This document shows positions 1-64,000 of a stretch of 64,000 bases of DNA, in pieces; within the stretch, counting starts at the first letter, position 1, and the number at the start of each line of letters is the position of its first letter. The DNA comes from Colwellia sp. 20A7 (GTDB lineage Bacteria; Pseudomonadota; Gammaproteobacteria; Enterobacterales; Alteromonadaceae). The notes under the pieces are model-generated. The model was not told where the DNA came from. It did not search any database and saw nothing but the letters and a program-made list of their open reading frames with translations. A program made the translations under genes and the position numbers. Location: positions 3,534,001 through 3,598,000 of the forward strand of contig NZ_CP047130.1 in NCBI RefSeq assembly GCF_009832865.1, written 5' to 3'.

Positions 1-207
1 TTCTAAGATCCCTAGTGCCACAACAAACCAAGCAGCATAGGCATTTACCGGAGTAAATAATAGAATGATTAAACCAAATAACATTAACACACCTGATTTT
101 AAAAAAGTCTTAGCTGAAAGCTCTAATGTGCTTGATTCACTATAACACTCGTTAAAATATGGTTTATCTAATATAAATTTGCTTGTAAAAGAAGGAGATG
201 AATTCAT
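1..207 (-). CDS. Membrane protein of unknown function, N-terminal part (runs off the left edge)
   Basis: An open frame of 69 codons starts at an ATG at 207 (start MNSSPSFTSKFILDKPYF) and continues past base 1 without a stop. The ATG is followed by a hydrophilic segment of about 38 residues, then a hydrophobic stretch (about residues 40-67, LMLFGLIILLFTPVNAYAAW), so this is an N-cytoplasmic inner-membrane protein. The C-terminal part is outside the window. I do not recognise the family and assign no function. The frame is clean and the start is far from any other gene, so I think it is real. Confidence 0.55.
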   Translation of the reverse strand, partial: MNSSPSFTSKFILDKPYFNECYSESSTLELSAKTFLKSGVLMLFGLIILLFTPVNAYAAWFVVALGILE

Positions 208-331
208 GAAAAAAAACTAACAATAAATAAAAATAATTCTAACAGAAATTATTCATGAAGTAATGAAGGTAATTGAACTTTAATGGTTAAAAAGCACTCT
301 GCGTCATCAAAATGCCACAAGTGCTATAAAA

Positions 332-1153
332 TTAAAAACTACTGCGATCGATAAATGATTTTGGTTCTTCATTTCTTGCTAAACCATTCTTCATTGCTAT
401 CCGTTGGTTTTTCCGTCCTAATAATCGTAACTGAACTATCCTTTCCCAGAATAACGCCGCTCGGGTATCTTTTTTCCAAGTCTTTTTAAATAAATATTTA
501 GCGGCAGCAATAGCGTCGGGACTTTGTTGACAGATTTTTTCAGCCAACGATTTTGCTTCAATTAATGGTGTATCACTAACCTTTGAAACTAAACCATATT
601 GCTCAGCCTCAACTCCGGAGAAAAATCGCCCTGTCATTGTTAATTCTTGGGCTATATCTACACGAGTTAATCTGGACAAGGTTGCCATACCGCTCATGTC
701 GGGGATCAAACCCCATTTCATTTCTAGAATCGATAGATTTGCATCAGGAGTCGCTATACGATAATCACAACCCAATATAATTTGCATACCAGCCCCAAAA
801 CAATTGCCGTGTACAACAGCAATAACAGGTACTGATAAATCTCGCCAAACGTGTGCTACTCGTTGAAACATATTATCTTTGCGCCAAGGGAGTTTGAAGA
901 AGAACTTACCAATCATTGAGGGATTTTTAGCAACATAATTAAAATCTAACCCCGCACAAAATGAAGCCCCTGCGCCTTGTAAAATGACACAACGAATACT
1001 GCGATCTTTATCTATTTTTTTAGCTACTTGCACTAATTCAAGTATCATTGGTTTATCTAAACCATTATGTTTATCCACTCTATTTAAAGTGACATAAGCA
1101 ATGTTTTGCTCAACGTTAAATTTCACTCTCGCATTAGTCATAAAATTTACCAT
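332..1153 (-). CDS. Crotonase (enoyl-CoA hydratase/isomerase) family protein
   Basis: 273 residues, a normal length for a monofunctional crotonase. Seen: the oxyanion-hole segment GASFCAGLDF near residue 65, HGNCFGAGMQIILGCDYRIA near 115-135, and LEMKWGLIPDMSGMATL near 145-160. Of the two catalytic glutamates of classical hydratases, the first is replaced by Gln (GMQ) while the second (LEMKWG) is kept, so the exact reaction (hydratase, isomerase or other acyl-CoA chemistry) is uncertain. A second ATG at 1141 has a GAG-type ribosome site at better spacing than the one at 1153, so the protein may start at MTNARV. The gene stands alone; a FadR-like palindrome lies upstream (1190-1206), which would fit fatty-acid metabolism. 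Confidence 0.8.
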   Translation of the reverse strand: MVNFMTNARVKFNVEQNIAYVTLNRVDKHNGLDKPMILELVQVAKKIDKDRSIRCVILQGAGASFCAGLDFNYVAKNPSMIGKFFFKLPWRKDNMFQRVAHVWRDLSVPVIAVVHGNCFGAGMQIILGCDYRIATPDANLSILEMKWGLIPDMSGMATLSRLTRVDIAQELTMTGRFFSGVEAEQYGLVSKVSDTPLIEAKSLAEKICQQSPDAIAAAKYLFKKTWKKDTRAALFWERIVQLRLLGRKNQRIAMKNGLARNEEPKSFIDRSSF

Positions 1154-1477
1154 CTCAAAGTTAATCTTTTATTGAGTGTGCCATAATTAAACTGGTAGTA
1201 CCACAAAGCAAGATTATTTAGCTTAACGCGGTAATTTTCAGATCAAAAATGTGTTTTTTTCCCTGAACTTTACCAATATATCCGATAATTTTGTGGTAAA
1301 GTTACTAAACGCACCTAGATTAATATCATTACAAAAATAAAACAGCCTCAGGTTGATAATGTTAAAAATAAATAACATGTAATGATTACTGATACTTTCA
1401 GATGTCTACTATTTAAGACGTCTGCCCTTGGTATAAACACCAAAGGGATAATAGTTTAATTTTTCTAAGGAAATAAC
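1154..1477. other. Divergent intergenic region between the crotonase gene and nagB
   Basis: 324 bases that must carry both promoters. Besides the FadR-like site (1190-1206) it holds two inverted repeats just before nagB. One is at 1400-1423 (AGATGTCT / AGACGTCT, one mismatch). The other is at 1425-1447 (CCCTTGGT / ACCAAAGGG around a short loop). The second could fold in the nagB leader or bind a regulator. No open frame of note. Confidence 0.45.
1190..1206. promoter_or_regulatory. Possible FadR-like operator upstream of the crotonase gene
   Basis: AACTGGTAGTACCACAA contains the inverted repeat TGGTA-G-TACCA and resembles the known FadR operator AACTGGTCNGACCAGTT at the first seven bases and at the ACCA core. 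It lies 37 bases before the first candidate start of the leftward crotonase gene, where an operator would be expected. The match is partial and was made by eye. Confidence 0.3.
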
Positions 1478-2284
1478 ATGCAAGTTATTATTTTTGACGA
1501 TGCACAACAAGTTGCCGTTAATGCTGCCGAATGGGTAGCTGAATTAATTACTAAGAAAAAAAACCCCGTGTTAGGCCTAGCGACAGGCAGCACTCCAATT
1601 AGTCTTTACCAACAACTTGTTAATAAATATAAAGCAGGTGAGTTGAGCTTTAAAAATACGACAAGTTTTAATTTAGATGAGTATTTGGGTATTGATGCTG
1701 ATAATGAACAAAGCTATCGCCACTTTATGAATCAAAATTTATTTAATCATGTTGATATTAATATAGACAATACCTTTTTACCTACTTGTAACCAAGGTGA
1801 AAACCCTAGAGAGCAAGGCTTAGCTTATGAAGAGAAAATCAAGCAAGCAAATGGTGTTGATTTACAAATATTAGGCATTGGTGCAAATGGACATATTGGC
1901 TTTAATGAACCAACGTCAAGTTTAGCGTCACGCACACGAATAAAAACATTAACACAACAAACTCTTAATGATAATTCTCGTTTATTTAATAAAGATGAAT
2001 TTCAGCCAACACTCGCTATGACCATGGGTATTGCAACTATTTTAGATGCTAGATATGTATTATTAATGGCGACGGGTGAGAGTAAAGCCCAAGCGGTAAA
2101 AGACATGGTAGCAGGGCCACTTTCAGCTATGTGCCCTGCTTCAGCTTTACAAATGCATGAAAACGCCATTATATTATTAGATAAAGCGGCAGCAAGTAAG
2201 CTTGAAGATCAAGAGTATTACCACTGGGCAAATAATCAAAATATTAAAGTGAATGAAGAGTTTGGTTTATATCACAACTATTAA
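1478..2284 (+). CDS. nagB: Glucosamine-6-phosphate deaminase
   Basis: Converts glucosamine 6-phosphate to fructose 6-phosphate and ammonia, the last step of amino-sugar catabolism, in the cytosol. 268 residues against 266 for the E. coli enzyme. Seen: LGLATGSTPISLYQQL (sugar-phosphate loop, about residues 33-48), FNLDEYLG with the catalytic Asp near 67-74, and GIGANGHIGFNEP near 136-148 carrying the catalytic His. The start has AAGGA about nine bases upstream. No other nag gene is in the window, so it appears uncoupled from nagA, nagK and the transporter. The stop codon lies inside a 15-bp tandem repeat, followed by a clear terminator. Confidence 0.95.
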   Translation: MQVIIFDDAQQVAVNAAEWVAELITKKKNPVLGLATGSTPISLYQQLVNKYKAGELSFKNTTSFNLDEYLGIDADNEQSYRHFMNQNLFNHVDINIDNTFLPTCNQGENPREQGLAYEEKIKQANGVDLQILGIGANGHIGFNEPTSSLASRTRIKTLTQQTLNDNSRLFNKDEFQPTLAMTMGIATILDARYVLLMATGESKAQAVKDMVAGPLSAMCPASALQMHENAIILLDKAAASKLEDQEYYHWANNQNIKVNEEFGLYHNY

Positions 2285-2323
2285 TTTAGATAATATTAAT
2301 TTAGATGATATTAATTTAGATAA
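2279..2323 (+). repeat. Three tandem copies of a 15-bp unit spanning the nagB stop
   Basis: Units TATTAATTTAGATAA, TATTAATTTAGATGA and TATTAATTTAGATAA follow one another directly. The nagB TAA is inside the first unit, and each copy repeats in-frame stop codons. Confidence 0.85.
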
Positions 2324-2340
2324 TTACATACATTAACAAT

Positions 2341-2370
2341 AAAAAACCGACATTATGTCGGTTTTTTTAT
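2341..2370 (+). terminator. Rho-independent terminator of nagB
   Basis: Hairpin CCGACA-TTA-TGTCGG at 2347-2361 followed by seven T. The A-run on the left side would let it act in both directions. Confidence 0.9.
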
Positions 2371-2533
2371 AGCAGTTTCATTAATTAAGTGAACAATTAG
2401 ATACGTAGAAAAAATTGCCAAATATAAGGCATTTATTTCAATAACTAGTTGTTCTAATTATTAAATAAATAACGATGTAGTTGGTTATTTTAGCAAGTAG
2501 AAATGATCACATAGCTAGTGAGCTTGGTATTAT
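2367..2533. repeat. MITE-like repeat, copy 1
   Basis: About 165 bases (from TATAGCAGTTTCATT to GAGCTTGGTATTA) that recur in inverted orientation and very high identity at 27983-28146. The ends are imperfect inverted repeats (TATA-C-AGTTT against AAGCTTGGTATTA). No open frame. It lies between the nagB terminator and the 3' end of thyA. Confidence 0.8.
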
Positions 2534-2591
2534 CCATTATCGAATTAGCCGTAAATCGCTAGAATAAATAGCCTAAGATTAAAAATATCGT

Positions 2592-3443
2592 TTATACAGC
2601 AAACGGGTATTTTATCGCTTCATGACTCTGATAGCCTTCCACTGAAAAATCATCCATTGTGACCCAGGTTTCTAAGTCTTTTAATGATTTAATATCCGGA
2701 TTTATAATCAATTTAGGTAACGGCAACGGTTCACGTTTAAGTTGTACATCTTTCATCAAGGCCAATTGATCTTCATAAATATGTGCATTCACTATTTTAT
2801 GATAAGCAATACCAGGCTTTAACCCTGTAATTTGTGCCATGATAGCCAAGAAGAAAAACACCTGTACTTGGTTGAAATTTAGTCCTAATGGTACATCACA
2901 CGAACGTTGAAAACTGGTTAAATAAAGTGTGTCATCCAATACTGAAAAATTGTGAGTATGCATACAAGGTCTTAAACAACCCATATGAAATTCACCAGGG
3001 TTATAAAAAGTCAGAATTTCAGCACGGTCGTCGATGCCTTGACTTAAGTTATCAACTATTTTTTGGAGCTGATCAATAGTGCCACCATCTGGTGTAGCCC
3101 AAGCTCGGCCCTGAACGCCATAAACACGCCCCATATCATCCTCACCTTTACGGTGAGTATTATTCAACCAAACATCATTTAAATTAGCATTCGCATCCCA
3201 GGTTTTTGTACCTAGCTTTCTAAAATCAGCCGCATTATCATAGCCACGAATATAGCCAAGAAATTCAGCAATAGCCGATTTAAAAAAACTTTTTCGGGTA
3301 GTTATCATCGGAAATTCGTTATCGGCAACATTGTATTCCAAATCGGCATTAATCACAGTTAAGCAACGCTTGCCTGTTCGGCTATTTTCAACCCAAGTTC
3401 CGTGGTCAACAATACGTTGACATAAATCTAAATATGCGCGCAT
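2592..3443 (-). CDS. thyA: Thymidylate synthase
   Basis: Makes dTMP from dUMP with methylene-tetrahydrofolate. 283 residues, slightly longer than the 264 of E. coli because of a short insert near residues 95-115. Seen: the catalytic cysteine region [28 protein letters not shown] before it, and HIYEDQ near the end (dUMP binding). The C-terminus ends in PFAV, as usual for the family. The ATG overlaps the lgt stop by one base (TAATG at 3445-3441), so translation is coupled to lgt. Last gene of the rppH-ptsP-tauE-lgt-thyA run. Confidence 0.95.
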
Positions 3444-4303
3444 TATGTTTTACCTTTATTTGAAGATGTTGTTTTTTTTCCTGTGCGCTTTGTATTAGAA
3501 ATTGCTTCTTTTTCTTGAATTAAGTAACCCAAATAAATAATCAAAATCCCACCTAAAATCATAGGAACACTTAAAATCTGCCCTTTAGTAATAAAAGAAA
3601 AATATAAGCCTAAATGGGCGTCTGGCTCTCTAAAGAATTCAATAATGGTTCTAAACACACCATAACCAATTAAAAAGACGCCTGAAGCTAAACCTAAACT
3701 TCTAGGCTTACGTGTAATAACGTATAAAATAACAAATAAAACAACGCCTTCCAGGAAAAACTCATACAACTGTGAGGGGTGACGTGGCAATTGTAATGGG
3801 TCTGTTGGAAACACCATAGCCCAAGGTACATCAGTTTGTCTTCCCCATAATTCAGCATTAATAAAGTTACCTAAACGCCCCATCCCTAAACCAATAGGTA
3901 CAAGTGGTGCAACAAAATCACCAACCGTTAAAAAAGCTTTATTTGTTTTACGTGCAAAAAGATACACCGCAGCAATAACACCAAGCAAGCCACCATGGAA
4001 TGACATACCGCCAGCCCAAATTTTGAAAAGGTATAATGGCTCAGCTAAAAAGTAGTCGAATTGATAAAATAGTACGTAACCTATTCGCCCACCTAAAATA
4101 ACACCAAGAAAGCCATAAAATAATAAATCGCTTACTTGCTCACGAGTCCACTCGCCACCACTTTTATCCGCGGCTTTATTTGCAATAAACATTGCACCCA
4201 AGAATCCGACTAAGTACATCATGCCGTACCAACGAAGTGCAACCGGCCCAATACTAAAAATAATAGGGTCAATAATGGGAAATTGTAAAAATTGGTCTGT
4301 CAT
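3443..4303 (-). CDS. lgt: Phosphatidylglycerol-prolipoprotein diacylglyceryl transferase
   Basis: Transfers diacylglycerol to the lipobox cysteine of prolipoproteins in the inner membrane, the first step of lipoprotein maturation. 286 residues, about seven membrane segments. Seen: the Lgt signature [14 protein letters not shown] near residues 142-155, FHGGLLG with the essential His near 102-108, and RHPSQLYEF near 175. A Lys/Ser/Thr-rich tail ends the protein. It lies 42 bases after the tauE-like gene and overlaps thyA by one base, the usual lgt-thyA arrangement of gammaproteobacteria. Confidence 0.95.
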
Positions 4304-4345
4304 TTTCTATCCAAATAAAGCTTCGCTGAAAAATACGAAGAAAAG

Positions 4346-5137
4346 TTAAGTTAACATCATTTTCATTGCCACAATAATAAGAAAAATGGCAAATAATTGT
4401 TTTAAAGTTTGTACTGGTACCTTAGCGGCATATTTTACGCCAACAGGGGCAAATAATGAAGATGTAAGCGCTATTCCGCTTAAAGCAGGTAAATAAACGT
4501 AACCAAGACTCCAAGCAGGTAATAATTCATTACCAAATCCTGAAATGATATACCCCAAAGAGCCAAATAACGCCACCATAACACCACATACGGTGGCAAT
4601 ACCAATACAATGCCTTAATGGCGTACCAAAATACGTTAAGATTGGCACTAAAATAGCACCACCTGCCATGCCCATTAAACTCGCAACCACACCGGTGAGT
4701 AAACTAATAAATTGTAACTTAATTTTTGATGGCATTTCTTTATAGCGCTGCAAGCGAATAGATAACAGCATATAGGACGCAAGTATCACAACCGCAATAG
4801 CAAAAAAGCTTGTTAATGCCTGAGCTGACAAATGATCTGCAATAAAAGCCCCGACTAAGGCCCCAAAAGCGACAATGAACATCAGTGGTTTAGTTATATT
4901 CCAAGGAATATTTCTGTTCTTATGGTGAGCAAATGTGGCACTCGATGAAGTAATCACAATTGTCGATAACGAGGTTGCCAATGCCATCGGCATTATCACT
5001 TCATTACTAATCCCTAGTTGAGGTAATAAGTAAACCAAAGCTGGCACTACTATCAAACCACCACCAATACCTAATAGCCCAGCTAAAAAGCCAGTAAAAG
5101 CGCCAAGGAATATACAGCTAATAAAAATTAAAAACAT
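4346..5137 (-). CDS. Sulfite exporter TauE/SafE family membrane protein
   Basis: 263 residues with about eight hydrophobic segments. Two related halves each carry the family motif: GFLAGLLGIGGGLIVVPAL near residue 16, and GVVASLMGMAGGAILVPIL near 150. The family moves sulfite, sulfonates or other organic anions outward; the substrate here cannot be read from sequence. The start overlaps the ptsP stop by one base (TAATG), so it is translated together with ptsP. A TauE-like gene between ptsP and lgt also occurs in related marine gammaproteobacteria as far as I recall. Confidence 0.85.
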   Translation of the reverse strand: MFLIFISCIFLGAFTGFLAGLLGIGGGLIVVPALVYLLPQLGISNEVIMPMALATSLSTIVITSSSATFAHHKNRNIPWNITKPLMFIVAFGALVGAFIADHLSAQALTSFFAIAVVILASYMLLSIRLQRYKEMPSKIKLQFISLLTGVVASLMGMAGGAILVPILTYFGTPLRHCIGIATVCGVMVALFGSLGYIISGFGNELLPAWSLGYVYLPALSGIALTSSLFAPVGVKYAAKVPVQTLKQLFAIFLIIVAMKMMLT

Positions 5138-7455
5138 TACAATCCAGCGCGAATAAAACCGCCCAAACCTAATTGTTCGAGTTGCTCATTTAAGTAAATA
5201 TGCACTTGCTTAGCAGTAATCAGTTTTAAGGTGTGAGATAAAATCAATTCAGCTCTTTGAAAATCAATATGGCGAATAACCCATTTAATACGCGCTATAT
5301 TATGCCCATTCATACTGAGTTTATCAAAACCCATAGCTAATAATAATAAGGCACCAGCAGGCTCACCAGCTAACTCCCCACACAAACTTAGCGGTATAGA
5401 ATACTTTTTAGACTGTTTTGCAATAGTATACAGAGCTCTAAGCACCGCAGGATGATAAGCATCGTGTAAACCAGCCACTTGCGCATTGTTACGGTCTACC
5501 GCAAGTAAGTATTGTGTTAAATCATTACTACCAACAGAGAAAAAGTCGACTCGCTGTGCTAATTCTTCAAGTTGAAAAATCACAGAAGGAACTTCTAACA
5601 TAATACCTATTTTAGGACGAGGAAGCTCTTTAACTTGAACGTCGCCGCCATACTGATTATTTATCCCATTTTGACTTTCACTACTTATCTCGGCACCTAC
5701 TTCTAGGTAAGCTTGATTTATTAAGCGAATAGCATCATCAACTTCATTAACATTTGAAATCATAGGTAACATAATTTCTAAGTTATTATACTGATGATTA
5801 GCTCGAATCATGGCACGAACTTGAACTAAAAATATTTCAGGGTGATCTAAAGTGATCCTGATCCCACGCCACCCTAAAAACGGGTTATCTTCAGTAATAG
5901 GAAAGTAAGGTAACGATTTATCTCCGCCTATATCTAACGTACGCATGGTAACCGTTGCTTGAGAAAACTCTTTTAATGTTTTTTCATATAAGGTCGTTTG
6001 CTCCTGCTCTGATGGAAAGTAATGTCGATCCATAAACGGAATTTCAGTTCGATACAAACCTATGCCTAAACTACCTAAGTTTTCTGGACGATCAAACCCC
6101 GCAGACAAACCAGCATTTAATTGTAGCTCGATAGCTTGGCCATCTTGAGTAATTGTGGGTAAATGAACTTCTTGTTGAATTTTACTGATCAACTCGCTTT
6201 CTTGAGCAATTAATTGACGATATTCACTTATCAATGCGTCATCAGGATTAATAAATAGCTCACCGCTATAACCATCGACAATCGCTTGTTGATGATTAAA
6301 CTGGGCAATAGGGATATTCGTAATTCCCATAATGGCCGGCAATTCAAGCGCATGTGCTAAAATAGCAGCATGAGAATTAGCAGAGCCAGATAAAGAAACG
6401 ATACCTTTTAATCCTTTGTGTTGATATTCAGCTAACATAGAAGCTGTTACATCTTCAGCAAGCAAGATAAAGGCTTTAGGGAGTTTTACTTTTAGCGATT
6501 TTTTCTTCTGTAAATTACGTAATAATCTATTACCTAAATCACGAATATCGGTAGCTCGCTCTTTTAAATAGCTATCATCTATCGCTTCAAATTGAGTCAC
6601 ATAATGATCAATGATAAGTTTAAGGGCACTTTCTGCTTGCCAGCCTTCATTGATTTTTTTGATTACACCTTGACGAATATCCGCTTGATCAAGTAACTGT
6701 ATATAAACATCAAAGATGGCTAAGTTATCATCGGTGATAATATCACTTAGTTTTTGACTCAACTTTTCAAAGTCAGCTTTGGTTTTATTAACTGCAGCAG
6801 TGAAGCGCATAATTTGCTTACTTTGTTGAGCTAAGCTAACTTTTTCTAAGACTACTGTGACAAGCTCAACCTTAGGTTGATAAACAACTATCTCACTCAG
6901 CGCGATACCAGGAGCACCTGCAATACCTAATAACTGTTTTACATCTTTACTTTTATCTGATTGCATAAAGAGGTTTTTCACCTCGGCACTGGCTAACGCA
7001 TTAGCCAATTGTGCTGCTATCGTAACTAAAAAGGCTTCTTCATTTTCTGTAAAATTTCTAGCGTTTTTTTGTTGAATAGAAAGAATGCCCAACACTTTAC
7101 GTCGGTGGATAATAGGTGTGCCTAGAAAAGCATTAAAATCATCTTCTTCAACTTCAGGTGCATGCATGAAATGTTGATGATTTCTTGCATCAGCTATATT
7201 TATTGGCTCTTCTCGCTGCCCTACTAGCCCAACCAACCCTTCAGAGAACCTTATCGCTGTTTGCCCAAACGACTTTTGTGCTAATCCATCAGACGCCATT
7301 AATAAGAAGTGTTGTTGAGCGTGATCAGCTAAATAAATTGAGCAACAGTCGGTATTCAGTGAATTTTTGATTTGGCTAACCATACGCTCTAATGCTATTT
7401 GCAAGTGCATTTCTTGACTAAACTCAAGCACAATACGACGTAGCGTGGTTAACAT
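5137..7455 (-). CDS. ptsP: PEP-protein phosphotransferase of the nitrogen PTS (EI-Ntr)
   Basis: Takes phosphate from phosphoenolpyruvate and passes it to NPr, feeding the regulatory (not sugar-transporting) PTS branch. 772 residues against 748 in E. coli. Domain order: GAF domain (about 1-160), HPr-binding part of enzyme I (about 185-330), the swivelling domain with the phosphorylated His at residue 362 in SGSANSHAAILAHAL, and the PEP-binding barrel (about 420-740) with DIGGDKSLPYF, GIMLEVPSV, FFSVGSNDLTQY and the catalytic Cys in LSLCGELAG. About 78 bases and a terminator separate it from rppH. Confidence 0.95.
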   Translation of the reverse strand: MLTTLRRIVLEFSQEMHLQIALERMVSQIKNSLNTDCCSIYLADHAQQHFLLMASDGLAQKSFGQTAIRFSEGLVGLVGQREEPINIADARNHQHFMHAPEVEEDDFNAFLGTPIIHRRKVLGILSIQQKNARNFTENEEAFLVTIAAQLANALASAEVKNLFMQSDKSKDVKQLLGIAGAPGIALSEIVVYQPKVELVTVVLEKVSLAQQSKQIMRFTAAVNKTKADFEKLSQKLSDIITDDNLAIFDVYIQLLDQADIRQGVIKKINEGWQAESALKLIIDHYVTQFEAIDDSYLKERATDIRDLGNRLLRNLQKKKSLKVKLPKAFILLAEDVTASMLAEYQHKGLKGIVSLSGSANSHAAILAHALELPAIMGITNIPIAQFNHQQAIVDGYSGELFINPDDALISEYRQLIAQESELISKIQQEVHLPTITQDGQAIELQLNAGLSAGFDRPENLGSLGIGLYRTEIPFMDRHYFPSEQEQTTLYEKTLKEFSQATVTMRTLDIGGDKSLPYFPITEDNPFLGWRGIRITLDHPEIFLVQVRAMIRANHQYNNLEIMLPMISNVNEVDDAIRLINQAYLEVGAEISSESQNGINNQYGGDVQVKELPRPKIGIMLEVPSVIFQLEELAQRVDFFSVGSNDLTQYLLAVDRNNAQVAGLHDAYHPAVLRALYTIAKQSKKYSIPLSLCGELAGEPAGALLLLAMGFDKLSMNGHNIARIKWVIRHIDFQRAELILSHTLKLITAKQVHIYLNEQLEQLGLGGFIRAGL

Positions 7456-7484
7456 AATTTCCTTATTGAACGTATAAAATGAAT

Positions 7485-7510
7485 AAAAAAGCCCACGTAA
7501 GTAGGCTTTT
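7485..7510 (-). terminator. Terminator between rppH and ptsP
   Basis: On the minus strand AAAAGCC-TAC-TTAC-GTG-GGCTTTTTT forms a stem of ten pairs including one T-G wobble, then a T-run. It would end or attenuate rppH transcripts before ptsP. Confidence 0.8.
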
Positions 7511-7533
7511 AATAAAATAACTCATAGTAATAA

Positions 7534-8061
7534 TTACGCTTGGCGTTTACCTCGATTAGGCCGCCTATCAGGCCTTTTTTCATATGAAAAAGATAAAGCC
7601 TGTAGGGCAAACTCTTTCATAACTTTACGATAAACATCGCGCTTAAATGACACTACTTGTCGAACTGGATACCAGTAACTCACCCAACGCCAATCATCGA
7701 ATTCAGGATGAGAGCTATGTAGCAAATCGACCGATGATTCAGGAGCAGTTAATTTTAATAAAAACCACTTCTGTTTTTGCCCAATACAAACAGGTTTACT
7801 ATCGTGTCTTATATAACGTTTTGGTAATTTATACTTTAGCCAGTGTTTAGTTGAAGCAACAATTTTAACATGTTCTGGTTGTAATCCTACTTCTTCATAT
7901 AACTCTCGAAACATGGTTTGCTCAGCAGTTTCCCCTTCATCAACACCACCTTGTGGATATTGCCATGAATGTTGCCCAAACCTTCTAGCCCAAAATACTT
8001 GTCCCCTGCTATTAATTATTACTATGCCGACATTGGCTCGGTAGCCTTCGGCATCGATCAC
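7534..8061 (-). CDS. rppH: RNA pyrophosphohydrolase (Nudix)
   Basis: Removes pyrophosphate from the 5' end of triphosphorylated mRNAs and so triggers RNase E-dependent decay. 175 residues, as in E. coli (176). Seen: the start [27 protein letters not shown] and the Nudix box GX5EX7REUXEEXGU complete at about residues 38-60, and the basic C-terminal tail [14 protein letters not shown]. It precedes ptsP, as in enteric bacteria. Confidence 0.95.
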
Positions 8062-8199
8062 AGGAACTCCTGAAAACTAAAAAATACTTGTGTAGATTCA
8101 ACCATAATAACGCCAATGGAGCAAATGATTACTTTGATTTTTTTACCTATTAACCAGATAATAGCTTTTATTTACAAACGCATTAGTGATAAACACACA

Positions 8200-8889
8200 A
8201 TGAACATTCCCGCTTCCGAACAAGAACTACTTGAAAGAGTGCATAGTTTAGCTGGCTTAACCCTAGCTGAGGTTGCCGATGATGCGAAAATTGAAATGCC
8301 TGTAGATTTAAAGCGTAATAAAGGCTGGGTAGGCTTATTGCTTGAGCATGTCCTTGGCGCTAGCGCTAGCTCAAGACCTGAACCTGATTTCCCCACACTC
8401 GGAATTGAATTGAAAACCTTGCCAATTAATTGCCAAGGTAAGCCACTTGAGACAACTTTTGTTTGTGTTGCGCCATTAACGGGTTTAGTAGGTGTTAATT
8501 GGCAAAATTGTTGGCTTAAACAGAAATTATCAAAAGTATTATGGGTTCCCATCATCTGCAATACGCCAGAGGAAAAGAAAATACCTTTAGCAGAGCGCCG
8601 AATTGGCAGCGCTTTTCTTTGGTCACCTTCAGTTGAAGAAGAGCAGTTATTAGCAATGGACTGGCAAGAGCTAACCGATATGATTGTTTTAGGTGATGTA
8701 GAAAATATTCATGGTAAACATGGACAAGTACTACAACTTAGACCAAAAGCTGCCAACGCTAAAGCAAAAACACAAGCCTATAATCGCCATGGCAAGCCAT
8801 TTATGACCTTACCTCGTGGCTTTTATTTAAAAATCCCTTTCACTCAAGCGCTATTAAATAAAAACTTACGTATCAATGATGGTGCTTGA
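8200..8889 (+). CDS. mutH: DNA mismatch repair endonuclease MutH
   Basis: Nicks the unmethylated strand at hemimethylated GATC sites when activated by MutS and MutL. From the ATG at 8200 the product is 229 residues, equal to E. coli MutH, and begins [19 protein letters not shown]. An in-frame ATG at 8116 would add 28 residues unlike the family, so 8200 is chosen, although its ribosome site is weak. Catalytic residues of the D-X(n)-E-X-K type are seen in [14 protein letters not shown] at about residues 68-81. Divergent from rppH, which is 138 bases away. Presence of mutH implies a Dam-directed repair system. Confidence 0.93.
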
Positions 8890-8919
8890 CTTCTTAACAC
8901 CGTCCCCCTGAAACGCCCT

Positions 8920-9092
8920 CGCCTTCCGTATTAAATCACCTACGGAATGACTGCAGATCCGCATTCTGAATTTGATTCAGAATCCCAAGCGTTATGCTGT
9001 GTAGACGTTGAGATCTAGGAATTCACGCATAATTCAACCACACGCATGGAATTCCGTATTAAACCATCAACGGAATGACGAAGCTGGTGACC
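8920..9092. repeat. ATTCCGT-type palindromic repeat cluster, copy at mutH
   Basis: The 285-base gap after mutH holds pieces of the repeat family also found at 38037-38600, here in the opposite orientation. Pieces are TTCCGTATTAAATCACC with ACGGAATGAC, the inverted repeat ATTCTGAATTTGATTCAGAAT (8960-8980), CCCAAGCGTTATGCTG, and CAACCACACGCATGGAATTCC. An 11-bp unit GATGAACAACT repeats right after it (9112-9142). No gene is seen in this gap. Confidence 0.7.
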
Positions 9093-9174
9093 TACGGAAT
9101 GCACAAGTGACGAACAACTGATGAACAACTGATGAACAACTAAATAGTTAAGTATCGAACAATAAAGACAGCAC

Positions 9175-10053
9175 TTACGCATGATTTATAATTGAAATTT
9201 CTTGTTCAATAATTGTACTCATACCCGCTGGAAGTAATTGCATTTCGGTAGTTGCCGCTTCTAAACAAACAAACTCCTGTTCACCGTTACAATGAACATC
9301 AGTCATATTATTAGCAGCATCAGTTCCTGGGTTCCAAAAAACCCACTGCTTTGTATTTTGTGATTTCAGCTCAATCGTACGTCCCCATGTATTATCAACT
9401 AGGCTCATATCATCATTGGTGTGGTAAATGCGATCCACAGGCCCCACACCATTTTTAAACGCTTGTGGCTTACATAACTGTTCAGTTAACTTATCATAAA
9501 AATTAGCTTGCGCTAACGCCGCTATTTTTATTGCTTTAGGTGAGCTCACGGAAAAATAGCTGTGTAGAGCGCCGGTGTAGTATGCGTCAACATCACTTAA
9601 GTTAGTTATATGTAACGTTTGCTTAAATGTTCGACCAAAGAAGAGAACTTGTTTTAATTGGCAAGCATTTGGCCATAGTTCGTTCATTGCTTTTCCTTGC
9701 CAACTCAACGTGACTTCTACGCCCTGCTCGATGATATCAATATTATCTACTTGCCATTGCTGCGTTCGCGCAAAACCATGATTACCAGCAGTTTGATCAT
9801 TATCGTTTGGATGAGCACCAAACCAAGGCCAACATAAAGGTATACCGCCGCGAATGGCTTTTCCTTGCTCAAAAGCTGAATCTTTTGATAACCAAAAAAC
9901 TTCTTTTTCACCATCAGGGCGCCAGCTCAGTACTTGACCGCCATATAAACTGACTTTTGCTTCAACCGCAGTGTGTTTAATATCTAATGCAGATAAGTCT
10001 TGAGATAACTTGGTTTCAAGTACTTGGCCAAATTCGTTTTTAACTAATAACAC
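9175..10053 (-). CDS. D-hexose-6-phosphate mutarotase (YeaD-like)
   Basis: Aldose-1-epimerase fold enzyme interconverting alpha and beta anomers of hexose 6-phosphates. 292 residues, matching E. coli YeaD (about 294). Seen: GGQVLSWRP near residue 38, RGGIPLCWPWFG near 69-80, the catalytic His in AGNHGFART near 88-96, and the catalytic Glu in FVCLEAATTE near the C-terminus. Stand-alone gene; the upstream gap of 87 bases is AT-rich. Confidence 0.85.
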   Translation of the reverse strand: MLLVKNEFGQVLETKLSQDLSALDIKHTAVEAKVSLYGGQVLSWRPDGEKEVFWLSKDSAFEQGKAIRGGIPLCWPWFGAHPNDNDQTAGNHGFARTQQWQVDNIDIIEQGVEVTLSWQGKAMNELWPNACQLKQVLFFGRTFKQTLHITNLSDVDAYYTGALHSYFSVSSPKAIKIAALAQANFYDKLTEQLCKPQAFKNGVGPVDRIYHTNDDMSLVDNTWGRTIELKSQNTKQWVFWNPGTDAANNMTDVHCNGEQEFVCLEAATTEMQLLPAGMSTIIEQEISIINHA

Positions 10054-10140
10054 TATTCAAACACCTTATTATTTCTATATATTAATATGACTATTTTTCT
10101 AAAACTAAAGATAAGACTAAGTATAAATTGAATGTAAAAA

Positions 10141-12351
10141 TTAAAAGTTTTTACCTAATGATAAAAATACCGTACTTTCACCACCAGAAGCGAAGCCGAA
10201 GCCGAAAACAGCAGGGCCGAAATCTGTATCCGTGCCAAAATATAAACTCCCAGAGCGAACCATGTCGTCAATTGCAATGGATTCACTTAATTCCCACACA
10301 TTACCTGTTTCAAAACTAGCGCCTAAATAAAGAGGTAAACTTGCTTTTCCAAAAAGTTCACGTCCTAAATCATACTGATAAACGATGGCTGCAAAAACCT
10401 TATGCGAACCAATTAGTGCATCTTTTTGATAACCAGAAAGGTTCAAAAAACCACCTAACTCAGTTACATGAACAGTAAAATCACTATCGTTATTAACGGT
10501 TGCGAAAGATGCTATACCAACAAAAGAATGATTCTTAACGTTAAAAGCACCTCGCCAATCTAACTGTACTTCCAGTGACGTATCTTTGGGCTCAACACCT
10601 TCAATTTCTTGATAATGGTCATTTCGCCAAAGCACATTAAAAGATAGCTTATTACCATCAGTGGGAAAATCAATACTATTTAAGCTGTCATAATTAAATG
10701 ATAAATAAGCACCGTAAGATTTATAGTCAAGCTTTCCGCCTTGATTATATTCAAACGCAAGCTTTCCTTTTTCTCCAAGAAAACCGAGTTCTACAACACC
10801 ATCATTTAAATAATCAAACCCTAAACCTAACTTAACTAAATAATTTTTATTAATGAGTTCAGCCCTATTATCAGTAGCCTCCCATTTATCCTGACTATAT
10901 TGAATTCTTGTTCTAGTAAAGTAGTGTTGGCTTTCTGATAATGGTTGATAAAACTCGGTTGCTAACAATGGTTCCCAACCTAACTTTATTTCATTAATCC
11001 ACATACCACCATAGGGGGTAACATCATTTAAAATATAAGCTAAATCAAGGTCAATAACAGAGCCTTGTTTAAAGTCACTTTCTAGCTTAAAACCCAAATG
11101 AAGATAATTGGGTCCCCAAGATTGAGCTCGAGTAGTAACTATCAATTGCCTTCCATCTTCTAAATCAACAAATTCGGCATCAACATACTCAAATTTATTA
11201 AGAGAATATACTCGTCCAATAGCGAACTGTAATTGCTCCTTATTTACAATATCGCCAATTTTCAGTGCTAATTTTTCTTCAATAATGGCGGTACTTACCG
11301 TTGAGTTATTCTGGTATTCAATACTCGTAATAGGCTGAGTAAAAGCAGTAAACCAAGTAAGTGATTTTTGTGTTTTTTCTTGTTGATAGCTTAAGTACTC
11401 TTGCTCATCAACACTTAATACTTTTAATGCTTCTTCAGCTTGCAATGCCGCCTGCTCTCCTAGCTCAAGCGCTTGACTCATGATTGAAAAGTCTGTGGTA
11501 CTTAAATAGTCAATTTTGGGGCGAATTAATACATCTCTAGTTGATAAGTACTTCATCTGAGTTTGTGTGGTGTTATTCGTGATAATTGTTGAGAGCTGAT
11601 TAAATACATCAAACGTACTATTAATATTTTCTTTCGAAAATAAAGCAGAACCAATATCCACTGCAATAACAATATCAGCTCCCATTGCTTTTATTACATC
11701 AATAGGCATATTATTGGCAATACCGCCATCCACTAATAACTTACCATCAATAGTTACCGGCTCTACTACACCAGGAACAGCTGCTGATGCTCGCATTGCT
11801 TTAGTAAGACTGCCTTTATTAAGAACGACCATTCTTGCGGTAACCAAGTCAGAAGCAATGGCACGATAAGGAATAGCTAGATGATTAAAACTATCAAACT
11901 TTGCAATAACATTGGTCGATAACTTCAATAAACTGTCTGCTGACTGCCCTAGCAATACACCATTAGATGATTTTAATTGCCCATCACGAATACCTATTCG
12001 CATAGGAATATTATATTTATCTCTTAAGTTTTTATTTTCAAATGATAAGAATAACCTAGGAATATAATCAGAATAACTCTGTTCCCAAGGTAAATTAAGC
12101 ATTGTTTTTTCTATATAATCGACGCTATAACCTAATGCATATAAGCCGCCAACATAAGCGCCAATACTGGTACCAACAACGTAATCAATGGGAATTTCAT
12201 TCTTCTCAATGACCTTCAGTACGCCAATATGTGCAGCCCCCTTAGCACCACCGCCACTGAGTACTAAACCAATTTTGGGGCGTGATTCTGCATGGATTAA
12301 TGAGCTTGTTAGCGTAATACAGGAAATGATAAAAAGAAAAATAAATCGCAT
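10141..12351 (-). CDS. Patatin-like phospholipase with C-terminal outer-membrane barrel
   Basis: 736 residues. A signal peptide (cleavage likely after IHA, residue 21) is followed by a patatin domain. That domain has the oxyanion loop GGGAKGAAH (33-41), nucleophile Ser62 in GTSIG, and catalytic Asp208 in VDGGIANNMPID. A POTRA-like segment spans about 335-420, and a C-terminal D15/Omp85-like barrel ends in FLSLGKNF with terminal Phe. This is the layout of PlpD-like type Vd autotransporters and of RssA-related outer-membrane patatins. It may release or display a phospholipase A at the cell surface; that is inference. No partner gene adjoins it. Confidence 0.88.
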   Translation of the reverse strand: MRFIFLFIISCITLTSSLIHAESRPKIGLVLSGGGAKGAAHIGVLKVIEKNEIPIDYVVGTSIGAYVGGLYALGYSVDYIEKTMLNLPWEQSYSDYIPRLFLSFENKNLRDKYNIPMRIGIRDGQLKSSNGVLLGQSADSLLKLSTNVIAKFDSFNHLAIPYRAIASDLVTARMVVLNKGSLTKAMRASAAVPGVVEPVTIDGKLLVDGGIANNMPIDVIKAMGADIVIAVDIGSALFSKENINSTFDVFNQLSTIITNNTTQTQMKYLSTRDVLIRPKIDYLSTTDFSIMSQALELGEQAALQAEEALKVLSVDEQEYLSYQQEKTQKSLTWFTAFTQPITSIEYQNNSTVSTAIIEEKLALKIGDIVNKEQLQFAIGRVYSLNKFEYVDAEFVDLEDGRQLIVTTRAQSWGPNYLHLGFKLESDFKQGSVIDLDLAYILNDVTPYGGMWINEIKLGWEPLLATEFYQPLSESQHYFTRTRIQYSQDKWEATDNRAELINKNYLVKLGLGFDYLNDGVVELGFLGEKGKLAFEYNQGGKLDYKSYGAYLSFNYDSLNSIDFPTDGNKLSFNVLWRNDHYQEIEGVEPKDTSLEVQLDWRGAFNVKNHSFVGIASFATVNNDSDFTVHVTELGGFLNLSGYQKDALIGSHKVFAAIVYQYDLGRELFGKASLPLYLGASFETGNVWELSESIAIDDMVRSGSLYFGTDTDFGPAVFGFGFASGGESTVFLSLGKNF

Positions 12352-12531
12352 AAAATTAAAAAGTTAATAAGGAACAGGGACGTTACAAATATACAGTTTT
12401 ATTTATTCCTATTCATCTTTAATTAAAAGTATGATTTAAATTTAAGAAAAACTAGTTAAAAATAAGTTGTGTTTAAATTCAATGTGGAATCTAACGTATC
12501 TATAAGGATGAGGTTCTAGTTTAACGATAAA

Positions 12532-12563
12532 GGGTTTATTAAAGTATGACCAATAATAAACCC
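12532..12563 (-). terminator. Weak terminator-like hairpin after the HDOD gene
   Basis: Arms GGGTTTATT and AATAAACCC (nine pairs) are followed on the minus strand by CTTTATC, a poor T-run. It lies 45 bases beyond the stop of the HDOD gene. Confidence 0.45.
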
Positions 12564-12607
12564 AGCATAAAAAAATCACTTTTGAGGGCAATAAATAATA
12601 ACGAATT

Positions 12608-13450
12608 TTAGATGAACATTGATCTTACGTCAGAGCACCTTGCTTTAAAACCTTCGGTGTCCATAAAGTCGATATCAGGTAAAATACCTTTTTTAACATA
12701 ACTATTTAATAGTGCTTCTTGTGTCGCTTTATTCTTAAAAATATTATGATAGATAGCACCTGCTCGAATAAAATCTAGGTAATGAATTTCTGTTGGTAAA
12801 ATAGTTAAATCCCCCCAACTTTCCGCCAACTCAGTTAATTCATCTGAAAAACCCCATGCACGAGTAACTTCTCCACCAATTTTACCTGAAAGCTTGGTAA
12901 TGGCTTGCTGTAAGAAAGTTGGGTTAGCAAAGGTATCTGGATATTGCTCAGCTTCCGTTAAAATAGGTAGAACTCCAATATTATGTATTAAAGAGCCTAA
13001 GGTTAGCGTGTCTAAATTTAATGCCGTATGTTTATTTTTTTCAAGATAAGCCCCCATTAAACTAATTGATACTGATGCTATATCAACAGTTTTTTCCCAA
13101 GACTTCTTCATATATGAAGCAACAACGTCATTTTTAGACACAAATACTTGCTCAAGTGCCATTGCCGTAGCAATACCTTTAATTTGACGTAAACCAATAC
13201 GAGTTACGGCTTGAGATACACTTTCAACCTTAACCGTTCTCCCTAATAAGACGCTATTAGCCACTTTTATTAAGCCTAGAGACAGCGCAGGATCTTGCGC
13301 AATGATGTCGCTCATATAATGTAGATTAACATCAGGATCGTCAGCCGCTTGCCTTACCTTAAATGCAACTTCGGGCAACGTTGGTAACACTAACGCCTCT
13401 TGATTTATTTTTTCCGTTAAAATCGTGTATAACGCACTTTCAGCAGCCAT
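12608..13450 (-). CDS. HDOD domain protein
   Basis: 280 residues, almost entirely one HDOD (metal-dependent hydrolase-related output) domain. Seen: LPTLPEVAFKVRQAADDPDVN near residue 22, DIIAQDPALSLGLIKVANS near 48-66, and VSQAVTRIGLRQIKGIATAMAL near 78-99. HDOD proteins are regulatory scaffolds in signalling, motility or stress responses and have no known catalysis. No kinase or cyclic-di-GMP domain is fused to this one and no neighbour hints at its role. The 247-base gap upstream also carries the trhP promoter. Confidence 0.85.
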   Translation of the reverse strand: MAAESALYTILTEKINQEALVLPTLPEVAFKVRQAADDPDVNLHYMSDIIAQDPALSLGLIKVANSVLLGRTVKVESVSQAVTRIGLRQIKGIATAMALEQVFVSKNDVVASYMKKSWEKTVDIASVSISLMGAYLEKNKHTALNLDTLTLGSLIHNIGVLPILTEAEQYPDTFANPTFLQQAITKLSGKIGGEVTRAWGFSDELTELAESWGDLTILPTEIHYLDFIRAGAIYHNIFKNKATQEALLNSYVKKGILPDIDFMDTEGFKARCSDVRSMFI

Positions 13451-13697
13451 AAAAAATCCTCTTTATTTTTATCCTATAATTTTAACATAGCACAATTTTC
13501 TTTAACTCAATGGATTATTTACTTTTTTTTATTAAATATTTTTCACTTATAAATAGTCGATAGGTCAATTAATAAGTATTTAATCGTATTCTTTGTTCTA
13601 GAACATACTTACCCTTGTTTTAGATTGTCCGTATTAGCCCTTTTTTTTATAATGCGCGTCCATTTACCCTGTACACAAATAAAACTAATTATATTTT

Positions 13698-15104
13698 ATG
13701 CTAAAACCTGAATTGCTTTCCCCTGCGGGTAGTTTAAAGAACATGCGGTATGCTTTTGCCTATGGCGCTGATGCTGTTTACGCCGGACAACCACGTTACT
13801 CTCTTCGTGTTCGAAATAATGAATTTTCTCTCGAAAATATTAAAATAGGCATAAATGAAGCGCATGCGTTAGGAAAAAAGTTTTATTTGGTCAATAACAT
13901 TGCGCCTCACAATGGCAAATTGAAAACTTTTTTAAAGGATATAGCCCCGGTTATTGCAATGAAGCCCGATGCTTTAATTATGTCAGATCCAGGTTTAATC
14001 ATGATGGTGCGTGAAAACTTTCCAGACATGCCTATTCATTTATCTGTACAGGCTAATGCCGTGAACTGGGCAACCGTTAAGTTTTGGCATCAACAAGGGG
14101 TTGAACGGGTAATATTATCGCGCGAGTTGTCGCTTGATGAAATTGAAGATATTCGCCTGCACTGTCCTGAAATGGAACTTGAAGTATTTGTACATGGTGC
14201 CTTATGTATGGCTTATTCAGGCCGTTGTTTATTATCTGGTTATATTAATAAACGCGATCCAAACCAAGGTACCTGCACTAATTCATGTCGATGGAAATAT
14301 GACACACACGAAGCAAAAGAGACTGAAACAGGTGACATTGTTGCGGTAGCTCCCTCGCCAGAAATATACACACCAAACAACAATATTATTACATTCGAAC
14401 AAGGTCAAACTCCAAACCAACCAATCAACGACCTAGTATTACTTCAAGAACAGGGCCGCCCTGGTGAATATATGCCCGCATTTGAAGATGAACACGGCAC
14501 ATATATTATGAATTCAAAAGATTTACGCGCTGTTGAACATGTAGAACGTTTAGTAAAAATGGGAATACATTCATTAAAAATTGAAGGTAGAACTAAGTCA
14601 TTCTACTATTGTGCTAGAACTGCTCAAGTTTATAATCAAGCCATTAATGATGCCATGGCTAACAAGCCTTTTGATACCAATTTAAACTCTGAGTTAGAAC
14701 ACTTAGCACACAGAGGATATACCGAAGGATTTTTAAAACGTCACCGCCCTTCAGACACACAAAATTATGACTATGGGTATTCAAAAAGTGATACACAGCA
14801 ATTTGTTGGCGAAGTATTAGGAAAAAACAAAGATTCAGGACTGATTGAAATTGATGTTAAAAATAAATTTCTTATCGGCGATCAATTAGAATTAATGACG
14901 CCAGATGGCAATATAACCTTTACCCTAACTCAAATGGTTAACAGTAAAACAGGTGAAGCAATAACAGATGCAAAAGGCTCAGGTCATAAAGTAGCTATTG
15001 CGCTAAATACCGAATTAGATTTAAGTTTTGGCATTATTATGCGCTACCTAACAGGTGAAGGTACAACAAGACACCCTTTCGCCCAAAACCAAGTAAGCAA
15101 ATAA
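13698..15104 (+). CDS. trhP: tRNA 5-hydroxyuridine biosynthesis protein TrhP (peptidase U32 family)
   Basis: TrhP (YegQ) is needed for prephenate-dependent hydroxylation of U34 in some tRNAs. 468 residues against 453 in E. coli YegQ, with near-identical landmarks: LLSPAGSLKNMRYAFAYGAD at the start, IHLSVQANAVNWATVKFW near 115-132, and VFVHGALCMAYSGRCLLSGY near 165-185. GTCTNSCRWKY follows, with the conserved cysteines likely binding iron-sulfur, then LKIEGRTKSFYYCA near 298. Residues 205-250 form a longer, more polar insert than in E. coli. Three bases separate it from the ferredoxin gene yfhL, so the two are one operon. Confidence 0.93.
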   Translation: MLKPELLSPAGSLKNMRYAFAYGADAVYAGQPRYSLRVRNNEFSLENIKIGINEAHALGKKFYLVNNIAPHNGKLKTFLKDIAPVIAMKPDALIMSDPGLIMMVRENFPDMPIHLSVQANAVNWATVKFWHQQGVERVILSRELSLDEIEDIRLHCPEMELEVFVHGALCMAYSGRCLLSGYINKRDPNQGTCTNSCRWKYDTHEAKETETGDIVAVAPSPEIYTPNNNIITFEQGQTPNQPINDLVLLQEQGRPGEYMPAFEDEHGTYIMNSKDLRAVEHVERLVKMGIHSLKIEGRTKSFYYCARTAQVYNQAINDAMANKPFDTNLNSELEHLAHRGYTEGFLKRHRPSDTQNYDYGYSKSDTQQFVGEVLGKNKDSGLIEIDVKNKFLIGDQLELMTPDGNITFTLTQMVNSKTGEAITDAKGSGHKVAIALNTELDLSFGIIMRYLTGEGTTRHPFAQNQVSK

Positions 15105-15107
15105 ATA

Positions 15108-15356
15108 GTGGCATTATATATTGAAGACAGCTGCATAAATTGTGATATGTGTGATCCTGAATGTCCTAATGAGGCAATAGCATTAGGAGAACACATTTAT
15201 GAAATTGATACCGATAAATGTACTGAGTGCGTAGGTCATTATGATAAACCTACTTGTGTCAGTGTTTGTCCAATTGATTGTGTAAAGCCCGATCCTAACC
15301 ACGTTGAAAACGAAGACGCGTTATTGGCTAAATTTATCAAGATGCATGTTGCTTAA
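15108..15356 (+). CDS. yfhL: YfhL-type 2[4Fe-4S] ferredoxin
   Basis: 82 residues. Two cluster motifs are seen: CINCDMCDPECPNEA (residues 10-24) and CTECVGHYDKPTCVSVCPIDC (spread over about 38-58), the long second motif being typical of the YfhL/Alvin-type ferredoxins. Translation starts at GTG three bases after the trhP stop. The close coupling suggests that this ferredoxin supplies electrons for the tRNA hydroxylation by TrhP or for repair of its cluster; that is inference from context. Confidence 0.92.
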   Translation: MALYIEDSCINCDMCDPECPNEAIALGEHIYEIDTDKCTECVGHYDKPTCVSVCPIDCVKPDPNHVENEDALLAKFIKMHVA

Positions 15357-16080
15357 TTTTATTGTTAATTAAGCGACGTCAGTCGCCTGTTCACAAGACA
15401 CGTCAATAACGCTGTATATGTTATATCCCATTATTAGGCGAATAAATTCGCCCCTACGATGATGATAATCAATTATTTCGTAGGACATTTTCTGTATTTG
15501 GCGAATAAATTCGCCCCTACGGTGATGATAATCAATTCCTTCGTTGGGTATTTTTGTAGGGGCGACTTCAGTCGCCTGAACACAATACACGCCATTATAT
15601 CCCATTATTAGGCGAATAAATTCGCCCCTACGATGATGATAATCAATTATTTCGTAGGACGTTTTCTGTATTTGGCGAATAAATTCGCCCCTACGGTGAT
15701 GATGATCAATTACTTCGTAGGACGTTTTCTGTATTTGGCGACTGAAGTCGCCCCTACGGTGATGATGATCAATTACTTCGTAGGACGTTTCTGTATTAGG
15801 CGAATAAATTCGCCCCTACGGTGATGATATTCAATTCCTTCATAGGACGTTTTCTGTAGGGGCGACTTCAGTCGCCTGAACACAATACACGCCATTATAT
15901 CCCATTATTAGGCGAATAAATTCGCCCCTACGGTGATGATGATCAATTCTTTCGTAGGACGTTTTCTGTATTTGGCGACTGAAGTCGCCCCTACGGTGGT
16001 GATAATCAATTCCTTCGTTGGGTATTTTTTGTAGGGGCGACTTCAGTCGCCAGTTCACAATACACATCAATAACACCTAT
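15357..16080. repeat. Composite REP/BIME-like array of short palindromes
   Basis: About twelve palindromic cores lie in 700 bases. One core type is GGCGAATAAATTCGCC followed by CCTAC (15437, 15500, 15611, 15674, 15799, 15911). The other is GGCGACTGAAGTCGCC (15737, 15974), or inverted as GTAGGGGCGACTTCAGTCGCC (15556, 15856, 16031). A degenerate core is at 15374. Spacing is mostly about 62 bases with a conserved linker (GTGATGATNATCAATT, TTCGTAGGACGTTTTCTGTA). A larger unit of about 300 bases is duplicated (15555-15650 nearly identical to 15855-15950). It lies between convergent genes, the usual BIME position. The three small frames across it are spurious. Confidence 0.88.
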
Positions 16081-16151
16081 ATGATGTTATATCCCATTAT
16101 TTAAAGAATTCATGCCTTTATAAAAGACTAGGACAGGAATAGATTACTAGT

Positions 16152-16901
16152 TTAGCCATTAAGCTTATCAAGAAGTCCACCAAACTTTTCTTTAGCTTTC
16201 TCTTTTATTTTATCTTTAGCTTCTTCTTTTAAAATATCCACTTGCTCTGCTTTAGCTTGCTTCCAAATAGATGATAATGCTTGTTTTACCAACTCTGCAC
16301 CTAACTGGCTTGCCGGCATACCAGACTCACCACCAATATTACTTAAATGAATATCAGCTAACGTCGCTTGGTGCGATTTATTACCAAGTTTTGTTAAATC
16401 AACGGTTAAAGCAACACCGGCTAAGATAAATTTGTTTACACGTATAATTGGCTCAGTTTTACCTGTCTCTGATTCTGACACAGGAGTACCATCGCCTGCG
16501 GTATTTTTCTTAATCGCATCCAGTATGTCTTTAATATTGGCGCCACCATTTTCTGTAAACTCTACAACAGCTTCAGGCTTATCAATAATAATTTGATCAA
16601 TAACAATAAGATCTGTTGCTAAGCTTTTAAGGTTAATATCTAGGGTTATCTCATTTAATGAAAATACTGAGGGCGCGCTGTAACTTGACGGATTAGCTAA
16701 TACTAAGCCATTAATCGTACCCGCCCCTTTTAATAATTTCATGTCAACCCGACTAACCGTTACTGATTGTTCGGTAACTTTTGAGCCTACTTGCTCAATT
16801 TTCGTTTTAATTAAGGCATTAATTGCATCACCACTTAAAAATACAAAAGCCCCTCCTGCAATTAACACTAAAACGCCTACCAATATGATCAATTTTTTCA
16901 T
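16152..16901 (-). CDS. AsmA-like membrane-anchored periplasmic protein
   Basis: 249 residues. One N-terminal membrane anchor (IILVGVLVLIAGGAFVFLSG, residues 4-23) precedes a periplasmic part. That part carries AsmA/DUF748-type beta-strand segments (VTVSRVDMKLLKGAGTINGL near 47-66; IIDKPEAVVEF near 107). The C-terminal 30 residues are a charged helix (KEEAKDKIKEKAKEKF). AsmA-like proteins take part in outer-membrane lipid transport or assembly; this short one has no assigned role. Its tail resembles that of the larger AsmA protein at 24134-26077. The upstream region is shared with the divergent PEP-CTERM gene. Confidence 0.65.
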   Translation of the reverse strand: MKKLIILVGVLVLIAGGAFVFLSGDAINALIKTKIEQVGSKVTEQSVTVSRVDMKLLKGAGTINGLVLANPSSYSAPSVFSLNEITLDINLKSLATDLIVIDQIIIDKPEAVVEFTENGGANIKDILDAIKKNTAGDGTPVSESETGKTEPIIRVNKFILAGVALTVDLTKLGNKSHQATLADIHLSNIGGESGMPASQLGAELVKQALSSIWKQAKAEQVDILKEEAKDKIKEKAKEKFGGLLDKLNG

Positions 16902-16983
16902 TACCTAAATATCCTTACAAAATAATAATTTAATAACTGATAACTTACGGTATAAATAGCATTCAAGCAATCACTGTATGCCT

Positions 16984-17019
16984 GATATTACTTTAATTAA
17001 ATTTAGTTAAAGTAATATC
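16984..17019. promoter_or_regulatory. 13-bp perfect inverted repeat between two divergent genes
   Basis: Arms GATATTACTTTAA (16984-16996) and TTAAAGTAATATC (17007-17019) flank a 10-base loop. It sits between the AsmA-like gene and the PEP-CTERM gene, so termination is unlikely to be its job for either; an operator or a relic of a palindromic element is possible. Confidence 0.45.
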
Positions 17020-17143
17020 ACCATCAAGTAGCACAGCTAAATCTTTATCATCTTTTAAACAATTGGACAGTTAAGCCATATTTTCAATATATAGACTTCT
17101 CTATACTTACCACATCAATCAACGCCAACGAGATAATAACGCT

Positions 17144-17854
17144 ATGTCCACATTTATAAATAAAATAGTATTAACACTTTCTTTAACTTGTTTAACTTCA
17201 TTTGCAAATGCGTCATTAATTACTAATGGTAGCTTTGAGCAAACAACCTATGATGATGGTTCAGTCGTATCAGGCACTCTTTTCAATACCGATTTACATA
17301 CATACGATAGCGCTAATGGTATATGGGATATATTTTCTAGCTTACCAGGATGGGAAAGTAGCGGCGGCAGTGGTATCGAGTTACAAAAAGGTATTGTTAG
17401 CCAATCACAAGATGGGTCACATCATATAGAGTTAGATTCACATGTTGGTGCCTCTAATTCAGTTATGACACAAACAGTAAACTCATTAACAATCGGTCAA
17501 AATTATTTATTAGAGTTTTATTATAAGCCTAGAACAAACATCCTTAATGACAACGGTATTAATGTTTTTTGGTATGACGCCGCTGAGGATTTCAGCATAA
17601 ATATGGATGCTGTTTTGGTTGCTGATAGCACTACAGGTTTAACACCTGATTGGGCCTTACAATCTATTTTGTTTACAGCAGAAGCTGAGTCAATGAATTT
17701 AAGCTTTGGTTCTTCTGGTATACAAAATACGTTAGGTGGCTTAATCGATAATGTATCTTTAAAGCAATCAACAGCGGTACCTGAGCCATCTATGATAGTT
17801 CTTTTCTTAACAGCGCTTGCTTTCTTAGTGATACGTAAGCAAAAAGCAAATTAA
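17144..17854 (+). CDS. PEP-CTERM sorting domain protein
   Basis: 236 residues. A signal peptide (cleavage after FANA, residue 23) is followed by a beta-rich domain starting LITNGSFEQ, like DUF642-type or other carbohydrate-binding folds. The C-terminal exosortase signal is PEPS, a hydrophobic stretch (MIVLFLTALAFLVI) and a basic end (RKQKAN). Such proteins are processed by an exosortase (EpsH/XrtA) and often go to extracellular polysaccharide or biofilm. No exosortase gene is in the window, so sorting depends on a distant locus. The ligand is unknown. Confidence 0.88.
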   Translation: MSTFINKIVLTLSLTCLTSFANASLITNGSFEQTTYDDGSVVSGTLFNTDLHTYDSANGIWDIFSSLPGWESSGGSGIELQKGIVSQSQDGSHHIELDSHVGASNSVMTQTVNSLTIGQNYLLEFYYKPRTNILNDNGINVFWYDAAEDFSINMDAVLVADSTTGLTPDWALQSILFTAEAESMNLSFGSSGIQNTLGGLIDNVSLKQSTAVPEPSMIVLFLTALAFLVIRKQKAN

Positions 17855-17935
17855 GACTTTAATTTTATGACTTTCTCAATTAGTAGCCCCCTTCTAACTA
17901 TTAGTTGAGGAAGCTCATAATGTTAAATAAATACA

Positions 17936-19108
17936 CTATAAAGAACGATCAAATACTTGTTCTTTAATATCGGCAAAGCCTTTAATATTCAATAGTTCTG
18001 CTTTGTCTGACAGTTCACCAAAGTCTTCATGGCCAGTCGCAGAAAAATACAAACACGACAGCATAAATAATACCAACTCATCTTGCTCACTTCTTTTTCC
18101 ATTTACCTGACTAATTTTTTCTATATGGTTTAGTTGTTTAATTAAGCTGACATCAATATGCCACATTGACAACATTAATGATGATGACGAGTAAATACTA
18201 ATTTGCATAAGCTCCCTAATGTGACAATTAAGCGAGTGAAGATCAGATATCCCACGCAATGAATACAGCATTAGCTCGTGTTTATAAGCGCTTTTATGTG
18301 CAAGTAAAAATACACCAAGCAAGGCAAAAGTTAATACTTGTTCTGTTAAAGGGATATCAAACTCGACTTCTGAACTTAACGATTTACGAATGAGTTGAAA
18401 AAACTTAGGGGCAATTAAAAATATCTCACTATATTGCTCAATAATAAGAGGGTCTACATTATCTTGTAATGCATCTTTCACAGCATAAACAATAGCAAAA
18501 TTAATAACAGTATTAATGCCTAAATTTCGACTAATAGCTTCAGAAAGGTTATTAGGTGTTTTCCCGTATATCGCTTTACTGGCAAGCCCCATAATACGAG
18601 CAGAAAAAATAGCATCTTTACTCACAATTTCTACAACTCTATGTACATCAAGATCATCACTTTCTTTTGCATCCAACAACTGCTTGCAACTACTTGACAT
18701 TGGCGGTATATCTGCCGCAATCTCTATTAGTTTTTTATGGCAACTACTGTCATTGTCAACTAACGATAATACTCGAAATTGAGATGGCGTGACGCCAAAC
18801 TTTTGCCGAAAAGCACGTTCAAAAGTGGCTCTTTCGGAATAGCCGAGTTTAATAGCTAAATCATCAATTTTAATTTGTTTCGTTAATAATGTACTCACAC
18901 AAAGTTCATTTAAAAATTTACTTTGGATGAGCTTATAGCTAGTTTCTTCTTGGGAAAGTTTACGGCGAAAAGAGGTCATGCTCATGGCTAGCATAGAGGA
19001 GCATTGTTCTAACGTTAAGGAGGCTGGCAGCTCAGACTGATTAAGCAAAGAGTTAACAGACTCGGTTAATGGTAGCGTGAGTTGTGTATCATTCATCTTA
19101 TTTGGCAT
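17936..19108 (-). CDS. AraC-type HTH fused to an HDOD domain
   Basis: 390 residues. Residues about 25-120 form an AraC/XylS DNA-binding domain: LTLEQCSSMLAMSMTSFRRK (first helix-turn-helix), then KIDDLAIKLGYSERATFERA and FRQKFGVTPSQFR (second HTH and signature). Residues about 130-340 match HDOD: IPPMSSSCKQLLDAK, VEIVSKDAIFSARIMGLAS and LSEAISRNLGINTVINFAIV. The DNA-binding domain is at the N-terminus, the reverse of most AraC regulators, and HDOD as the putative sensor half is unusual. Ligand and targets are unknown. The gene is convergent with the PEP-CTERM gene. Confidence 0.8.
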   Translation of the reverse strand: MPNKMNDTQLTLPLTESVNSLLNQSELPASLTLEQCSSMLAMSMTSFRRKLSQEETSYKLIQSKFLNELCVSTLLTKQIKIDDLAIKLGYSERATFERAFRQKFGVTPSQFRVLSLVDNDSSCHKKLIEIAADIPPMSSSCKQLLDAKESDDLDVHRVVEIVSKDAIFSARIMGLASKAIYGKTPNNLSEAISRNLGINTVINFAIVYAVKDALQDNVDPLIIEQYSEIFLIAPKFFQLIRKSLSSEVEFDIPLTEQVLTFALLGVFLLAHKSAYKHELMLYSLRGISDLHSLNCHIRELMQISIYSSSSLMLSMWHIDVSLIKQLNHIEKISQVNGKRSEQDELVLFMLSCLYFSATGHEDFGELSDKAELLNIKGFADIKEQVFDRSL

Positions 19109-19170
19109 ATATTATTTAACGATAAATGGTATGTACTATCACTCTACGTTGGATAGTCATAAAAAGCAAA

Positions 19171-19199
19171 AACCCAGTGCTTAAGTAAAACACTGGGTT
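19171..19199 (-). terminator. Terminator of the DUF3083-like gene
   Basis: On the minus strand AACCCAGTG and CACTGGGTT form a nine-pair stem around an 11-base loop, followed by TTTGCTTTTT. Confidence 0.75.
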
Positions 19200-19309
19200 A
19201 AATGATACTAGTAATGCATATAGATTAATTAAGTCTAGTTATTAATCAACTCTAGTAATTAATAAGTTATAGCAATTAATAAATTATGGCAGTTATAGTT
19301 TAATGATAA

Positions 19310-20434
19310 TTATACTTGCAACATAAGATGCTGATGTATGCGAATCATAATATCATCGCTTTCTTTTTTCCAATTAACTTCATCGGCAAAAGCTTTTACT
19401 GCGCTAATCGCTTGGTTAACAAATTTACCATAATTATTATGGGTTTCATCACTTTTATCGGCAATGAAAACAATACGCAAGGTATCAACTAATTTATCTG
19501 CGTCCCAGTGTATACAGAAACGAGTTTCTGAATTATTAGGATTAATGCCAATAGAAATTAACTCACCTCGAATTTCTGCTGCTTCACTTTCATCATAACG
19601 AACAAAGGGTGATACACCATTAGCAATCAAAGCCGCTTGATTAATTTTATTGCTATTGCATGAATTTTTAAAGGCCTGCTCAATTTTTTGATAAAGCTCG
19701 GTAAAAGGCGAATCAGACAAATAATCAATATCTGTTCCTTTCAATAAGCGACGCGCCATCGGTATACTAGCAATTGCATAAGTAATTGAGGTGTGATTGC
19801 TATCAATATTTTGATTTTGACTTTCATAGCGCTCAGATATTTCTCTAAAAGTATGGCTAAGCGTATTACTCGCACCCTTTTCTTTTGCAAAAACGTCAAA
19901 GGTTAAATGCTGATGATCACGTAATTTAATTTCATTTTCAGGTAAGCCAAGGGTAGTTGAGATTTCTTTAACAGCCTGATGAACTGTATTATGAAATTTA
20001 CCCGCATTGCTTCTAAGCTCTTCACCCGTTGCTAAAAATAATACTTTTATCTTTCTTACTCGAACAGCACCATCGTAATAACCTTTAAAAGTACTGTTGT
20101 GCTGCGGACAATAAAAGAAATATGATTGTTGTTCTGTATGTAATACTCTTTGCTCGCCGCTGTATCTTACACGTACTAAGCGATTGTTGGCGACAAAGTT
20201 GACATGTGATAAATCATATTTTTCAACAACACCAAAAATCTTGTGAGATAATGTTTGATAAAAGCGTTGATACGGTTTAGCTGAGGTGTGATCAATTGCG
20301 CCGCTAATTTTCTCAATTAAGCTATCTGTTAGCGGTATTTCAGCTAAGATATATTGATTATCACGTGAATCACTTGGTAAATAAACGCGCTCGCCGGCAC
20401 GATGTTTCTTTAAAATAGATGAAGCTCTTCTCAT
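19310..20434 (-). CDS. DUF3083-like protein of unknown function
   Basis: The start is placed at the ATG at 20434 (MRRASSILKKHRAGERVY) because GGGGAGGA sits six bases before it; the upstream ATG at 20452 has no such site. The product has 374 residues, no signal peptide and no membrane segment, so it is cytosolic. Two similar stretches, KVLFLATGEELRSNAGKFHN near 145 and RIVFIADKSDETHNNYGKF near 325, followed by IKLRDHQHL and IMIRIHQHL, suggest an internal duplication of one domain. I believe it is a DUF3083 family protein of marine gammaproteobacteria, from memory only. No function is claimed. Confidence 0.7.
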   Translation of the reverse strand: MRRASSILKKHRAGERVYLPSDSRDNQYILAEIPLTDSLIEKISGAIDHTSAKPYQRFYQTLSHKIFGVVEKYDLSHVNFVANNRLVRVRYSGEQRVLHTEQQSYFFYCPQHNSTFKGYYDGAVRVRKIKVLFLATGEELRSNAGKFHNTVHQAVKEISTTLGLPENEIKLRDHQHLTFDVFAKEKGASNTLSHTFREISERYESQNQNIDSNHTSITYAIASIPMARRLLKGTDIDYLSDSPFTELYQKIEQAFKNSCNSNKINQAALIANGVSPFVRYDESEAAEIRGELISIGINPNNSETRFCIHWDADKLVDTLRIVFIADKSDETHNNYGKFVNQAISAVKAFADEVNWKKESDDIMIRIHQHLMLQV

Positions 20435-20611
20435 TTTTCCTCCCCAACACACTAATAATAGTTAAGCACATCAAAAATCTTACGTTTTCTTGTGCTTTCC
20501 TTCCTTTTACTTTTTTATTTTGCTTTAAACATCATACAATAAAAAATAATACTAATGTTACTTTTGTTGTTAAATTACGTCAAAAATATAAATAACATCT
20601 GAAGGTTTGGT

Positions 20612-20637
20612 AAGGCGTATCATTGAGGATACGCCTT
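20612..20637 (-). terminator. Hairpin after the RIO kinase gene
   Basis: AAGGCGTAT and ATACGCCTT form a nine-pair stem around eight bases, 55 bases beyond the stop. The T-run on the minus strand is absent, so it may only stabilise the transcript end. Confidence 0.5.
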
Positions 20638-20692
20638 GATATGTTTTACATAACTCTCTATTGATTGCTCTATGTAAATTATTATCTACTGA

Positions 20693-21601
20693 TTACTCTT
20701 CAACTTCATTCGCTTCGGCTATCCGTTGTATACGATCTTGCTCTTCAAGAAATGCCGCTTTTATTTCTTCGATTACGTTATCCACATCAGCAGACACTTC
20801 ACTTTCTTGAAATAGCCCGGTCAGCTGGGTCTCGAATGTTAATTCACCGCTTTCATATAAAGCCCACATTTCTTGTGCATACTTACTTAATAATAACTCT
20901 GGAGCAAATTGACCATAATAATTAGTCATGTTTTCTACATCACGTATTAACATGGCTTTAGCATTATTATTTGCCGACGCATCTACCGCTTGTGGTAAGT
21001 CAATAATAACAGGGCCATACTCATCTACTAATACATTAAATTCTGATAAGTCACCGTGAACAATACCAGCACATAACATACGTAATACATAAATCATGAC
21101 TAATTGATGATCTTCAATAGCCTGTTCTTTTGACATAACTACATCATTTAATCGAGGTGCTACATCACCAGCTTCATCAGTAACAAGCTCCATCAACAAA
21201 ACGCCATCAAAACAACCAAAAGGATGTGGTACTCTAACGCCAGCTTCAGCTAATTTATAAAGTGCCTCAACCTCAGCATTTTGCCATGATTCTTCTTGTT
21301 GATTACGACCATACTTAGAGCCTTTTTCCATGGCTCTAGAACGACGACTGTTACGACTTTTTCTGCCTTCTTGATATTGAGCAGCCTTTTTAAAACTACG
21401 CTTATTTGCTTCTTTATAAACCTTAGCACAGCGGACTTCGTCGCCACAGCGAACCATGAAAACAGTCGCTTCTTTACCACTCATCAATTGGCTAATAACT
21501 TCGTCTACTAAGCCATCATCAACAAGTGGCTGAATACGCTTGGGAGTTTTCAAAACCTTAAGCAACCTTTTGAGTATTTGATTGGTTAGCAAGGTACTCA
21601 T
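20693..21601 (-). CDS. RIO1-family serine/threonine protein kinase
   Basis: 302 residues from the ATG at 21601. Seen: the RIO nucleotide region [30 protein letters not shown] with the ATP-binding Lys near 60-75, the catalytic loop [13 protein letters not shown] near 185-197, and the metal-binding [10 protein letters not shown] near 202-211. Bacterial RIO kinases are known but little studied. The ATG has GAAGG eight bases upstream and overlaps the ybiT 3' end by 44 bases. A TTG at 21553, just after the ybiT stop, would start the protein at KTPKRIQPL like some homologues, but its ribosome site is poor. Either way the two genes are coupled. Confidence 0.88.
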
Positions 21602-23162
21602 CTAAAGAACCTTCAAAACTAACTAATTTTTTATCTTTAATATCGATAATACGTGTTGCCAAACTTGACACAAATTCACGGTCATGACTAACAAAGATTA
21701 ACGTGCCTTCAAAGTCTTTTAATGCATTATTTAATGCATCAATCGCTTCAATGTCCATATGGTTGGTAGGCTCATCCATGATTAATACATTAATATCAGC
21801 CATCATCAATCGACCAAATAATAAACGGTTCTTTTCACCACCTGAACAGTTACGTGCTTTTTTATTTGCATCATCATCAGTAAATAACATACGACCTAAC
21901 ATACCACGTACACTTAAATCGTTATGACAAGGTCTACGCCATTGCGACATCCAATCCATTAATGTTAAATCATTATCAAAAAATGAACCACTGTCTTGCG
22001 GACAATAACCTACAGCAGCATTTTCAGACCATTTAACAACGCCTTCTTTTTGTACTAATTCACCCATTAAACAACGTAATAACGTAGTTTTGCCTACGCC
22101 ATTTTCACCAATAATAGCTAATTTTGCACCGGCTTCTAATAATAAGTTACCTTTGTTAAATAAATTATCACCCTCAAAACCGTGAGCTAGATCTTCAAGC
22201 TCTAACGCTTGGCGGTGCATTTTTTTACCTGGAGCAAAGGCTATTTTTGGAGTGATACGACTTGATGACTTAACATCATCTAGCTTTATTTTATCCATTT
22301 TTTTAGCACGAGAACTCGCTTGCTTCGCTTTTGACGCATTAGCACCAAAACGGTTAACAAAATCTTGTAACTCAGCAATTTCAGCCGCTTTTTTATCATT
22401 ACCTGATAATAGTTGTTCACGTAATAAACTAGACTGCTCTAGAAAGAACTCGTAATTACCAGGGTAAATGCGTAATTCACCATAATCAATATCTGCCATG
22501 TGCGTACATACTGAATTAAGAAAATGACGATCATGTGAAATAATAATCATAGTACACTTACGTTTATTTAATTCGCCTTCTAACCAGGTGATGGTATGAA
22601 TATCCAAGTTGTTAGTTGGCTCATCAAGTAACAAAATATCAGGATTTGCAAACAACGCTTGGGCAAGTAGTACACGTAATTTCCAACCAGGCGCAACTTG
22701 TGCCATCGAACCGAAATGGAAAGACTCTTCAATACCTGCTTCTAGTAAGATTTCACCAGCGCGACTTTCGGCTGTGTAACCGTCCATCTCAGCAAATTCA
22801 CTTTCTAATTCGCCGGCACGCATACCGTCTGCTTCGCTCATTTCAGCTTGTGCGTAGATAGCATCTCTTTCTTGTTTCACTTTCCATAATGGCGCATCAC
22901 CCATGATTACAGTATCAATCACGTTGTTTTCTTCAAAAGCAAACTGATCTTGTCCCAAAGTACTTACTTTGTGGCCAGTGCTAACAGACACATTACCTGA
23001 GCTTGGCGTTAACTCACCACTTAATATTTTCATAAAAGTAGATTTTCCGCAGCCATTTGCGCCAATTAAACCGTAACGGTGTCCGTTGCCAAATTTAGCC
23101 GATATGTTTTCAAATAAAGGCTCTGCGCCAAATTGCATTGTAATGTTAGATGTAGTGATCAA
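21558..23162 (-). CDS. ybiT: ABC-F family ATPase YbiT
   Basis: 534 residues with two ABC nucleotide-binding domains and no membrane part, as in E. coli YbiT (530). Seen: Walker [10 protein letters not shown] (about 34-42) and GENGVGKTT (about 354-362), Walker [14 protein letters not shown] and [13 protein letters not shown], and the signature [15 protein letters not shown] in the second half. The start [20 protein letters not shown] aligns with YbiT. ABC-F proteins act on the ribosome, resolving stalled or poorly initiating states. Coupled to the downstream RIO kinase gene. Confidence 0.92.
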
Positions 23163-23360
23163 AAGAAGTTCCTAGGTAGTGCCAACAGAGATTTAGTGCC
23201 GATTAAAATAACAAGCAGAGTCCAAATAATAAGGTCGCGTATTATACAGGAATATCTATCCAGTCTATACCCTATATTGAATTTAATTGGTTGTTTTTTC
23301 ACCTTCACCGTCAGAAATAACTTTATTCTGATTTTTATTGCTTAATCAAAGGCGAATATA

Positions 23361-24044
23361 CTATTGAGCAAGCACGTTATTAATCGTCGTTAAGGTAGCG
23401 TGATAGTCTTCATAATTAATAGGAATCTGATAATGAGCACCGTCACATTCTAATACAAGCGAAGGAAAACCTTGATTTGTTAACGCTCTCGCAAGTTGAA
23501 TTTGATGAGTTAATACTTGTTGGGTTTCTTCTGATTTAAAGTCACGAGTAAAGCGAGGTAAATCAAATGCTAGTACTGGCGGTTTATCTCCCTCACTGGC
23601 TGTTTTTTTAGTTATTTCCTGGGTTGATATACCTCTTGCTAACTCAATTAAAATCTCACTATCTGAAGGATTTAAAGCACGTAAATAATACCCTTTTTGG
23701 ATCGCTTCAATCATTTGCAATTGATAGCCTTGATTATTCGCTGCAATAACCGCTCTGCAAGCATTGTAAGTAGATCGGCGTGGCGTATTATTACGCCAAA
23801 AATCAAAATTGAACTCTGTCCCCAATTTTTTTTCAATGGTATGCCAGTGCGCCTCAATCATTTTTTGCTGATCTAGTGGCATGGGCGTATCAGAGTCTGG
23901 CGCTAAGCCACCAACAACATACTCCACTTGAATTGATTCAGGTAAATTAAGCTTCAAGGTATTCCATACTGGACGATATCCCCAACACCAGCTACACATT
24001 GGATCGTGAATATAATATAAGATTGTCTTTATTGTTGTGCTCAT
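23361..24044 (-). CDS. DsbA-family (FrnE-like) thioredoxin-fold protein
   Basis: 227 residues, no signal peptide, so a cytosolic DsbA-fold protein. The active site is C17-S-W-C20 in DPMCSWCWGYRP, followed by a helical insertion with NNTPRRSTYNACRAVIAA near 85-102 and a C-terminal thioredoxin part with QGFPSLVLECDGAHYQIP, including the cis-Pro. Close relatives are annotated as DsbA family proteins or FrnE-like oxidoreductases; a substrate cannot be assigned. It lies after the AsmA gene, separated by a terminator. Confidence 0.85.
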   Translation of the reverse strand: MSTTIKTILYYIHDPMCSWCWGYRPVWNTLKLNLPESIQVEYVVGGLAPDSDTPMPLDQQKMIEAHWHTIEKKLGTEFNFDFWRNNTPRRSTYNACRAVIAANNQGYQLQMIEAIQKGYYLRALNPSDSEILIELARGISTQEITKKTASEGDKPPVLAFDLPRFTRDFKSEETQQVLTHQIQLARALTNQGFPSLVLECDGAHYQIPINYEDYHATLTTINNVLAQ

Positions 24045-24087
24045 AGCGACTTCATACCAAATTGATTGAGTGATTATTCACAAATAG

Positions 24088-24113
24088 AAAAAACCGTATC
24101 ACTACGGTTTTTT
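24088..24113 (-). terminator. Terminator of the AsmA-family gene
   Basis: AAAAAACCGTA-TCAC-TACGGTTTTTT is a perfect 11-pair stem, 20 bases beyond the stop at 24134, with a T-run on the minus strand. Confidence 0.9.
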
Positions 24114-24133
24114 ATCAAACTTACAATACATAA

Positions 24134-26077
24134 TTAACCGAATAACTTGTTTAGTTTATCTTTAACTTTGTCTTTTACCTTATCTTTTACTTTATCTTTT
24201 ACCTCTGAACTTATATCAGGTCTTACTTTTACATCATGAAATGGACCAGAAATCTTAATCGGAATTTTAACGCCTGAACTTGCATCTTGCGCGGCTTGTC
24301 CCTGAACCGACGCGACCATTTCAGTGACTACCTGCATATTCATTTTTGTTTGAGGTAAATCGATATCGCCCGAACCTAATACACGAATAAAAGGGTTATC
24401 TAAAGATAAATCCTTAGTATTCGCTACCCCATTACTTAATATAAATGTACCTTGCAAAGCAGCAAAATCTGTTTTTTCTGCATTACTAAAATCACTATCT
24501 AAACTAACTGCGGCCAAATTACCTGACATAATATTAGTCGCACTTTTAGCAATTGCGGCTAAGTTAACACCTTTAACGGCACCATCAATAAAACTAAAAT
24601 CAAGCTCACCATTAAGCTGGCTAATAAAGTCTCGTTGACTAATACCTTTAGTAGATAAATTCCAAGATAATTGTCCTTTACCTAATAATTTATCAAAACC
24701 CACGGCATCAGTAAGTAATGGCTCTGCATTTATTTTTGCTAACTCAAACTTAGTCGTTATTTGATATGGTTTTTTATTCGTTGAAACTTCGATAACACCT
24801 GAACCTTGGCCTTCATATCCCTGAAAATCTACTAGGTTAATCGTCGCTTTACCGTTATGTGTTTTAATTGCTAATTTGTTCTCACCTAACTTAATATCTT
24901 GTACAAAAAGTTGACGTGATTGAATCTTTATATCGGCATTAATTAAACTTAAGGCAGATAGGTCTAACTCACTATCATCCCATACTAAGGGTTCACTCTT
25001 AGTTTCGGCCTTATCATTATTAGACGCTGCTTGTTCAGCTATCGCACTTTCAGGCAAGTATGGATTAAGATCTAATATGCCTAAATCAATATTACCGTTA
25101 ACCATTAATGGCTCAGATAATGTTATATCAGCCAAACCAGTAAAGGCTAATTTATCAAGATCTACCGCGATATCATTTAGCGTGAGCTTATTATTAGCAA
25201 AATGCATACTTGTTGCTAAAGAAAATTGATTAAATGCCTCTTCTTTAGCTTCCAATGGCATACCTTGCCACTGTAGTAATGCCTTAACTGAATCACCTGA
25301 AATTGATAACTTTCCACTAATGTCCTGACCTTGCTCTTTAATTTCACCTTCATAGTTAACATTAGCAAGCTCAGATAGTAACGCGAGCTTTATAGTAAAC
25401 GGTTGGTTATTAATAGCTTCTGCGGGTGTGGTAACACTTGATTCCAGTTCAAACACTTTATCCATATAACGGATACTACCTGAGACATGAAGGGGTTGCT
25501 TTAATGATGGTAGTAAAACGGCAAGATCTAATTGGTCAATAATCTGCGTTGTTTTATTTTGATGATCTAGCATAGTCAGCTTACCGCCTTGAATTTCGAC
25601 TTGCCCAAGACTAATATCGAAATTTTCAGGCAAAGTAACGGCTGTTGCTTTATCTTTGCTTGTGCTTTGCTCACTTGTACCACTATCGGCAATATCAAAC
25701 TGCCAATTAGCTTTTCCTTTAGCCGACGTTTCTAACAAAATATTGGGGTTAACGATGACAAATTTATCGACATTTAACTCCCCTGAGAATATTGATAGCC
25801 AGGGTATATGAATATTCAGCTGATCAAGCGTCGCCATATCAGGTCTTGAACCATCTGAAGCATTAGCAAAGCGCACATTATTAAGAACCAGAGATAATGA
25901 CGGGAAAAAGCTTAATTCTTTATCTCCATCTACCGATAAAGAACGACCCGTTGATTCTTCTACTTTTATACTAACTTGCTTAACAATATCTTCTGTCGAT
26001 ATTAACTGTGTAGCGGCTACAATCAATAAAGCCATGATAACTACTATTACTGCTATTATTTTTATGAATATTCGCAT
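24134..26077 (-). CDS. AsmA family protein
   Basis: 647 residues, close to the 617 of E. coli AsmA. An N-terminal anchor (IKIIAVIVVIMALLIVAATQL, residues 5-25) is followed by VEESTGRSLSVDGDKELSFFP and LVLNNVRFANASDG, the AsmA N-terminal domain. The AsmA C-terminal domain (about 440-600) has GKGQLSWNLSTKGISQRDF and LDFSFIDGAVKGVNLAAIA. Family members are periplasmic bridges thought to move phospholipid to the outer membrane or tune its assembly. The last 25 residues are a (KVKD)n repeat encoded by a 12-bp tandem repeat and ending KLFG. Confidence 0.88.
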   Translation of the reverse strand: MRIFIKIIAVIVVIMALLIVAATQLISTEDIVKQVSIKVEESTGRSLSVDGDKELSFFPSLSLVLNNVRFANASDGSRPDMATLDQLNIHIPWLSIFSGELNVDKFVIVNPNILLETSAKGKANWQFDIADSGTSEQSTSKDKATAVTLPENFDISLGQVEIQGGKLTMLDHQNKTTQIIDQLDLAVLLPSLKQPLHVSGSIRYMDKVFELESSVTTPAEAINNQPFTIKLALLSELANVNYEGEIKEQGQDISGKLSISGDSVKALLQWQGMPLEAKEEAFNQFSLATSMHFANNKLTLNDIAVDLDKLAFTGLADITLSEPLMVNGNIDLGILDLNPYLPESAIAEQAASNNDKAETKSEPLVWDDSELDLSALSLINADIKIQSRQLFVQDIKLGENKLAIKTHNGKATINLVDFQGYEGQGSGVIEVSTNKKPYQITTKFELAKINAEPLLTDAVGFDKLLGKGQLSWNLSTKGISQRDFISQLNGELDFSFIDGAVKGVNLAAIAKSATNIMSGNLAAVSLDSDFSNAEKTDFAALQGTFILSNGVANTKDLSLDNPFIRVLGSGDIDLPQTKMNMQVVTEMVASVQGQAAQDASSGVKIPIKISGPFHDVKVRPDISSEVKDKVKDKVKDKVKDKLNKLFG

Positions 26078-26261
26078 AATTTATTTAATTCTCGCTGAGT
26101 TGGGAATAACTTTAATCAAATTGGTATTACTATAGTAAAACTGCGTACTGAAGTCAGCGATTAAAATGAAATAATGTATTTCTACCAACTTAAGCATTCG
26201 TGATTAAATGATTATCTCTCTTTATCTAGTAAGTTTCTTATCAATGTATAGTGAGGAATGA

Positions 26262-27095
26262 TTACCAATGAATAGGATCAACTTGATAATACTGCTTTAA
26301 TTGTTGGTATAATTTTGGATGCTCAGCAGAAAACTGTTGTGCTTTTTCGAAGAAGACCTCACTGGCAACAGCAAAAAATTCAGCTGGGTTTGTAGCACCA
26401 TAATAATCAAAAATTGACGGCGTTCCAGTCGCCACATTATTTTTCAATTGTTCAAATTGTGCAGAAAAAACATCAGACCAACACTGGTAATTCTGACCTT
26501 TTTCTAAAATAGGCGCACCATTAGCATGGCCGTTTTCCTGATCTAATTGATGAGCAAATTCATGAATAACAACGTTATGACCATCATCAGGTATTTTTGC
26601 ACCATCAATGGTATCTTGCCAAGATAAAACCACTTTACCATAGTCCCATGACTCACCCGCTAAAACCGTTTTTTGCGTAAATTGTACGCCACTGACATCC
26701 TTGCTTTGTTGATTTTTAACAAAAGCACGAGGGTAGACAAGTATCGTTTGTAATTTAGGATAAAAATCAGTTTTTCTATTAAGTAACAATAAACAAGCTT
26801 GAGCTGCAACCGTTACCCTGATCTCATCTGTTATATCAACACCGTTACAGCCAATAAAGTTTTTCTCAGCCAAAAAGACCTGAATGTGCTGTTTAAGCTG
26901 TAACTGCAAGTCAGCTGGCATTTGCCTAAAGTAAGGCATTCTTTGTTGGATTATTTTTCGCCACTCTTTTTTAAATGGCATGCTTGCTATTTTATTACGT
27001 TGATAATCACGCCAATAAGGCTTACCTACTGAGTAACCTATAAGTAAGACACCAATAAGAATTGGTAATAAATAAGACAACATAATGAAATACAA
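26262..27095 (-). CDS. mtfA: Zinc-dependent peptidase MtfA
   Basis: 277 residues against 265 in E. coli MtfA (YeeI). Seen: the metallopeptidase motif HEFAHQLDQENG (HExxH variant with the two zinc His, about residues 176-187), and PAEFFAVASEVFFE near 237-250, the third-ligand helix. Unlike E. coli it begins with a hydrophobic segment (MLSYLLPILIGVLLIGYSVG) that looks like a membrane anchor. In E. coli MtfA binds the repressor Mlc and so affects ptsG; whether that holds here is unknown. Divergent from the secreted orphan. Confidence 0.88.
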   Translation of the reverse strand: MYFIMLSYLLPILIGVLLIGYSVGKPYWRDYQRNKIASMPFKKEWRKIIQQRMPYFRQMPADLQLQLKQHIQVFLAEKNFIGCNGVDITDEIRVTVAAQACLLLLNRKTDFYPKLQTILVYPRAFVKNQQSKDVSGVQFTQKTVLAGESWDYGKVVLSWQDTIDGAKIPDDGHNVVIHEFAHQLDQENGHANGAPILEKGQNYQCWSDVFSAQFEQLKNNVATGTPSIFDYYGATNPAEFFAVASEVFFEKAQQFSAEHPKLYQQLKQYYQVDPIHW

Positions 27096-27291
27096 TGAAT
27101 GGTTTTACTATGAGATTGGTACAAAAGAGCTAAATATCAAGCAGTCCAGCAATAAATTAGGTTTAATAATAAAATTTACAAATAACAGTTAGGAGTAAAT
27201 AAAAGAAAAACAGGACTAATTCAAAAGCACTTGTTGTTATAGAATCGATTCTTTATAGTAGCTCACTTGTATGAATTAAAAGGAATAGATT

Positions 27292-27909
27292 ATGTTTACA
27301 ACGTTAGGAAAATCATTACTAAAAGCGACTTTTACATTAGTATTAATACAACAAAGCGCCCTTGCAAATATAGCGGAAGCACCGCTTGTTTCAATCAAGT
27401 CTCATGATGACTATTTCACTAATATTAGCCAATATTGTGGACAAGCGTTTGAAGGAAAAGTTACTGAAGATAACTCAAACAGTGATAGTTTTGCCAATAA
27501 AAAGCTTGTTATGCATGTACGCAAGTGTACTGATTCTGAGCTTCAAATACCGTTTCATGTTGGTGACGACGCATCAAGAACATGGATTATCACGAAAACA
27601 GGTTCGGGTTTATCGTTAAAGCATGATCATCGCCACAAAGATGGAACCAACGATGCTTCAACTATGTATGGCGGTCATACAGTAGATGCTGGTTGGTCTG
27701 AAGTACAATCCTTCCCTGCCGATCAATACTCTAAAGAGCTTTTTGTAAAGCAAGGTATTCCTCAATCGGTAGGTAACACATGGCAAATGTTTATTTATCC
27801 AAAGCAATTTACTTATAGATTAATTAGAGATGGTAGAGAGTTTAGAGTCGACTTTGATTTATCTAAGCCTATCACTCCACCTGCTGTACCTTGGGGTTAT
27901 AAAGATTAA
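27292..27909 (+). CDS. Secreted protein of unknown function
   Basis: 205 residues with a signal peptide (cleavage near SALA, residue 25). The mature part has only two cysteines (CGQAFEGKV and VRKCTDSELQIPFHVGDD), His-rich LKHDHRHKDGTNDASTMYGG in the middle, and a conserved-looking end (FTYRLIRDGREFRVDFDLSK). I do not recognise a named family. AAAAGGAATAG before the ATG is a good ribosome site, and a strong terminator follows, so it is a monocistronic gene. Confidence 0.75.
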   Translation: MFTTLGKSLLKATFTLVLIQQSALANIAEAPLVSIKSHDDYFTNISQYCGQAFEGKVTEDNSNSDSFANKKLVMHVRKCTDSELQIPFHVGDDASRTWIITKTGSGLSLKHDHRHKDGTNDASTMYGGHTVDAGWSEVQSFPADQYSKELFVKQGIPQSVGNTWQMFIYPKQFTYRLIRDGREFRVDFDLSKPITPPAVPWGYKD

Positions 27910-27922
27910 TAATAGCGATAAA

Positions 27923-27956
27923 AAAAGGGCTAAAATAAGATTATTTTAGCCCTTTT
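27923..27956 (+). terminator. Strong terminator of the secreted orphan gene
   Basis: GGGCTAAAATAA and TTATTTTAGCCC pair perfectly over 12 bases, extended by AAAA/TTTT, with a short loop. Confidence 0.9.
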
Positions 27957-27982
27957 CACTACTATCAATGTTTATAGCAAGC

Positions 27983-28146
27983 TAATACCAATCTCACTAG
28001 CTATGTGATCATTTTTACTTGCTAAAATCATCAACTACATCGTTATTTATTTAATAATTAGAACAACTAGTTATTGCAATAAATGCCTTGTATTTGGCAA
28101 TTTTTTCTACGTATAAAATTGTTCACTTAATTAATGAAACTGGTAT
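27983..28146. repeat. MITE-like repeat, copy 2 (inverted)
   Basis: Reverse complement of 2367-2533 with only scattered differences. It begins TAATACCAATCTCACTAGC and ends TTAATGAAACTGGTATA, giving inverted terminal repeats TAATACCA / TGGTATA, cleaner than in copy 1. It fills most of the gap between the orphan gene terminator and the kdgK stop. Confidence 0.85.
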
Positions 28147-28185
28147 AAAAACAATTGATAACGTGTTTTATTAATTAGCGGAGAG

Positions 28186-29130
28186 TTAGTTAAGCAAGTC
28201 TGTAATGAATGCCTGATAAGCATTCGGCTCAACAATAGCACCATGATGCTGGATAACAAAAGCAGCCGACTTAGAAGCAAGCTCTATCGCTTCACTAAGA
28301 CTAGAGCCATTAGCTCTTGCTCCAAGATAAACACCATTAAATGAGTCACCGGCAGAAGTAGTATCAACAACATTATCTACTGGCGTGATAAAGAACTCAT
28401 ACGCAAGCTCTCCCAAATAACAAATAATACCTAGCTCGCCGTTTTTAATGATTAATTCATCAAATTGATATGGCTTACAAAACTCATAAACTTCTTGAGA
28501 GGTTGTTATTCCATATAATTGTTCAAAGTCATCAACACCAGGAAGTAAAACATCCGCAGCACTAAAAGCTAGTTCAAATTGCTCTTTCGCTTTAGCAGGG
28601 GTATCCCACATTCTAGCTCGATAATTTGGATCAAAAACAATCTTAACACCGGCAGTTTTCAACTTTTCTATCATAGACCAAAAAGCAGCACGAGCTTCAG
28701 GCTCAATAACAGCTAAAGAAATACCTGAAAAGAAAAACATATCACCTTCAGATAACACATTTATTGCTTCATCATCGATATGTTGCATAACTTGACGAGC
28801 GGCTGAATCGTTGCGCCAATAGGTAAAGCTTCGCTCACCTTTATCGTCAAGTTGAATTGAATATAAGCCTGGTATTTTGCTTTCTGATTGAAAAACTAAA
28901 TCAGTACCAATTTGCTCATCTTCAAAGTATTGAACCATTTTTTGGCTAAAATTATCTTTTCCTACTGCCGTTACCAAGTTTACTTTTATATCACTAAAAG
29001 TACGCTTTAAATAAACTGCTGTATTAAAAACATCACCGGCAAATGACTGTTTAATGGTACTTGATGACTTTTCTTGTGAAGCTGTCATCAGCTCAATCAT
29101 ACATTCGCCGAATAAAAAAATGTTTTTCAT
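28186..29130 (-). CDS. kdgK: 2-dehydro-3-deoxygluconokinase (PfkB family)
   Basis: Phosphorylates KDG to KDPG, the last step before aldolase cleavage in the uronate route. 314 residues. Seen: the N-terminal FGECMIELM, QSFAGDVFNTAVYL (sugar-binding, near 28-41), DPNYRARMWD near 165, and the C-terminal PfkB signature DTTSAGDSFNGVYLGAR, carrying the catalytic Asp, near 255. PfkB kinases overlap in specificity, so KDG is inferred from the alginate context (PL6 lyase, KdgF, transporter upstream on the same strand). Confidence 0.88.
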   Translation of the reverse strand: MKNIFLFGECMIELMTASQEKSSSTIKQSFAGDVFNTAVYLKRTFSDIKVNLVTAVGKDNFSQKMVQYFEDEQIGTDLVFQSESKIPGLYSIQLDDKGERSFTYWRNDSAARQVMQHIDDEAINVLSEGDMFFFSGISLAVIEPEARAAFWSMIEKLKTAGVKIVFDPNYRARMWDTPAKAKEQFELAFSAADVLLPGVDDFEQLYGITTSQEVYEFCKPYQFDELIIKNGELGIICYLGELAYEFFITPVDNVVDTTSAGDSFNGVYLGARANGSSLSEAIELASKSAAFVIQHHGAIVEPNAYQAFITDLLN

Positions 29131-29206
29131 CTATAAAGCCTTATTCTTATTTAAACTAAATTTATACTGATTCATTTATTTGAATCAGTATAAATTACTT
29201 ACTTAA

Positions 29207-30505
29207 TTACTTAATGCTTTTAAGTGGTTCAATTTTTGGAATCAAAATCCAAACAGCTGCCATCGCGATAACCGCTAATGATGCACCAATAATAAATGCT
29301 GGTGTGTAATTTCCATCAGCCGTTAAGATAGGTACAAGCGCTGTTAAACCTAAAGCACCTAACTTGGCAGCCATACCGGCGAAACCAGAAAGTGTACCAA
29401 CGGCCTTTTTACCAAATAAATCACTAGGAAGTGTTTGTACATTACCAATAGCGGTTTGGAAACCAAATAAAATCACAGCCATAATAATAACAGCCATCGT
29501 TGGTCCACCAGGGTTAGCCATTGCTAACAACGCTGGTAACATAATTAAACAACCTAAAGTAATTGTCAATTTACGTGTTTTATCTGTAGTCCAGCCAGCC
29601 TTTATGCGATTTTGCGCAAGAAGACCACCAAACCAAGCACCAAACATAGCACCAACGTACGGCACCCAACCATAGATACCAATAGATTTAACATCCATAC
29701 CATAAACTTCGTTCAGGTAAATAGGAATCCAGAAAACGAATAACCACCAAATAGGATCTATTGCTGCAGAAGCAATGATCACGCCCCAGCTTTGCTTGCG
29801 AGAAAGTAGTTCACCTGTAGATGGGTTGTATTCTTCTTCATCACACACACCTTCAGAGTCAACAGTTTTCTGACCTGTTAAAATATACTCACGTTCTTCG
29901 TCAGTAATCCAAGGATGACTTTTTGGTGGCGCTTTCACTAAAATTATCCAAGGAATAAGCCATAATAAACCAACTAAACCTATAACAACAAAAACCATCT
30001 GCCAACTAAAAAACACGGTCAAATAAGCAATTAAAGGAATGGCAATAATACCACCGATAGCGGCACCTGAATTAAAAATCCCCTGTGCTAAGGCTCGTTC
30101 TTTAGTAGGAAACCAATCAGCATTACTTTTAGCTGCTCCTGGCCAGTTCCCAGCTTCAGCTACACCTAATATTGCACGGAAGATACTAAAACTAAGTACC
30201 CCTTGTGCCATAGCATGAGCTGCTGTTGCCAAAGACCAAATACCGATAGACAATACAAAGCCTAATCTTGTTCCTACCCAGTCAAATATCTTACCAAATA
30301 TCGCTTGACCAAAAGCATAAGATAAAATGAAAACAATCGAAATATTTGCATAAATTTGTTTACGCTCTAATGCCGATTTATCAGGAAATAAATCCTCAAC
30401 AATATCTGGCCATAACACACTAAGTGCAGAACGATCTATATAATTAATAACTGTGGCAAGGGCAATTAAAGTAATTACCCACCAACGTAGGTTTTTTAAT
30501 TTCAT
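29207..30505 (-). CDS. MFS transporter, hexuronate/unsaturated uronate uptake type
   Basis: 432 residues with about 12 membrane segments. Seen: RWWVITLIALATVINYIDR and ALSVLWPDIVEDL at the start, the pattern of the anion:cation symporter (ExuT-like) family, GRFDR-like loop KIFDWVGTRLG near 74-84, and AEAGNWPGAAKSNADWFP near 116-133, the usual ExuT-type signature. It likely carries alginate-derived mono-uronates across the inner membrane. Two bases separate its start from the KdgF stop. The substrate is inferred from context. Confidence 0.87.
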   Translation of the reverse strand: MKLKNLRWWVITLIALATVINYIDRSALSVLWPDIVEDLFPDKSALERKQIYANISIVFILSYAFGQAIFGKIFDWVGTRLGFVLSIGIWSLATAAHAMAQGVLSFSIFRAILGVAEAGNWPGAAKSNADWFPTKERALAQGIFNSGAAIGGIIAIPLIAYLTVFFSWQMVFVVIGLVGLLWLIPWIILVKAPPKSHPWITDEEREYILTGQKTVDSEGVCDEEEYNPSTGELLSRKQSWGVIIASAAIDPIWWLFVFWIPIYLNEVYGMDVKSIGIYGWVPYVGAMFGAWFGGLLAQNRIKAGWTTDKTRKLTITLGCLIMLPALLAMANPGGPTMAVIIMAVILFGFQTAIGNVQTLPSDLFGKKAVGTLSGFAGMAAKLGALGLTALVPILTADGNYTPAFIIGASLAVIAMAAVWILIPKIEPLKSIK

Positions 30506-30507
30506 AC

Positions 30508-30903
30508 CTATTTCCCTACTGGCTTGCTGTTGGCTTTTTCAATATCTAGGTTATCAAATGTGCCTTCAGGTAAGAAATCTTCACGTGGCGGACTAAATGT
30601 ATCAATTAGAATGCCACCTGTAGGAGATGTTGCGCCGTGATCATCGTAAGGTGCCATAAAACAACTATCACCCGCTTTTAATATTTTAGTTACACCATTA
30701 ATATTAAAGTGAAACTCACCTTCAACTATATAAGTAACTTGTGAGTGTCTATGAGCATGATTGTAACCAATAGCACCTTCGGCGAACCAAATTTTAACTG
30801 CCATTAATTCATGGTTATAACCTAACATTTGACGCTTCAATCCGCCGCCAATGTCTTCAATCTCTGCTTCATTACCAAATGTAAAAACTTCACCTTTACT
30901 CAT
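30508..30903 (-). CDS. kdgF: KdgF-like cupin (unsaturated uronate linearisation)
   Basis: 131 residues, one cupin domain. Metal ligands are visible in NHAHRHSQVTYIVEGEF (His, His, Glu, about 47-65) and DDHGA near 87. KdgF proteins turn 4,5-unsaturated mono-uronates from pectin or alginate lyases into the linear keto form DEH, which otherwise happens slowly on its own. The place between the PL6 lyase and the transporter, with only two bases to the next gene, supports this. The ribosome site AGGGGAAT lies just before the ATG. Confidence 0.88.
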   Translation of the reverse strand: MSKGEVFTFGNEAEIEDIGGGLKRQMLGYNHELMAVKIWFAEGAIGYNHAHRHSQVTYIVEGEFHFNINGVTKILKAGDSCFMAPYDDHGATSPTGGILIDTFSPPREDFLPEGTFDNLDIEKANSKPVGK

Positions 30904-31226
30904 ATTATTCCCCTAGTATTTAATTTTTAATAATTCACAACGGCTATTAAACTCATCTCTCTTGCCATTAAATGAAAATGTATTTTTATGATCATTTTTT
31001 ACTGTTTTAGCTGAATTGAACGCTACTAATAGGTAATGTTGATTACCAGATAAACTAATTTCAACATCAGCAGTCGTTATCACTAAATTAGGCTAGCTTT
31101 TGCAATAGCTAACGGATTAAAGCTAACACTCGTTCACACAACGAGTGTAGCAATCCAACTCTTCGACACAGACATTACTGGTCTTATATTTAATAATTTA
31201 GAAAATAGTGACACAAATCTCTATTA
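30904..31226. other. Gap between the PL6 gene and kdgF
   Basis: 323 bases on the path between two genes of the same direction. It holds a hairpin (31122-31151) after the lyase stop, and otherwise AT-rich sequence that could carry a separate kdgF promoter. No TTGGTTA operator like those of the TonB receptor genes is seen here. Confidence 0.5.
31122..31151 (-). terminator. Hairpin after the PL6 alginate lyase gene
   Basis: GCTAACACTCGTT and AACGAGTGTAGC pair with one bulged base around CACAC. On the minus strand it is followed by only three T, so it may attenuate rather than fully end transcription into kdgF. Confidence 0.6.
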
Positions 31227-33491
31227 TTATAATTGCTTGTTATCTACTAACACTGCGGTGTGTGGACCTTTAGCGTGTAACTCTTCTACACTAGGTGAAG
31301 TAGTATTGTTGAACGTATTCGTTTTAATTAACGTTTTAGGTTCACCCACAGTATGTTCGATAATAATAGGCGCCGAATTCTCAAAAGTATTAGTTTCAAT
31401 ATTTACAACTTGTACGCCATGTAAGTAAAGGCTTGCAGCTGATTTATTACGCTTGCCTTTACCACTATTTTCTATTTTGTTATTTGTCATTTCTAGGTGA
31501 GGACCAAATGTACTTTCATCCGTACCACCGCGGTATAAGTTAACTAAAGCACCATCTACATTTTTAAATGTATTATTTTTTACAATGGCATATTCAGTGT
31601 TATAAATGCCTAGATCTTCAATTTCTTTATTTAGACGAAGAATGTCACCTGTAATATGAGTGAAATTATTGTCGGTTAACTCAATGTAGTTGGCAAAAGC
31701 ACCTTTACCTGAATCAAAGAAATGGAATGAATGATTAGTATCAAGGGCACTAATATTACTATTGCGCACAACAAAACGGTAATTATCAACCATACCCCAT
31801 TTTTGGGTACGAATTAACGTATTACCTGCTGCATCAGGGCTATTCATACCACTAATATTTAAACCATCTAGTGTTAAACTGCCACCGTTAGAAATTTGAA
31901 ATAACGTTGAGCGTTGAAAAGTTACTTTTACTTTACCTTTATTTTTAGCTTTAATCGTTAACGTTTTATTCACGTCGATCATTTTTCTTACATCATACTG
32001 ACCATCAGCTAATACAAGAACATCACCTTCATTAGCGACTAATACAGCATTAAACAAAGCATCGGCTTCATCTTTAACTTGAACTGTTTTACCTGAATCA
32101 AAAGCAACTACACCTTCAATTTTAGGATACCAACTAGGGCCCGTAGCTGATTTTAATGTAGGAGTAAGACTCTTTTTAGAACCTTTAGCTGCAAGTGTTT
32201 TGTTAACAGGATAAAGCAAGCCATTATCAGCACGTTTTAGGGTTATTTTTTCCTGCTTAACACCTAAAGCAATTTTTTCATCAACGAGGGTATTAGCAAT
32301 ATTGCCTTTAAAAGCAATGCCACTTACATCATCAAATAAAGTAAACGGCTGTTGACCATTTTCGTTAAAAATTAAATTATTCTGCATAGTCGAGTTAATT
32401 GGTACTGCTGTTCTTTCTGCATCACTACCAGCCGCCAATTGAATATGTCCAACATTAATAAAACTATTGTTTTCTACTAATGCATTATCCACTTGATGGT
32501 ATCGATTGATCTTAGAGTTAGGAACACCGTTCATTACCGTAAAACCACTACCAAAACGATAACCAGTTAAGCCTTCAAGATAGTTATTTCTAACTATTTG
32601 GTTTTTATTAATCACACGAATACCACCCGTATGATCAACACCGTTACCAAAAAACACATTTTCTTCAATTAAGTTACCATCACCATGACGTAATGTTAAT
32701 GTACCTCTTGACTCAAAAAACACATTATTACGAATCGTATTTTGAGCTGATTTTACTGAAATAATCTCTACTTCACCGTCACAACGATCAAAGTAGTTAT
32801 TTTCAACAACCGTGTATGAATTTGATAATGAATAATGGCTAGTACCTATACGTAATGTTTCACCACCATTTGAACCAAAGATAGGGCGAGGACCAAAGTA
32901 ATTATGGTCAATTCTATGATGATTTTCTTGGCTATCTTCACTATCAAGACGAACGGCAACAGTTACACCTTTATTTTGTTTTCCTTCAAGGTAACTATGA
33001 TCAAAACGGTTATGTTTACCATATAAAGCTACCCAATAATCTGATTCACTTTTATCAGGATTATTATAACTATCAATAACCACTTCGCTTACACGTGAAT
33101 GGTAAGCTAAGTTATCTTTAGTACTTCTAAAAGCAATAACTGAATTACTTGGCGTATAACCATCTTTAAACACAAGACCGGTTACTACTAAGTGCTTTCC
33201 AGCTAATCTCAAATTAGATTGCCCCGTAAGAAAAACCTTACCTTTAGTTTCTGCCTTTAGTGTGATCGGTTCTTCTTTAGTCCCCTCACCTTCAAACAAA
33301 ATTTCAAAGTTATTCCATGTACCATTAGACAAAATAATTTCATCGCCTGGTGATAACTTATCAAGTGCACTTTTATATTCAACTTGCGATTTAACAGACC
33401 ATGATTTCGCCATGACTTGTTGGCAAAACACAGTACTCAATATCACAAAAGTTGAAAAAATCACGGTTGGAAAATGTTTAGACTTGTTCAT
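31227..33491 (-). CDS. PL6 family alginate lyase (chondroitinase-B-like)
   Basis: 754 residues; signal peptide ends near VMA (residue 28). The N-terminal half is a right-handed beta-helix of polysaccharide lyase family 6: SALDKLSPGDEIILSNGTW near 40-58, GPRPIFGSNGGETLRIG near 200-216, and the catalytic Lys and Arg in EVEIISVKSAQNTIRNN and TLTLRHGDG near 243-275. A second beta-helix (about 460-754) makes it a two-domain PL6 like AlyGC. It cleaves alginate (or poly-MG/G) by beta-elimination in the periplasm or at the surface. Located 95 bases after the TonB receptor gene with no terminator between, so likely cotranscribed. Confidence 0.9.
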   Translation of the reverse strand: MNKSKHFPTVIFSTFVILSTVFCQQVMAKSWSVKSQVEYKSALDKLSPGDEIILSNGTWNNFEILFEGEGTKEEPITLKAETKGKVFLTGQSNLRLAGKHLVVTGLVFKDGYTPSNSVIAFRSTKDNLAYHSRVSEVVIDSYNNPDKSESDYWVALYGKHNRFDHSYLEGKQNKGVTVAVRLDSEDSQENHHRIDHNYFGPRPIFGSNGGETLRIGTSHYSLSNSYTVVENNYFDRCDGEVEIISVKSAQNTIRNNVFFESRGTLTLRHGDGNLIEENVFFGNGVDHTGGIRVINKNQIVRNNYLEGLTGYRFGSGFTVMNGVPNSKINRYHQVDNALVENNSFINVGHIQLAAGSDAERTAVPINSTMQNNLIFNENGQQPFTLFDDVSGIAFKGNIANTLVDEKIALGVKQEKITLKRADNGLLYPVNKTLAAKGSKKSLTPTLKSATGPSWYPKIEGVVAFDSGKTVQVKDEADALFNAVLVANEGDVLVLADGQYDVRKMIDVNKTLTIKAKNKGKVKVTFQRSTLFQISNGGSLTLDGLNISGMNSPDAAGNTLIRTQKWGMVDNYRFVVRNSNISALDTNHSFHFFDSGKGAFANYIELTDNNFTHITGDILRLNKEIEDLGIYNTEYAIVKNNTFKNVDGALVNLYRGGTDESTFGPHLEMTNNKIENSGKGKRNKSAASLYLHGVQVVNIETNTFENSAPIIIEHTVGEPKTLIKTNTFNNTTSPSVEELHAKGPHTAVLVDNKQL

Positions 33492-33586
33492 AACTACCTC
33501 AAAAACTAGAACTTAAAAATGTAGAATTCTCAATTACATAAGTAAAAAAGAATCCCACCTCTACTAGATATATTTATAGATTAAAC

Positions 33587-36500
33587 TTAAAAACTTGCTT
33601 TTACGCTAACGAAGAATTTACGACCGGAATAAGAATAGTCAGAAACGGTTCCTGTTCCACGGGTCATCACTTGCGCTTCTTCCAACAAATTAAGTGCTTT
33701 TAACGATACTGATACATTGCTACTGATTTTATACTTAATAGCCGCATCTAAATAATCACTATCCTCTACCCAACGGTGACTTTTGTGTGGGAAAGGTAAA
33801 TTATTTGGTTGGAAGTAACGTGAACGATATTTATACATTAAACGCATAGATAAGTTATCCCCTTCCCAATAGATAGAGCCTGAGGCGACATTTTTAGAAA
33901 AACCCATAATGTTTGCGTCTGGGCTAATACCATAGTTTGCTGGCTCTTCAGTTCTAAAGTCAGAAATGGCATGGTTCCAAGCACCTTTAATACCAATACC
34001 ACTCAAGACACCTGGTAATTCAGAAAAATGTTTTTGGAAGGTTAATTCGAAGCCTTTAATTGTCGATTCATCATCTGATACTTGGTTCACGCTATAAGGA
34101 ATAGATTGCGAATATTCTACTTCATTCGTTGTTCCGTCAGCGCTAACAGTCGTTACCGTTGGTACACGGTTTTCTATTACTAAATTAGTACCACCAGTAA
34201 AGTTTTTCCAATAACCCGCTAAAGTAACAGCCATATCAAGACTTGGATACCACTCTAATGATAAATCAAAGTTATTCGCGGTAAATGGTTTCATCATGTT
34301 ACCTTGGGCAGTTGCGCTAACAACTTGCTCGTCATAACCGCCACATTGAGCACTTTCACTAGTATCAGCAGAATTACAATCAGTAACCGTTTGGCCTGCT
34401 GACATAGCATTCAAAGAAAAACGTGACATTGAGCGATACGCTGCAGTTCTTAGTAACCATTCATCATTTAAATGAAAAGTAAGATTTAAGCTTGGTAACC
34501 ATTCGTCATATGAATCATCTAAAAATAGTTGAGCTGTTTCAAAAGAATAGCTCCACTGCTCAACACCATCTTCATTAAATGTTTGCGTTAGAATTGGTTT
34601 TTCACCCCAAGATTTAGAATCAGTATCTGTACGTACATAACGTACACCAACATTACCCGTTACTGGTAATCCTGCAAATTCAGTATCTAAATTCGCCATC
34701 ATGTATACAGCAGCCGTTTTTTCTGTAACATCAACTAACTGACCATCAATTTGATTTGGGTTTTCACCGATATCATAAAAGCCAATATCAGGGTTGTTGC
34801 CTTCAGGCGTATTAAATCCTACTTGTCCTAAGTACGCACCGATTATGCATTGAGAATCAAATGTTGAGAAGTTACCTGCATCGGCAGCACCACCTTCAGA
34901 GCCAAAGAAGCCATCAAGGCTATGACCATTATCACCACAAGCTTGTGCTCTAGCTGTCGCTTCTGCATGTTCTTCTGGATATAAACTATCGAAATCGTTA
35001 TTAGCACCATCTCTATCTACATGATCATCTGAGTTCCAGTTATCATCAAGCGGACGACGTTCTCCAGTATCTACTTCTAACGCATTAGCTATTTCTGAGT
35101 AATCGTATAAATGTTCACTTGAATAACGAACACCCATTTCAATAGATGAAACAACTTTATAATCATCAAAAGAATATTGAGTATCAAATTTTACAGCCCA
35201 AATATCATCTTCACGTTCGTCATTTTCACGGCCATACTCTAAATAAGCACCACCATCAGATCCAACAAAACTAGCCATATCACTGACGTCAAATGCTGCA
35301 CCAGCATAATCGGTATTAGGTACTAACTCTCCACCTTCAGCTTTATAGAAGAAGTTAGCATTTTCAATTTGTTCACTGTCACCAAGATATAACTTAGGCA
35401 CAGTGCCTCTTGAATCTAATGAATAAGCTGTTGTAGATTCATGACGGAATTTTGCACGTTGGCGTAAGCGGTAACGGTAAGATTTTGAATAAGAAGCGTC
35501 AAATGATAAAACTAAGTTATCATTTGGTGTGAAATCGATATTAAGACCGTAACCATCGTATTTATCCACTTGATTACGATTTTCACCTTGTAGCGTTAAC
35601 TTACCTTCGCCTTCTTCATAAAGTAAAGTGCCGTTATCGCCAATAATTAAGGTATCAACATTTAAATTTTTGCCACGTTCCTGGGCTAACTCCATACGAT
35701 CTTCAGTATACTCTAAATGCGAGTATGCATAATCGAAGTTAATATCCCATTTATCATTAGGAACCCACTGAAAAGTACCAACGATATTACGACGTTCATC
35801 TTTATCAGTACCTGTACGCCAATATGAATCATCTGGAATAAAAAAGATTGAATCTGGATCAAATTTAGCTAAATGATCCGCACCATTAACACCAAATCTT
35901 TCGGCATCAGCATTTGGACCTAAAGTAACCAAATCAGCAGAACGACCAGGACTCACCATAGAATCATTATCAGGCAAGTTATTGTTGCTGCTGTTTAAGT
36001 CACGATCACCACAACGCTCATTATCACCATTATTTGTAGTAAGTGGTGAACCGTCTGCTGCTCTAAAACTACAAGCGGCTAATGTTGAGCTCGTACCATA
36101 ATTTTCTTCTGGGTTAGCAGAGCTACTTTCTACATAACCCAAACTGAATCCCATAGCACCAAAAGAATCAGTTTCAAAACTATGGACGGTTGAAATTGTA
36201 AACTTATTACCCCACGCTGACTGATTGTCACCCGCGGTATAATAGTCATTGTAATCAGCCTGTGCTTCTATAGTAGTTTTACTTTTACCGTAATCTACCG
36301 CACGAAGAGAGTTCACATCGATAGTGCCTGAGGTACCACCTTCAACTAAATTAGCTTGTTGAGATTTATAAATAGTAACTTTATCAACTAAATTAGATGG
36401 GAATTTTTTAAAATTAACGGCACGGCCAGCACCTGCATTAGTAATAGTACGACCATTAAACGTTGAGTAGCCCCAATAGGATCCTAAACCACGAATTGAA

Positions 36501-36880
36501 ATTTCGTTTTGGCTACCTTTTAAACGGTGACCTGAAGCACCTGATACATTTTCAATTACATCAGATAAAGAAAGACCAGGTAAGTCACCAAAGTCAGCCG
36601 CTGCAATAGCATCTACAATCGCCGAGTTATGCTTCTTTTCACTAAGAGAGCGCGTCATAGTCCCGCGCATTCCGGTTACTTCTATCACTTCAATGTTAGA
36701 GGATGTTTTTTTGGCTTCAGCTGAATTGGTAGCTTTATTTTGTTCTATTGTTTGGGCTTCTTCGGAAAAAGCTGGTGCACTAAGTAAAGTCAAAAAAGCA
36801 GATGTAAGTAATGCGGCTTTTCCTCTATTATTTACTATGTTACTAGCTTTAAGAGCCGAGCTGATTTTATTTAATTCCAC
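33587..36880 (-). CDS. TonB-dependent receptor, probably for alginate oligosaccharides
   Basis: 1097 residues. Starts at GTG 36880, supported by GGGGAGA six bases upstream. Signal peptide ends near AFSEE (residue 39). The TonB box region is IEVIEVTGMRG, then the plug domain (IVDAIAAADFGDLPGLSLSDV, NEISIRGLG) and a 22-strand barrel ending KFFVSVKASF with terminal Phe. This is the long SusC-like/TonB-carbohydrate receptor type common in Alteromonadales. Adjacent lyase and uronate genes make alginate oligomers the likely ligand. Its promoter (36981-37009) shares an operator motif with two other promoters in the locus. Confidence 0.92.
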   Translation of the reverse strand: MELNKISSALKASNIVNNRGKAALLTSAFLTLLSAPAFSEEAQTIEQNKATNSAEAKKTSSNIEVIEVTGMRGTMTRSLSEKKHNSAIVDAIAAADFGDLPGLSLSDVIENVSGASGHRLKGSQNEISIRGLGSYWGYSTFNGRTITNAGAGRAVNFKKFPSNLVDKVTIYKSQQANLVEGGTSGTIDVNSLRAVDYGKSKTTIEAQADYNDYYTAGDNQSAWGNKFTISTVHSFETDSFGAMGFSLGYVESSSANPEENYGTSSTLAACSFRAADGSPLTTNNGDNERCGDRDLNSSNNNLPDNDSMVSPGRSADLVTLGPNADAERFGVNGADHLAKFDPDSIFFIPDDSYWRTGTDKDERRNIVGTFQWVPNDKWDINFDYAYSHLEYTEDRMELAQERGKNLNVDTLIIGDNGTLLYEEGEGKLTLQGENRNQVDKYDGYGLNIDFTPNDNLVLSFDASYSKSYRYRLRQRAKFRHESTTAYSLDSRGTVPKLYLGDSEQIENANFFYKAEGGELVPNTDYAGAAFDVSDMASFVGSDGGAYLEYGRENDEREDDIWAVKFDTQYSFDDYKVVSSIEMGVRYSSEHLYDYSEIANALEVDTGERRPLDDNWNSDDHVDRDGANNDFDSLYPEEHAEATARAQACGDNGHSLDGFFGSEGGAADAGNFSTFDSQCIIGAYLGQVGFNTPEGNNPDIGFYDIGENPNQIDGQLVDVTEKTAAVYMMANLDTEFAGLPVTGNVGVRYVRTDTDSKSWGEKPILTQTFNEDGVEQWSYSFETAQLFLDDSYDEWLPSLNLTFHLNDEWLLRTAAYRSMSRFSLNAMSAGQTVTDCNSADTSESAQCGGYDEQVVSATAQGNMMKPFTANNFDLSLEWYPSLDMAVTLAGYWKNFTGGTNLVIENRVPTVTTVSADGTTNEVEYSQSIPYSVNQVSDDESTIKGFELTFQKHFSELPGVLSGIGIKGAWNHAISDFRTEEPANYGISPDANIMGFSKNVASGSIYWEGDNLSMRLMYKYRSRYFQPNNLPFPHKSHRWVEDSDYLDAAIKYKISSNVSVSLKALNLLEEAQVMTRGTGTVSDYSYSGRKFFVSVKASF

Positions 36881-36980
36881 CTTTAATCTCCCCTTAATGG
36901 CTTATTTGTTTTATGTTTTATATTTTATAAGATTTTTGCTACTATTTTTTTCTAGATATATTAGTTTGCAATCAATTTAA

Positions 36981-37009
36981 ATATAACCAATTAACACCCT
37001 TTATGTCAA
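36981..37009 (-). promoter_or_regulatory. Promoter and operator of the TonB receptor-PL6 operon
   Basis: Minus strand: TTGACA (37009-37004), 17 bases, TTATAT (36986-36981). The spacer ends in TTGG directly before the -10 box, giving TTGGTTA in register with the other two promoters of the locus. Upstream, TTGGTAA recurs at about 14-base steps (plus strand TTACCAA at about 37020-37055). Confidence 0.7.
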
Positions 37010-37143
37010 CCAGTTTACTTTACCAACTTAGCTTACCAATTTAATTCCAAACATTAAACCATGTAATACCAATACTATTAGCAACTTTATTAGTCTTTTA
37101 TACCAAAAATAGTAAAAACTCGTAAATAATTACTGATTTGCTT

Positions 37144-37172
37144 TTGCCAAAAGCCATATAAATAGATATTAT
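37144..37172 (+). promoter_or_regulatory. Promoter of the GntR regulator gene
   Basis: TTGCCA (37144-37149), 17 bases, TATTAT (37167-37172) with an overlapping TATAAT. AAGGA lies about eight bases before the ATG at 37225. Confidence 0.65.
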
Positions 37173-37224
37173 AATGGGACAGATAACTCTTATGAGTCAT
37201 TATAATATTTGTTAAGGAATCATT

Positions 37225-37959
37225 ATGAGCAATCGCAGGTTGTTTTGGCGTATTGTCGAAAACATTGAAAAATCTATAGACTCTGGCACTTATTCACCCG
37301 GAAGTCGGTTACCACCAGAACGTGAACTCGCTCAAACTTTTGACGTCAGTAGACCCACCATTAGAGAAGCAATAATTGCATTAGAAGTAAGAGGTCGCAT
37401 TGAAGTTAAAACAGGATCAGGTGTCTATGTACTTGAGTCTGATAATATCGCAGGTGCTGCCGAAAAAGTGAATGCGTTTGAAGTAACTCAAGCACGCGCA
37501 CTTATTGAAGGTGAAGTTGCAGCAATCGCTGCAATAACAATAACTGAAACTGAATTGAAACAGTTGCATAAAACCCTTGTCGATATGGAAAATGAGAAGA
37601 ATATCGCCACAGCTGATGAAGAATTTCATAGTATTATAGCGAAAAGTACTCGTAATGCTGCCATGATTTTATCCGTGAAAAACTTGTGGGATTTGCGTTC
37701 TTCGACTCCAGCTATAATTGACGATTATAATAGTGTTTGTAGCCGCGATAATGAACAAACGTTAGCTGAGCACAAAGCTATTTATCATGCATTAGAAGCA
37801 GGCAATTCAACAGAAGCTCGTCAAGCAATGCATGGCCACTTCAATCGTCTTATTAACACGCTATTTGATGCAGCCGAAACTAAAGCACTAGAAGAAATAA
37901 AACGCAAGAATAGTGAACAACGCGGCCTTTATTCAATTCCTAACACCGCTGGCATATAA
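37225..37959 (+). CDS. FadR-subfamily GntR regulator of the alginate locus
   Basis: 244 residues. N-terminal winged helix: YSPGSRLPPERELAQTFDVSR and PTIREAIIALEVRGRIEVK (about 22-62). C-terminal FCD ligand domain with ARALIEGEVAAIAA, DEEFHSIIAKST and the metal/ligand His in EHKAIYHALEAGNS and MHGHFNRL. FCD-type GntR proteins in uronate loci are repressors released by a pathway intermediate such as KDG or KDPG. The gene faces away from the TonB receptor operon and would act at the TTGGTTA motifs near 36985, 39875 and 43313. That assignment is inference. Confidence 0.88.
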   Translation: MSNRRLFWRIVENIEKSIDSGTYSPGSRLPPERELAQTFDVSRPTIREAIIALEVRGRIEVKTGSGVYVLESDNIAGAAEKVNAFEVTQARALIEGEVAAIAAITITETELKQLHKTLVDMENEKNIATADEEFHSIIAKSTRNAAMILSVKNLWDLRSSTPAIIDDYNSVCSRDNEQTLAEHKAIYHALEAGNSTEARQAMHGHFNRLINTLFDAAETKALEEIKRKNSEQRGLYSIPNTAGI

Positions 37960-38036
37960 GTTAGCAGCCAACCAGTTCTGCCGGTAATTACCTATGCCGG
38001 CAACTCCTTTTTCCCTTTGAAGTTTTGCAAGTAATC

Positions 38037-38610
38037 TCAGAATATGTAACATAACGCTTGAGATCCTGAATCAAGTTCAGGATGACGAAAGAACCCGTCA
38101 TTCCATAGGTCACCATTCCTGTCATTCCGTTGGTCACTTAATACGGAATCCCATGCGTGTGGTTGAATAGTACGTAGGATAGCGAATCCATGCACTACGA
38201 AGCATAACGCTTGGGATTCTGAATCAAGTTCAGAATGACGAAAAAGTACTGTCATTCCGTTGTTCACCCTGCCACCTCATTCCGTAGGTCACTTAATACG
38301 GAATCCCACGCGTATGGTTGAATAGTACGTAGGATAGCAAATCCATGCACTACGAAGCATAACGTTTGGGATTCTGAATCAAGTTCAGGATGACGACTGA
38401 AGTCGCCCCTACATACGCCCCAACAAAAAACATTGTTAGGCTAAGGTGATCGACATCACTGTAGGGGCGAATTTATTCGCCTAATAATAAGAACAGGCGA
38501 CATTCGTCGTCATTCCGTTGGTCACTTAATACGGAATCTTCCTCGTAAAGCAGCATAACGCTTGAGATCCTGAATCAAGTTCAGGATGACGGTGATCATT
38601 CAGAATGGCT
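38037..38610. repeat. ATTCCGT / TCCTGAATCAAGTTCAGGA palindromic repeat cluster
   Basis: The gap after gntR holds two near-identical 120-bp units (38121-38240 and 38276-38395). Each has CATTCCGT-TGGTCACTTAATACGGAATCCC, a TGGTTGAATAGTACGTAGGATAGC middle, and the inverted repeat ATTCTGAATCAAGTTCAGAAT followed by GACG. A leading partial unit (38045-38084) and a trailing short unit with its middle deleted (38510-38593) flank them. The same family occurs at 8920-9092. A frame across it encodes HPELDSGSQALC-like peptides and is not a gene. Confidence 0.85.
38392..38481. repeat. Single BIME of the 15.4-kb family inside the ATTCCGT cluster
   Basis: GACTGAAGTCGCCCCTAC (38396) and the inverted GTAGGGGCGAATTTATTCGCC (38461-38481) face each other across about 45 bases. 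These are the two core types of the array at 15357-16080, here as one pair in opposite orientation. Confidence 0.8.
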
Positions 38611-38660
38611 TATTATTATTGAGGATAACTAAAAATGTTTAAAAAGTAGGTTGTTTTAGG

Positions 38661-38690
38661 CAAAAAAAAGCCTCTCAAATGAGAGGCTAA
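38661..38690 (-). terminator. Terminator of the DEH reductase-like gene
   Basis: AGCCTCTC-AAAT-GAGAGGCT (38669-38688) is a perfect eight-pair stem, followed by eight T on the minus strand. Confidence 0.9.
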
Positions 38691-38746
38691 AAGATAGTCA
38701 TACAAGCTACTATCCCATCAAAATTACTTTGATAAAAGTCTTCGAA

Positions 38747-39628
38747 TTACTTCTCTAATTTAGAAAAATAATCAAAAATCACTGGTACATCATTTTGACC
38801 AAGACCAGCATCAACAGCGGCTTGTAAGTTTGCAGAAGTACCTTGAGCAATTAAAGACTCACTACCTAAATCAGCAACCATTTGATTAAAGTAACCAAGA
38901 TCTTTGTTTGCGTTTGCAACAGAGAAACCTAATTTCTCTTCGCCATCTACAGCGTAAAACTTACAGAACTGCATGAATGGTGAATTAGACGGGCCTGCAG
39001 ACATAATGTCAAACAATTGTTGACCGTCAACACCAGCAAGTTTTGCTATAGCAAAAGCTTGTGACATAGCAGTAACAGTTGTCATACCCATAAAGTTATT
39101 GATTAACTTAGTTGTATGACCAGCACCTAATTTACCAAGATGGAATACGTTTTCGCCTTGCTCTTCTAATAAAGATTTAACTTTATTAAAAGTATCCATA
39201 TCACCAGCAGCCATGATGTTTAATAAACCATCTTTAGCATGTGCAGGAGTACGGCCTAAAGGAGCATCGATCATGCCAATGCCTTTTTCAGCAAGTGCGG
39301 CACCAATTTTAATCGTTGATGCTGGGATCGAAGTACCAAAGTCAATTAGCGTTGAACCTTCTTTCATACCAGCTAAAACACCATCATCACCGTATACAAT
39401 TTTTTCAACAACAGCTGAAGTTGTAAGACAAAATTCAACCACGTCACTAGCAGCAGCCAATTCTTTAGCAGAAGTAAATTGAGTCGCATTACCACGAGCA
39501 AGTACAGCATCAACTGCCGCTTGATTAAGGTCCATTACGTTTACATGAAAACCGCGGGTTTGTAGGTTTTCAACCATGTTGCCGCCCATAAGGCCAAGGC
39601 CGATGAAACCTATAGTAGGTTTTGTCAT
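38747..39628 (-). CDS. Beta-hydroxyacid dehydrogenase family protein, probable DEH reductase
   Basis: 293 residues, family of 3-hydroxyisobutyrate and tartronate-semialdehyde reductases. Seen: the Rossmann motif IGFIGLGLMGGNMV (6-19), substrate loop FGTSIPAST and DAPLGRTPAHAKDG near 95-130, and the catalytic Lys in GAGHTTKLINNFMG near 165-178. In Vibrio and Flavobacterium alginate loci such enzymes reduce DEH to KDG with NAD(P)H; context supports this here. Tartronate-semialdehyde reductase (GarR-like) is the alternative. It has its own promoter with the shared operator and its own terminator. Confidence 0.82.
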   Translation of the reverse strand: MTKPTIGFIGLGLMGGNMVENLQTRGFHVNVMDLNQAAVDAVLARGNATQFTSAKELAAASDVVEFCLTTSAVVEKIVYGDDGVLAGMKEGSTLIDFGTSIPASTIKIGAALAEKGIGMIDAPLGRTPAHAKDGLLNIMAAGDMDTFNKVKSLLEEQGENVFHLGKLGAGHTTKLINNFMGMTTVTAMSQAFAIAKLAGVDGQQLFDIMSAGPSNSPFMQFCKFYAVDGEEKLGFSVANANKDLGYFNQMVADLGSESLIAQGTSANLQAAVDAGLGQNDVPVIFDYFSKLEK

Positions 39629-39868
39629 ATCTAACTCCTAAAAATATTTTTTATGTTTATCTGAGTGTGAAATATTTCACCTAAAACTCAGATTACTATT
39701 TAATCTACAATCAAATAACAACTTTGATTAGAATCTATTATGCAAACCATTCAATAGTATGTCTGCATAACTGTAAGTCACTAAGAAAAGATTAATAATG
39801 TGACTTTTAATATAAGCTAATCGGTTAGTTAAAATGCCTAACTACGCCTAATAATTACGAACAATTTA

Positions 39869-39916
39869 ATACTAACCAACACCAACTAAAATGTCAACCA
39901 ATTGTACGTAATTGGT
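39869..39916 (-). promoter_or_regulatory. Promoter and operator of the DEH reductase-like gene
   Basis: Minus strand: TTGACA (39897-39892), 17 bases, TAGTAT (39874-39869). TTGGTTA overlaps the -10 box, and a further TTGGTG lies in the spacer. Just upstream, ACCAATT-GTACGT-AATTGGT (39897-39916) is a perfect inverted repeat touching the -35 box, a plausible GntR/FCD operator. Confidence 0.75.
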
Positions 39917-39985
39917 AATAACAAAGTCGATTTTTAAAACGTTTATTTAATGAATGATAGATTGGATATAAAATTAATTTATTAA

Positions 39986-40023
39986 TAAAAAACGCAGTAT
40001 CGAACCTAAATCAAATACTGCGT
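39986..40023 (-). terminator. Terminator of the second TonB receptor gene
   Basis: ACGCAGTAT and ATACTGCGT pair over nine bases around a 14-base loop, with TTTTTT after it on the minus strand. It lies 180 bases past the stop. Confidence 0.7.
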
Positions 40024-40201
40024 CATTTTTAATCTTTACTAAATAACAATCTACTTAATCATTATTACGCTTTAATTAAAACTTACCAAAAATGGTCATA
40101 TTGTAAATAAAGATTACACATTATATATAACCAAAACTAACATACGCTAATCAAGCCTAAACCAACTCGTTCAAGCTAGTTTAGGATATATGTTAGGTAG
40201 A

Positions 40202-43200
40202 TTAGAAACGGTAGCTAGCACCAAAGGTAATACGACGGTCAGTGATGCCTTGAGCACATAACAATGCACCTTGATTAACACAAGATTGAGAAATATCTGA
40301 TCTAGTTAAGTTAACAGCTTCAACACCAAGGTTTAGCTGGTCATTCACGTCATAACTTATGCTCGCATTAAGTTGTCCTCTGTCATGTGTAACAACAGGA
40401 TAACCTAAAGTCGATGTAAGACTTGCGCCCGCAGCAGTATCTAAAGTACGGTACGCTTCACGCCAAGTGTAACGCAATCTTGCAGCAAGACCGAACTTCT
40501 CGTAGTAGACTGACGCATTATAAGCATTTTCTGAAAAATCAAGTAAACCTTGCTTTAAAGTGTAATCTGTCCAATTAGCAGACTCATCATCATAAACACC
40601 ATTGGCAGCATTAAATATCTGCCCACCACGACTTGAAGCAGTGTAATCTGCAGAGCCACCTGAATAATCTTGGATCGTGTAATTAATTACAAAGCCAAAA
40701 CCTGACGCCCAACCTAAGTCATCTTCAAAGCTTGAAAGGTCGTATTGGAACGCCATCTCAATACCTGATTGTTTGATTTTCGCACTATCATTAAATAATG
40801 ATTCACGATCAACACATAAACCTGTTGAATTAGGATCACCTAAGGTATTTGGTTGAACAGATGGGTTATAAATACCAGTACTACAAGTAGGACCTGTCTC
40901 ACGTAAACCATCTGTACCATAGCTTGCATAATCGAGCTCAGTAACAAATAAGTTACTACGGTCTTTTTGAAAGTAACCAATACTTACTACTGCTGATTCT
41001 GCAAAATACCACTCAGCAGAAAGGTCAAATGAAGTCACTTCTTCTGGTTGTAGTCCTGCATTACCAATTTCTACCGTTTGGTTTTCATTAGTACTGTATG
41101 ATACAGAGGTATTCAAATCACCAAAATCAGGACGTAAGATATCTTTACCCCAACCTAAACGAACAACAACATCATCCGTTACATCGGCAACGATATTTAA
41201 ACGAGGTAGCGTATAACTATAATCAGCTTTAGTCGTTACAGCTATTACCTCAGAACCGATTACAGAATTACCTGTTGAAGCAATGTCGGTAGAAATATGA
41301 CGAACACCAAAGTTACCGCGAATCATTTCATATTCAAAGTTTGCTTGAGCATAAATAGCAAGCGTTTTTTCTTCGATGCTAAAAACAGCCGTATCACTAG
41401 GCGTTAAATCAGGGGCGTCAACATTACCACCATGTTGCTCCATTGCACCAATTAGAATATCAGTAACAGCATCCGGATCGTTAAATACTAAATCAGGGTC
41501 GATAATTAAGAAGTCGCGCATCGCTAATTCTCTACCATCAGCATCACCAAAATTACTAGGGCCTGCAACAAGAAGTTCAGAGAATAAAGCACCACTTGGG
41601 CTATCTACCATTTGACTGAAGCCACCGATACGATCTGAACGAGTAACCGCATCATGTTTAGTTTTGTTATAACGGATACCCGCATCTACTGAAGTAATAA
41701 CACTATCGTCAATAAAGTATGTTGAATCTATACGGAATGCTGTATCAGAGTTTTCATTACTGCTGCGGCTAATATCAACCTGATCTAACACTACATTTGC
41801 AGGATTTAATAACTCAGCTGTGCTTGGTGCAAAGGCTGAATTTTCATCAATACCAAATGTTAATTTACCACCTGTTAAGTCATAGGCGAATGGAACACCA
41901 TTATCATTTGCATCAGTTATAGGTGCATTAGGATTGATAAAGTTTAATTGTGAATTATATGAAGGAGTTGTTGTATCTGAAGATGCATGTGAAATTTCAG
42001 AGCTTATAAATAAGTTGTTGCCTTGCCATTCACCACCGACTCTAAATATTTGTGTATCAGTTACACGTGCACCAGTATCACTATTGAAACGTAAGTTTGG
42101 ATCTGAATCGTGAATAGCTGAATTAGGTTGGATTGTTCCTGTTTGAGCAAATTGCATACTACCTAAGTTGACACCATCTAATGAGCCAAAATTAACAGTT
42201 TCAAAAGTATCAGGTACACTATCGGCACGGAAACCAGCAACACCAGAAGCTTGAACACGCGTACTTTCTTGACGTTGTTCTTGTTTAGTTAAAACAGCAT
42301 CAACAAAAAATTTCATATCGTCATTAGGAGCATATTCTACGGTACCAGCAAAGTTTGATGTTTCATATTCAAAATTTTCTAATTCTTGGTTTAAGAATTG
42401 AATACCAACATAATCACCTGTTGTAGCATTATCTGTAGTAGGTTCAGCATCTCTGTCAACACGAGGGCGAAATGAAGTTGCTTCTTGCTCTGTATAACTA
42501 CCACTTACTACTACACCGATTTTACCACCGGAATCAAGTTCCCAGTTATCACCGTATGCACCAGAAAAACGAGGCATAATTCCGTCAGTAGTTAAACTAC
42601 TATCTTCACCTTGAATGCGCACAGAACCTAAAGTTTCAGTTAATTCTAGCGGACGAATAGTACGTAAGTTAATTGTACCACCAATTGAACCCTCAGTAGT
42701 TTTTGCTGTAGGTGCTTTAGTTACTTCAACACCAGCGATAATGGCAGCAGAAAGATCTTCGAAGTTCATACCTGTACGGCCGCCACCAGTACCAACGGTA
42801 GACGCACCGTTAATTTCAACGCGGTTTGCGTTAGTACCACGAATTTGTACACCCGTACCAACACCAGCTGTTCTTGTAATTTGTACACCAGTAATATTTT
42901 CAAGTACTTCGGCTAAATTTTGATCGGGTAATTTACCGATATCAATCGCATTAATTACTTCTGTTAAATTATTGGTATTACGTTTTTCTGCTAGTGCGCT
43001 AGTTAAAGATCCTCGCATACCCGTAACAGAGATTACTTCAATTTCGGCTTCTTTTTGTACGGTATTAGCTGGCTCATCAGCAGCTACTGCTGCAAATGGA
43101 AGTGCTAAACCTAAACACGCAACAGATAAGTTATTGCGAATGCTTTTGCCTGTAAACAGTTGTTGAACTGTAGCAGCTAGCTTTGTTTTTTTAGTAGTTA

Positions 43201-43213
43201 TAATGTTTTTCAT
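40202..43213 (-). CDS. TonB-dependent receptor, second of the alginate locus
   Basis: The start is placed at ATG 43213 (MKNIITTKKTKLAATVQQ) because AAGGCGGGGA precedes it; the ATG at 43228 has no ribosome site. 1003 residues. Signal sequence with a long n-region, cleavage near AVAAD. TonB-box-like IEVISVTGMRGSL, plug with INAIDIGKLPDQNLAEVLENI and VQIRGTNANRVEINGAS, and a barrel ending ITFGASYRF with terminal Phe. Its N-terminal motif TGMRGSLTSALAEKRN matches the other receptor, so they are paralogous, with perhaps different oligomer size or composition. The promoter at 43307-43335 carries the same operator motif. Confidence 0.9.
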   Translation of the reverse strand: MKNIITTKKTKLAATVQQLFTGKSIRNNLSVACLGLALPFAAVAADEPANTVQKEAEIEVISVTGMRGSLTSALAEKRNTNNLTEVINAIDIGKLPDQNLAEVLENITGVQITRTAGVGTGVQIRGTNANRVEINGASTVGTGGGRTGMNFEDLSAAIIAGVEVTKAPTAKTTEGSIGGTINLRTIRPLELTETLGSVRIQGEDSSLTTDGIMPRFSGAYGDNWELDSGGKIGVVVSGSYTEQEATSFRPRVDRDAEPTTDNATTGDYVGIQFLNQELENFEYETSNFAGTVEYAPNDDMKFFVDAVLTKQEQRQESTRVQASGVAGFRADSVPDTFETVNFGSLDGVNLGSMQFAQTGTIQPNSAIHDSDPNLRFNSDTGARVTDTQIFRVGGEWQGNNLFISSEISHASSDTTTPSYNSQLNFINPNAPITDANDNGVPFAYDLTGGKLTFGIDENSAFAPSTAELLNPANVVLDQVDISRSSNENSDTAFRIDSTYFIDDSVITSVDAGIRYNKTKHDAVTRSDRIGGFSQMVDSPSGALFSELLVAGPSNFGDADGRELAMRDFLIIDPDLVFNDPDAVTDILIGAMEQHGGNVDAPDLTPSDTAVFSIEEKTLAIYAQANFEYEMIRGNFGVRHISTDIASTGNSVIGSEVIAVTTKADYSYTLPRLNIVADVTDDVVVRLGWGKDILRPDFGDLNTSVSYSTNENQTVEIGNAGLQPEEVTSFDLSAEWYFAESAVVSIGYFQKDRSNLFVTELDYASYGTDGLRETGPTCSTGIYNPSVQPNTLGDPNSTGLCVDRESLFNDSAKIKQSGIEMAFQYDLSSFEDDLGWASGFGFVINYTIQDYSGGSADYTASSRGGQIFNAANGVYDDESANWTDYTLKQGLLDFSENAYNASVYYEKFGLAARLRYTWREAYRTLDTAAGASLTSTLGYPVVTHDRGQLNASISYDVNDQLNLGVEAVNLTRSDISQSCVNQGALLCAQGITDRRITFGASYRF

Positions 43214-43306
43214 ATTCCCCGCCTTCATATTATTGGTTTAATAATAGTTCAAAATTTATTGGGCTTTTATTTTTGAACTTTTATAATTTTAATTAGACAA
43301 CAACTT

Positions 43307-43335
43307 AAACTAACCAATAATCATAAAATTGTCAA
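43307..43335 (-). promoter_or_regulatory. Promoter and operator of the second TonB receptor gene
   Basis: Minus strand: TTGACA (43335-43330), 17 bases, TAGTTT (43312-43307), with TTGGTTA across the spacer end and -10 box. TTGGTAA also occurs upstream (plus TTACCAA at about 43347). Confidence 0.65.
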
Positions 43336-43655
43336 CAATCTATTATTACCAATATCCTGTATATTCAACATAAGCAACGGTTATTGGTAATGAGTTACGG
43401 TAACCAGCTGATATATAATAATTAATATAATTTAAATTTTATTTGGTGATTTATAGATTAGAGTAATTACACTTATATAAGAAAAATTAACTAGTTTTAG
43501 ATGGATATTATTAATCTTATAAAAAACCACAGAATAATCCTTTTAAATCAGTAGATTAACAATAAACAACGAGCTTTCAGATGTATTTATTTAAAACAAT
43601 CAATAACTTAAAAAATATACCGATAATCATGCCTATATTATCCGTAATCCAAAGA

Positions 43656-43679
43656 GGTTAATACCAATTGGTATTAACC
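43656..43679. repeat. Perfect 24-bp palindrome
   Basis: GGTTAATACCAA followed at once by its own reverse complement. The inner part TAATACCAATTGGTATTA equals two MITE-like ends (see 27983) placed head to head. Confidence 0.7.
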
Positions 43680-43820
43680 CTTTATAGATATTAATCACTA
43701 TATTAATTGCTATGGTAAGTTTGTTATATGATCTTACACAGGAGTGTTCTGATTATTACAAAGAGAAATAAAATAGGTATATGTACAGTTAAACAATATT
43801 GGTGGGAAAATTGAATGATT

Positions 43821-43882
43821 GATAAAAAATTAACGGCTGTTGATACATAATAGATAGCTCATCTACCTATTATGTATCAACA
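43821..43882 (-). terminator. Strong terminator ending the urea locus
   Basis: Arms of 16 bases (43838-43853 and 43867-43882: TGTTGATACATAATAG and its complement) pair perfectly around 13 bases. On the minus strand an AATTTTTTATC tract follows. It lies 13 bases past the stop of the 62-residue protein gene. Confidence 0.85.
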
Positions 43883-43894
43883 ATCAACTAAAAC

Positions 43895-44083
43895 TTAATT
43901 CTTTTGAGCGTTTTTCTTTTTAAACCACGTATACCCTTTATATACCACTAGCGCAAAAACAACCCAAAAAGTAATATGATAAAAGGTGTGAAGAGAGCCA
44001 TCGCCTAATGCGTGATCTGTATGTGCAAATGCTTGGGCGGTAAATAAGCTCAAAAAACTAATAAGTATTGTTAAAACGTTCAT
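43895..44083 (-). CDS. Small histidine-containing membrane protein at the end of the urease operon
   Basis: 62 residues. Signal-like first segment (MNVLTILISFLSLFTAQAFA), then a short loop rich in His (HTDHALGDGSLHTFYH), a second membrane segment (ITFWVVFALVVYKGYTWF) and a basic tail (KKKNAQKN). AGGATTTAT gives a ribosome site. It is the last gene before the urea-locus terminator, 152 bases after ureG. The periplasmic His loop suggests metal binding, perhaps nickel in support of urease, as HupE/UreJ proteins also carry such motifs; this is inference and no named family is claimed. Confidence 0.7.
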   Translation of the reverse strand: MNVLTILISFLSLFTAQAFAHTDHALGDGSLHTFYHITFWVVFALVVYKGYTWFKKKNAQKN

Positions 44084-44235
44084 AATAAATCCTTAAAATA
44101 ATGGGAATAAGTAAAGTAAAAATAACTAACTGATAGCCTAAATTTAAACTATCAACTAGATTGTTCTCAAAAAACAGTTTTATAGAAACGAGCGCTATAA
44201 ATAACTAGCTTTGTAAAAATCAGATCAATCAAAAA

Positions 44236-44847
44236 TTAAATTTTTAACATACCTTCTTTTTCAATAAATTCGATTATCTCGGCTAAACCTTGTTTAGTTT
44301 TCATATTAGAGAAGATAAACTTCTTATCGCCGCGCATCTTTTTAGTGTCTCTGTCCATCACTTCAAGTGAAGCACCCACTAAATCAGCAACATCAATCTT
44401 ATTAATAATCAGTAAATCAGATTTAGTTATACCAGGACCACCTTTACGTGGAATTTTATCGCCTGCTGAGACATCAATAACATAAATGGTTAAATCAGAT
44501 AATTCAGGGCTAAAAGTAGCGCTTAAGTTATCACCACCACTTTCAATTAACACGAAGTCTAAATTAGGGTGTAATGCTTGTAGCTCATCAATAGCGGCTA
44601 AGTTCATCGAAGCATCTTCACGAATAGCGGTATGAGGACAACCACCAGTTTCTACGCCCATAATTCTATCTGCTGCTAGTGCATCATTTTTAGTTAAAAA
44701 TTCAGCATCTTCACGGGTATAAATATCGTTAGTAACTACAGCCATATTATATGTATCACGTAAGGCTAAACATAACTCGCGTAATAGGGCTGTTTTTCCT
44801 GAACCAACAGGACCACCAACACCAATACGTAAAACTTGTTTTTTCAT
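44236..44847 (-). CDS. ureG: Urease accessory GTPase UreG
   Basis: GTPase that powers nickel delivery into the urease active site, working with UreE, UreF and UreD. 203 residues, the usual length. Seen: P-loop [14 protein letters not shown] (8-21), the metal-binding CPH in [15 protein letters not shown] near 67-81, [15 protein letters not shown] near 103, and [12 protein letters not shown] near 149-160 (guanine specificity). It is 115 bases after the ureF stop, a larger gap than elsewhere in the operon. Confidence 0.97.
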
Positions 44848-44962
44848 TTTATATTCTCTTAATATCTTTTAAATAAATTGTATTTTGAACCATAATTGCA
44901 CTTTTAACACCATAAACTCTAAACGATAAGTTCAAGTAATAAGTTTGAATCGCAAACAATTG

Positions 44963-45721
44963 CTACGAGCGAAACAGTCGTGAATATTGTGTTTCATGCC
45001 AAGCACTCGCCATCGCTAAATGCGGCAAACTAGTCCCTATATCTTCATCAGCTACCTTGTTCGACTTTTCAATAATGGTTAATGTATTTTCAGTTAACTC
45101 AAAGAGTAAATTTTGTGCTTGGGTTTGGCCAAGTGGCACAAGCTTTGTTGCAGCCGCAACTTGATTATCGATATATGTCCAACAGTAACCACTTTGTGCT
45201 GAAATTAAATCAAGTTTAAAAACATACGCGCAAAGTGCAAAAGCACTAACAAAACTAATTTCTTGTAAATCGATTATTGCTTGGTAAGGCGTGATATCAA
45301 TACTATCAAGTTGCTTAATCAAACGTATCAACGCTTTTCCCATTGCTAAATCAGCCAACAATAATTCATGACTTTCTCGACAAGCAATCAAATGAGTATT
45401 CCATTCGCTAAACACCGCTAAATCATCATTGTTTAATGCGGTAAATAATCGCTTTAAAATAGCTAAGTCAGTTTGCGCAATAGATTCTGCTAAGTTAATA
45501 TTTATCCAACTAGCGGTCGTTTCAGGTGATACTAACCAGCCCATTTCCACCGCATACTCTAACCCTTGAGAAAACGAAAAACCACCAACAGGCAAATTAG
45601 CACTACATAGCTGTAAAAGCCTATTAAGTTGAATTGGATCAGCTTGTGGCTTTTCTAATGACTCAGTTACTGAAGCAACAGGTTTAACTTCTGACGCTTT
45701 AGTATACGTGTTAGTGTGCAT
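44963..45721 (-). CDS. ureF: Urease accessory protein UreF
   Basis: Part of the UreD-UreF-UreG complex that activates urease. The start is placed at ATG 45721 ([12 protein letters not shown]), overlapping the ureE stop by 11 bases. The far-upstream ATG at 45796 lies inside ureE and would add 25 residues that only mirror the ureE His-tail DNA. Product 252 residues, still with a longer N-terminal tail than usual. Seen: [28 protein letters not shown], the UreF hallmark near 35-62 of this start, and [20 protein letters not shown] at the end. Confidence 0.92.
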
Positions 45722-46169
45722 GAGAATGTGAGTGCCCATGACTGCCTTTGCTATAAGCACCATTTTCAGGTTCGAAAACAGTCGGCGTATGGTCAACCGT
45801 TAAACCGTATTTTTCCGCAAGCTCTTCTAACACATAGTCAGGCTTAAAGCGTACCCATAACTCGCCAATTTGTAATGAAGTATGGCGATTACCTAAGTGA
45901 TAACAGACTTTACAAAAAGTTAACCAATCGGTTGCCGTTGCCGTCGCTACGGGTTCATTAGCACCTTTAATTTCAATAAATTGACCACATTCAGTTTTTA
46001 AAACTTCCCCCACTAACAAGGGGTGACCACGTTCCATAAAAATACCAATATCTAAACCACTATCAGTTTTACTTTTAATTCGGGCTTTTTTTCGCGTGTC
46101 TTGATCTAACGTAATTGAATCGGCTATTTCACTATGAGTATGATCTAAACGTTCATATGCTTGTAACAT
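45711..46169 (-). CDS. ureE: Urease nickel metallochaperone UreE
   Basis: 152 residues. N-terminal peptide-binding domain and C-terminal metal domain with [15 protein letters not shown] near 50-65, [20 protein letters not shown] near 91-110 including the nickel-binding His, and a short His-rich tail HGHSHSHAH. Binds Ni(II) and hands it to UreG. Located 73 bases after ureC; its 3' end overlaps ureF. Confidence 0.96.
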
Positions 46170-46242
46170 GTATTTTCCTAACCTTTCTAATTTTCTTTAA
46201 TAACTAACGATTAATGCTCATGCTTTGTTCAATGAAGAACAA

Positions 46243-47946
46243 TTAAAACAGACAGTATAATTGTGCGAGAGGCAATGAAGTTGCTGGCTCACATGTTAAT
46301 AGCTCGCCGTTAGCGCGTACTTCATAAGTTTGCGCATCCACTTCAATTTTTGGTTGCCAATTATTATGAATCATATCGTCTTTACCAATATTTCTCGTGT
46401 TTTTACAAACACCAACTAAGCGTGTCATACCAATTTTTTCAGGTACACCGGCATCAATTGAAGCTTTAGACATAAAAGTCATCGATGTTTGCGCTGCCGC
46501 ACTCCCGAGTGCGCCAAACATTTTACGATAATAAACCGGTTGTGGCGTTGGAATTGATGCATTGGCATCTCCCATTGGCGCTGCGGCAATCATGCCAGAC
46601 TTTAAAATAGTCGCCGGTTTAATCCCAAAAAATGCAGGTTTCCATAACACAAGATCAGCTAATTTACCGACTTCAATAGAGCCAACTTCGTGACTAATGC
46701 CGTGGCTAATCGCTGGATTGATGGTATATTTTGCGATATAACGTTTAGCACGAAAGTTATCGTTACGTTCAGTATCAGGCGCTAAAGGTCCACGCTGCTG
46801 CTTCATTTTATGGGCAGTTTGCCAAGTACGCGTGATCATTTCACCGACACGGCCCATTGCTTGTGAATCAGACGAAATCATACTGATAGCACCCAAATCA
46901 TGCATAATATCTTCAGCGGCAATACTTTCTTTACGGATACGTGAATCAGCAAAGGCAATATCTTCTGGAATTGATGGATTTAAATGATGACACACCATTA
47001 ACATGTCTAAATGTTCATCAATAGTGTTAACAGTATAAGGTCTTGTTGGGTTAGTTGACGAAGGTAACACATTCGGTTCGCCACAAGCGCGGATAATATC
47101 AGGTGAATGTCCACCGCCCGCACCTTCAGTATGATAGGTATGAATAGTACGCCCTTTAAATGCTGCCAAGGTATCTTCAACAAAACCAGACTCATTCAAG
47201 GTATCGGTATGAATAGCAATTTGCACATCATAACGCTCTGCTACTGATAAACAGTTATCAATTGCTGCTGGTGTTGTGCCCCAATCTTCATGCAACTTTA
47301 ACCCACAAACGCCCGCTTCAATTTGTTCTTCAAGGGCAATAGGTAAACTCGCATTACCTTTACCGAGAAAACCAAAGTTCATTGGGAGATCATTGGTTGC
47401 TTGTAGCATTTTATGAATATACCAAGGACCTGGCGTGCAAGTAGTCGCTTTAGTGCCTGTTGCAGGGCCTGTTCCGCCACCAATCATGGTAGTAACGCCA
47501 GACATTAATGCTTCATCGACTTGTTGTGGGCAAATAAAATGAATATGCGCATCAATACCACCAGCGGTAAGAATTTGACCTTCACCGGCGATAACTTCGG
47601 TGCCAGGACCTACTTCAATATCAATATTGTCTTGAATATCAGGGTTACCTGCTTTACCGATAATAGCAACACGGCCGTCTTTAATACCAACATCGGCCTT
47701 AACGATGCCCCAATGATCAAGAATAAGGGCATTGGTAATAACCAAATCTACCGTGTCAGCACAAGATGCTTGGCTTTGTCCCATACCATCACGAATAACT
47801 TTACCGCCACCAAAGGTTATTTCTTCACCATATTCAGTAAAATCTTTTTCTACTTCTATCCATAAGTCGGTATCTGCCAAACGAACTCGATCGCCAGTGG
47901 TAGGCCCAAACATATGTGCATAGGAGTGTTTATCAATAGTAGCCAT
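46243..47946 (-). CDS. ureC: Urease alpha (catalytic) subunit
   Basis: 567 residues, the standard length. Holds the di-nickel centre: HIHF (near 134-137), the carbamylated Lys in [10 protein letters not shown] (near 219), [16 protein letters not shown] (near 270-285), and the flap with [13 protein letters not shown] (near 320), plus Asp in [12 protein letters not shown] (near 362). All ligands are present, so it should be active. Urea is hydrolysed in the cytosol to ammonia and carbamate. The ATG follows the ureB stop by one base. Confidence 0.98.
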
Positions 47947-47947
47947 A

Positions 47948-48265
47948 TTATACTTCTCCCTCTAAGCTGCCTTGAATGTCACCACGAAAACCGAATACGC
48001 GGCGCTTGCCACGATAAGCGATTAAAGTCACTTCACGTTCTTGACCGGGTTCAAAGCGAACAGCGGTACTTGAGGTAATGTCTAAACGATAACCTCGCGT
48101 TAATTCTCGGTCGAATTTAAGTGCGCTGTTCACTTCATAAAAATGATAATGTGAGCCAACTTGAATCGGGCGATCACCCGAATTAGCAACGGTTATCTTT
48201 ATCTGCTCACGACCCACATTGAGTTCGCGGTTACCACTGTCTGTTTTTATTTCACCAGGGATCAT
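47948..48265 (-). CDS. ureB: Urease beta subunit
   Basis: Start placed at ATG 48265 ([15 protein letters not shown]), the common UreB beginning, with GAGAGAAG five bases upstream; the ATG at 48280 overlaps that ribosome site. 105 residues. Seen: [21 protein letters not shown] (about 26-46) and [25 protein letters not shown]-like [15 protein letters not shown]. It lies 64 bases after ureA and one base before ureC. Confidence 0.96.
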
Positions 48266-48329
48266 AATGGCTTCTCTCATGATTAATGTTTAACTAAAAT
48301 CAACTAAGTAAATCAATTACAAAAATCAA

Positions 48330-48632
48330 TTAAATAATGGGGTTGTGAACGGTAACAAGCTTAGTTCCATCAAGGAATGTTGCTTCAACTTGCACATCAG
48401 AAATTAATTCGGCAACCCCTTCCATCACTTGATCACGCGTTAGTAAAGTACGACCGTAATCCATCATTTCAGCAACGGTTTTACCATCACGAGCGCCCTC
48501 AACAATTTCCATAGAAATATAAGCCATCGCCTCAGGGTAATTTAATTTTACGCCACGTTTTAAACGTCGTTCAGCTAATAGTGCCGCAGTGAAGAGCAAT
48601 AACTTGTCTTTTTCTCTTGGTAATAAATCCAT
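48330..48632 (-). CDS. ureA: Urease gamma subunit
   Basis: 100 residues, exactly the family length. Seen: [20 protein letters not shown] at the start, [14 protein letters not shown] near 26, [13 protein letters not shown] near 47, and [15 protein letters not shown] at the end. Separate gamma, beta and alpha subunits are the usual bacterial layout. It lies 57 bases after ureD. Confidence 0.97.
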
Positions 48633-48689
48633 ACGTTTCTCTGCTTTATTTTAAATTGATAACTATTCATTTAGCGATAATATTGTAAA

Positions 48690-49646
48690 TTAAGTGTGCC
48701 AAACACGTGGGATATTGGCCTCTTTATTGAGGTATAGCGGTCTTATCTTCTGCCATAACTGAATAAAAAGTGCCTTGCACTCTTCTGCATGCTGTCCCAA
48801 ATAACGTATCACTAATAATTTACGTATTTGGCTAATACTAATTTTGTGCTCTGCACCCGCTTCAAGCATACATTCACGTAATTTTTCCACAAGAACTTTA
48901 TTGTCAGCAACACTCAGTTGCTCATCAGGCACGTAAGCCATAAAGGTAGCAAAAACACTGTGATTATTTAAACCTGCCATATGCTGATGGATGTCATTGT
49001 CAGGCTTAATCGCTATTCTATCGTGATACATTAATGTACCTTCACAATACACTCGATTTAACTGTGTATAGCTGCCTTGTTTAAATAAATGACCTGCACT
49101 TGGTAAACCTAAGCAAGTAATATCCCAACCTAAGTAAGCGCTATCTTTTGTTAAATGTACATCAACAGTATTAAAGCCATCAGCACCTTCATACACAATC
49201 GTTTCTAATGGAAAGTTTTCACATTTGGCCTTAGCAGCGAGTCTCAGTTCACAATACTGTACTTGCTTAGAGTCGCCAATAGAAAGATCTTCACGGGCAC
49301 GATAAAAACGATTAGCACCCGGAGTTGTCACTAAACTATGGGCTTGCTCATTAACTTGAATCTTGATTCGCAGTTCATCCCCCGAAACTATGCCTGCTGG
49401 TGGATGCAATAAATAGATATGCGCGCAATCCCGCCCTTCTGGGTAAAACGCTTTTTGCACGGTTAATGGGCCTTGTCGCTTAGTACGCGTAAGCTGACTA
49501 CCATTAGGGGTTAAGCTGAATTCTAGAAATAAATTAGCAAGCCATGAATTTTTAGGTACATGAGCAATAGTCGTTACATTATTGATGACATTTTTTTCTG
49601 CGCTTGTATCTAAGGTATTAGATTTATCTTCAATGTTTTCTATCAT
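48690..49646 (-). CDS. ureD: Urease accessory protein UreD
   Basis: 318 residues with an N-terminal tail of about 35 residues longer than usual. Seen: GPLTVQKAFYPEGRDCAHIYLLHPP (spread over about 61-85), GIVSGDEL, VTTPGANRFYRA near 108-119, and DITCLGLPSAGHLF near 177. Scaffold binding the apo-urease and UreF. First ure gene, 116 bases after urtE, so the urt and ure blocks are likely one long transcript or two adjacent ones. Confidence 0.95.
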   Translation of the reverse strand: MIENIEDKSNTLDTSAEKNVINNVTTIAHVPKNSWLANLFLEFSLTPNGSQLTRTKRQGPLTVQKAFYPEGRDCAHIYLLHPPAGIVSGDELRIKIQVNEQAHSLVTTPGANRFYRAREDLSIGDSKQVQYCELRLAAKAKCENFPLETIVYEGADGFNTVDVHLTKDSAYLGWDITCLGLPSAGHLFKQGSYTQLNRVYCEGTLMYHDRIAIKPDNDIHQHMAGLNNHSVFATFMAYVPDEQLSVADNKVLVEKLRECMLEAGAEHKISISQIRKLLVIRYLGQHAEECKALFIQLWQKIRPLYLNKEANIPRVWHT

Positions 49647-49762
49647 TTTTATTGTGGCTACTTTTCAACGTACTTTATAGGCGTTTTCTATTTTATGACT
49701 AAAAACGCCCAGAAGTATAGTGTATTACTCGATAAAACAGTGACTTGATTAATGCTTTACGA

Positions 49763-50458
49763 TTAAACGGCTAAATATTTACCAACTAGTTCATCAGTTA
49801 ATTCAGGCATTGGACCCGTTGCAATAACATGACCTTTCTCCATTAACACAAACTCTTCACCAACAGCACGCGCAAATGGCAATTTCTGCTCAACCAAAAC
49901 AATGGTAATGCCATGTTCTTTATTTAGCTTCAATAAAACGTCACGAATTAATTGCACTATATTAGGCTGAATACCTTCATTTGGCTCATCCAGAATTAAA
50001 ATATCAGGATTTAAAACTAATGCTCTAGCAATCGCAAGTTGCTGCTGCTGTCCCCCCGACAAATCACCACCACGGCGATGTAGCATTTCTTTTAATACCG
50101 GAAACAACTCATAAATATGCTCAGGAATTATTTTACTTTTTTGGCGCTTACAATTAAGGCTTATTTTTAAGTTTTCTTCAACAGTTAACAAAGGAAAAAT
50201 ATGACGCCCTTGTGGTACATAGCCAACACCTATTTCTGGACGCGATTCCACTGAGCTTTTCGCCATATCTTTGTCATTGATAACAAGGCTACCTGCACTA
50301 ATCGGCAACATACCCATAATAACTTGTAACAAGGTCGTTTTACCTACCCCATTGCGCCCCATAATACAGGTACGAGAGCCCTTCTTAATGTTAAGGTTTA
50401 AGTCCCATAATATTTGTGTGCCGCCGTATTTTTGATCTACTGAGGTTAACTCAATCAT
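49763..50458 (-). CDS. urtE: Urea ABC transporter ATPase UrtE
   Basis: 231 residues. Walker [12 protein letters not shown] (about 34-44), signature LSGGQQQQLAIARAL (about 135-149), Walker B LILDEPNEGIQPNI, H-loop in VEQKL. The branched-chain amino-acid transporter type (LivF-like) with the urea-specific NEGIQPNIV motif. The start overlaps the urtD stop as TAATG. Confidence 0.95.
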   Translation of the reverse strand: MIELTSVDQKYGGTQILWDLNLNIKKGSRTCIMGRNGVGKTTLLQVIMGMLPISAGSLVINDKDMAKSSVESRPEIGVGYVPQGRHIFPLLTVEENLKISLNCKRQKSKIIPEHIYELFPVLKEMLHRRGGDLSGGQQQQLAIARALVLNPDILILDEPNEGIQPNIVQLIRDVLLKLNKEHGITIVLVEQKLPFARAVGEEFVLMEKGHVIATGPMPELTDELVGKYLAV

Positions 50459-51321
50459 TATGCTTGTGCTCCTACTTCCTGCTCAGCCACATTATTTGCA
50501 GCGGTATTATCTTGTCCATCATCTTCACCTAAGTAAACTTTGATAACTTCTGGATTAGCCTGTACTTCTGACATTGTTCCTTCAGCAAGCACTGAGCCTT
50601 GATGTAAAACCGTTACTTTTTTAGCAATAGAACGAACAAAGGCCATATCATGCTCAACCACAATAACTGAATGCTTACCAGCCAACGAAGTCAATAATTC
50701 CGCTGTACGTTCAGTTTCTTGCCCTGTCATACCGGCAACGGGTTCATCCACCAATAATACACGTGGCTCAGCCGCCAACAACATACCAATTTCTAACCAT
50801 TGTTTTTGACCGTGTGATAAACGACCCGCAGGATAATAAGCCTCTTTAACTAAACCAATGGTTTGTAGAATCTCCCCAATTCTATCTCTTTGTTCGCCGC
50901 TTAATTTATGAAATAAAGAAGTCCAAATACCTTTATCACCCGCTAAACTCAGTTCAATATTTTCAAATACAGTTAACGCTTCAAAAACGGTTGGCTTTTG
51001 GAATTTACGTCCTATGCCTGCTTTAGCAATTTCAGACTCATCTAATTGCAGTAAATCAATTTGCTGACCAAAATTAACTTTACCTTTGTCAGGGCGAATT
51101 TTACCAGTAATAACATCCATCAAGGTTGTTTTACCTGCACCATTGGCACCAATTAAACAGCGTAATTCACCGTCGTTAATATATAAATTCAAATCATTTA
51201 ACGCTTTAAAACCTTCAAAACTTACACTGACGTCTTCAACATATAAAATAACACCATGTCGTGTATCTGGCTTAATGTTTTCTGTCGCGGTAAGCGGGCT
51301 ACCTGATTTATCAACAATCAT
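50458..51321 (-). CDS. urtD: Urea ABC transporter ATPase UrtD
   Basis: 287 residues. LivG-like: EDVSVSFEGFKALNDLNLYI near 29-48, Walker A GANGAGKTTLMD, KIGRKFQKPTVFE-type AGIGRKFQKPTVFEAL near 107-122, signature LSHGQKQWLEIGMLLA, Walker B VLLVDEPVAGMT. The substitution SHGQKQ in place of SGGQQ is typical of UrtD. A 30-residue Asp/Glu-rich C-terminal tail is extra. Overlaps urtC and urtE by one base each. Confidence 0.95.
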   Translation of the reverse strand: MIVDKSGSPLTATENIKPDTRHGVILYVEDVSVSFEGFKALNDLNLYINDGELRCLIGANGAGKTTLMDVITGKIRPDKGKVNFGQQIDLLQLDESEIAKAGIGRKFQKPTVFEALTVFENIELSLAGDKGIWTSLFHKLSGEQRDRIGEILQTIGLVKEAYYPAGRLSHGQKQWLEIGMLLAAEPRVLLVDEPVAGMTGQETERTAELLTSLAGKHSVIVVEHDMAFVRSIAKKVTVLHQGSVLAEGTMSEVQANPEVIKVYLGEDDGQDNTAANNVAEQEVGAQA

Positions 51322-52547
51322 TATTTAGCCTCCGCTTTGGTTGTTTTTGTCTCATTTTGATCATTTACTTCTTTAACTACTAACATTTCTGGCTCTGCAC
51401 TCTTAAATATTGATAATTTATCAAAAAGGTTTGGCAATAAACCGGCAATACCTTTAGGTAACAATAACGTGACTAAAACAAAAAGCCCGCCTAATGCGAA
51501 TAACCATGCTTCAGGCATAATCGCCGTAAATCGTGTTTTTGCATAACTAACCACAATTGCGCCGATAATTGCGCCGTATAACGTACAACGACCGCCAATC
51601 GCCACCCAGATAACCATTTCTATTGAGTTAAGCGGTGAGAATTCGCCCGGATTAATAATACCAACTTGTGGTACATATAAAGCGCCAGCGACACCTGCCA
51701 ACATGGCTGAAACAACAAATATCCACACTTTATAATGTTCAGGTTTATAGCCAACAAAACGAACGCGACTTTCAGCATCACGAGTCGCCGTAACCACACG
51801 GCCCATTTTAGAGTTAACAATAAAATTACTGATCCAATAACCAATGCCTAAAGCGACAGCGGTGATCACAAATAAACTGAGCTTGGTGTGCGGATCTTGT
51901 AGGGAGAAACCAGCTATTTCTTTAAAATCAGTTAAGCCATTATTACCGCCAAAGCCCATTTCATTGCGAAAGAAAGCTAGCATTAAGGCATAAGTCATCG
52001 CTTGCGTCATAATAGATAAGTAAACACCACTTACCCGTGAGCGAAATGCCATTGAACCAAAGATATAAGCGAGTAAACCAGGGCCAATAAACACCATGGC
52101 GATCATCCAGACAATACTGCTAGAGCCGGCCCAAAACCACGGAAGTTCGGTCCAGCTTAAAAATACCATAAAGTCGGGTAAGTCAGGATTTCCATAGACA
52201 CCTCGGTCGCCAATTTGACGCATAAGGTACATCCCCATGGCATAACCACCTAAAGTGAAAAATGCACCATGTCCCAAACTTAATATGCCGCAATATCCCC
52301 AGACAAGGTCAACTGCTAACGCTAGTAAGGCATAGCATAAATACTTACCAAATAAGCTGACGGTGTAATCACTGACATGTAAAAAAGATCCTTCTGCAAA
52401 AAATAAATTACATATTGTGACGTAGAGTGTGGCAATAAATAAAGTGCCAACAACAACATGTAAATGACTTAATGTTTTGAATATTTTTTGCATTGAAAAT
52501 GGTTCTTTTGAGTAATTTTCAGTTAATGCGTTAGTTGAGTTAGTCAT
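51321..52547 (-). CDS. urtC: Urea ABC transporter permease UrtC
   Basis: 408 residues, LivM-like permease with about ten membrane segments. Seen: LVWGYCGILSLGHGAFFTLGGYAMGMYL near 82-109, RVSGVYLSIMTQAMTYALML near 172, NNGLTDFKEI near 203, and ATRDAESRVRFVGYKPEHYK near 258. Hydrophilic N- and C-terminal tails. One-base overlaps on both sides bind it to urtB and urtD. Confidence 0.95.
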   Translation of the reverse strand: MTNSTNALTENYSKEPFSMQKIFKTLSHLHVVVGTLFIATLYVTICNLFFAEGSFLHVSDYTVSLFGKYLCYALLALAVDLVWGYCGILSLGHGAFFTLGGYAMGMYLMRQIGDRGVYGNPDLPDFMVFLSWTELPWFWAGSSSIVWMIAMVFIGPGLLAYIFGSMAFRSRVSGVYLSIMTQAMTYALMLAFFRNEMGFGGNNGLTDFKEIAGFSLQDPHTKLSLFVITAVALGIGYWISNFIVNSKMGRVVTATRDAESRVRFVGYKPEHYKVWIFVVSAMLAGVAGALYVPQVGIINPGEFSPLNSIEMVIWVAIGGRCTLYGAIIGAIVVSYAKTRFTAIMPEAWLFALGGLFVLVTLLLPKGIAGLLPNLFDKLSIFKSAEPEMLVVKEVNDQNETKTTKAEAK

Positions 52548-54205
52548 TAGTCTGCCGCCCTCCCTTTTTGAGGAAATAATCCTTTAGGTCGTTTTTGTAT
52601 AAACAACACTAAACCAACTAGCACAATAATATTGGCTAATACTGAACCAACTACCGGCTCTAAGAATTTATTAATTGATCCCAAAGACATCGCTGCAACT
52701 AAAGTGCCCCACAAGTTACCTACGCCACCAAAGACAACAACCAAGAATGAGTCAATAATATAAGCCTGACCTAAGTTAGGGCCTACGTTGGTTAACTGAC
52801 TTAATACTACGCCAGCGACACCTGCTATACCTGAGCCTAAACCAAAGGTGATCGCATCAACCCTATCACTTTTAATACTTAACGCTCTGGCCATATCTCG
52901 GTTTTGCGAAACCGCTCGAACATGTAAACCTAATGACGATTTTTTCAAAATAAGTAGTAAGGTAAAAAACACCATTAATGAAAAAATAATGATATATAAA
53001 CGGTTATACGTTAATGAAAAAACGGGATTGATCACCCAAGATCCTGTCATCCATTCAGGCGCTTGTACTTGGCGGTTAAGAGGAGAAAAGATAGTTCTCA
53101 CTAATTGTTGTAAAATTAATGAAATACCAAAGGTCGCTAACAAGGTTTCTAGTGGACGCCCTTTCAAATAACGAATAACGCCACGTTCGATAATAATACC
53201 GACAAAACCTGACACTAAAAATGCAGCCGGCACGGCCATTAATAACGAATATTCAATTAAGTTAGGAAAAGCTAATTGAATAACATAAGTAGTATAAGCG
53301 CCTAGCATCATCATTTCGCCATGAGCCATATTAATAACGCCCATAACACCAAAGGTGATGGTTAAACCAATAGCCGCAAGTAATAAAACTGAGCCTAAAC
53401 TTAAGCCAAAGAAAATATTTTCAATAATGCCGAAAAAGCTGCGTTTATCTTCAATACTACTAATGACTTTCGTTAAACTTGCAGCTAACGCTTTTTGCTC
53501 TGGGGTTTTATTATTAGCTGGTAACGCCGCTAACATTTTAACCATAGTATTATTTACTGATGGCTCTAAGGTATCTTCAAGCTGAGTGATAGCAGCCATT
53601 ATTTGATTATGATTGCCTGTTTTTAACTGATTAAGCAATAAAGTGATATTCATTAATTCGCGAACATCATCATCTTTTTCGGTCGTAATTAAAGATTGTA
53701 CAGCCGCAAGGCCAGATTCTGATGGGTTATCAAGTAATTGCTTAACCGCTTGAATACGCACAGCCTTATTTTGATCCGTTAAGTCGATTTTGGCAATAAA
53801 GCTTCGAATATCACCACGTAATCTATTGTTAGTTTTAACTTTTCTAATTTTAGATTTTTTAACGGGTACTAGTACTTCCGTCGTTAAAATATTAGTGATG
53901 GTGTAAAGTGAATCTTCTTTGACCGCAATAACAACCGTTTTATCGGCTTTAAGATAATAAAGATCACCTTCCATCATTGCCTTTAATACGTCACGTGTTT
54001 TGTTATCACGAGTTATCGCTATTTTTTCCACTAGCGGTGACATTTTGTTGAGTTTAGTTGTTGGTAATTGATTCACTAATTGTGACAACGTTGAGTCTGT
54101 ATGAGCACTTTCAACCGTACTCATATCTTGTGTATTAGCAAAGGTTTGCCAAGATATAATACAACTAAATATAACCGAGAATAATACAGCGAATATTCGC
54201 TTCAT
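52547..54205 (-). CDS. urtB: Urea ABC transporter permease UrtB
   Basis: Start placed at ATG 54205 (MKRIFAVLFSVIFS), with AAGGA seven bases upstream; the ATG at 54268 has no ribosome site. 552 residues. A signal peptide (ends near TFA) precedes a periplasmic helical region of about 220 residues with HEAT-like segments (DNPSESGLAAVQSLI), present in proteobacterial UrtB but absent from cyanobacterial forms. The LivH-like permease follows (GVMGVINMAHGEMMMLGAYT near 300, GRPLETLLATFGISLILQQ near 355, FGLGSGIAGVAGVVLSQ). A terminator separates it from urtA. Confidence 0.93.
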   Translation of the reverse strand: MKRIFAVLFSVIFSCIISWQTFANTQDMSTVESAHTDSTLSQLVNQLPTTKLNKMSPLVEKIAITRDNKTRDVLKAMMEGDLYYLKADKTVVIAVKEDSLYTITNILTTEVLVPVKKSKIRKVKTNNRLRGDIRSFIAKIDLTDQNKAVRIQAVKQLLDNPSESGLAAVQSLITTEKDDDVRELMNITLLLNQLKTGNHNQIMAAITQLEDTLEPSVNNTMVKMLAALPANNKTPEQKALAASLTKVISSIEDKRSFFGIIENIFFGLSLGSVLLLAAIGLTITFGVMGVINMAHGEMMMLGAYTTYVIQLAFPNLIEYSLLMAVPAAFLVSGFVGIIIERGVIRYLKGRPLETLLATFGISLILQQLVRTIFSPLNRQVQAPEWMTGSWVINPVFSLTYNRLYIIIFSLMVFFTLLLILKKSSLGLHVRAVSQNRDMARALSIKSDRVDAITFGLGSGIAGVAGVVLSQLTNVGPNLGQAYIIDSFLVVVFGGVGNLWGTLVAAMSLGSINKFLEPVVGSVLANIIVLVGLVLFIQKRPKGLFPQKGRAAD

Positions 54206-54349
54206 TATGTATTCCTTCTTAATTTTAAAAACAGACAATTTATACTTATACTCAAAGAATTCTGTCACTAACCTGCGCTTGGTTTAGGTTAAAAGTGCTT
54301 TGAGTATAAAATGTGTCAGCTGCTTATCGCTCTTAATAAAATGAAAAAA

Positions 54350-54378
54350 CCCAGCTACCAAGAGAGGAGATAGCTGAG
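54350..54378 (-). terminator. Terminator/attenuator between urtA and urtB
   Basis: On the minus strand CTCAGCTA and TAGCTGGG pair (one wobble) around a 13-base loop, followed by TTTTTT. It would favour the binding protein over the downstream permease genes. Confidence 0.75.
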
Positions 54379-54395
54379 TAAAGGTTGAACTTAAC

Positions 54396-55679
54396 TTAGA
54401 AACTTTGTCCTGAACATTTAGCGGTTGTTACATCAAAATTTCCGCATTTTACTGGTGCTGTCCAATCTGAAATCAAGTTTTTTGAACTTGGTAAGAAGTC
54501 TGACCATGCATCACCAATAACAGTACCCGGTGTTTCTGAAACCACTTCAAACTGACCGTCTTCTTGAATTTCGCCAATAAGTACCGGCTTAGATAAATGA
54601 TGATTCGCATTCATTACCGCAATACCACCCGTTAAGTTAGGTACAGCAATACCAATTAAACCTTGCTCAACAGCATCTACGTCAGTAGTACCTACTTTCT
54701 CTACTGCTTTTGCCCACATTTTAAAACCGATATAAGTCGCTTCCATAGGGTCATTAGTGACACGTTTGTCATCACCAATATATTTTTTCCATTTAGCAAT
54801 AAACTCTTCATTTTCATCAGTTTCAACGCTTTGGAAGTAATTCCAAGCAGCTAAGTGACCAACAAGTGGTTTAGCATCAAAACCAGAAAGCTCTTCTTCG
54901 CCAACAGAGAAAGCAACAACAGGAATATCTTCAGCAGAAATACCTTGGTTACCTAGTTCTTTATAGAAAGGAATATTTGCATCCCCATTAATAGTTGAAA
55001 CAACCGCTGTTTTCTTACCTTCAGAGCCAAATTTTTTGATATCTGATACAATACCTTGCCAATCAGAATGACCAAATGGTGTATAACTGATCATAATATC
55101 TTCGTCTTTAACGCCTTTAGACTTTAAATATGCTTCTAAAATTTTATTCGTTGTACGTGGGTAAACATAATCGGTACCCGCTAACACCCAACGCGTTGCA
55201 CCAATTTCATCCATTAAATACTCAACCGCAGGGATCGCTTGTTGATTCGGCGCAGCACCGGTATAAAATACATTTTTAGATGATTCTTCACCTTCATATT
55301 GCACCGGGTAAAATAACAAACCGTTTAACTCTTCAAGTACCGGTAATGCCGACTTACGAGAAACTGATGTCCAACAACCAAAAATAACATCAACTTTGTC
55401 TTTCGCTAATAATTCACGTGATTTCTCTGCAAATAATGGCCAGTTAGAAGCAGGATCAACCACAACGGCTTCTAGTTTTTTACCTAATAAACCACCGGCT
55501 TTGTTTTGCTCTTCAATCATCATTAAAACGGTATCTTTTAATGTTGTTTCAGAAATAGCCATCGTGCCTGAAAGTGAATGTAATACACCAACTTTGATGG
55601 TATCTGCAGCCATAGTCACCTGCGCAACTAAACTACTCGCTATAATTGAACTGGCTAAAATCAGCTTTTTAAATTTCAT
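54396..55679 (-). CDS. urtA: Urea ABC transporter substrate-binding protein UrtA
   Basis: 427 residues. Signal peptide ends near VTMAAD (residue 24). Mature part begins TIKVGVLHSLSGTMAISE, the UrtA hallmark, then DPASNWPLFAEKSRELLAKD near 72-91, VFGCWTSVSRKSALPVLE near 98, LLFYPVQYEGEE near 120, and WVLAGTDYVYPRTTN near 158. Periplasmic urea (or short-chain amide) receptor of the transporter. The same family includes the FmdD amide-binding proteins; the neighbouring urease genes favour urea. Confidence 0.95.
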   Translation of the reverse strand: MKFKKLILASSIIASSLVAQVTMAADTIKVGVLHSLSGTMAISETTLKDTVLMMIEEQNKAGGLLGKKLEAVVVDPASNWPLFAEKSRELLAKDKVDVIFGCWTSVSRKSALPVLEELNGLLFYPVQYEGEESSKNVFYTGAAPNQQAIPAVEYLMDEIGATRWVLAGTDYVYPRTTNKILEAYLKSKGVKDEDIMISYTPFGHSDWQGIVSDIKKFGSEGKKTAVVSTINGDANIPFYKELGNQGISAEDIPVVAFSVGEEELSGFDAKPLVGHLAAWNYFQSVETDENEEFIAKWKKYIGDDKRVTNDPMEATYIGFKMWAKAVEKVGTTDVDAVEQGLIGIAVPNLTGGIAVMNANHHLSKPVLIGEIQEDGQFEVVSETPGTVIGDAWSDFLPSSKNLISDWTAPVKCGNFDVTTAKCSGQSF

Positions 55680-55760
55680 CTTGTTATCCTTTATTTTTGT
55701 TTTTCATTTCGAATAAGGCGTACTAAAAATATCGGTACGCATTAACGTGGAAAGTTTTCT

Positions 55761-55783
55761 AAAGAGCGATTACTTCGCTCTTT
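55761..55783 (-). terminator. Hairpin after the porin gene
   Basis: AAAGAGCG and CGCTCTTT form an eight-pair stem around seven bases just past the stop at 55798. No long T-run follows, so read-through into urtA is possible. Confidence 0.6.
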
Positions 55784-55797
55784 GTATTAAGCATTTA

Positions 55798-56736
55798 CTA
55801 AAAAGTAATCAGTGCTTCAACAGCGAATGAGTTCACATCAACATCGTTCACTTCATCCATACGGTATTCAAACACCATCAATAAGTTGTCGTTTACTACA
55901 TAGCTTGGTGAAATTGTGATACCAGTTGCGTCTTCAAACATTGCGCCACTCTCGTCTTCAATTTCCCAGTCGTTGTAACGCAGTGTTAAGCCAAATTTCT
56001 CAGTTATGGTATAGTTAGCCATCACTAAATAACCACTTGCGTCACTACCTTCAAATGCACTGTCTTCAGCAGTGTTATATTCCACAGCCAAAGTTAACGC
56101 GTCTTTTGAATAACTTGCCCAGGTGTTAATTAATTCAACATCACCATCTTTTGAATAAAAACCTTTAATAGTAATTTCATCTGTTGGCATTAACGCCAGC
56201 ATAGTTTCAATACCTGGATGTTCTGAATCAGTTGAGTCCGGGCCGGCTAAATCATTTACAACCGACACAGCTACAGCAAATTTATCGCCGCTATAAAGAC
56301 CTGAAACCCCTTGTTGATAATACCCATAAAAATATTTGGCATAGCCAGTACCAGAGTATTGGAACAAACCAGTAGGCTCTTCTGTTTCCCAACCTGAATA
56401 ACTTAAGAAACGACCGGCTTTAACACTAAAGTTATCGGTCAGCGCGTACGTGATAAACGCTTGTTCAAGGTCAACACCTTCATCCGCGTTTTGATACTCA
56501 ATATCGACATTAGCGGTTAACTTGTTGCCAAAATCATAACCAACATTAATTTCTACTTGATCAAGGCCTGCATCATGCGTTGACTCGCCACCATCTGTAT
56601 CAGTAGCGTAATAAGACATATCAATGAAACCACTGATGCTTAATGGATCTTTCTTCTCTTCTGCTTGCACTGATGTAGCGCCAAATGAAAGTAGTAATAT
56701 CGCAGCTAAGGGTGTTAATTTAGTAAGTAATTTCAT
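55798..56736 (-). CDS. Outer-membrane porin-like beta-barrel protein, probably for urea
   Basis: 312 residues. Signal peptide ends near SVQAE (residue 25). The mature protein is acidic and rich in alternating aromatic/polar strands (LSISGFIDMSYYATDTDG; QVEINVGYDFGNKLTANVDIEY; FSVKAGRFLSYSGWETEEP) and ends NSFAVEALITF with terminal Phe, typical of a 14-16-strand barrel. It is the first gene of the leftward urea block, so it probably lets urea through the outer membrane, as the UrtA-linked porins of other marine bacteria may. Similar barrels occur in unrelated contexts, so the substrate is inferred. Confidence 0.8.
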   Translation of the reverse strand: MKLLTKLTPLAAILLLSFGATSVQAEEKKDPLSISGFIDMSYYATDTDGGESTHDAGLDQVEINVGYDFGNKLTANVDIEYQNADEGVDLEQAFITYALTDNFSVKAGRFLSYSGWETEEPTGLFQYSGTGYAKYFYGYYQQGVSGLYSGDKFAVAVSVVNDLAGPDSTDSEHPGIETMLALMPTDEITIKGFYSKDGDVELINTWASYSKDALTLAVEYNTAEDSAFEGSDASGYLVMANYTITEKFGLTLRYNDWEIEDESGAMFEDATGITISPSYVVNDNLLMVFEYRMDEVNDVDVNSFAVEALITF

Positions 56737-57076
56737 GTTAAGTTTCCATGTTAAAAAATTAATAAACGTGTTTTGGTTATCTTTTTAGTTGATAACTCTC
56801 AACTCAGGTATATGTTGAACTGGGTTTAGTATGTCGGTTATCGTCAAGGACTAATATTCGCAAAAGCACGCAAAGGACTACGCATAACTGCGCATATTTT
56901 TTTTAGTGAATTTATGTATGATGGCGCTCGCGTGCAAAACTGTAGATACGATTTTTTGAGTTAATCTGTTAACCTTAAAGCATATTTTTCACTATTTTCC
57001 TTGAGTTGCTTTAATTGGGCATATCAAAATAAAAACGGTTTTATGTAAACCAACCATATGAGTAAGTTACTTTTAT
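56737..57076. promoter_or_regulatory. Divergent promoter region, urea block / transporter-kinase gene
   Basis: 340 bases. AAGGACTA occurs twice at 56846-56853 and 56873-56880, and CGCA occurs four times between 56858 and 56893 (TTCGCA, CACGCA, TACGCA, TGCGCA). This is the densest motif cluster in the gap and a candidate binding place for the response regulator encoded at 60438. No TGGCAC-N5-TTGC sigma-54 box was found by eye. Confidence 0.45.
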
Positions 57077-60000
57077 ATGCAGTCGAATCAAAAAATATTA
57101 CCAACACGAAGAATCTACAATAAGCTTGTTGCGAACGAGATGATGGAAGATTTTGCTTTGCGCTTTACCGCAAGGCGAGCAAGACGATGGTCACTCAGTA
57201 GAATTGCTATCACCGCACTTGGTATTGTTTCTTTTCTGGTTTTAGAAGCTATTGGAGGCGCGATCACACTGAACTATGGTTTTACCAACTCAGTATGGGC
57301 TATTCTGGCGGTCGTATTGGTTATTTTCTTTACCGGTTTACCGATCAGCTATTACGCCGCTAAATATGGAGTTGATATCGACTTACTCAGTCGAGGTGCG
57401 GGGTTTGGTTATATTGGTTCAACCATCGCTTCCTTAATTTATGCGTCCTTTACGTTTATATTTTTTGCACTCGAAGCTGCCGTAATGGCGATGGCACTAA
57501 AAATTTCACTTGGCATTCCCCTCAGTATTGGCTATATCATCAGTGCAGTAGTGGTCATTCCGTTAGTCACACATGGCATTGCCTATATCAGTCGTTTTCA
57601 AGTATGGACCCAGCCATTATGGGTTGTTCTGCAATGCTTACCTTTGTATTTTGTCTTCAGCCATGAAGATAGCCAACTGCAAGGCTGGTTTAACTTTAAC
57701 GGGTTAGCGGGAGAGCAAGGCGGATCTTTTGATATTTTACTTTTTGGTGCCGCCTCTGCAGTATTACTTGCGTTAGTTGCGCAAATTGGTGAACAAGTCG
57801 ATTTTTTACGTTTTTTGCCTGAAAAACCTAAAAAGAATACTTGGCGCTGGTGGTGCGCTCTTATTGCCGCGGGGCCTGGCTGGATTATATTTGGTGCCTT
57901 AAAATTATTACTTGGTTCATTTTTGGCTTATCTTGCTTTACAACAAGGTATTCCCGCAGATGTGGCTAGTGACCCTGCTCACATGTATCAACTAGCCTTT
58001 GGTTATGTTTTTGATAATGTAGACTTAGTTATTCTTTTTTCTTGTTCTTTTGTCATCATTTCACAATTAAAGATTAATGTGGCTAATGCTTATGCAGGCT
58101 CCTTAGCTTGGTCTAATTTTTTCTCCCGTGTCACACATAACCACCCTGGTCGTGTTGTATGGATGGTTTTTAATGTTGCTATTGCCTTATTACTGATGGA
58201 GTTAGGCATTTACCAAACCATTGAAAGTATGCTGTCAGTGTATTCAGTATTAGTCTTGGCTTGGCTCAATTCTGTGGTAGCAGACTTAGTTATTAATAAA
58301 CCTTTAGGCATAAGCCCCAAACATATCGAATTTAAACGCTCACATTTATACGACATTAATCCTGTTGGCGTTGGTTCAATGTTAATAGCGTCAGTAGTTG
58401 GTTTTACTGCACATTTTGGCTGGTATGGTGAAACAGTAAAAGCACTCGCTTCGTTTATTGCTTGTGGCTTACCCTTTATCACAGTGCCATTGATAGGTTG
58501 GTTAACTAAAGGTAAATTCTATTTAATTGATGAGAACAGAGACGAAATAACCAGTATTACCCAATGCCATATTTGTGAAAATAGTTTTGATCAAGAAGAC
58601 ATGACTTTTTGCCCTGCCTACGGCAAAGCCATTTGTTCTTTATGTTGCTCTTTAGATGTACGCTGTGGCGACCAATGCCGCACAGAAGCAACATTATCTA
58701 AACAGTCTTATCGTTTATTTAAACGTTTTTTTAGTGATGCCTTATTAAGTAAACTGTCGACCCCATTAGTACATTTTATTGCCGTCACCATTGCCCTGAG
58801 TTGTATTGGCGCAGCTATTATTTTTCTTATTTATGTCCAACTGCCCATGGAAAACAATGAAATTAGAGCTGTTTTTGCCAATACCCTGATTAAAATATTT
58901 TTTGTCTTGGTTATTATTATCGGCGTAGTCAGTTGGCTATTTATACTAGCCCGTAGCAGTAATGTTTTAGCGATGCGAGAATTACGCTCGCAAACCAAAG
59001 CATTAGCTGATGAATCGAACGCCCATGAAAAAACAGCGTTAGCACTGCAAGACGCCAAAGAAATAGCTGAAGCCGCCAACAATGCTAAAAGTCGTTATCT
59101 TGCCGGCTTAAGCCATGAATTAAGAACACCATTAAATGTGTTATTAGGTTATGCCCAATTATTAAGTCAAGATCAGGAGCTTCCTGCAAGGCAGCGCGAA
59201 ACATTAGCGATTGTAAAGCGTAATGGGGAACATTTAGCGGATTTAATTGAAGGGCTATTAGAAATATCTAAAATTGAAGCAGGTCGAGTTACGCTGCAAC
59301 GAGATGAATTTAACTTGAAGGCTATTTTGCAACAATTAGTTGATATGTTTCAAATGCAAGCAAGCCAAAAAGGCATCAAATTCCATTATATTACCCAAGA
59401 GTCCGTACCCGATTATGTCGCAGCAGATAAACAACGTTTTCGCCAAATTCTAATTAATTTAATTTCTAATGCGATTAAATATACCACGCAAGGTTCAATA
59501 ACGTTTGAAGTAAGTTACCGCAGTCAGGTGGCCAGTTTTAGTATCACCGACACAGGATCTGGCATCTCTCAAGAGAATCAAGAATTGATATTTAAACCGT
59601 TCGAGCAGGTACGAAATTCTCATTCACAAGCCGTTGGCGGTACAGGCTTAGGCTTAACCATTTCACGCTCACTCGCGGAGTTAATGGGCGGAGAAATAAC
59701 CTTAGCGAGTACTTTAGGGCAAGGTTCAACCTTTACATTTCGCTTAATGCTATCATCAATTAGTCGAAAACAAAGTGAACCCGAATATGCTAAAACTAAG
59801 GCTATTGGCTACGATGGCAGTCGGCAACACATTTTAGTGGTTGATGACAATAAAAACCAACGACGCTTAATGCACGACTTATTATCGCCTCTAGGTTTTA
59901 CTTTTTTTAGCGCTGCTGATGCGAATGAAGGCTTTGATATATTAGAAAAAAATCATATTGATTTAATTTTACTTGATGTACAAATGCCAGTCGTTAATGG

Positions 60001-60445
60001 CTGGACAATGTTAAAACAATTACGCGAAAGAATGTATTTAATGCCAATTATTATGGTATCGGCTAATGCCAGAGACGCCGAATTTAACTTGCAGGCAGAA
60101 GGCTATCATAATGATTACATTGCCAAACCCTTAAATTTTGATACCTTATTAGGAAAAATAGGCATATTTTTAGAGTTAAATTGGCAATATCAAAATATCC
60201 AGTCAGAAAAAAAGTTAACTGAAAATGCTAAATACGGCACTAAACCTTTAGCAAAAGAATCAGAGTATCAAGCATTAATCGCTATGGCCGAAATTGGATA
60301 TTTATCAGGCTTTAAAGAAAAACTGTTAGAATTAAAAGAACACTATTATTTGCCTGCCGTGGTCGACATACAATTAAAAGAGTATCTTGAGCTATGTAAT
60401 TTCCCTGCAATTATTCAATATTTAAATGAGTTAAAACATGAGTAG
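57077..60445 (+). CDS. NCS1-permease-like membrane domain fused to hybrid histidine kinase
   Basis: 1122 residues. Order: NCS1/cytosine-permease-like membrane domain with about 12 segments (about 35-480; LLSRGAGFGYIGSTIASLI near 108-126); a cysteine cluster C497-x2-C ... C530-x3-C534 that may bind zinc; two more membrane segments (about 565-625); a coiled linker; HisKA with phospho-acceptor His680 in GLSHELRTPLN; a HATPase (ISNAIKY, DTGSGI, GGTGLGLTIS; about 785-895); a receiver with Asp967 in LILLDVQMP; and a 90-residue tail. It resembles CrbS-type transporter-kinases, but those carry an SLC5 domain. Its 3' end overlaps the regulator gene by eight bases. Divergent from the urea block, so a urea or related nitrogen signal is plausible. 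Confidence 0.9.
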   Translation: MQSNQKILPTRRIYNKLVANEMMEDFALRFTARRARRWSLSRIAITALGIVSFLVLEAIGGAITLNYGFTNSVWAILAVVLVIFFTGLPISYYAAKYGVDIDLLSRGAGFGYIGSTIASLIYASFTFIFFALEAAVMAMALKISLGIPLSIGYIISAVVVIPLVTHGIAYISRFQVWTQPLWVVLQCLPLYFVFSHEDSQLQGWFNFNGLAGEQGGSFDILLFGAASAVLLALVAQIGEQVDFLRFLPEKPKKNTWRWWCALIAAGPGWIIFGALKLLLGSFLAYLALQQGIPADVASDPAHMYQLAFGYVFDNVDLVILFSCSFVIISQLKINVANAYAGSLAWSNFFSRVTHNHPGRVVWMVFNVAIALLLMELGIYQTIESMLSVYSVLVLAWLNSVVADLVINKPLGISPKHIEFKRSHLYDINPVGVGSMLIASVVGFTAHFGWYGETVKALASFIACGLPFITVPLIGWLTKGKFYLIDENRDEITSITQCHICENSFDQEDMTFCPAYGKAICSLCCSLDVRCGDQCRTEATLSKQSYRLFKRFFSDALLSKLSTPLVHFIAVTIALSCIGAAIIFLIYVQLPMENNEIRAVFANTLIKIFFVLVIIIGVVSWLFILARSSNVLAMRELRSQTKALADESNAHEKTALALQDAKEIAEAANNAKSRYLAGLSHELRTPLNVLLGYAQLLSQDQELPARQRETLAIVKRNGEHLADLIEGLLEISKIEAGRVTLQRDEFNLKAILQQLVDMFQMQASQKGIKFHYITQESVPDYVAADKQRFRQILINLISNAIKYTTQGSITFEVSYRSQVASFSITDTGSGISQENQELIFKPFEQVRNSHSQAVGGTGLGLTISRSLAELMGGEITLASTLGQGSTFTFRLMLSSISRKQSEPEYAKTKAIGYDGSRQHILVVDDNKNQRRLMHDLLSPLGFTFFSAADANEGFDILEKNHIDLILLDVQMPVVNGWTMLKQLRERMYLMPIIMVSANARDAEFNLQAEGYHNDYIAKPLNFDTLLGKIGIFLELNWQYQNIQSEKKLTENAKYGTKPLAKESEYQALIAMAEIGYLSGFKEKLLELKEHYYLPAVVDIQLKEYLELCNFPAIIQYLNELKHE

Positions 60446-61328
60446 TAAAATTAGCGATATTGTACTGGTAGTCGATGATTCGCCTGAATCGTTAGGTATG
60501 CTAAATGCTGCCTTAAATACCCAGGGTTATACCGCGTTAGTGGCATTAAACGGCGTTCAGGCATTAGCTATTATTGATAAAGTAGAGCCCGACGTTATTC
60601 TATTAGACGCGGTAATGCCCGAAATGGATGGTTTCGAAACGTGTAGAAGGCTAAAAAAATTACTGCCTCATACGCCTATTATTTTTATGACTGGCCTTAC
60701 TGATATTGAAGATGTTGTTAAAGGGTTTGAAGCTGGCGGTATTGATTATGTTACTAAGCCGATATCTCCCGACGAAGTGATTGCCCGTATAAAAACACAC
60801 GTACAAACGGCGAAACAAGCTTTAAGTGCGCAAAACGCTTTAGATCATGCAGGTAAAAATGTTTTTTGTGTGAGCAAACAAGGTAGATTGTCTTGGGCTA
60901 CACCCTATGTTCATGAGTTTATTGACCAAATATCAACTATTGATAACAGCCCATGGGCAACATTAGCACCTATGATTGAAGCATGGTTATCTAGTGATCA
61001 TCAGAAAAATTTAGTTATTAAAAACTTTAGTGAAGCGGTAACTATTTTTTATGAACGTCAACAAGACGAGATGCACTTATTAAGCATAGTTAAAACGAAA
61101 CAAGACAAGTCTCCCGTCGATTTACAACAAGCACTCCCCGTTACTAAACGTGAATCTGAAGTTTTATATTGGGTTTCATATGGTAAAACGAGTTGGGAAA
61201 TATCTCAAATTTTAACAATGAGCCCCAGGACAGTAAATAAACATCTGGAGCAAATTTATAAAAAGTTAGGCGTTGAAAACCGCACATCTGCGGCAGCAAT
61301 ATCTATTCGTATTCTAGAAGCAGAATAA
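60438..61328 (+). CDS. LuxR-type response regulator paired with the transporter-kinase
   Basis: 296 residues. Receiver domain (about 6-125) with acidic pocket VVDDS, phospho-acceptor Asp57 in VILLDAVMPEMDG, Thr/Lys in MTGLT and YVTKPIS. C-terminal LuxR/NarL HTH (about 230-296): VTKRESEVLYWVSYGKTSWE and MSPRTVNKHLEQIYKKLGVEN. A middle segment of about 100 residues (GKNVFCVSKQGRLSWATP...) looks like a small PAS-like or sensor insert, longer than the linker of NarL-type regulators. Starts within the last codons of the kinase gene (ATGAGTAG), so both are made together. Probable target: the divergent urea block. Confidence 0.9.
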   Translation: MSSKISDIVLVVDDSPESLGMLNAALNTQGYTALVALNGVQALAIIDKVEPDVILLDAVMPEMDGFETCRRLKKLLPHTPIIFMTGLTDIEDVVKGFEAGGIDYVTKPISPDEVIARIKTHVQTAKQALSAQNALDHAGKNVFCVSKQGRLSWATPYVHEFIDQISTIDNSPWATLAPMIEAWLSSDHQKNLVIKNFSEAVTIFYERQQDEMHLLSIVKTKQDKSPVDLQQALPVTKRESEVLYWVSYGKTSWEISQILTMSPRTVNKHLEQIYKKLGVENRTSAAAISIRILEAE

Positions 61329-61350
61329 ATACTCCAGCGACTAACTTCTT

Positions 61351-61415
61351 AACTAAATTGGTAACTAAATCCACAGTTAAATCGATAACTAAATCGATAA
61401 CTAAATCGACAGTTA
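61351..61415. repeat. 12-bp tandem repeat between convergent genes
   Basis: Five units of the form AACTAAATCGAT (AACTAAATTGGT, AACTAAATCCAC, AGTTAAATCGAT, AACTAAATCGAT, AACTAAATCGAC) and part of a sixth, reaching the stop codon of the small-protein gene. Confidence 0.85.
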
Positions 61416-61727
61416 ATGAACTCCGTTATCACTTAACGTTTCATGGTGATGTGTTTTTTTATTTGTACTTTGTGCGTCTTTAGCTAGATCCTCAACATGA
61501 ATAATCGGCTGATTTCTAACACACATAAGAACTTCATTAAATAACTGACATGTACCTTTAAACAAGTCACCATCACCATTGGTATAAGAACATTCTTCTG
61601 TTTTCTGCATATTATCACAAGCCTGCCAAGGTGCCGTATGAGTATGAGAGTCATGAGCATTTGCAAGCTTGCTGCTACATAGCGTAATAATAAACAGGCT
61701 TACACATAAATTAATCAATTTGATCAC
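61413..61727 (-). CDS. Small secreted His/Cys protein coupled to the YHYH lipoprotein
   Basis: Start placed at GTG 61727, with GGGAGA seven bases upstream and a GTGA overlap with the stop of the preceding gene; the ATG at 61751 lies inside that gene. 104 residues. Signal peptide (IKLINLCVSLFIITLCSSKLANA), then HDSHTHT, five cysteines in the mature part (WQAC, EECSY, GTCQ, LMCVRN and pattern between) and a His-rich end (KKTHHHE). Periplasmic or secreted. His and Cys suggest metal binding; I recognise no named family. Function unknown but probably shared with the YHYH protein. Confidence 0.75.
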   Translation of the reverse strand: MIKLINLCVSLFIITLCSSKLANAHDSHTHTAPWQACDNMQKTEECSYTNGDGDLFKGTCQLFNEVLMCVRNQPIIHVEDLAKDAQSTNKKTHHHETLSDNGVH

Positions 61728-62758
61728 AGTGCAGTCTCCCCGTTGAAGCAACCGATAAATAAATTCTCTCCAGGACCGGCAGCATGATAATGATAACCAC
61801 GAACATCATCGCTATGTCCGCGACAAGAGTCTAAATCACTCTCTTCTTCATTATTTTCATCTAACATTGTATGGATTGCGTAACCATCAAGTGCATACCC
61901 AAAAGCGCCACCATGACCGTCAGCTTCAAAGGCAACCGCAGGGCAAGATCCTTCACCGTGATTTGCACCATGGTAATGGTAACCCGCAAATGGATTTACA
62001 TGACCAACGCAATCGTCAAATGCAGCAATAGTGTAAGCCCCTAAAATAGCTTCCGTTGGCGCAGCAGCATCTAAGGTTACGCCATTAAATGCTACACCAA
62101 TACTATCTCGACCGACTGATGAAGGACTATCTCGTGGCACAGGTGTTGTTGGAATTAAAAAGGTCGACGAAATTCCTTCACCATCATCACCGCTGTAATA
62201 ACTAATTTCACATTGCACACAAAAGTTATTATATTCTTCAGCGACATCAGGTCTTGCTGCCGCTTCGCATGCTATTTGTGTATCGGTAATATTAACTTCA
62301 CCAGTGTCTTCATTGTATAACTGCCAAGTACTATCACCGTAAAAAACATCTAAATTAGTAATAAACTCGCCAGTAAGATCATATAACACACCATCATCAA
62401 ACCATTTGCCAGCATCAGCTGCTTCCGTGGAAGTCGATTCTGGACAAAATGGACCCAGTACCGTTCTATCTGAAGGAAAGCCACTCACCGTAATAGAGTA
62501 ACAAGTCGATTCCTCACCGTTTGATAACGTACAGGCTACTTCGGTTACCGATTCAGTTAACGATGCTTCAAACCTTGTGGTATCAACTAAATAATTACCT
62601 GGCTCATTATCATCCTCAACCACAACTTCCGTTAATTCTTCAGTTTCATTTTGTGAATCACTACTACCGCAGCCAAAAAGCAATAAACTACTAACGACAG
62701 GAACACACAAGGTAACTGCTTTTCTTGCAAAAGATTGGGTTATATAAATTTTACGCAT
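61724..62758 (-). CDS. YHYH domain lipoprotein
   Basis: 344 residues. Lipoprotein signal with lipobox LLFGC (Cys near 30), a Ser/Glu/Asp-rich linker, then the YHYH domain in the C-terminal half: FAGYHYHGANHGEGSCP near 256-272, GHGGAFGYALDGYAIH near 281-296, and SDDVRGYHYHAAGPGENLFIGC near 316-338. The repeated YHYH motifs and HGANHG are likely metal ligands; the biochemical role of the family is not established to my knowledge. The stop overlaps the GTG start of the small His/Cys protein. Confidence 0.88.
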   Translation of the reverse strand: MRKIYITQSFARKAVTLCVPVVSSLLLFGCGSSDSQNETEELTEVVVEDDNEPGNYLVDTTRFEASLTESVTEVACTLSNGEESTCYSITVSGFPSDRTVLGPFCPESTSTEAADAGKWFDDGVLYDLTGEFITNLDVFYGDSTWQLYNEDTGEVNITDTQIACEAAARPDVAEEYNNFCVQCEISYYSGDDGEGISSTFLIPTTPVPRDSPSSVGRDSIGVAFNGVTLDAAAPTEAILGAYTIAAFDDCVGHVNPFAGYHYHGANHGEGSCPAVAFEADGHGGAFGYALDGYAIHTMLDENNEEESDLDSCRGHSDDVRGYHYHAAGPGENLFIGCFNGETAL

Positions 62759-63186
62759 AAGGACGCTCTCATTATTTGTTTAAATAATGATATCGAATGA
62801 TTGTGTAAAGAATATGCAAAACAATAAAAATAATAAAATTAACTATTTCTGATCATCAGAATGTACTTTTTATCTTGTTTATAAATTACTTACGTCACTG
62901 CAACCAGAGCTTCTCTATATTCTCTTTACTTTAATTATCTTTAATTTTCATTACCTTATTCACCTCAGCCTAAATTTACTCATTGTTATAAGACTAATGT
63001 TTCTTTTTACTTTATAGTATTAGCTAACAATACTGGCAGCGTTTGTAACATAATGATCTCAGTACTTTTTTAAGGTACTGCTCGCGTTAAGCTGTTACAC
63101 GATAAAGTTACTTAGTTAGCTGTCATAATTAGCCAGCTATCATTTTTAAAATTACCATTTCACAGTGCGATCACAATAGGAATATT
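62759..63186. other. Divergent gap between the YHYH gene and the last gene
   Basis: 428 AT-rich bases. One inverted repeat CAGTAC / GTACTG at 63060-63080; otherwise nothing that I can name. It must carry both promoters. Confidence 0.5.
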
Positions 63187-64000
63187 ATGTTTAAAAAGAA
63201 AATATTACTAACCATAACCGCCTTACTGCTAAGTAATGCTACTTATGCAACGCAATTAACGGTTGAAGAGTTACGCATTGAAAACGCGATAATTAAAATG
63301 CCTGAGGTAATGAAGGCTTTTACCACTAATATTGATGACTTTAAACAAGCATGGCAAGCAGCAGATAGTTATCAAAATGCTAAGAACATAACAATATTAC
63401 ACGCTCAAAAGCTCTGGTTCGACGCAAAAAACAAAGTACAATCGGCAGCAACACTCGACGATCGTCCTTTATACTGGGCTCGACTGCTTGCAAGTAAAGT
63501 TATTCGCTCAAATTCGCCATCATTCGAGCTTTCTATGCAGCAAACACAGGCTTTATTAACCTTGTTTGAACAAGGCTCTAGAGGACAAATGGATCTTGAG
63601 TATACGCAAGCCACTCATAAAAAAATATTATTAACCGGGTTCGACCCATTCTTGCTTGATAAAAATATTAACCAAAGTAACCCTTCAGGTATTGCTGCAT
63701 TAAAGCTTGATGGTCAAGTAATTACCTATAAAGGTATTACAGCTGAAATTAACACAGTTATGATCCCTGTTCGCTATAAAGATTTTGATGAAGGACTCAT
63801 TGAATCACTGCTTGCACCCTATTACGCATTAAATAATGTAGATATGATTGTAACCGTGAGTATGGGGCGTAAAGAATTTGATTTAGAGCGTTTTCCTGGC
63901 AAGCGTCGAAGTGTAACAGCACCCGATAATTTAAATATTCTTTCCGGTGGTACTAAAGAAGCCCCCATCATTTCCAAACTTCATAATAAACCATTACCTG
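63187..64000 (+). CDS. Secreted pyroglutamyl-peptidase-like protein (truncated by window edge)
   Basis: Open frame from ATG 63187 (AGGA eight bases upstream) to the last base, 271 codons without a stop. Signal peptide MFKKKILLTITALLLSNATYA, then about 120 residues of helical sequence (ELRIENAIIKMPEVMKAF, KLWFDAKNKVQSAA). A C15 peptidase-like domain begins near residue 146: KKILLTGFDPFLLDKNINQSN resembles the LVTGFDPF...NPS start of pyroglutamyl peptidase I, and VTVSMGRKEFDLERF resembles its conserved middle. The Cys/His catalytic residues would lie beyond the edge. A secreted form with an N-terminal helical domain is uncommon. Confidence 0.75.
   Translation, partial: MFKKKILLTITALLLSNATYATQLTVEELRIENAIIKMPEVMKAFTTNIDDFKQAWQAADSYQNAKNITILHAQKLWFDAKNKVQSAATLDDRPLYWARLLASKVIRSNSPSFELSMQQTQALLTLFEQGSRGQMDLEYTQATHKKILLTGFDPFLLDKNINQSNPSGIAALKLDGQVITYKGITAEINTVMIPVRYKDFDEGLIESLLAPYYALNNVDMIVTVSMGRKEFDLERFPGKRRSVTAPDNLNILSGGTKEAPIISKLHNKPLP

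Follow-up and report, generated by a model that had tools for sequence, protein, structure and literature searches.

The window, 64,000 nucleotides from the marine bacterium Colwellia sp. 20A7, carries a sensor gene and an overlapping regulator gene that would form a urea-sensing two-component system. The membrane half of the sensor, which has the fold of the NCS1 transporters, would be the urea receptor. We consider this reading probable (about 0.7). The evidence comes from the anatomy of the two proteins, the fold of the permease half, a palindrome in the region shared with the divergent urea genes, and the neighbourhood of related sensors.

Organization of the sensor-regulator pair

The sensor gene (57077..60445) and the regulator gene (60438..61328) are both on the + strand and share 8 bp. 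From its N-terminus, the sensor (1122 aa) is made of an NCS1 permease domain (residues 23-479, 57143..58513, range aligned to CodB 7qoa), a cluster of eight cysteines termed Cys8 (residues 497-534, 58565..58678, from the alignment of fused relatives), two further long helices (residues 563-639, 58763..58993, from the AF2 model), a HisKA domain (residues 670-736, 59084..59284), a HATPase_c domain (residues 784-892, 59426..59752) and a Response_reg receiver (residues 919-1027, 59831..60157). The last three are assigned by Pfam, and His680 of the HisKA domain and Asp967 of the receiver are recognized in the sequence. The sensor is thus a hybrid histidine kinase. The regulator (296 aa) has by Pfam a receiver (residues 9-119) followed by a linker and a GerE domain (residues 235-287), as in the NarL/FixJ (REC-LuxR) type. 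The fusion and its eight-base overlap with a LuxR-type gene had been proposed in a preliminary description; Pfam domains, AF2 helices, cysteine count and ORF coordinates agree with both. No Hpt domain is detected in the sensor by Pfam, a point against the proposed system that concerns its phosphate route.

The eight cysteines are at positions 497, 500, 512, 520, 523, 524, 530 and 534. Among the 151 fused relatives that were aligned, 150 keep all of them and one row is gapped there, and the 36 matches of the Cys8 pattern in 249 genomes all fall within the sensor protein family. Between residues 480 and 669, the sole Pfam match at E<=1 is Cript (E 0.26, under its cut-off). The AF2 helices 563-588 and 594-639 would fit a pair of additional membrane segments that connect to the kinase. 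Such a conserved and family-restricted cluster may suggest that Cys8, responding to a metal or to redox state, or another component, is the true sensor, the permease half being an anchor or a partner reporting Urt activity. Urease requires nickel, which would fit a metal sensor. However, the permease residues E133, Q236, E239, Q240, R245, K332 and N334 are as invariant as the cluster (151/151 rows), and gene linkage and a kinase-free relative (see below) also argue for the permease. A role of Cys8 as the true sensor is therefore regarded as quite unlikely.

Family and fold of the permease half

The profile comparison proposed earlier for the membrane domain, run on residues 1-528, matched neither PF02133 nor PF00474 directly (E<=10). 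Because of this, an NCS1-like identity cannot be proved from the single sequence with Pfam. A PF02133 search of the organism's own genome (E<=0.001) did not recover the sensor gene, and a profile of the permease half compared with solved structures gave one chance match alone at E<=10. With the NCBIfam cytosine permease model, the window protein reaches E 2.3e-5, under that model's cut-off, and 9/19 relatives match at E<=1, the best at 4e-10. One of the 19 members, the kinase-free relative L047, reaches 31.8 bits with PF02133, whose cut-off is 23.5 bits. When the 19-member profile is aligned with E. coli CodB by hhalign, a probability of 52% and an E of 1.4e-4 are obtained, covering residues 29-248 only. 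Finally, the solved folds nearest to the modelled permease half are those of NCS1, namely CodB and Mhp1, over other LeuT-type families. The NCS1-like nature of the domain, claimed at the outset, is supported by the cytosine permease model, L047 and the fold. As for the SSF family (PF00474), no relative matches at E<=1 (0/19), and the search of the own genome gave 7 places, none at the sensor gene. An SSF/SLC5 identity is rejected on these matches and on the nearest folds, and the earlier view that the permease family differs from the SLC5 domain of CrbS stands.

By alignment, Thr278 and Thr279 of the CodB Na2 site correspond to K332 and I333, the lysine being found in 151/151 rows, so that the Na2 sodium site of CodB and Mhp1 is missing from the sensor. 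Since the Na2 threonine maps to an invariant lysine, CodB-type sodium coupling is unlikely. As judged from the alignment, the missing site limits a claim of Na+ coupling and not that of the fold, because it belongs to the CodB/Mhp1 members.

CodB and Mhp1, the two members of NCS1 whose structures have been solved, are described as carrying cytosine and hydantoins (PMC9379551). Since they are also the closest folds, it may be imagined that the NCS1 half binds a purine, a pyrimidine or a hydantoin-like nucleobase, the urea genes being controlled because urea ends purine breakdown. The aligned pocket argues otherwise: the base-stacking Phe204 of CodB corresponds to L233 (leucine in 147/151 rows) and Gln105 to T126 (threonine in 149/151). 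Gene neighbourhoods, discussed below, also bear on this point.

The divergent urea locus and its candidate operator

Divergently from the sensor gene, on the - strand, lie an outer-membrane porin gene (BBP2-like, 55798..56736, PF07642 56.7 bits) and the urea ABC transporter genes. These are the binding protein gene urtA (54396..55679, TIGR03407 568.9 bits, cut-off 492.75), followed by urtB (52547..54268, TIGR03409), urtC (51321..52547, TIGR03408), urtD (50458..51321, TIGR03411) and urtE (49763..50458, TIGR03410), all above cut-off. The urease genes come next on the same strand, with ureA (gamma, 48330..48632), ureB (beta, 47948..48280) and ureE (45711..46169) recognized by NCBIfam, ureC (alpha, 46243..47946) by TIGR01792 (985.7 bits) and ureG (44236..44847) by TIGR00101 (342.1 bits). 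The divergent urea uptake and urease genes announced in the preliminary description are therefore confirmed, urtABCDE and ureA, B, C, E and G passing NCBIfam models. By position, we take the ORF 48690..49646 (-), which has no NCBIfam match at E<=1e-20, to be the probable ureD, and 44963..45796 (-) is presumably ureF, with an uncertain start as the listed ORF overlaps ureE.

The shared intergenic region contains the imperfect palindrome ACTACGCATAACTGCGCATA (56877..56896, unstranded), a candidate operator of the response regulator. The exact consensus is absent from this region; the clade variant alone is present, and an exact match to TACGYANNNNTRCGCATA occurs once in the own genome, at this locus. 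In 4/4 genomes there is one exact clade-variant site, each time upstream of the sensor. Allowing one mismatch, the clade pattern hits these genomes 5, 13, 3 and 2 times, and the reversed pattern 2, 3, 2 and 2 times. Across the family, 34 of the 82 upstream regions retained as non-redundant contain exact TACG-N8-CGTA vs 0.35 in shuffles; for urea-linked sensors, the upstream region has the exact palindrome in 9/43 cases and a site at p<=0.01 in 24/43. The one-mismatch counts, and the lack of the exact palindrome here and upstream of most urea-linked sensors, weigh against the proposed system. Where no site lies upstream of the sensor and urtA starts elsewhere, the site precedes urtA in 9/9 divergent distant urea rows. 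It does so too in 4/4 testable non-divergent urea rows with no site upstream of the sensor. The palindrome is thus conserved and tied to the urt promoter. A scan of the intergenic region for sigma-70 promoters and terminators gave nothing exceeding shuffles.

Gene linkage across genomes

Of 398 genomes sampled from the phylum to which the window belongs, 52 contain the sensor family. Linkage was followed in a phylum draw, a class draw and 80 named relatives, which are the closest to the query and hence biased; at least 3 kb upstream was required. Fused sensors sit by urt/ure or amide genes in 53/53 cases of the phylum draw, 70/71 of the named relatives and only 10/15 of the class draw, which largely bears out the anticipated tendency of orthologues to neighbour urt/ure genes. 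A divergent UrtA-type gene is found within 4 kb in 42/53, 63/71 and 7/15 cases, respectively. A regulator homologue lies 3.0-5.5 kb past the sensor start in 52/54, 74/74 and 11/15 loci, counting those with at least 4.6 kb available. The 5/15 class-draw sensors near no urt/ure/fmd gene count against the urea explanation; among 10 of their neighbouring proteins scanned, 9 had Pfam matches, none to urea or amide genes.

The more frequent partner is an operon for short-chain amides (formamidase, aliphatic amidase), whose identity is given by FmdA (782.7 bits) and the aliphatic amidase (715 bits), both above cut-off. Therefore, the sensors probably respond to ligands of one class, made up of urea and small amides. 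Five genomes of the phylum draw have two fused sensors, and in 4/5 (G509, G575, G596 and G728, not G446) one is by an amide operon and the other by urease. Urea-linked rows sit at several separate positions of the tree. That one residue switches the sensors between urea and amides is rejected, as a column scan gave no clean switch separating the two kinds of clades, which also counts against the proposed system: alignment column 398 is G in 88/95 amide rows and S, C, M, T, G and others in urea clades, and column 397 also differs. These data suggest that urea and amide transporters are lumped together in annotation models. In Ectopseudomonas guguanensis, a urtABCDE operon together with a LuxR two-component pair, plus fmdA, is reported from annotation only (PMC13296017).

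Linkage is co-inheritance and does not tell which molecule is bound. Nevertheless, it bears on the alternatives. Homologues of AllB, AllC, AllE, AllW, XdhA (part), XdhB, CodA (part) and YbbY, eight E. coli queries used at E<=1e-10, a search that distant enzymes could escape, occur in 0/154 loci, and the commonest partners, the amide operons, are devoid of purine logic. A purine or pyrimidine linkage thus finds no support in these loci, and a nucleobase ligand appears very improbable. Of the nitrogen sources first suggested (urea, a purine or another), urea is supported by linkage and the purine option is left without support. That linkage tracks urea and amide genes alike also argues against Cys8 as the true sensor.

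Re-use of the permease-Cys8 module

Compared by BLAST with the window's domains, 150 fused relatives have the kinase in 149 cases and the receiver in 142. Among the 8 without a receiver, L089 and L213 are ORFs with a short N-terminus that fall outside the position filter, L092 is cut by a contig end and L044 has a receiver by Pfam; L039, L045, L200 and L207 have none by Pfam. Five unusual members were scanned: three have a plain kinase, one PAS-PAS-kinase-receiver and one PAS-GGDEF-EAL. The permease-Cys8 module is thus re-used with other outputs.

The kinase-free L047 adjoins ureG in a urease operon and retains the permease with only four of the eight cysteines, which again speaks against Cys8 as the sensor. 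A search with L047 in 398 genomes gave no further kinase-free relative besides the distant L214. Together with the full transporter fold, L047 may suggest a urea transporter of dual function to which a kinase is joined, transport being primary and signalling secondary. This is unlikely in view of the dedicated urea ABC transporter next door, of K332 at the Na2 threonine position and of the three other output arrangements joined to the module.

Proposed mechanism

Returning to the urea-sensing two-component system, the NCS1-fold half would serve as the urea receptor (transceptor) in the membrane. We infer that direct binding of urea, or the transport cycle triggered by it, would be signalled through Cys8 and the pair of additional helices to the histidine kinase, which would phosphorylate the LuxR-type regulator. 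The regulator would bind the palindrome and activate the divergent porin-urt-ure genes, and perhaps also the sensor gene. In relatives, the same module would sense short-chain amides and control amide-uptake and formamidase genes.

More generally, NCS1-Cys8 could be a portable urea/small-amide receptor module, representing a widespread and undescribed class of membrane receptors. It would combine a nucleobase-transporter fold, where the sodium site is replaced by a lysine, a pocket rebuilt around the invariant Gln236, Glu239 and Gln240, and the family-specific Cys8 domain as coupling piece. It would be plugged into LuxR-paired hybrid kinases, other kinases and a GGDEF-EAL protein. Taken as a whole, the chances of this wider reading seem evenly balanced.

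Comparison with known systems

Compared to the NCS1 transporters CodB and Mhp1, the sensor has a lysine at the Na2 threonine position, a leucine for one stacking aromatic and an attached kinase. DUR3 urea transporters, which belong to the SSS family, resemble it by their LeuT-type fold and by urea as likely ligand. The SLC5-STAC kinases (CrbS/R, CbrA/B, RpuS/R), described as transporter-kinase fusions (PMC9100948; CbrA: PMC13022988), also join a membrane solute-transporter domain to a histidine kinase. CrbS is reported as a hybrid kinase paired with a LuxR-family regulator needing an imperfect inverted repeat (PMC5715377). However, the present sensor has an NCS1 permease instead of SLC5, has Cys8 and two helices where those have STAC, and is linked to urea/amide genes whereas those are linked to acetate, pyruvate or histidine. 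The Amt-type sensor kinase of Kuenenia likewise carries a nitrogen-source transporter domain, but of another family and, as described, for ammonium and not urea (PMC5764959). In the compared literature, as far as these sources describe them, transporter-kinase transceptors use SLC5 or Amt input domains, and no NCS1-kinase fusion appeared by title or abstract start among the matches listed in the open-access PMC literature.

The sensor extends the known transceptors by an NCS1 input that brings a cysteine domain of its own. For testing, the system supplies a well-defined class of ligands, together with a target operon and a candidate operator. It may directly explain how the decision to take up and degrade urea or small amides is made in many bacteria, this being one of the steps of nitrogen cycling in the sea and in soils.

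A new input family in a transporter-kinase fusion

The preliminary description of the locus, with a 1122-residue protein overlapping a LuxR-type regulator by eight bases, a complete histidine kinase (His680), a receiver (Asp967) and divergent urea uptake and urease genes, was borne out. In the ORF listing, the sensor (57077-60445, + strand, 1122 residues) and the regulator (60438-61328, + strand, 296 residues, Pfam receiver and GerE) have 8 bp in common. Pfam places HisKA at sensor residues 670-736, HATPase_c at 784-892 and the receiver domain at 919-1027, His680 and Asp967 being visible in the sequence. This anatomy is established, as is the fold of the model. On the opposite strand, NCBIfam models identify UrtA-E and UreA, B, C, E and G, and a porin (PF07642) is found at 55798-56736. 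No NCBIfam match at E<=1e-20 was obtained for UreD in the window. The UrtB ORF (52547-54268, - strand) encodes 573 residues, about 280 of which precede the stretch matching the UrtB model. Two further ORFs are located 3′ of the regulator (61413-62758, - strand), one of them with HYHG/YHYH-like stretches, as read in the sequence.

The sensor resembles the SLC5-STAC kinases in its way of working but differs from them in having no SSF domain. This domain was tested for and not found, so that identity with these kinases was rejected and the proposal of a permease family unlike the SLC5 family of CrbS was upheld. Among transporter-kinase fusions, the sensor adds a new input family; no published description of an NCS1-kinase fusion was found in the open-access literature. 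The eight cysteines of the cluster already noticed at residues 497-534 (Cys8) are kept in 150 of 151 aligned fused relatives, the remaining row being gapped there. A profile of this stretch matched at 36 places in 32 of the 249 genomes scanned, all 36 coinciding with places found by the permease search (compared by eye), and the cluster therefore looks like a signature of the NCS1-Cys8 family. Its putative ligand is likely a metal.

A protein search with the sensor yielded at least 8000 candidates, all with E<=0.001; among the 120 matches listed, identity over residues 1-640 is 76-100%. A scan of GTDB contigs confirmed at least 571 relatives, and the best 80 of these, which were retained as named relatives, are Pseudomonadota, including Colwellia, Psychromonas, Vibrio, Pseudomonas, Bradyrhizobium and Rhizobium. 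In genomes sampled from the window's class (class draw), matches were found in 18 of 369 (E<=1e-10); in those sampled from its phylum (phylum draw), 58 matches were found in 52 of 398 (E<=1e-30). In the host genome (4.58 Mb, one contig), the full-length sensor match is unique, the remaining matches covering kinase and receiver parts only. In Colwellia maritima, the sensor gene (L051:10001-11921) appears split in two ORFs, the first of which stops after 478 codons.

Linkage to urea and amide operons

Neighbouring genes were searched with the urt and ure genes of the window and with references for formamidase (NF045496, 782.7 bits) and aliphatic amidase (NF009802, 715 bits). The class draw supplied 18 stretches from 17 of its 18 genomes, the remaining one being the window's own, and the phylum draw supplied 56 of its 58 matches, the other two being the window and L046, both adjoining urease. 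The 80 named loci were added. Of the 55 fused sensors in the phylum draw, 53 come with 3 kb or more of upstream sequence. All 53 are accompanied by urt, ure or fmd/ami genes in the stretch fetched, and a divergent UrtA-type gene lies within 4 kb in 42/53. The same linkage is seen in 70 of 71 named loci (exception L083), a sample skewed to close relatives, and in 10 of 15 class-draw loci. No urea or amide gene was detected by Pfam among ten neighbour proteins of the exceptions in the class draw (L034, L037, L039, L044 and L045). The survey suggested for neighbouring urt/ure genes has thus established a linkage to urt/ure or fmd/ami. A regulator homologue is present 3.0-5.5 kb past the sensor start in 52/54 phylum, 74/74 named and 11/15 class loci. 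Eight E. coli purine, allantoin and pyrimidine queries had no match in the 154 loci (E<=1e-10).

In the larger group of partner operons, the UrtA of the transporter is about 40% identical to that of the window, and the genes following it in the same operon often encode formamidase and FmdB, and in part aliphatic amidase. In Methylophilus, the products of the fmd genes are a porin and a transporter for short-chain amides and urea. The UrtA-like protein of one amide operon (L090:8415-9707, - strand) scores 557.1 bits with TIGR03407, above the cut-off of 492.75, so that pipelines would label such amide transporters 'urea' transporters.

In a tree of 154 rows (96 amide-linked, 44 urea-linked, 1 both, 13 neither), operon labels change 16 times, versus a mean of 51 after shuffling; the window belongs to a set of 16 rows, 12 urea-linked and 4 unlinked. 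Four genomes (G509, G575, G596 and G728) carry two fused sensors each, one per operon kind, as expected if the ligand were a small amide whose identity tracks the operon. Both fused sensors of G446 are at amide genes.

The permease half compared with CodB

The CodB study (PMC9379551) describes ligand contacts by the residues Gln105, Trp108 and Phe204 and by the backbone of Ser203/Ala207, Na2 ligands that include Thr278/Thr279, and an Arg216 and a Tyr285 that stay constant once diverse sequences are added. Residues were mapped by a MAFFT alignment with E. coli CodB, concordant with hhalign (residues 29-248) at the TM1, TM3 and TM6 residues discussed and having a single sequence alignment as sole basis in TM8: Arg216 and Tyr285 correspond to R245 and Y339 of the sensor, whereas T126, F129, L233 and Q236 replace Gln105, Trp108, Phe204 and Ala207 of the ligand site, and K332 and I333 replace Thr278 and Thr279 of Na2. 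E133, Q236, E239, Q240, R245, K332, N334 and Y339 occur in 151/151 aligned fused relatives, three kinase-free rows (permeases without kinase) being excluded. From this alignment we infer that the nucleobase stack would be half lost compared with CodB, that a lysine would take the place of the sodium site and that the helix-6 break would now be lined by polar residues. A distant kinase-free NCS1 relative (L214:10959-12452, + strand, 27.8% identity) has an arginine at the position of K332.

Re-use of the sensory half

BLAST with the window domains retrieved the kinase in 149/150 and the receiver in 142/150 fused relatives. Of the eight receiver misses, L089 and L213 are ORFs with a short N terminus, L092 is truncated by the end of its contig, and L044 does have a receiver according to Pfam, which detects none in L039, L045, L200 and L207. 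Among five unusual members scanned, L039, L200 and L207 have a plain kinase, L044 a PAS-PAS-kinase-receiver output, and L045 (7351-11019, - strand) joins NCS1-Cys8 to PAS-GGDEF-EAL, with c-di-GMP as a possible output. No urea or amide gene was found in the fetched stretch of L045; only those of L200 and L207 hold an amide gene (FmdA). This re-use is established, and its best interpretation is that the transporter half, joined to several kinds of signalling output, serves as a sensory module. L200 (G446) and L207 (G548), from another class of the window's phylum, encode sensors of 885 and 894 residues that lack a receiver and are not followed by a regulator homologue; a formamidase gene lies about 5.4-5.5 kb past the sensor start.

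Kinase-free relatives are scarce: the 369 genomes yielded two (L041 and L047), and the 398 genomes only the distant L214. L047 adjoins ureG within a urease cluster. Because both L041 and L047 are nested among the sensors in the tree, the latter with a long branch, kinase loss may have occurred in both.

A palindrome of the urt promoter

The motif search used 82 non-redundant sensor upstream regions out of 150, all inverted repeats being counted. The top one, TACGTC-N4-GACGTA, occurs in 18/82 regions and never in 20 block shuffles (pseudocount 0.05). The shorter form TACG-N8-CGTA occurs in 34/82, versus 0.35 in shuffles with pseudocount. The latter is present in 77 of the 150 regions (amide 66/95, urea 9/43, none 2/11, both 0/1). 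A matrix trained on 62 sites of this form, a partly circular test, finds sites at p<=0.01 in 88/95 amide, 24/43 urea, 2/11 unlinked and 0/1 doubly linked rows; its match in the window is the candidate operator at 56877-56896. In the window's set, the 12 urea-linked rows, with zero training sites among them, reach p<=0.04 in 12/12 and p<=0.01 in 10/12, and carry TACGYA-N4-TRCGCA or an intermediate between this variant and the consensus. Among the four unlinked rows of this set, the site is exact in L032, reaches p 0.03 in L035 and is absent from L034, the sequence of L054 being too short.

Upstream of urtA, 126 rows with at least 200 bases were searched. With a divergent urtA no more than 1.2 kb away, the sensor is preceded by a site in 11/12 urea and 86/90 amide rows, and this is often the one that also precedes urtA. 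In 16 urea-linked rows, urtA is divergent but more than 1.2 kb away. Seven of them, from the window's set, retain the site upstream of the sensor; in the window, the first divergent gene is the porin, not urtA. The other nine, all from the rhizobial branch, have no site at the sensor and, in 9/9, one starting 99-123 bases before urtA. Five rows have a non-divergent urtA; in the four examined, all but L212, a site again precedes urtA but not the sensor (4/4). Motif discovery had made no use of these 13 urtA regions. Since the site stands upstream of urtA even where the sensor lacks one, the palindrome is part of the urt promoter; the sensor gene has a share in it only where the two genes adjoin. 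The case for the operator gains from this result, whereas the case for the ligand, on which overall confidence depends, does not.

The clade pattern TACGYANNNNTRCGCATA, derived from upstream regions and therefore present there by construction, has one exact match in each of four genomes searched, just before the sensor, and no further exact match elsewhere in these genomes. With one mismatch, 5, 13, 3 and 2 matches were counted, and the reversed pattern gave 2, 3, 2 and 2; in G717, 8 of the 13 are a single repeated word. From such matches, the regulator may have targets beyond the sensor-urt region. According to a study of CrbS/CrbR (PMC5715377), CrbR, the LuxR-family partner of CrbS, requires an imperfect inverted repeat, which the candidate palindrome parallels.

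Proposed signalling route

Pfam detected no Hpt domain in the sensor, so direct transfer is expected: phosphate would pass straight from His680 to the regulator, and the fused receiver would act as a modulator. Members without receiver are compatible with such a transfer, although no regulator homologue adjoins them. We infer that urea would be the ligand and bind directly, and that the regulator would recognize the palindrome and activate rather than repress. In the favoured reading, the sensor would be a urea receptor driving the porin, urt and ure genes via its LuxR-type regulator.
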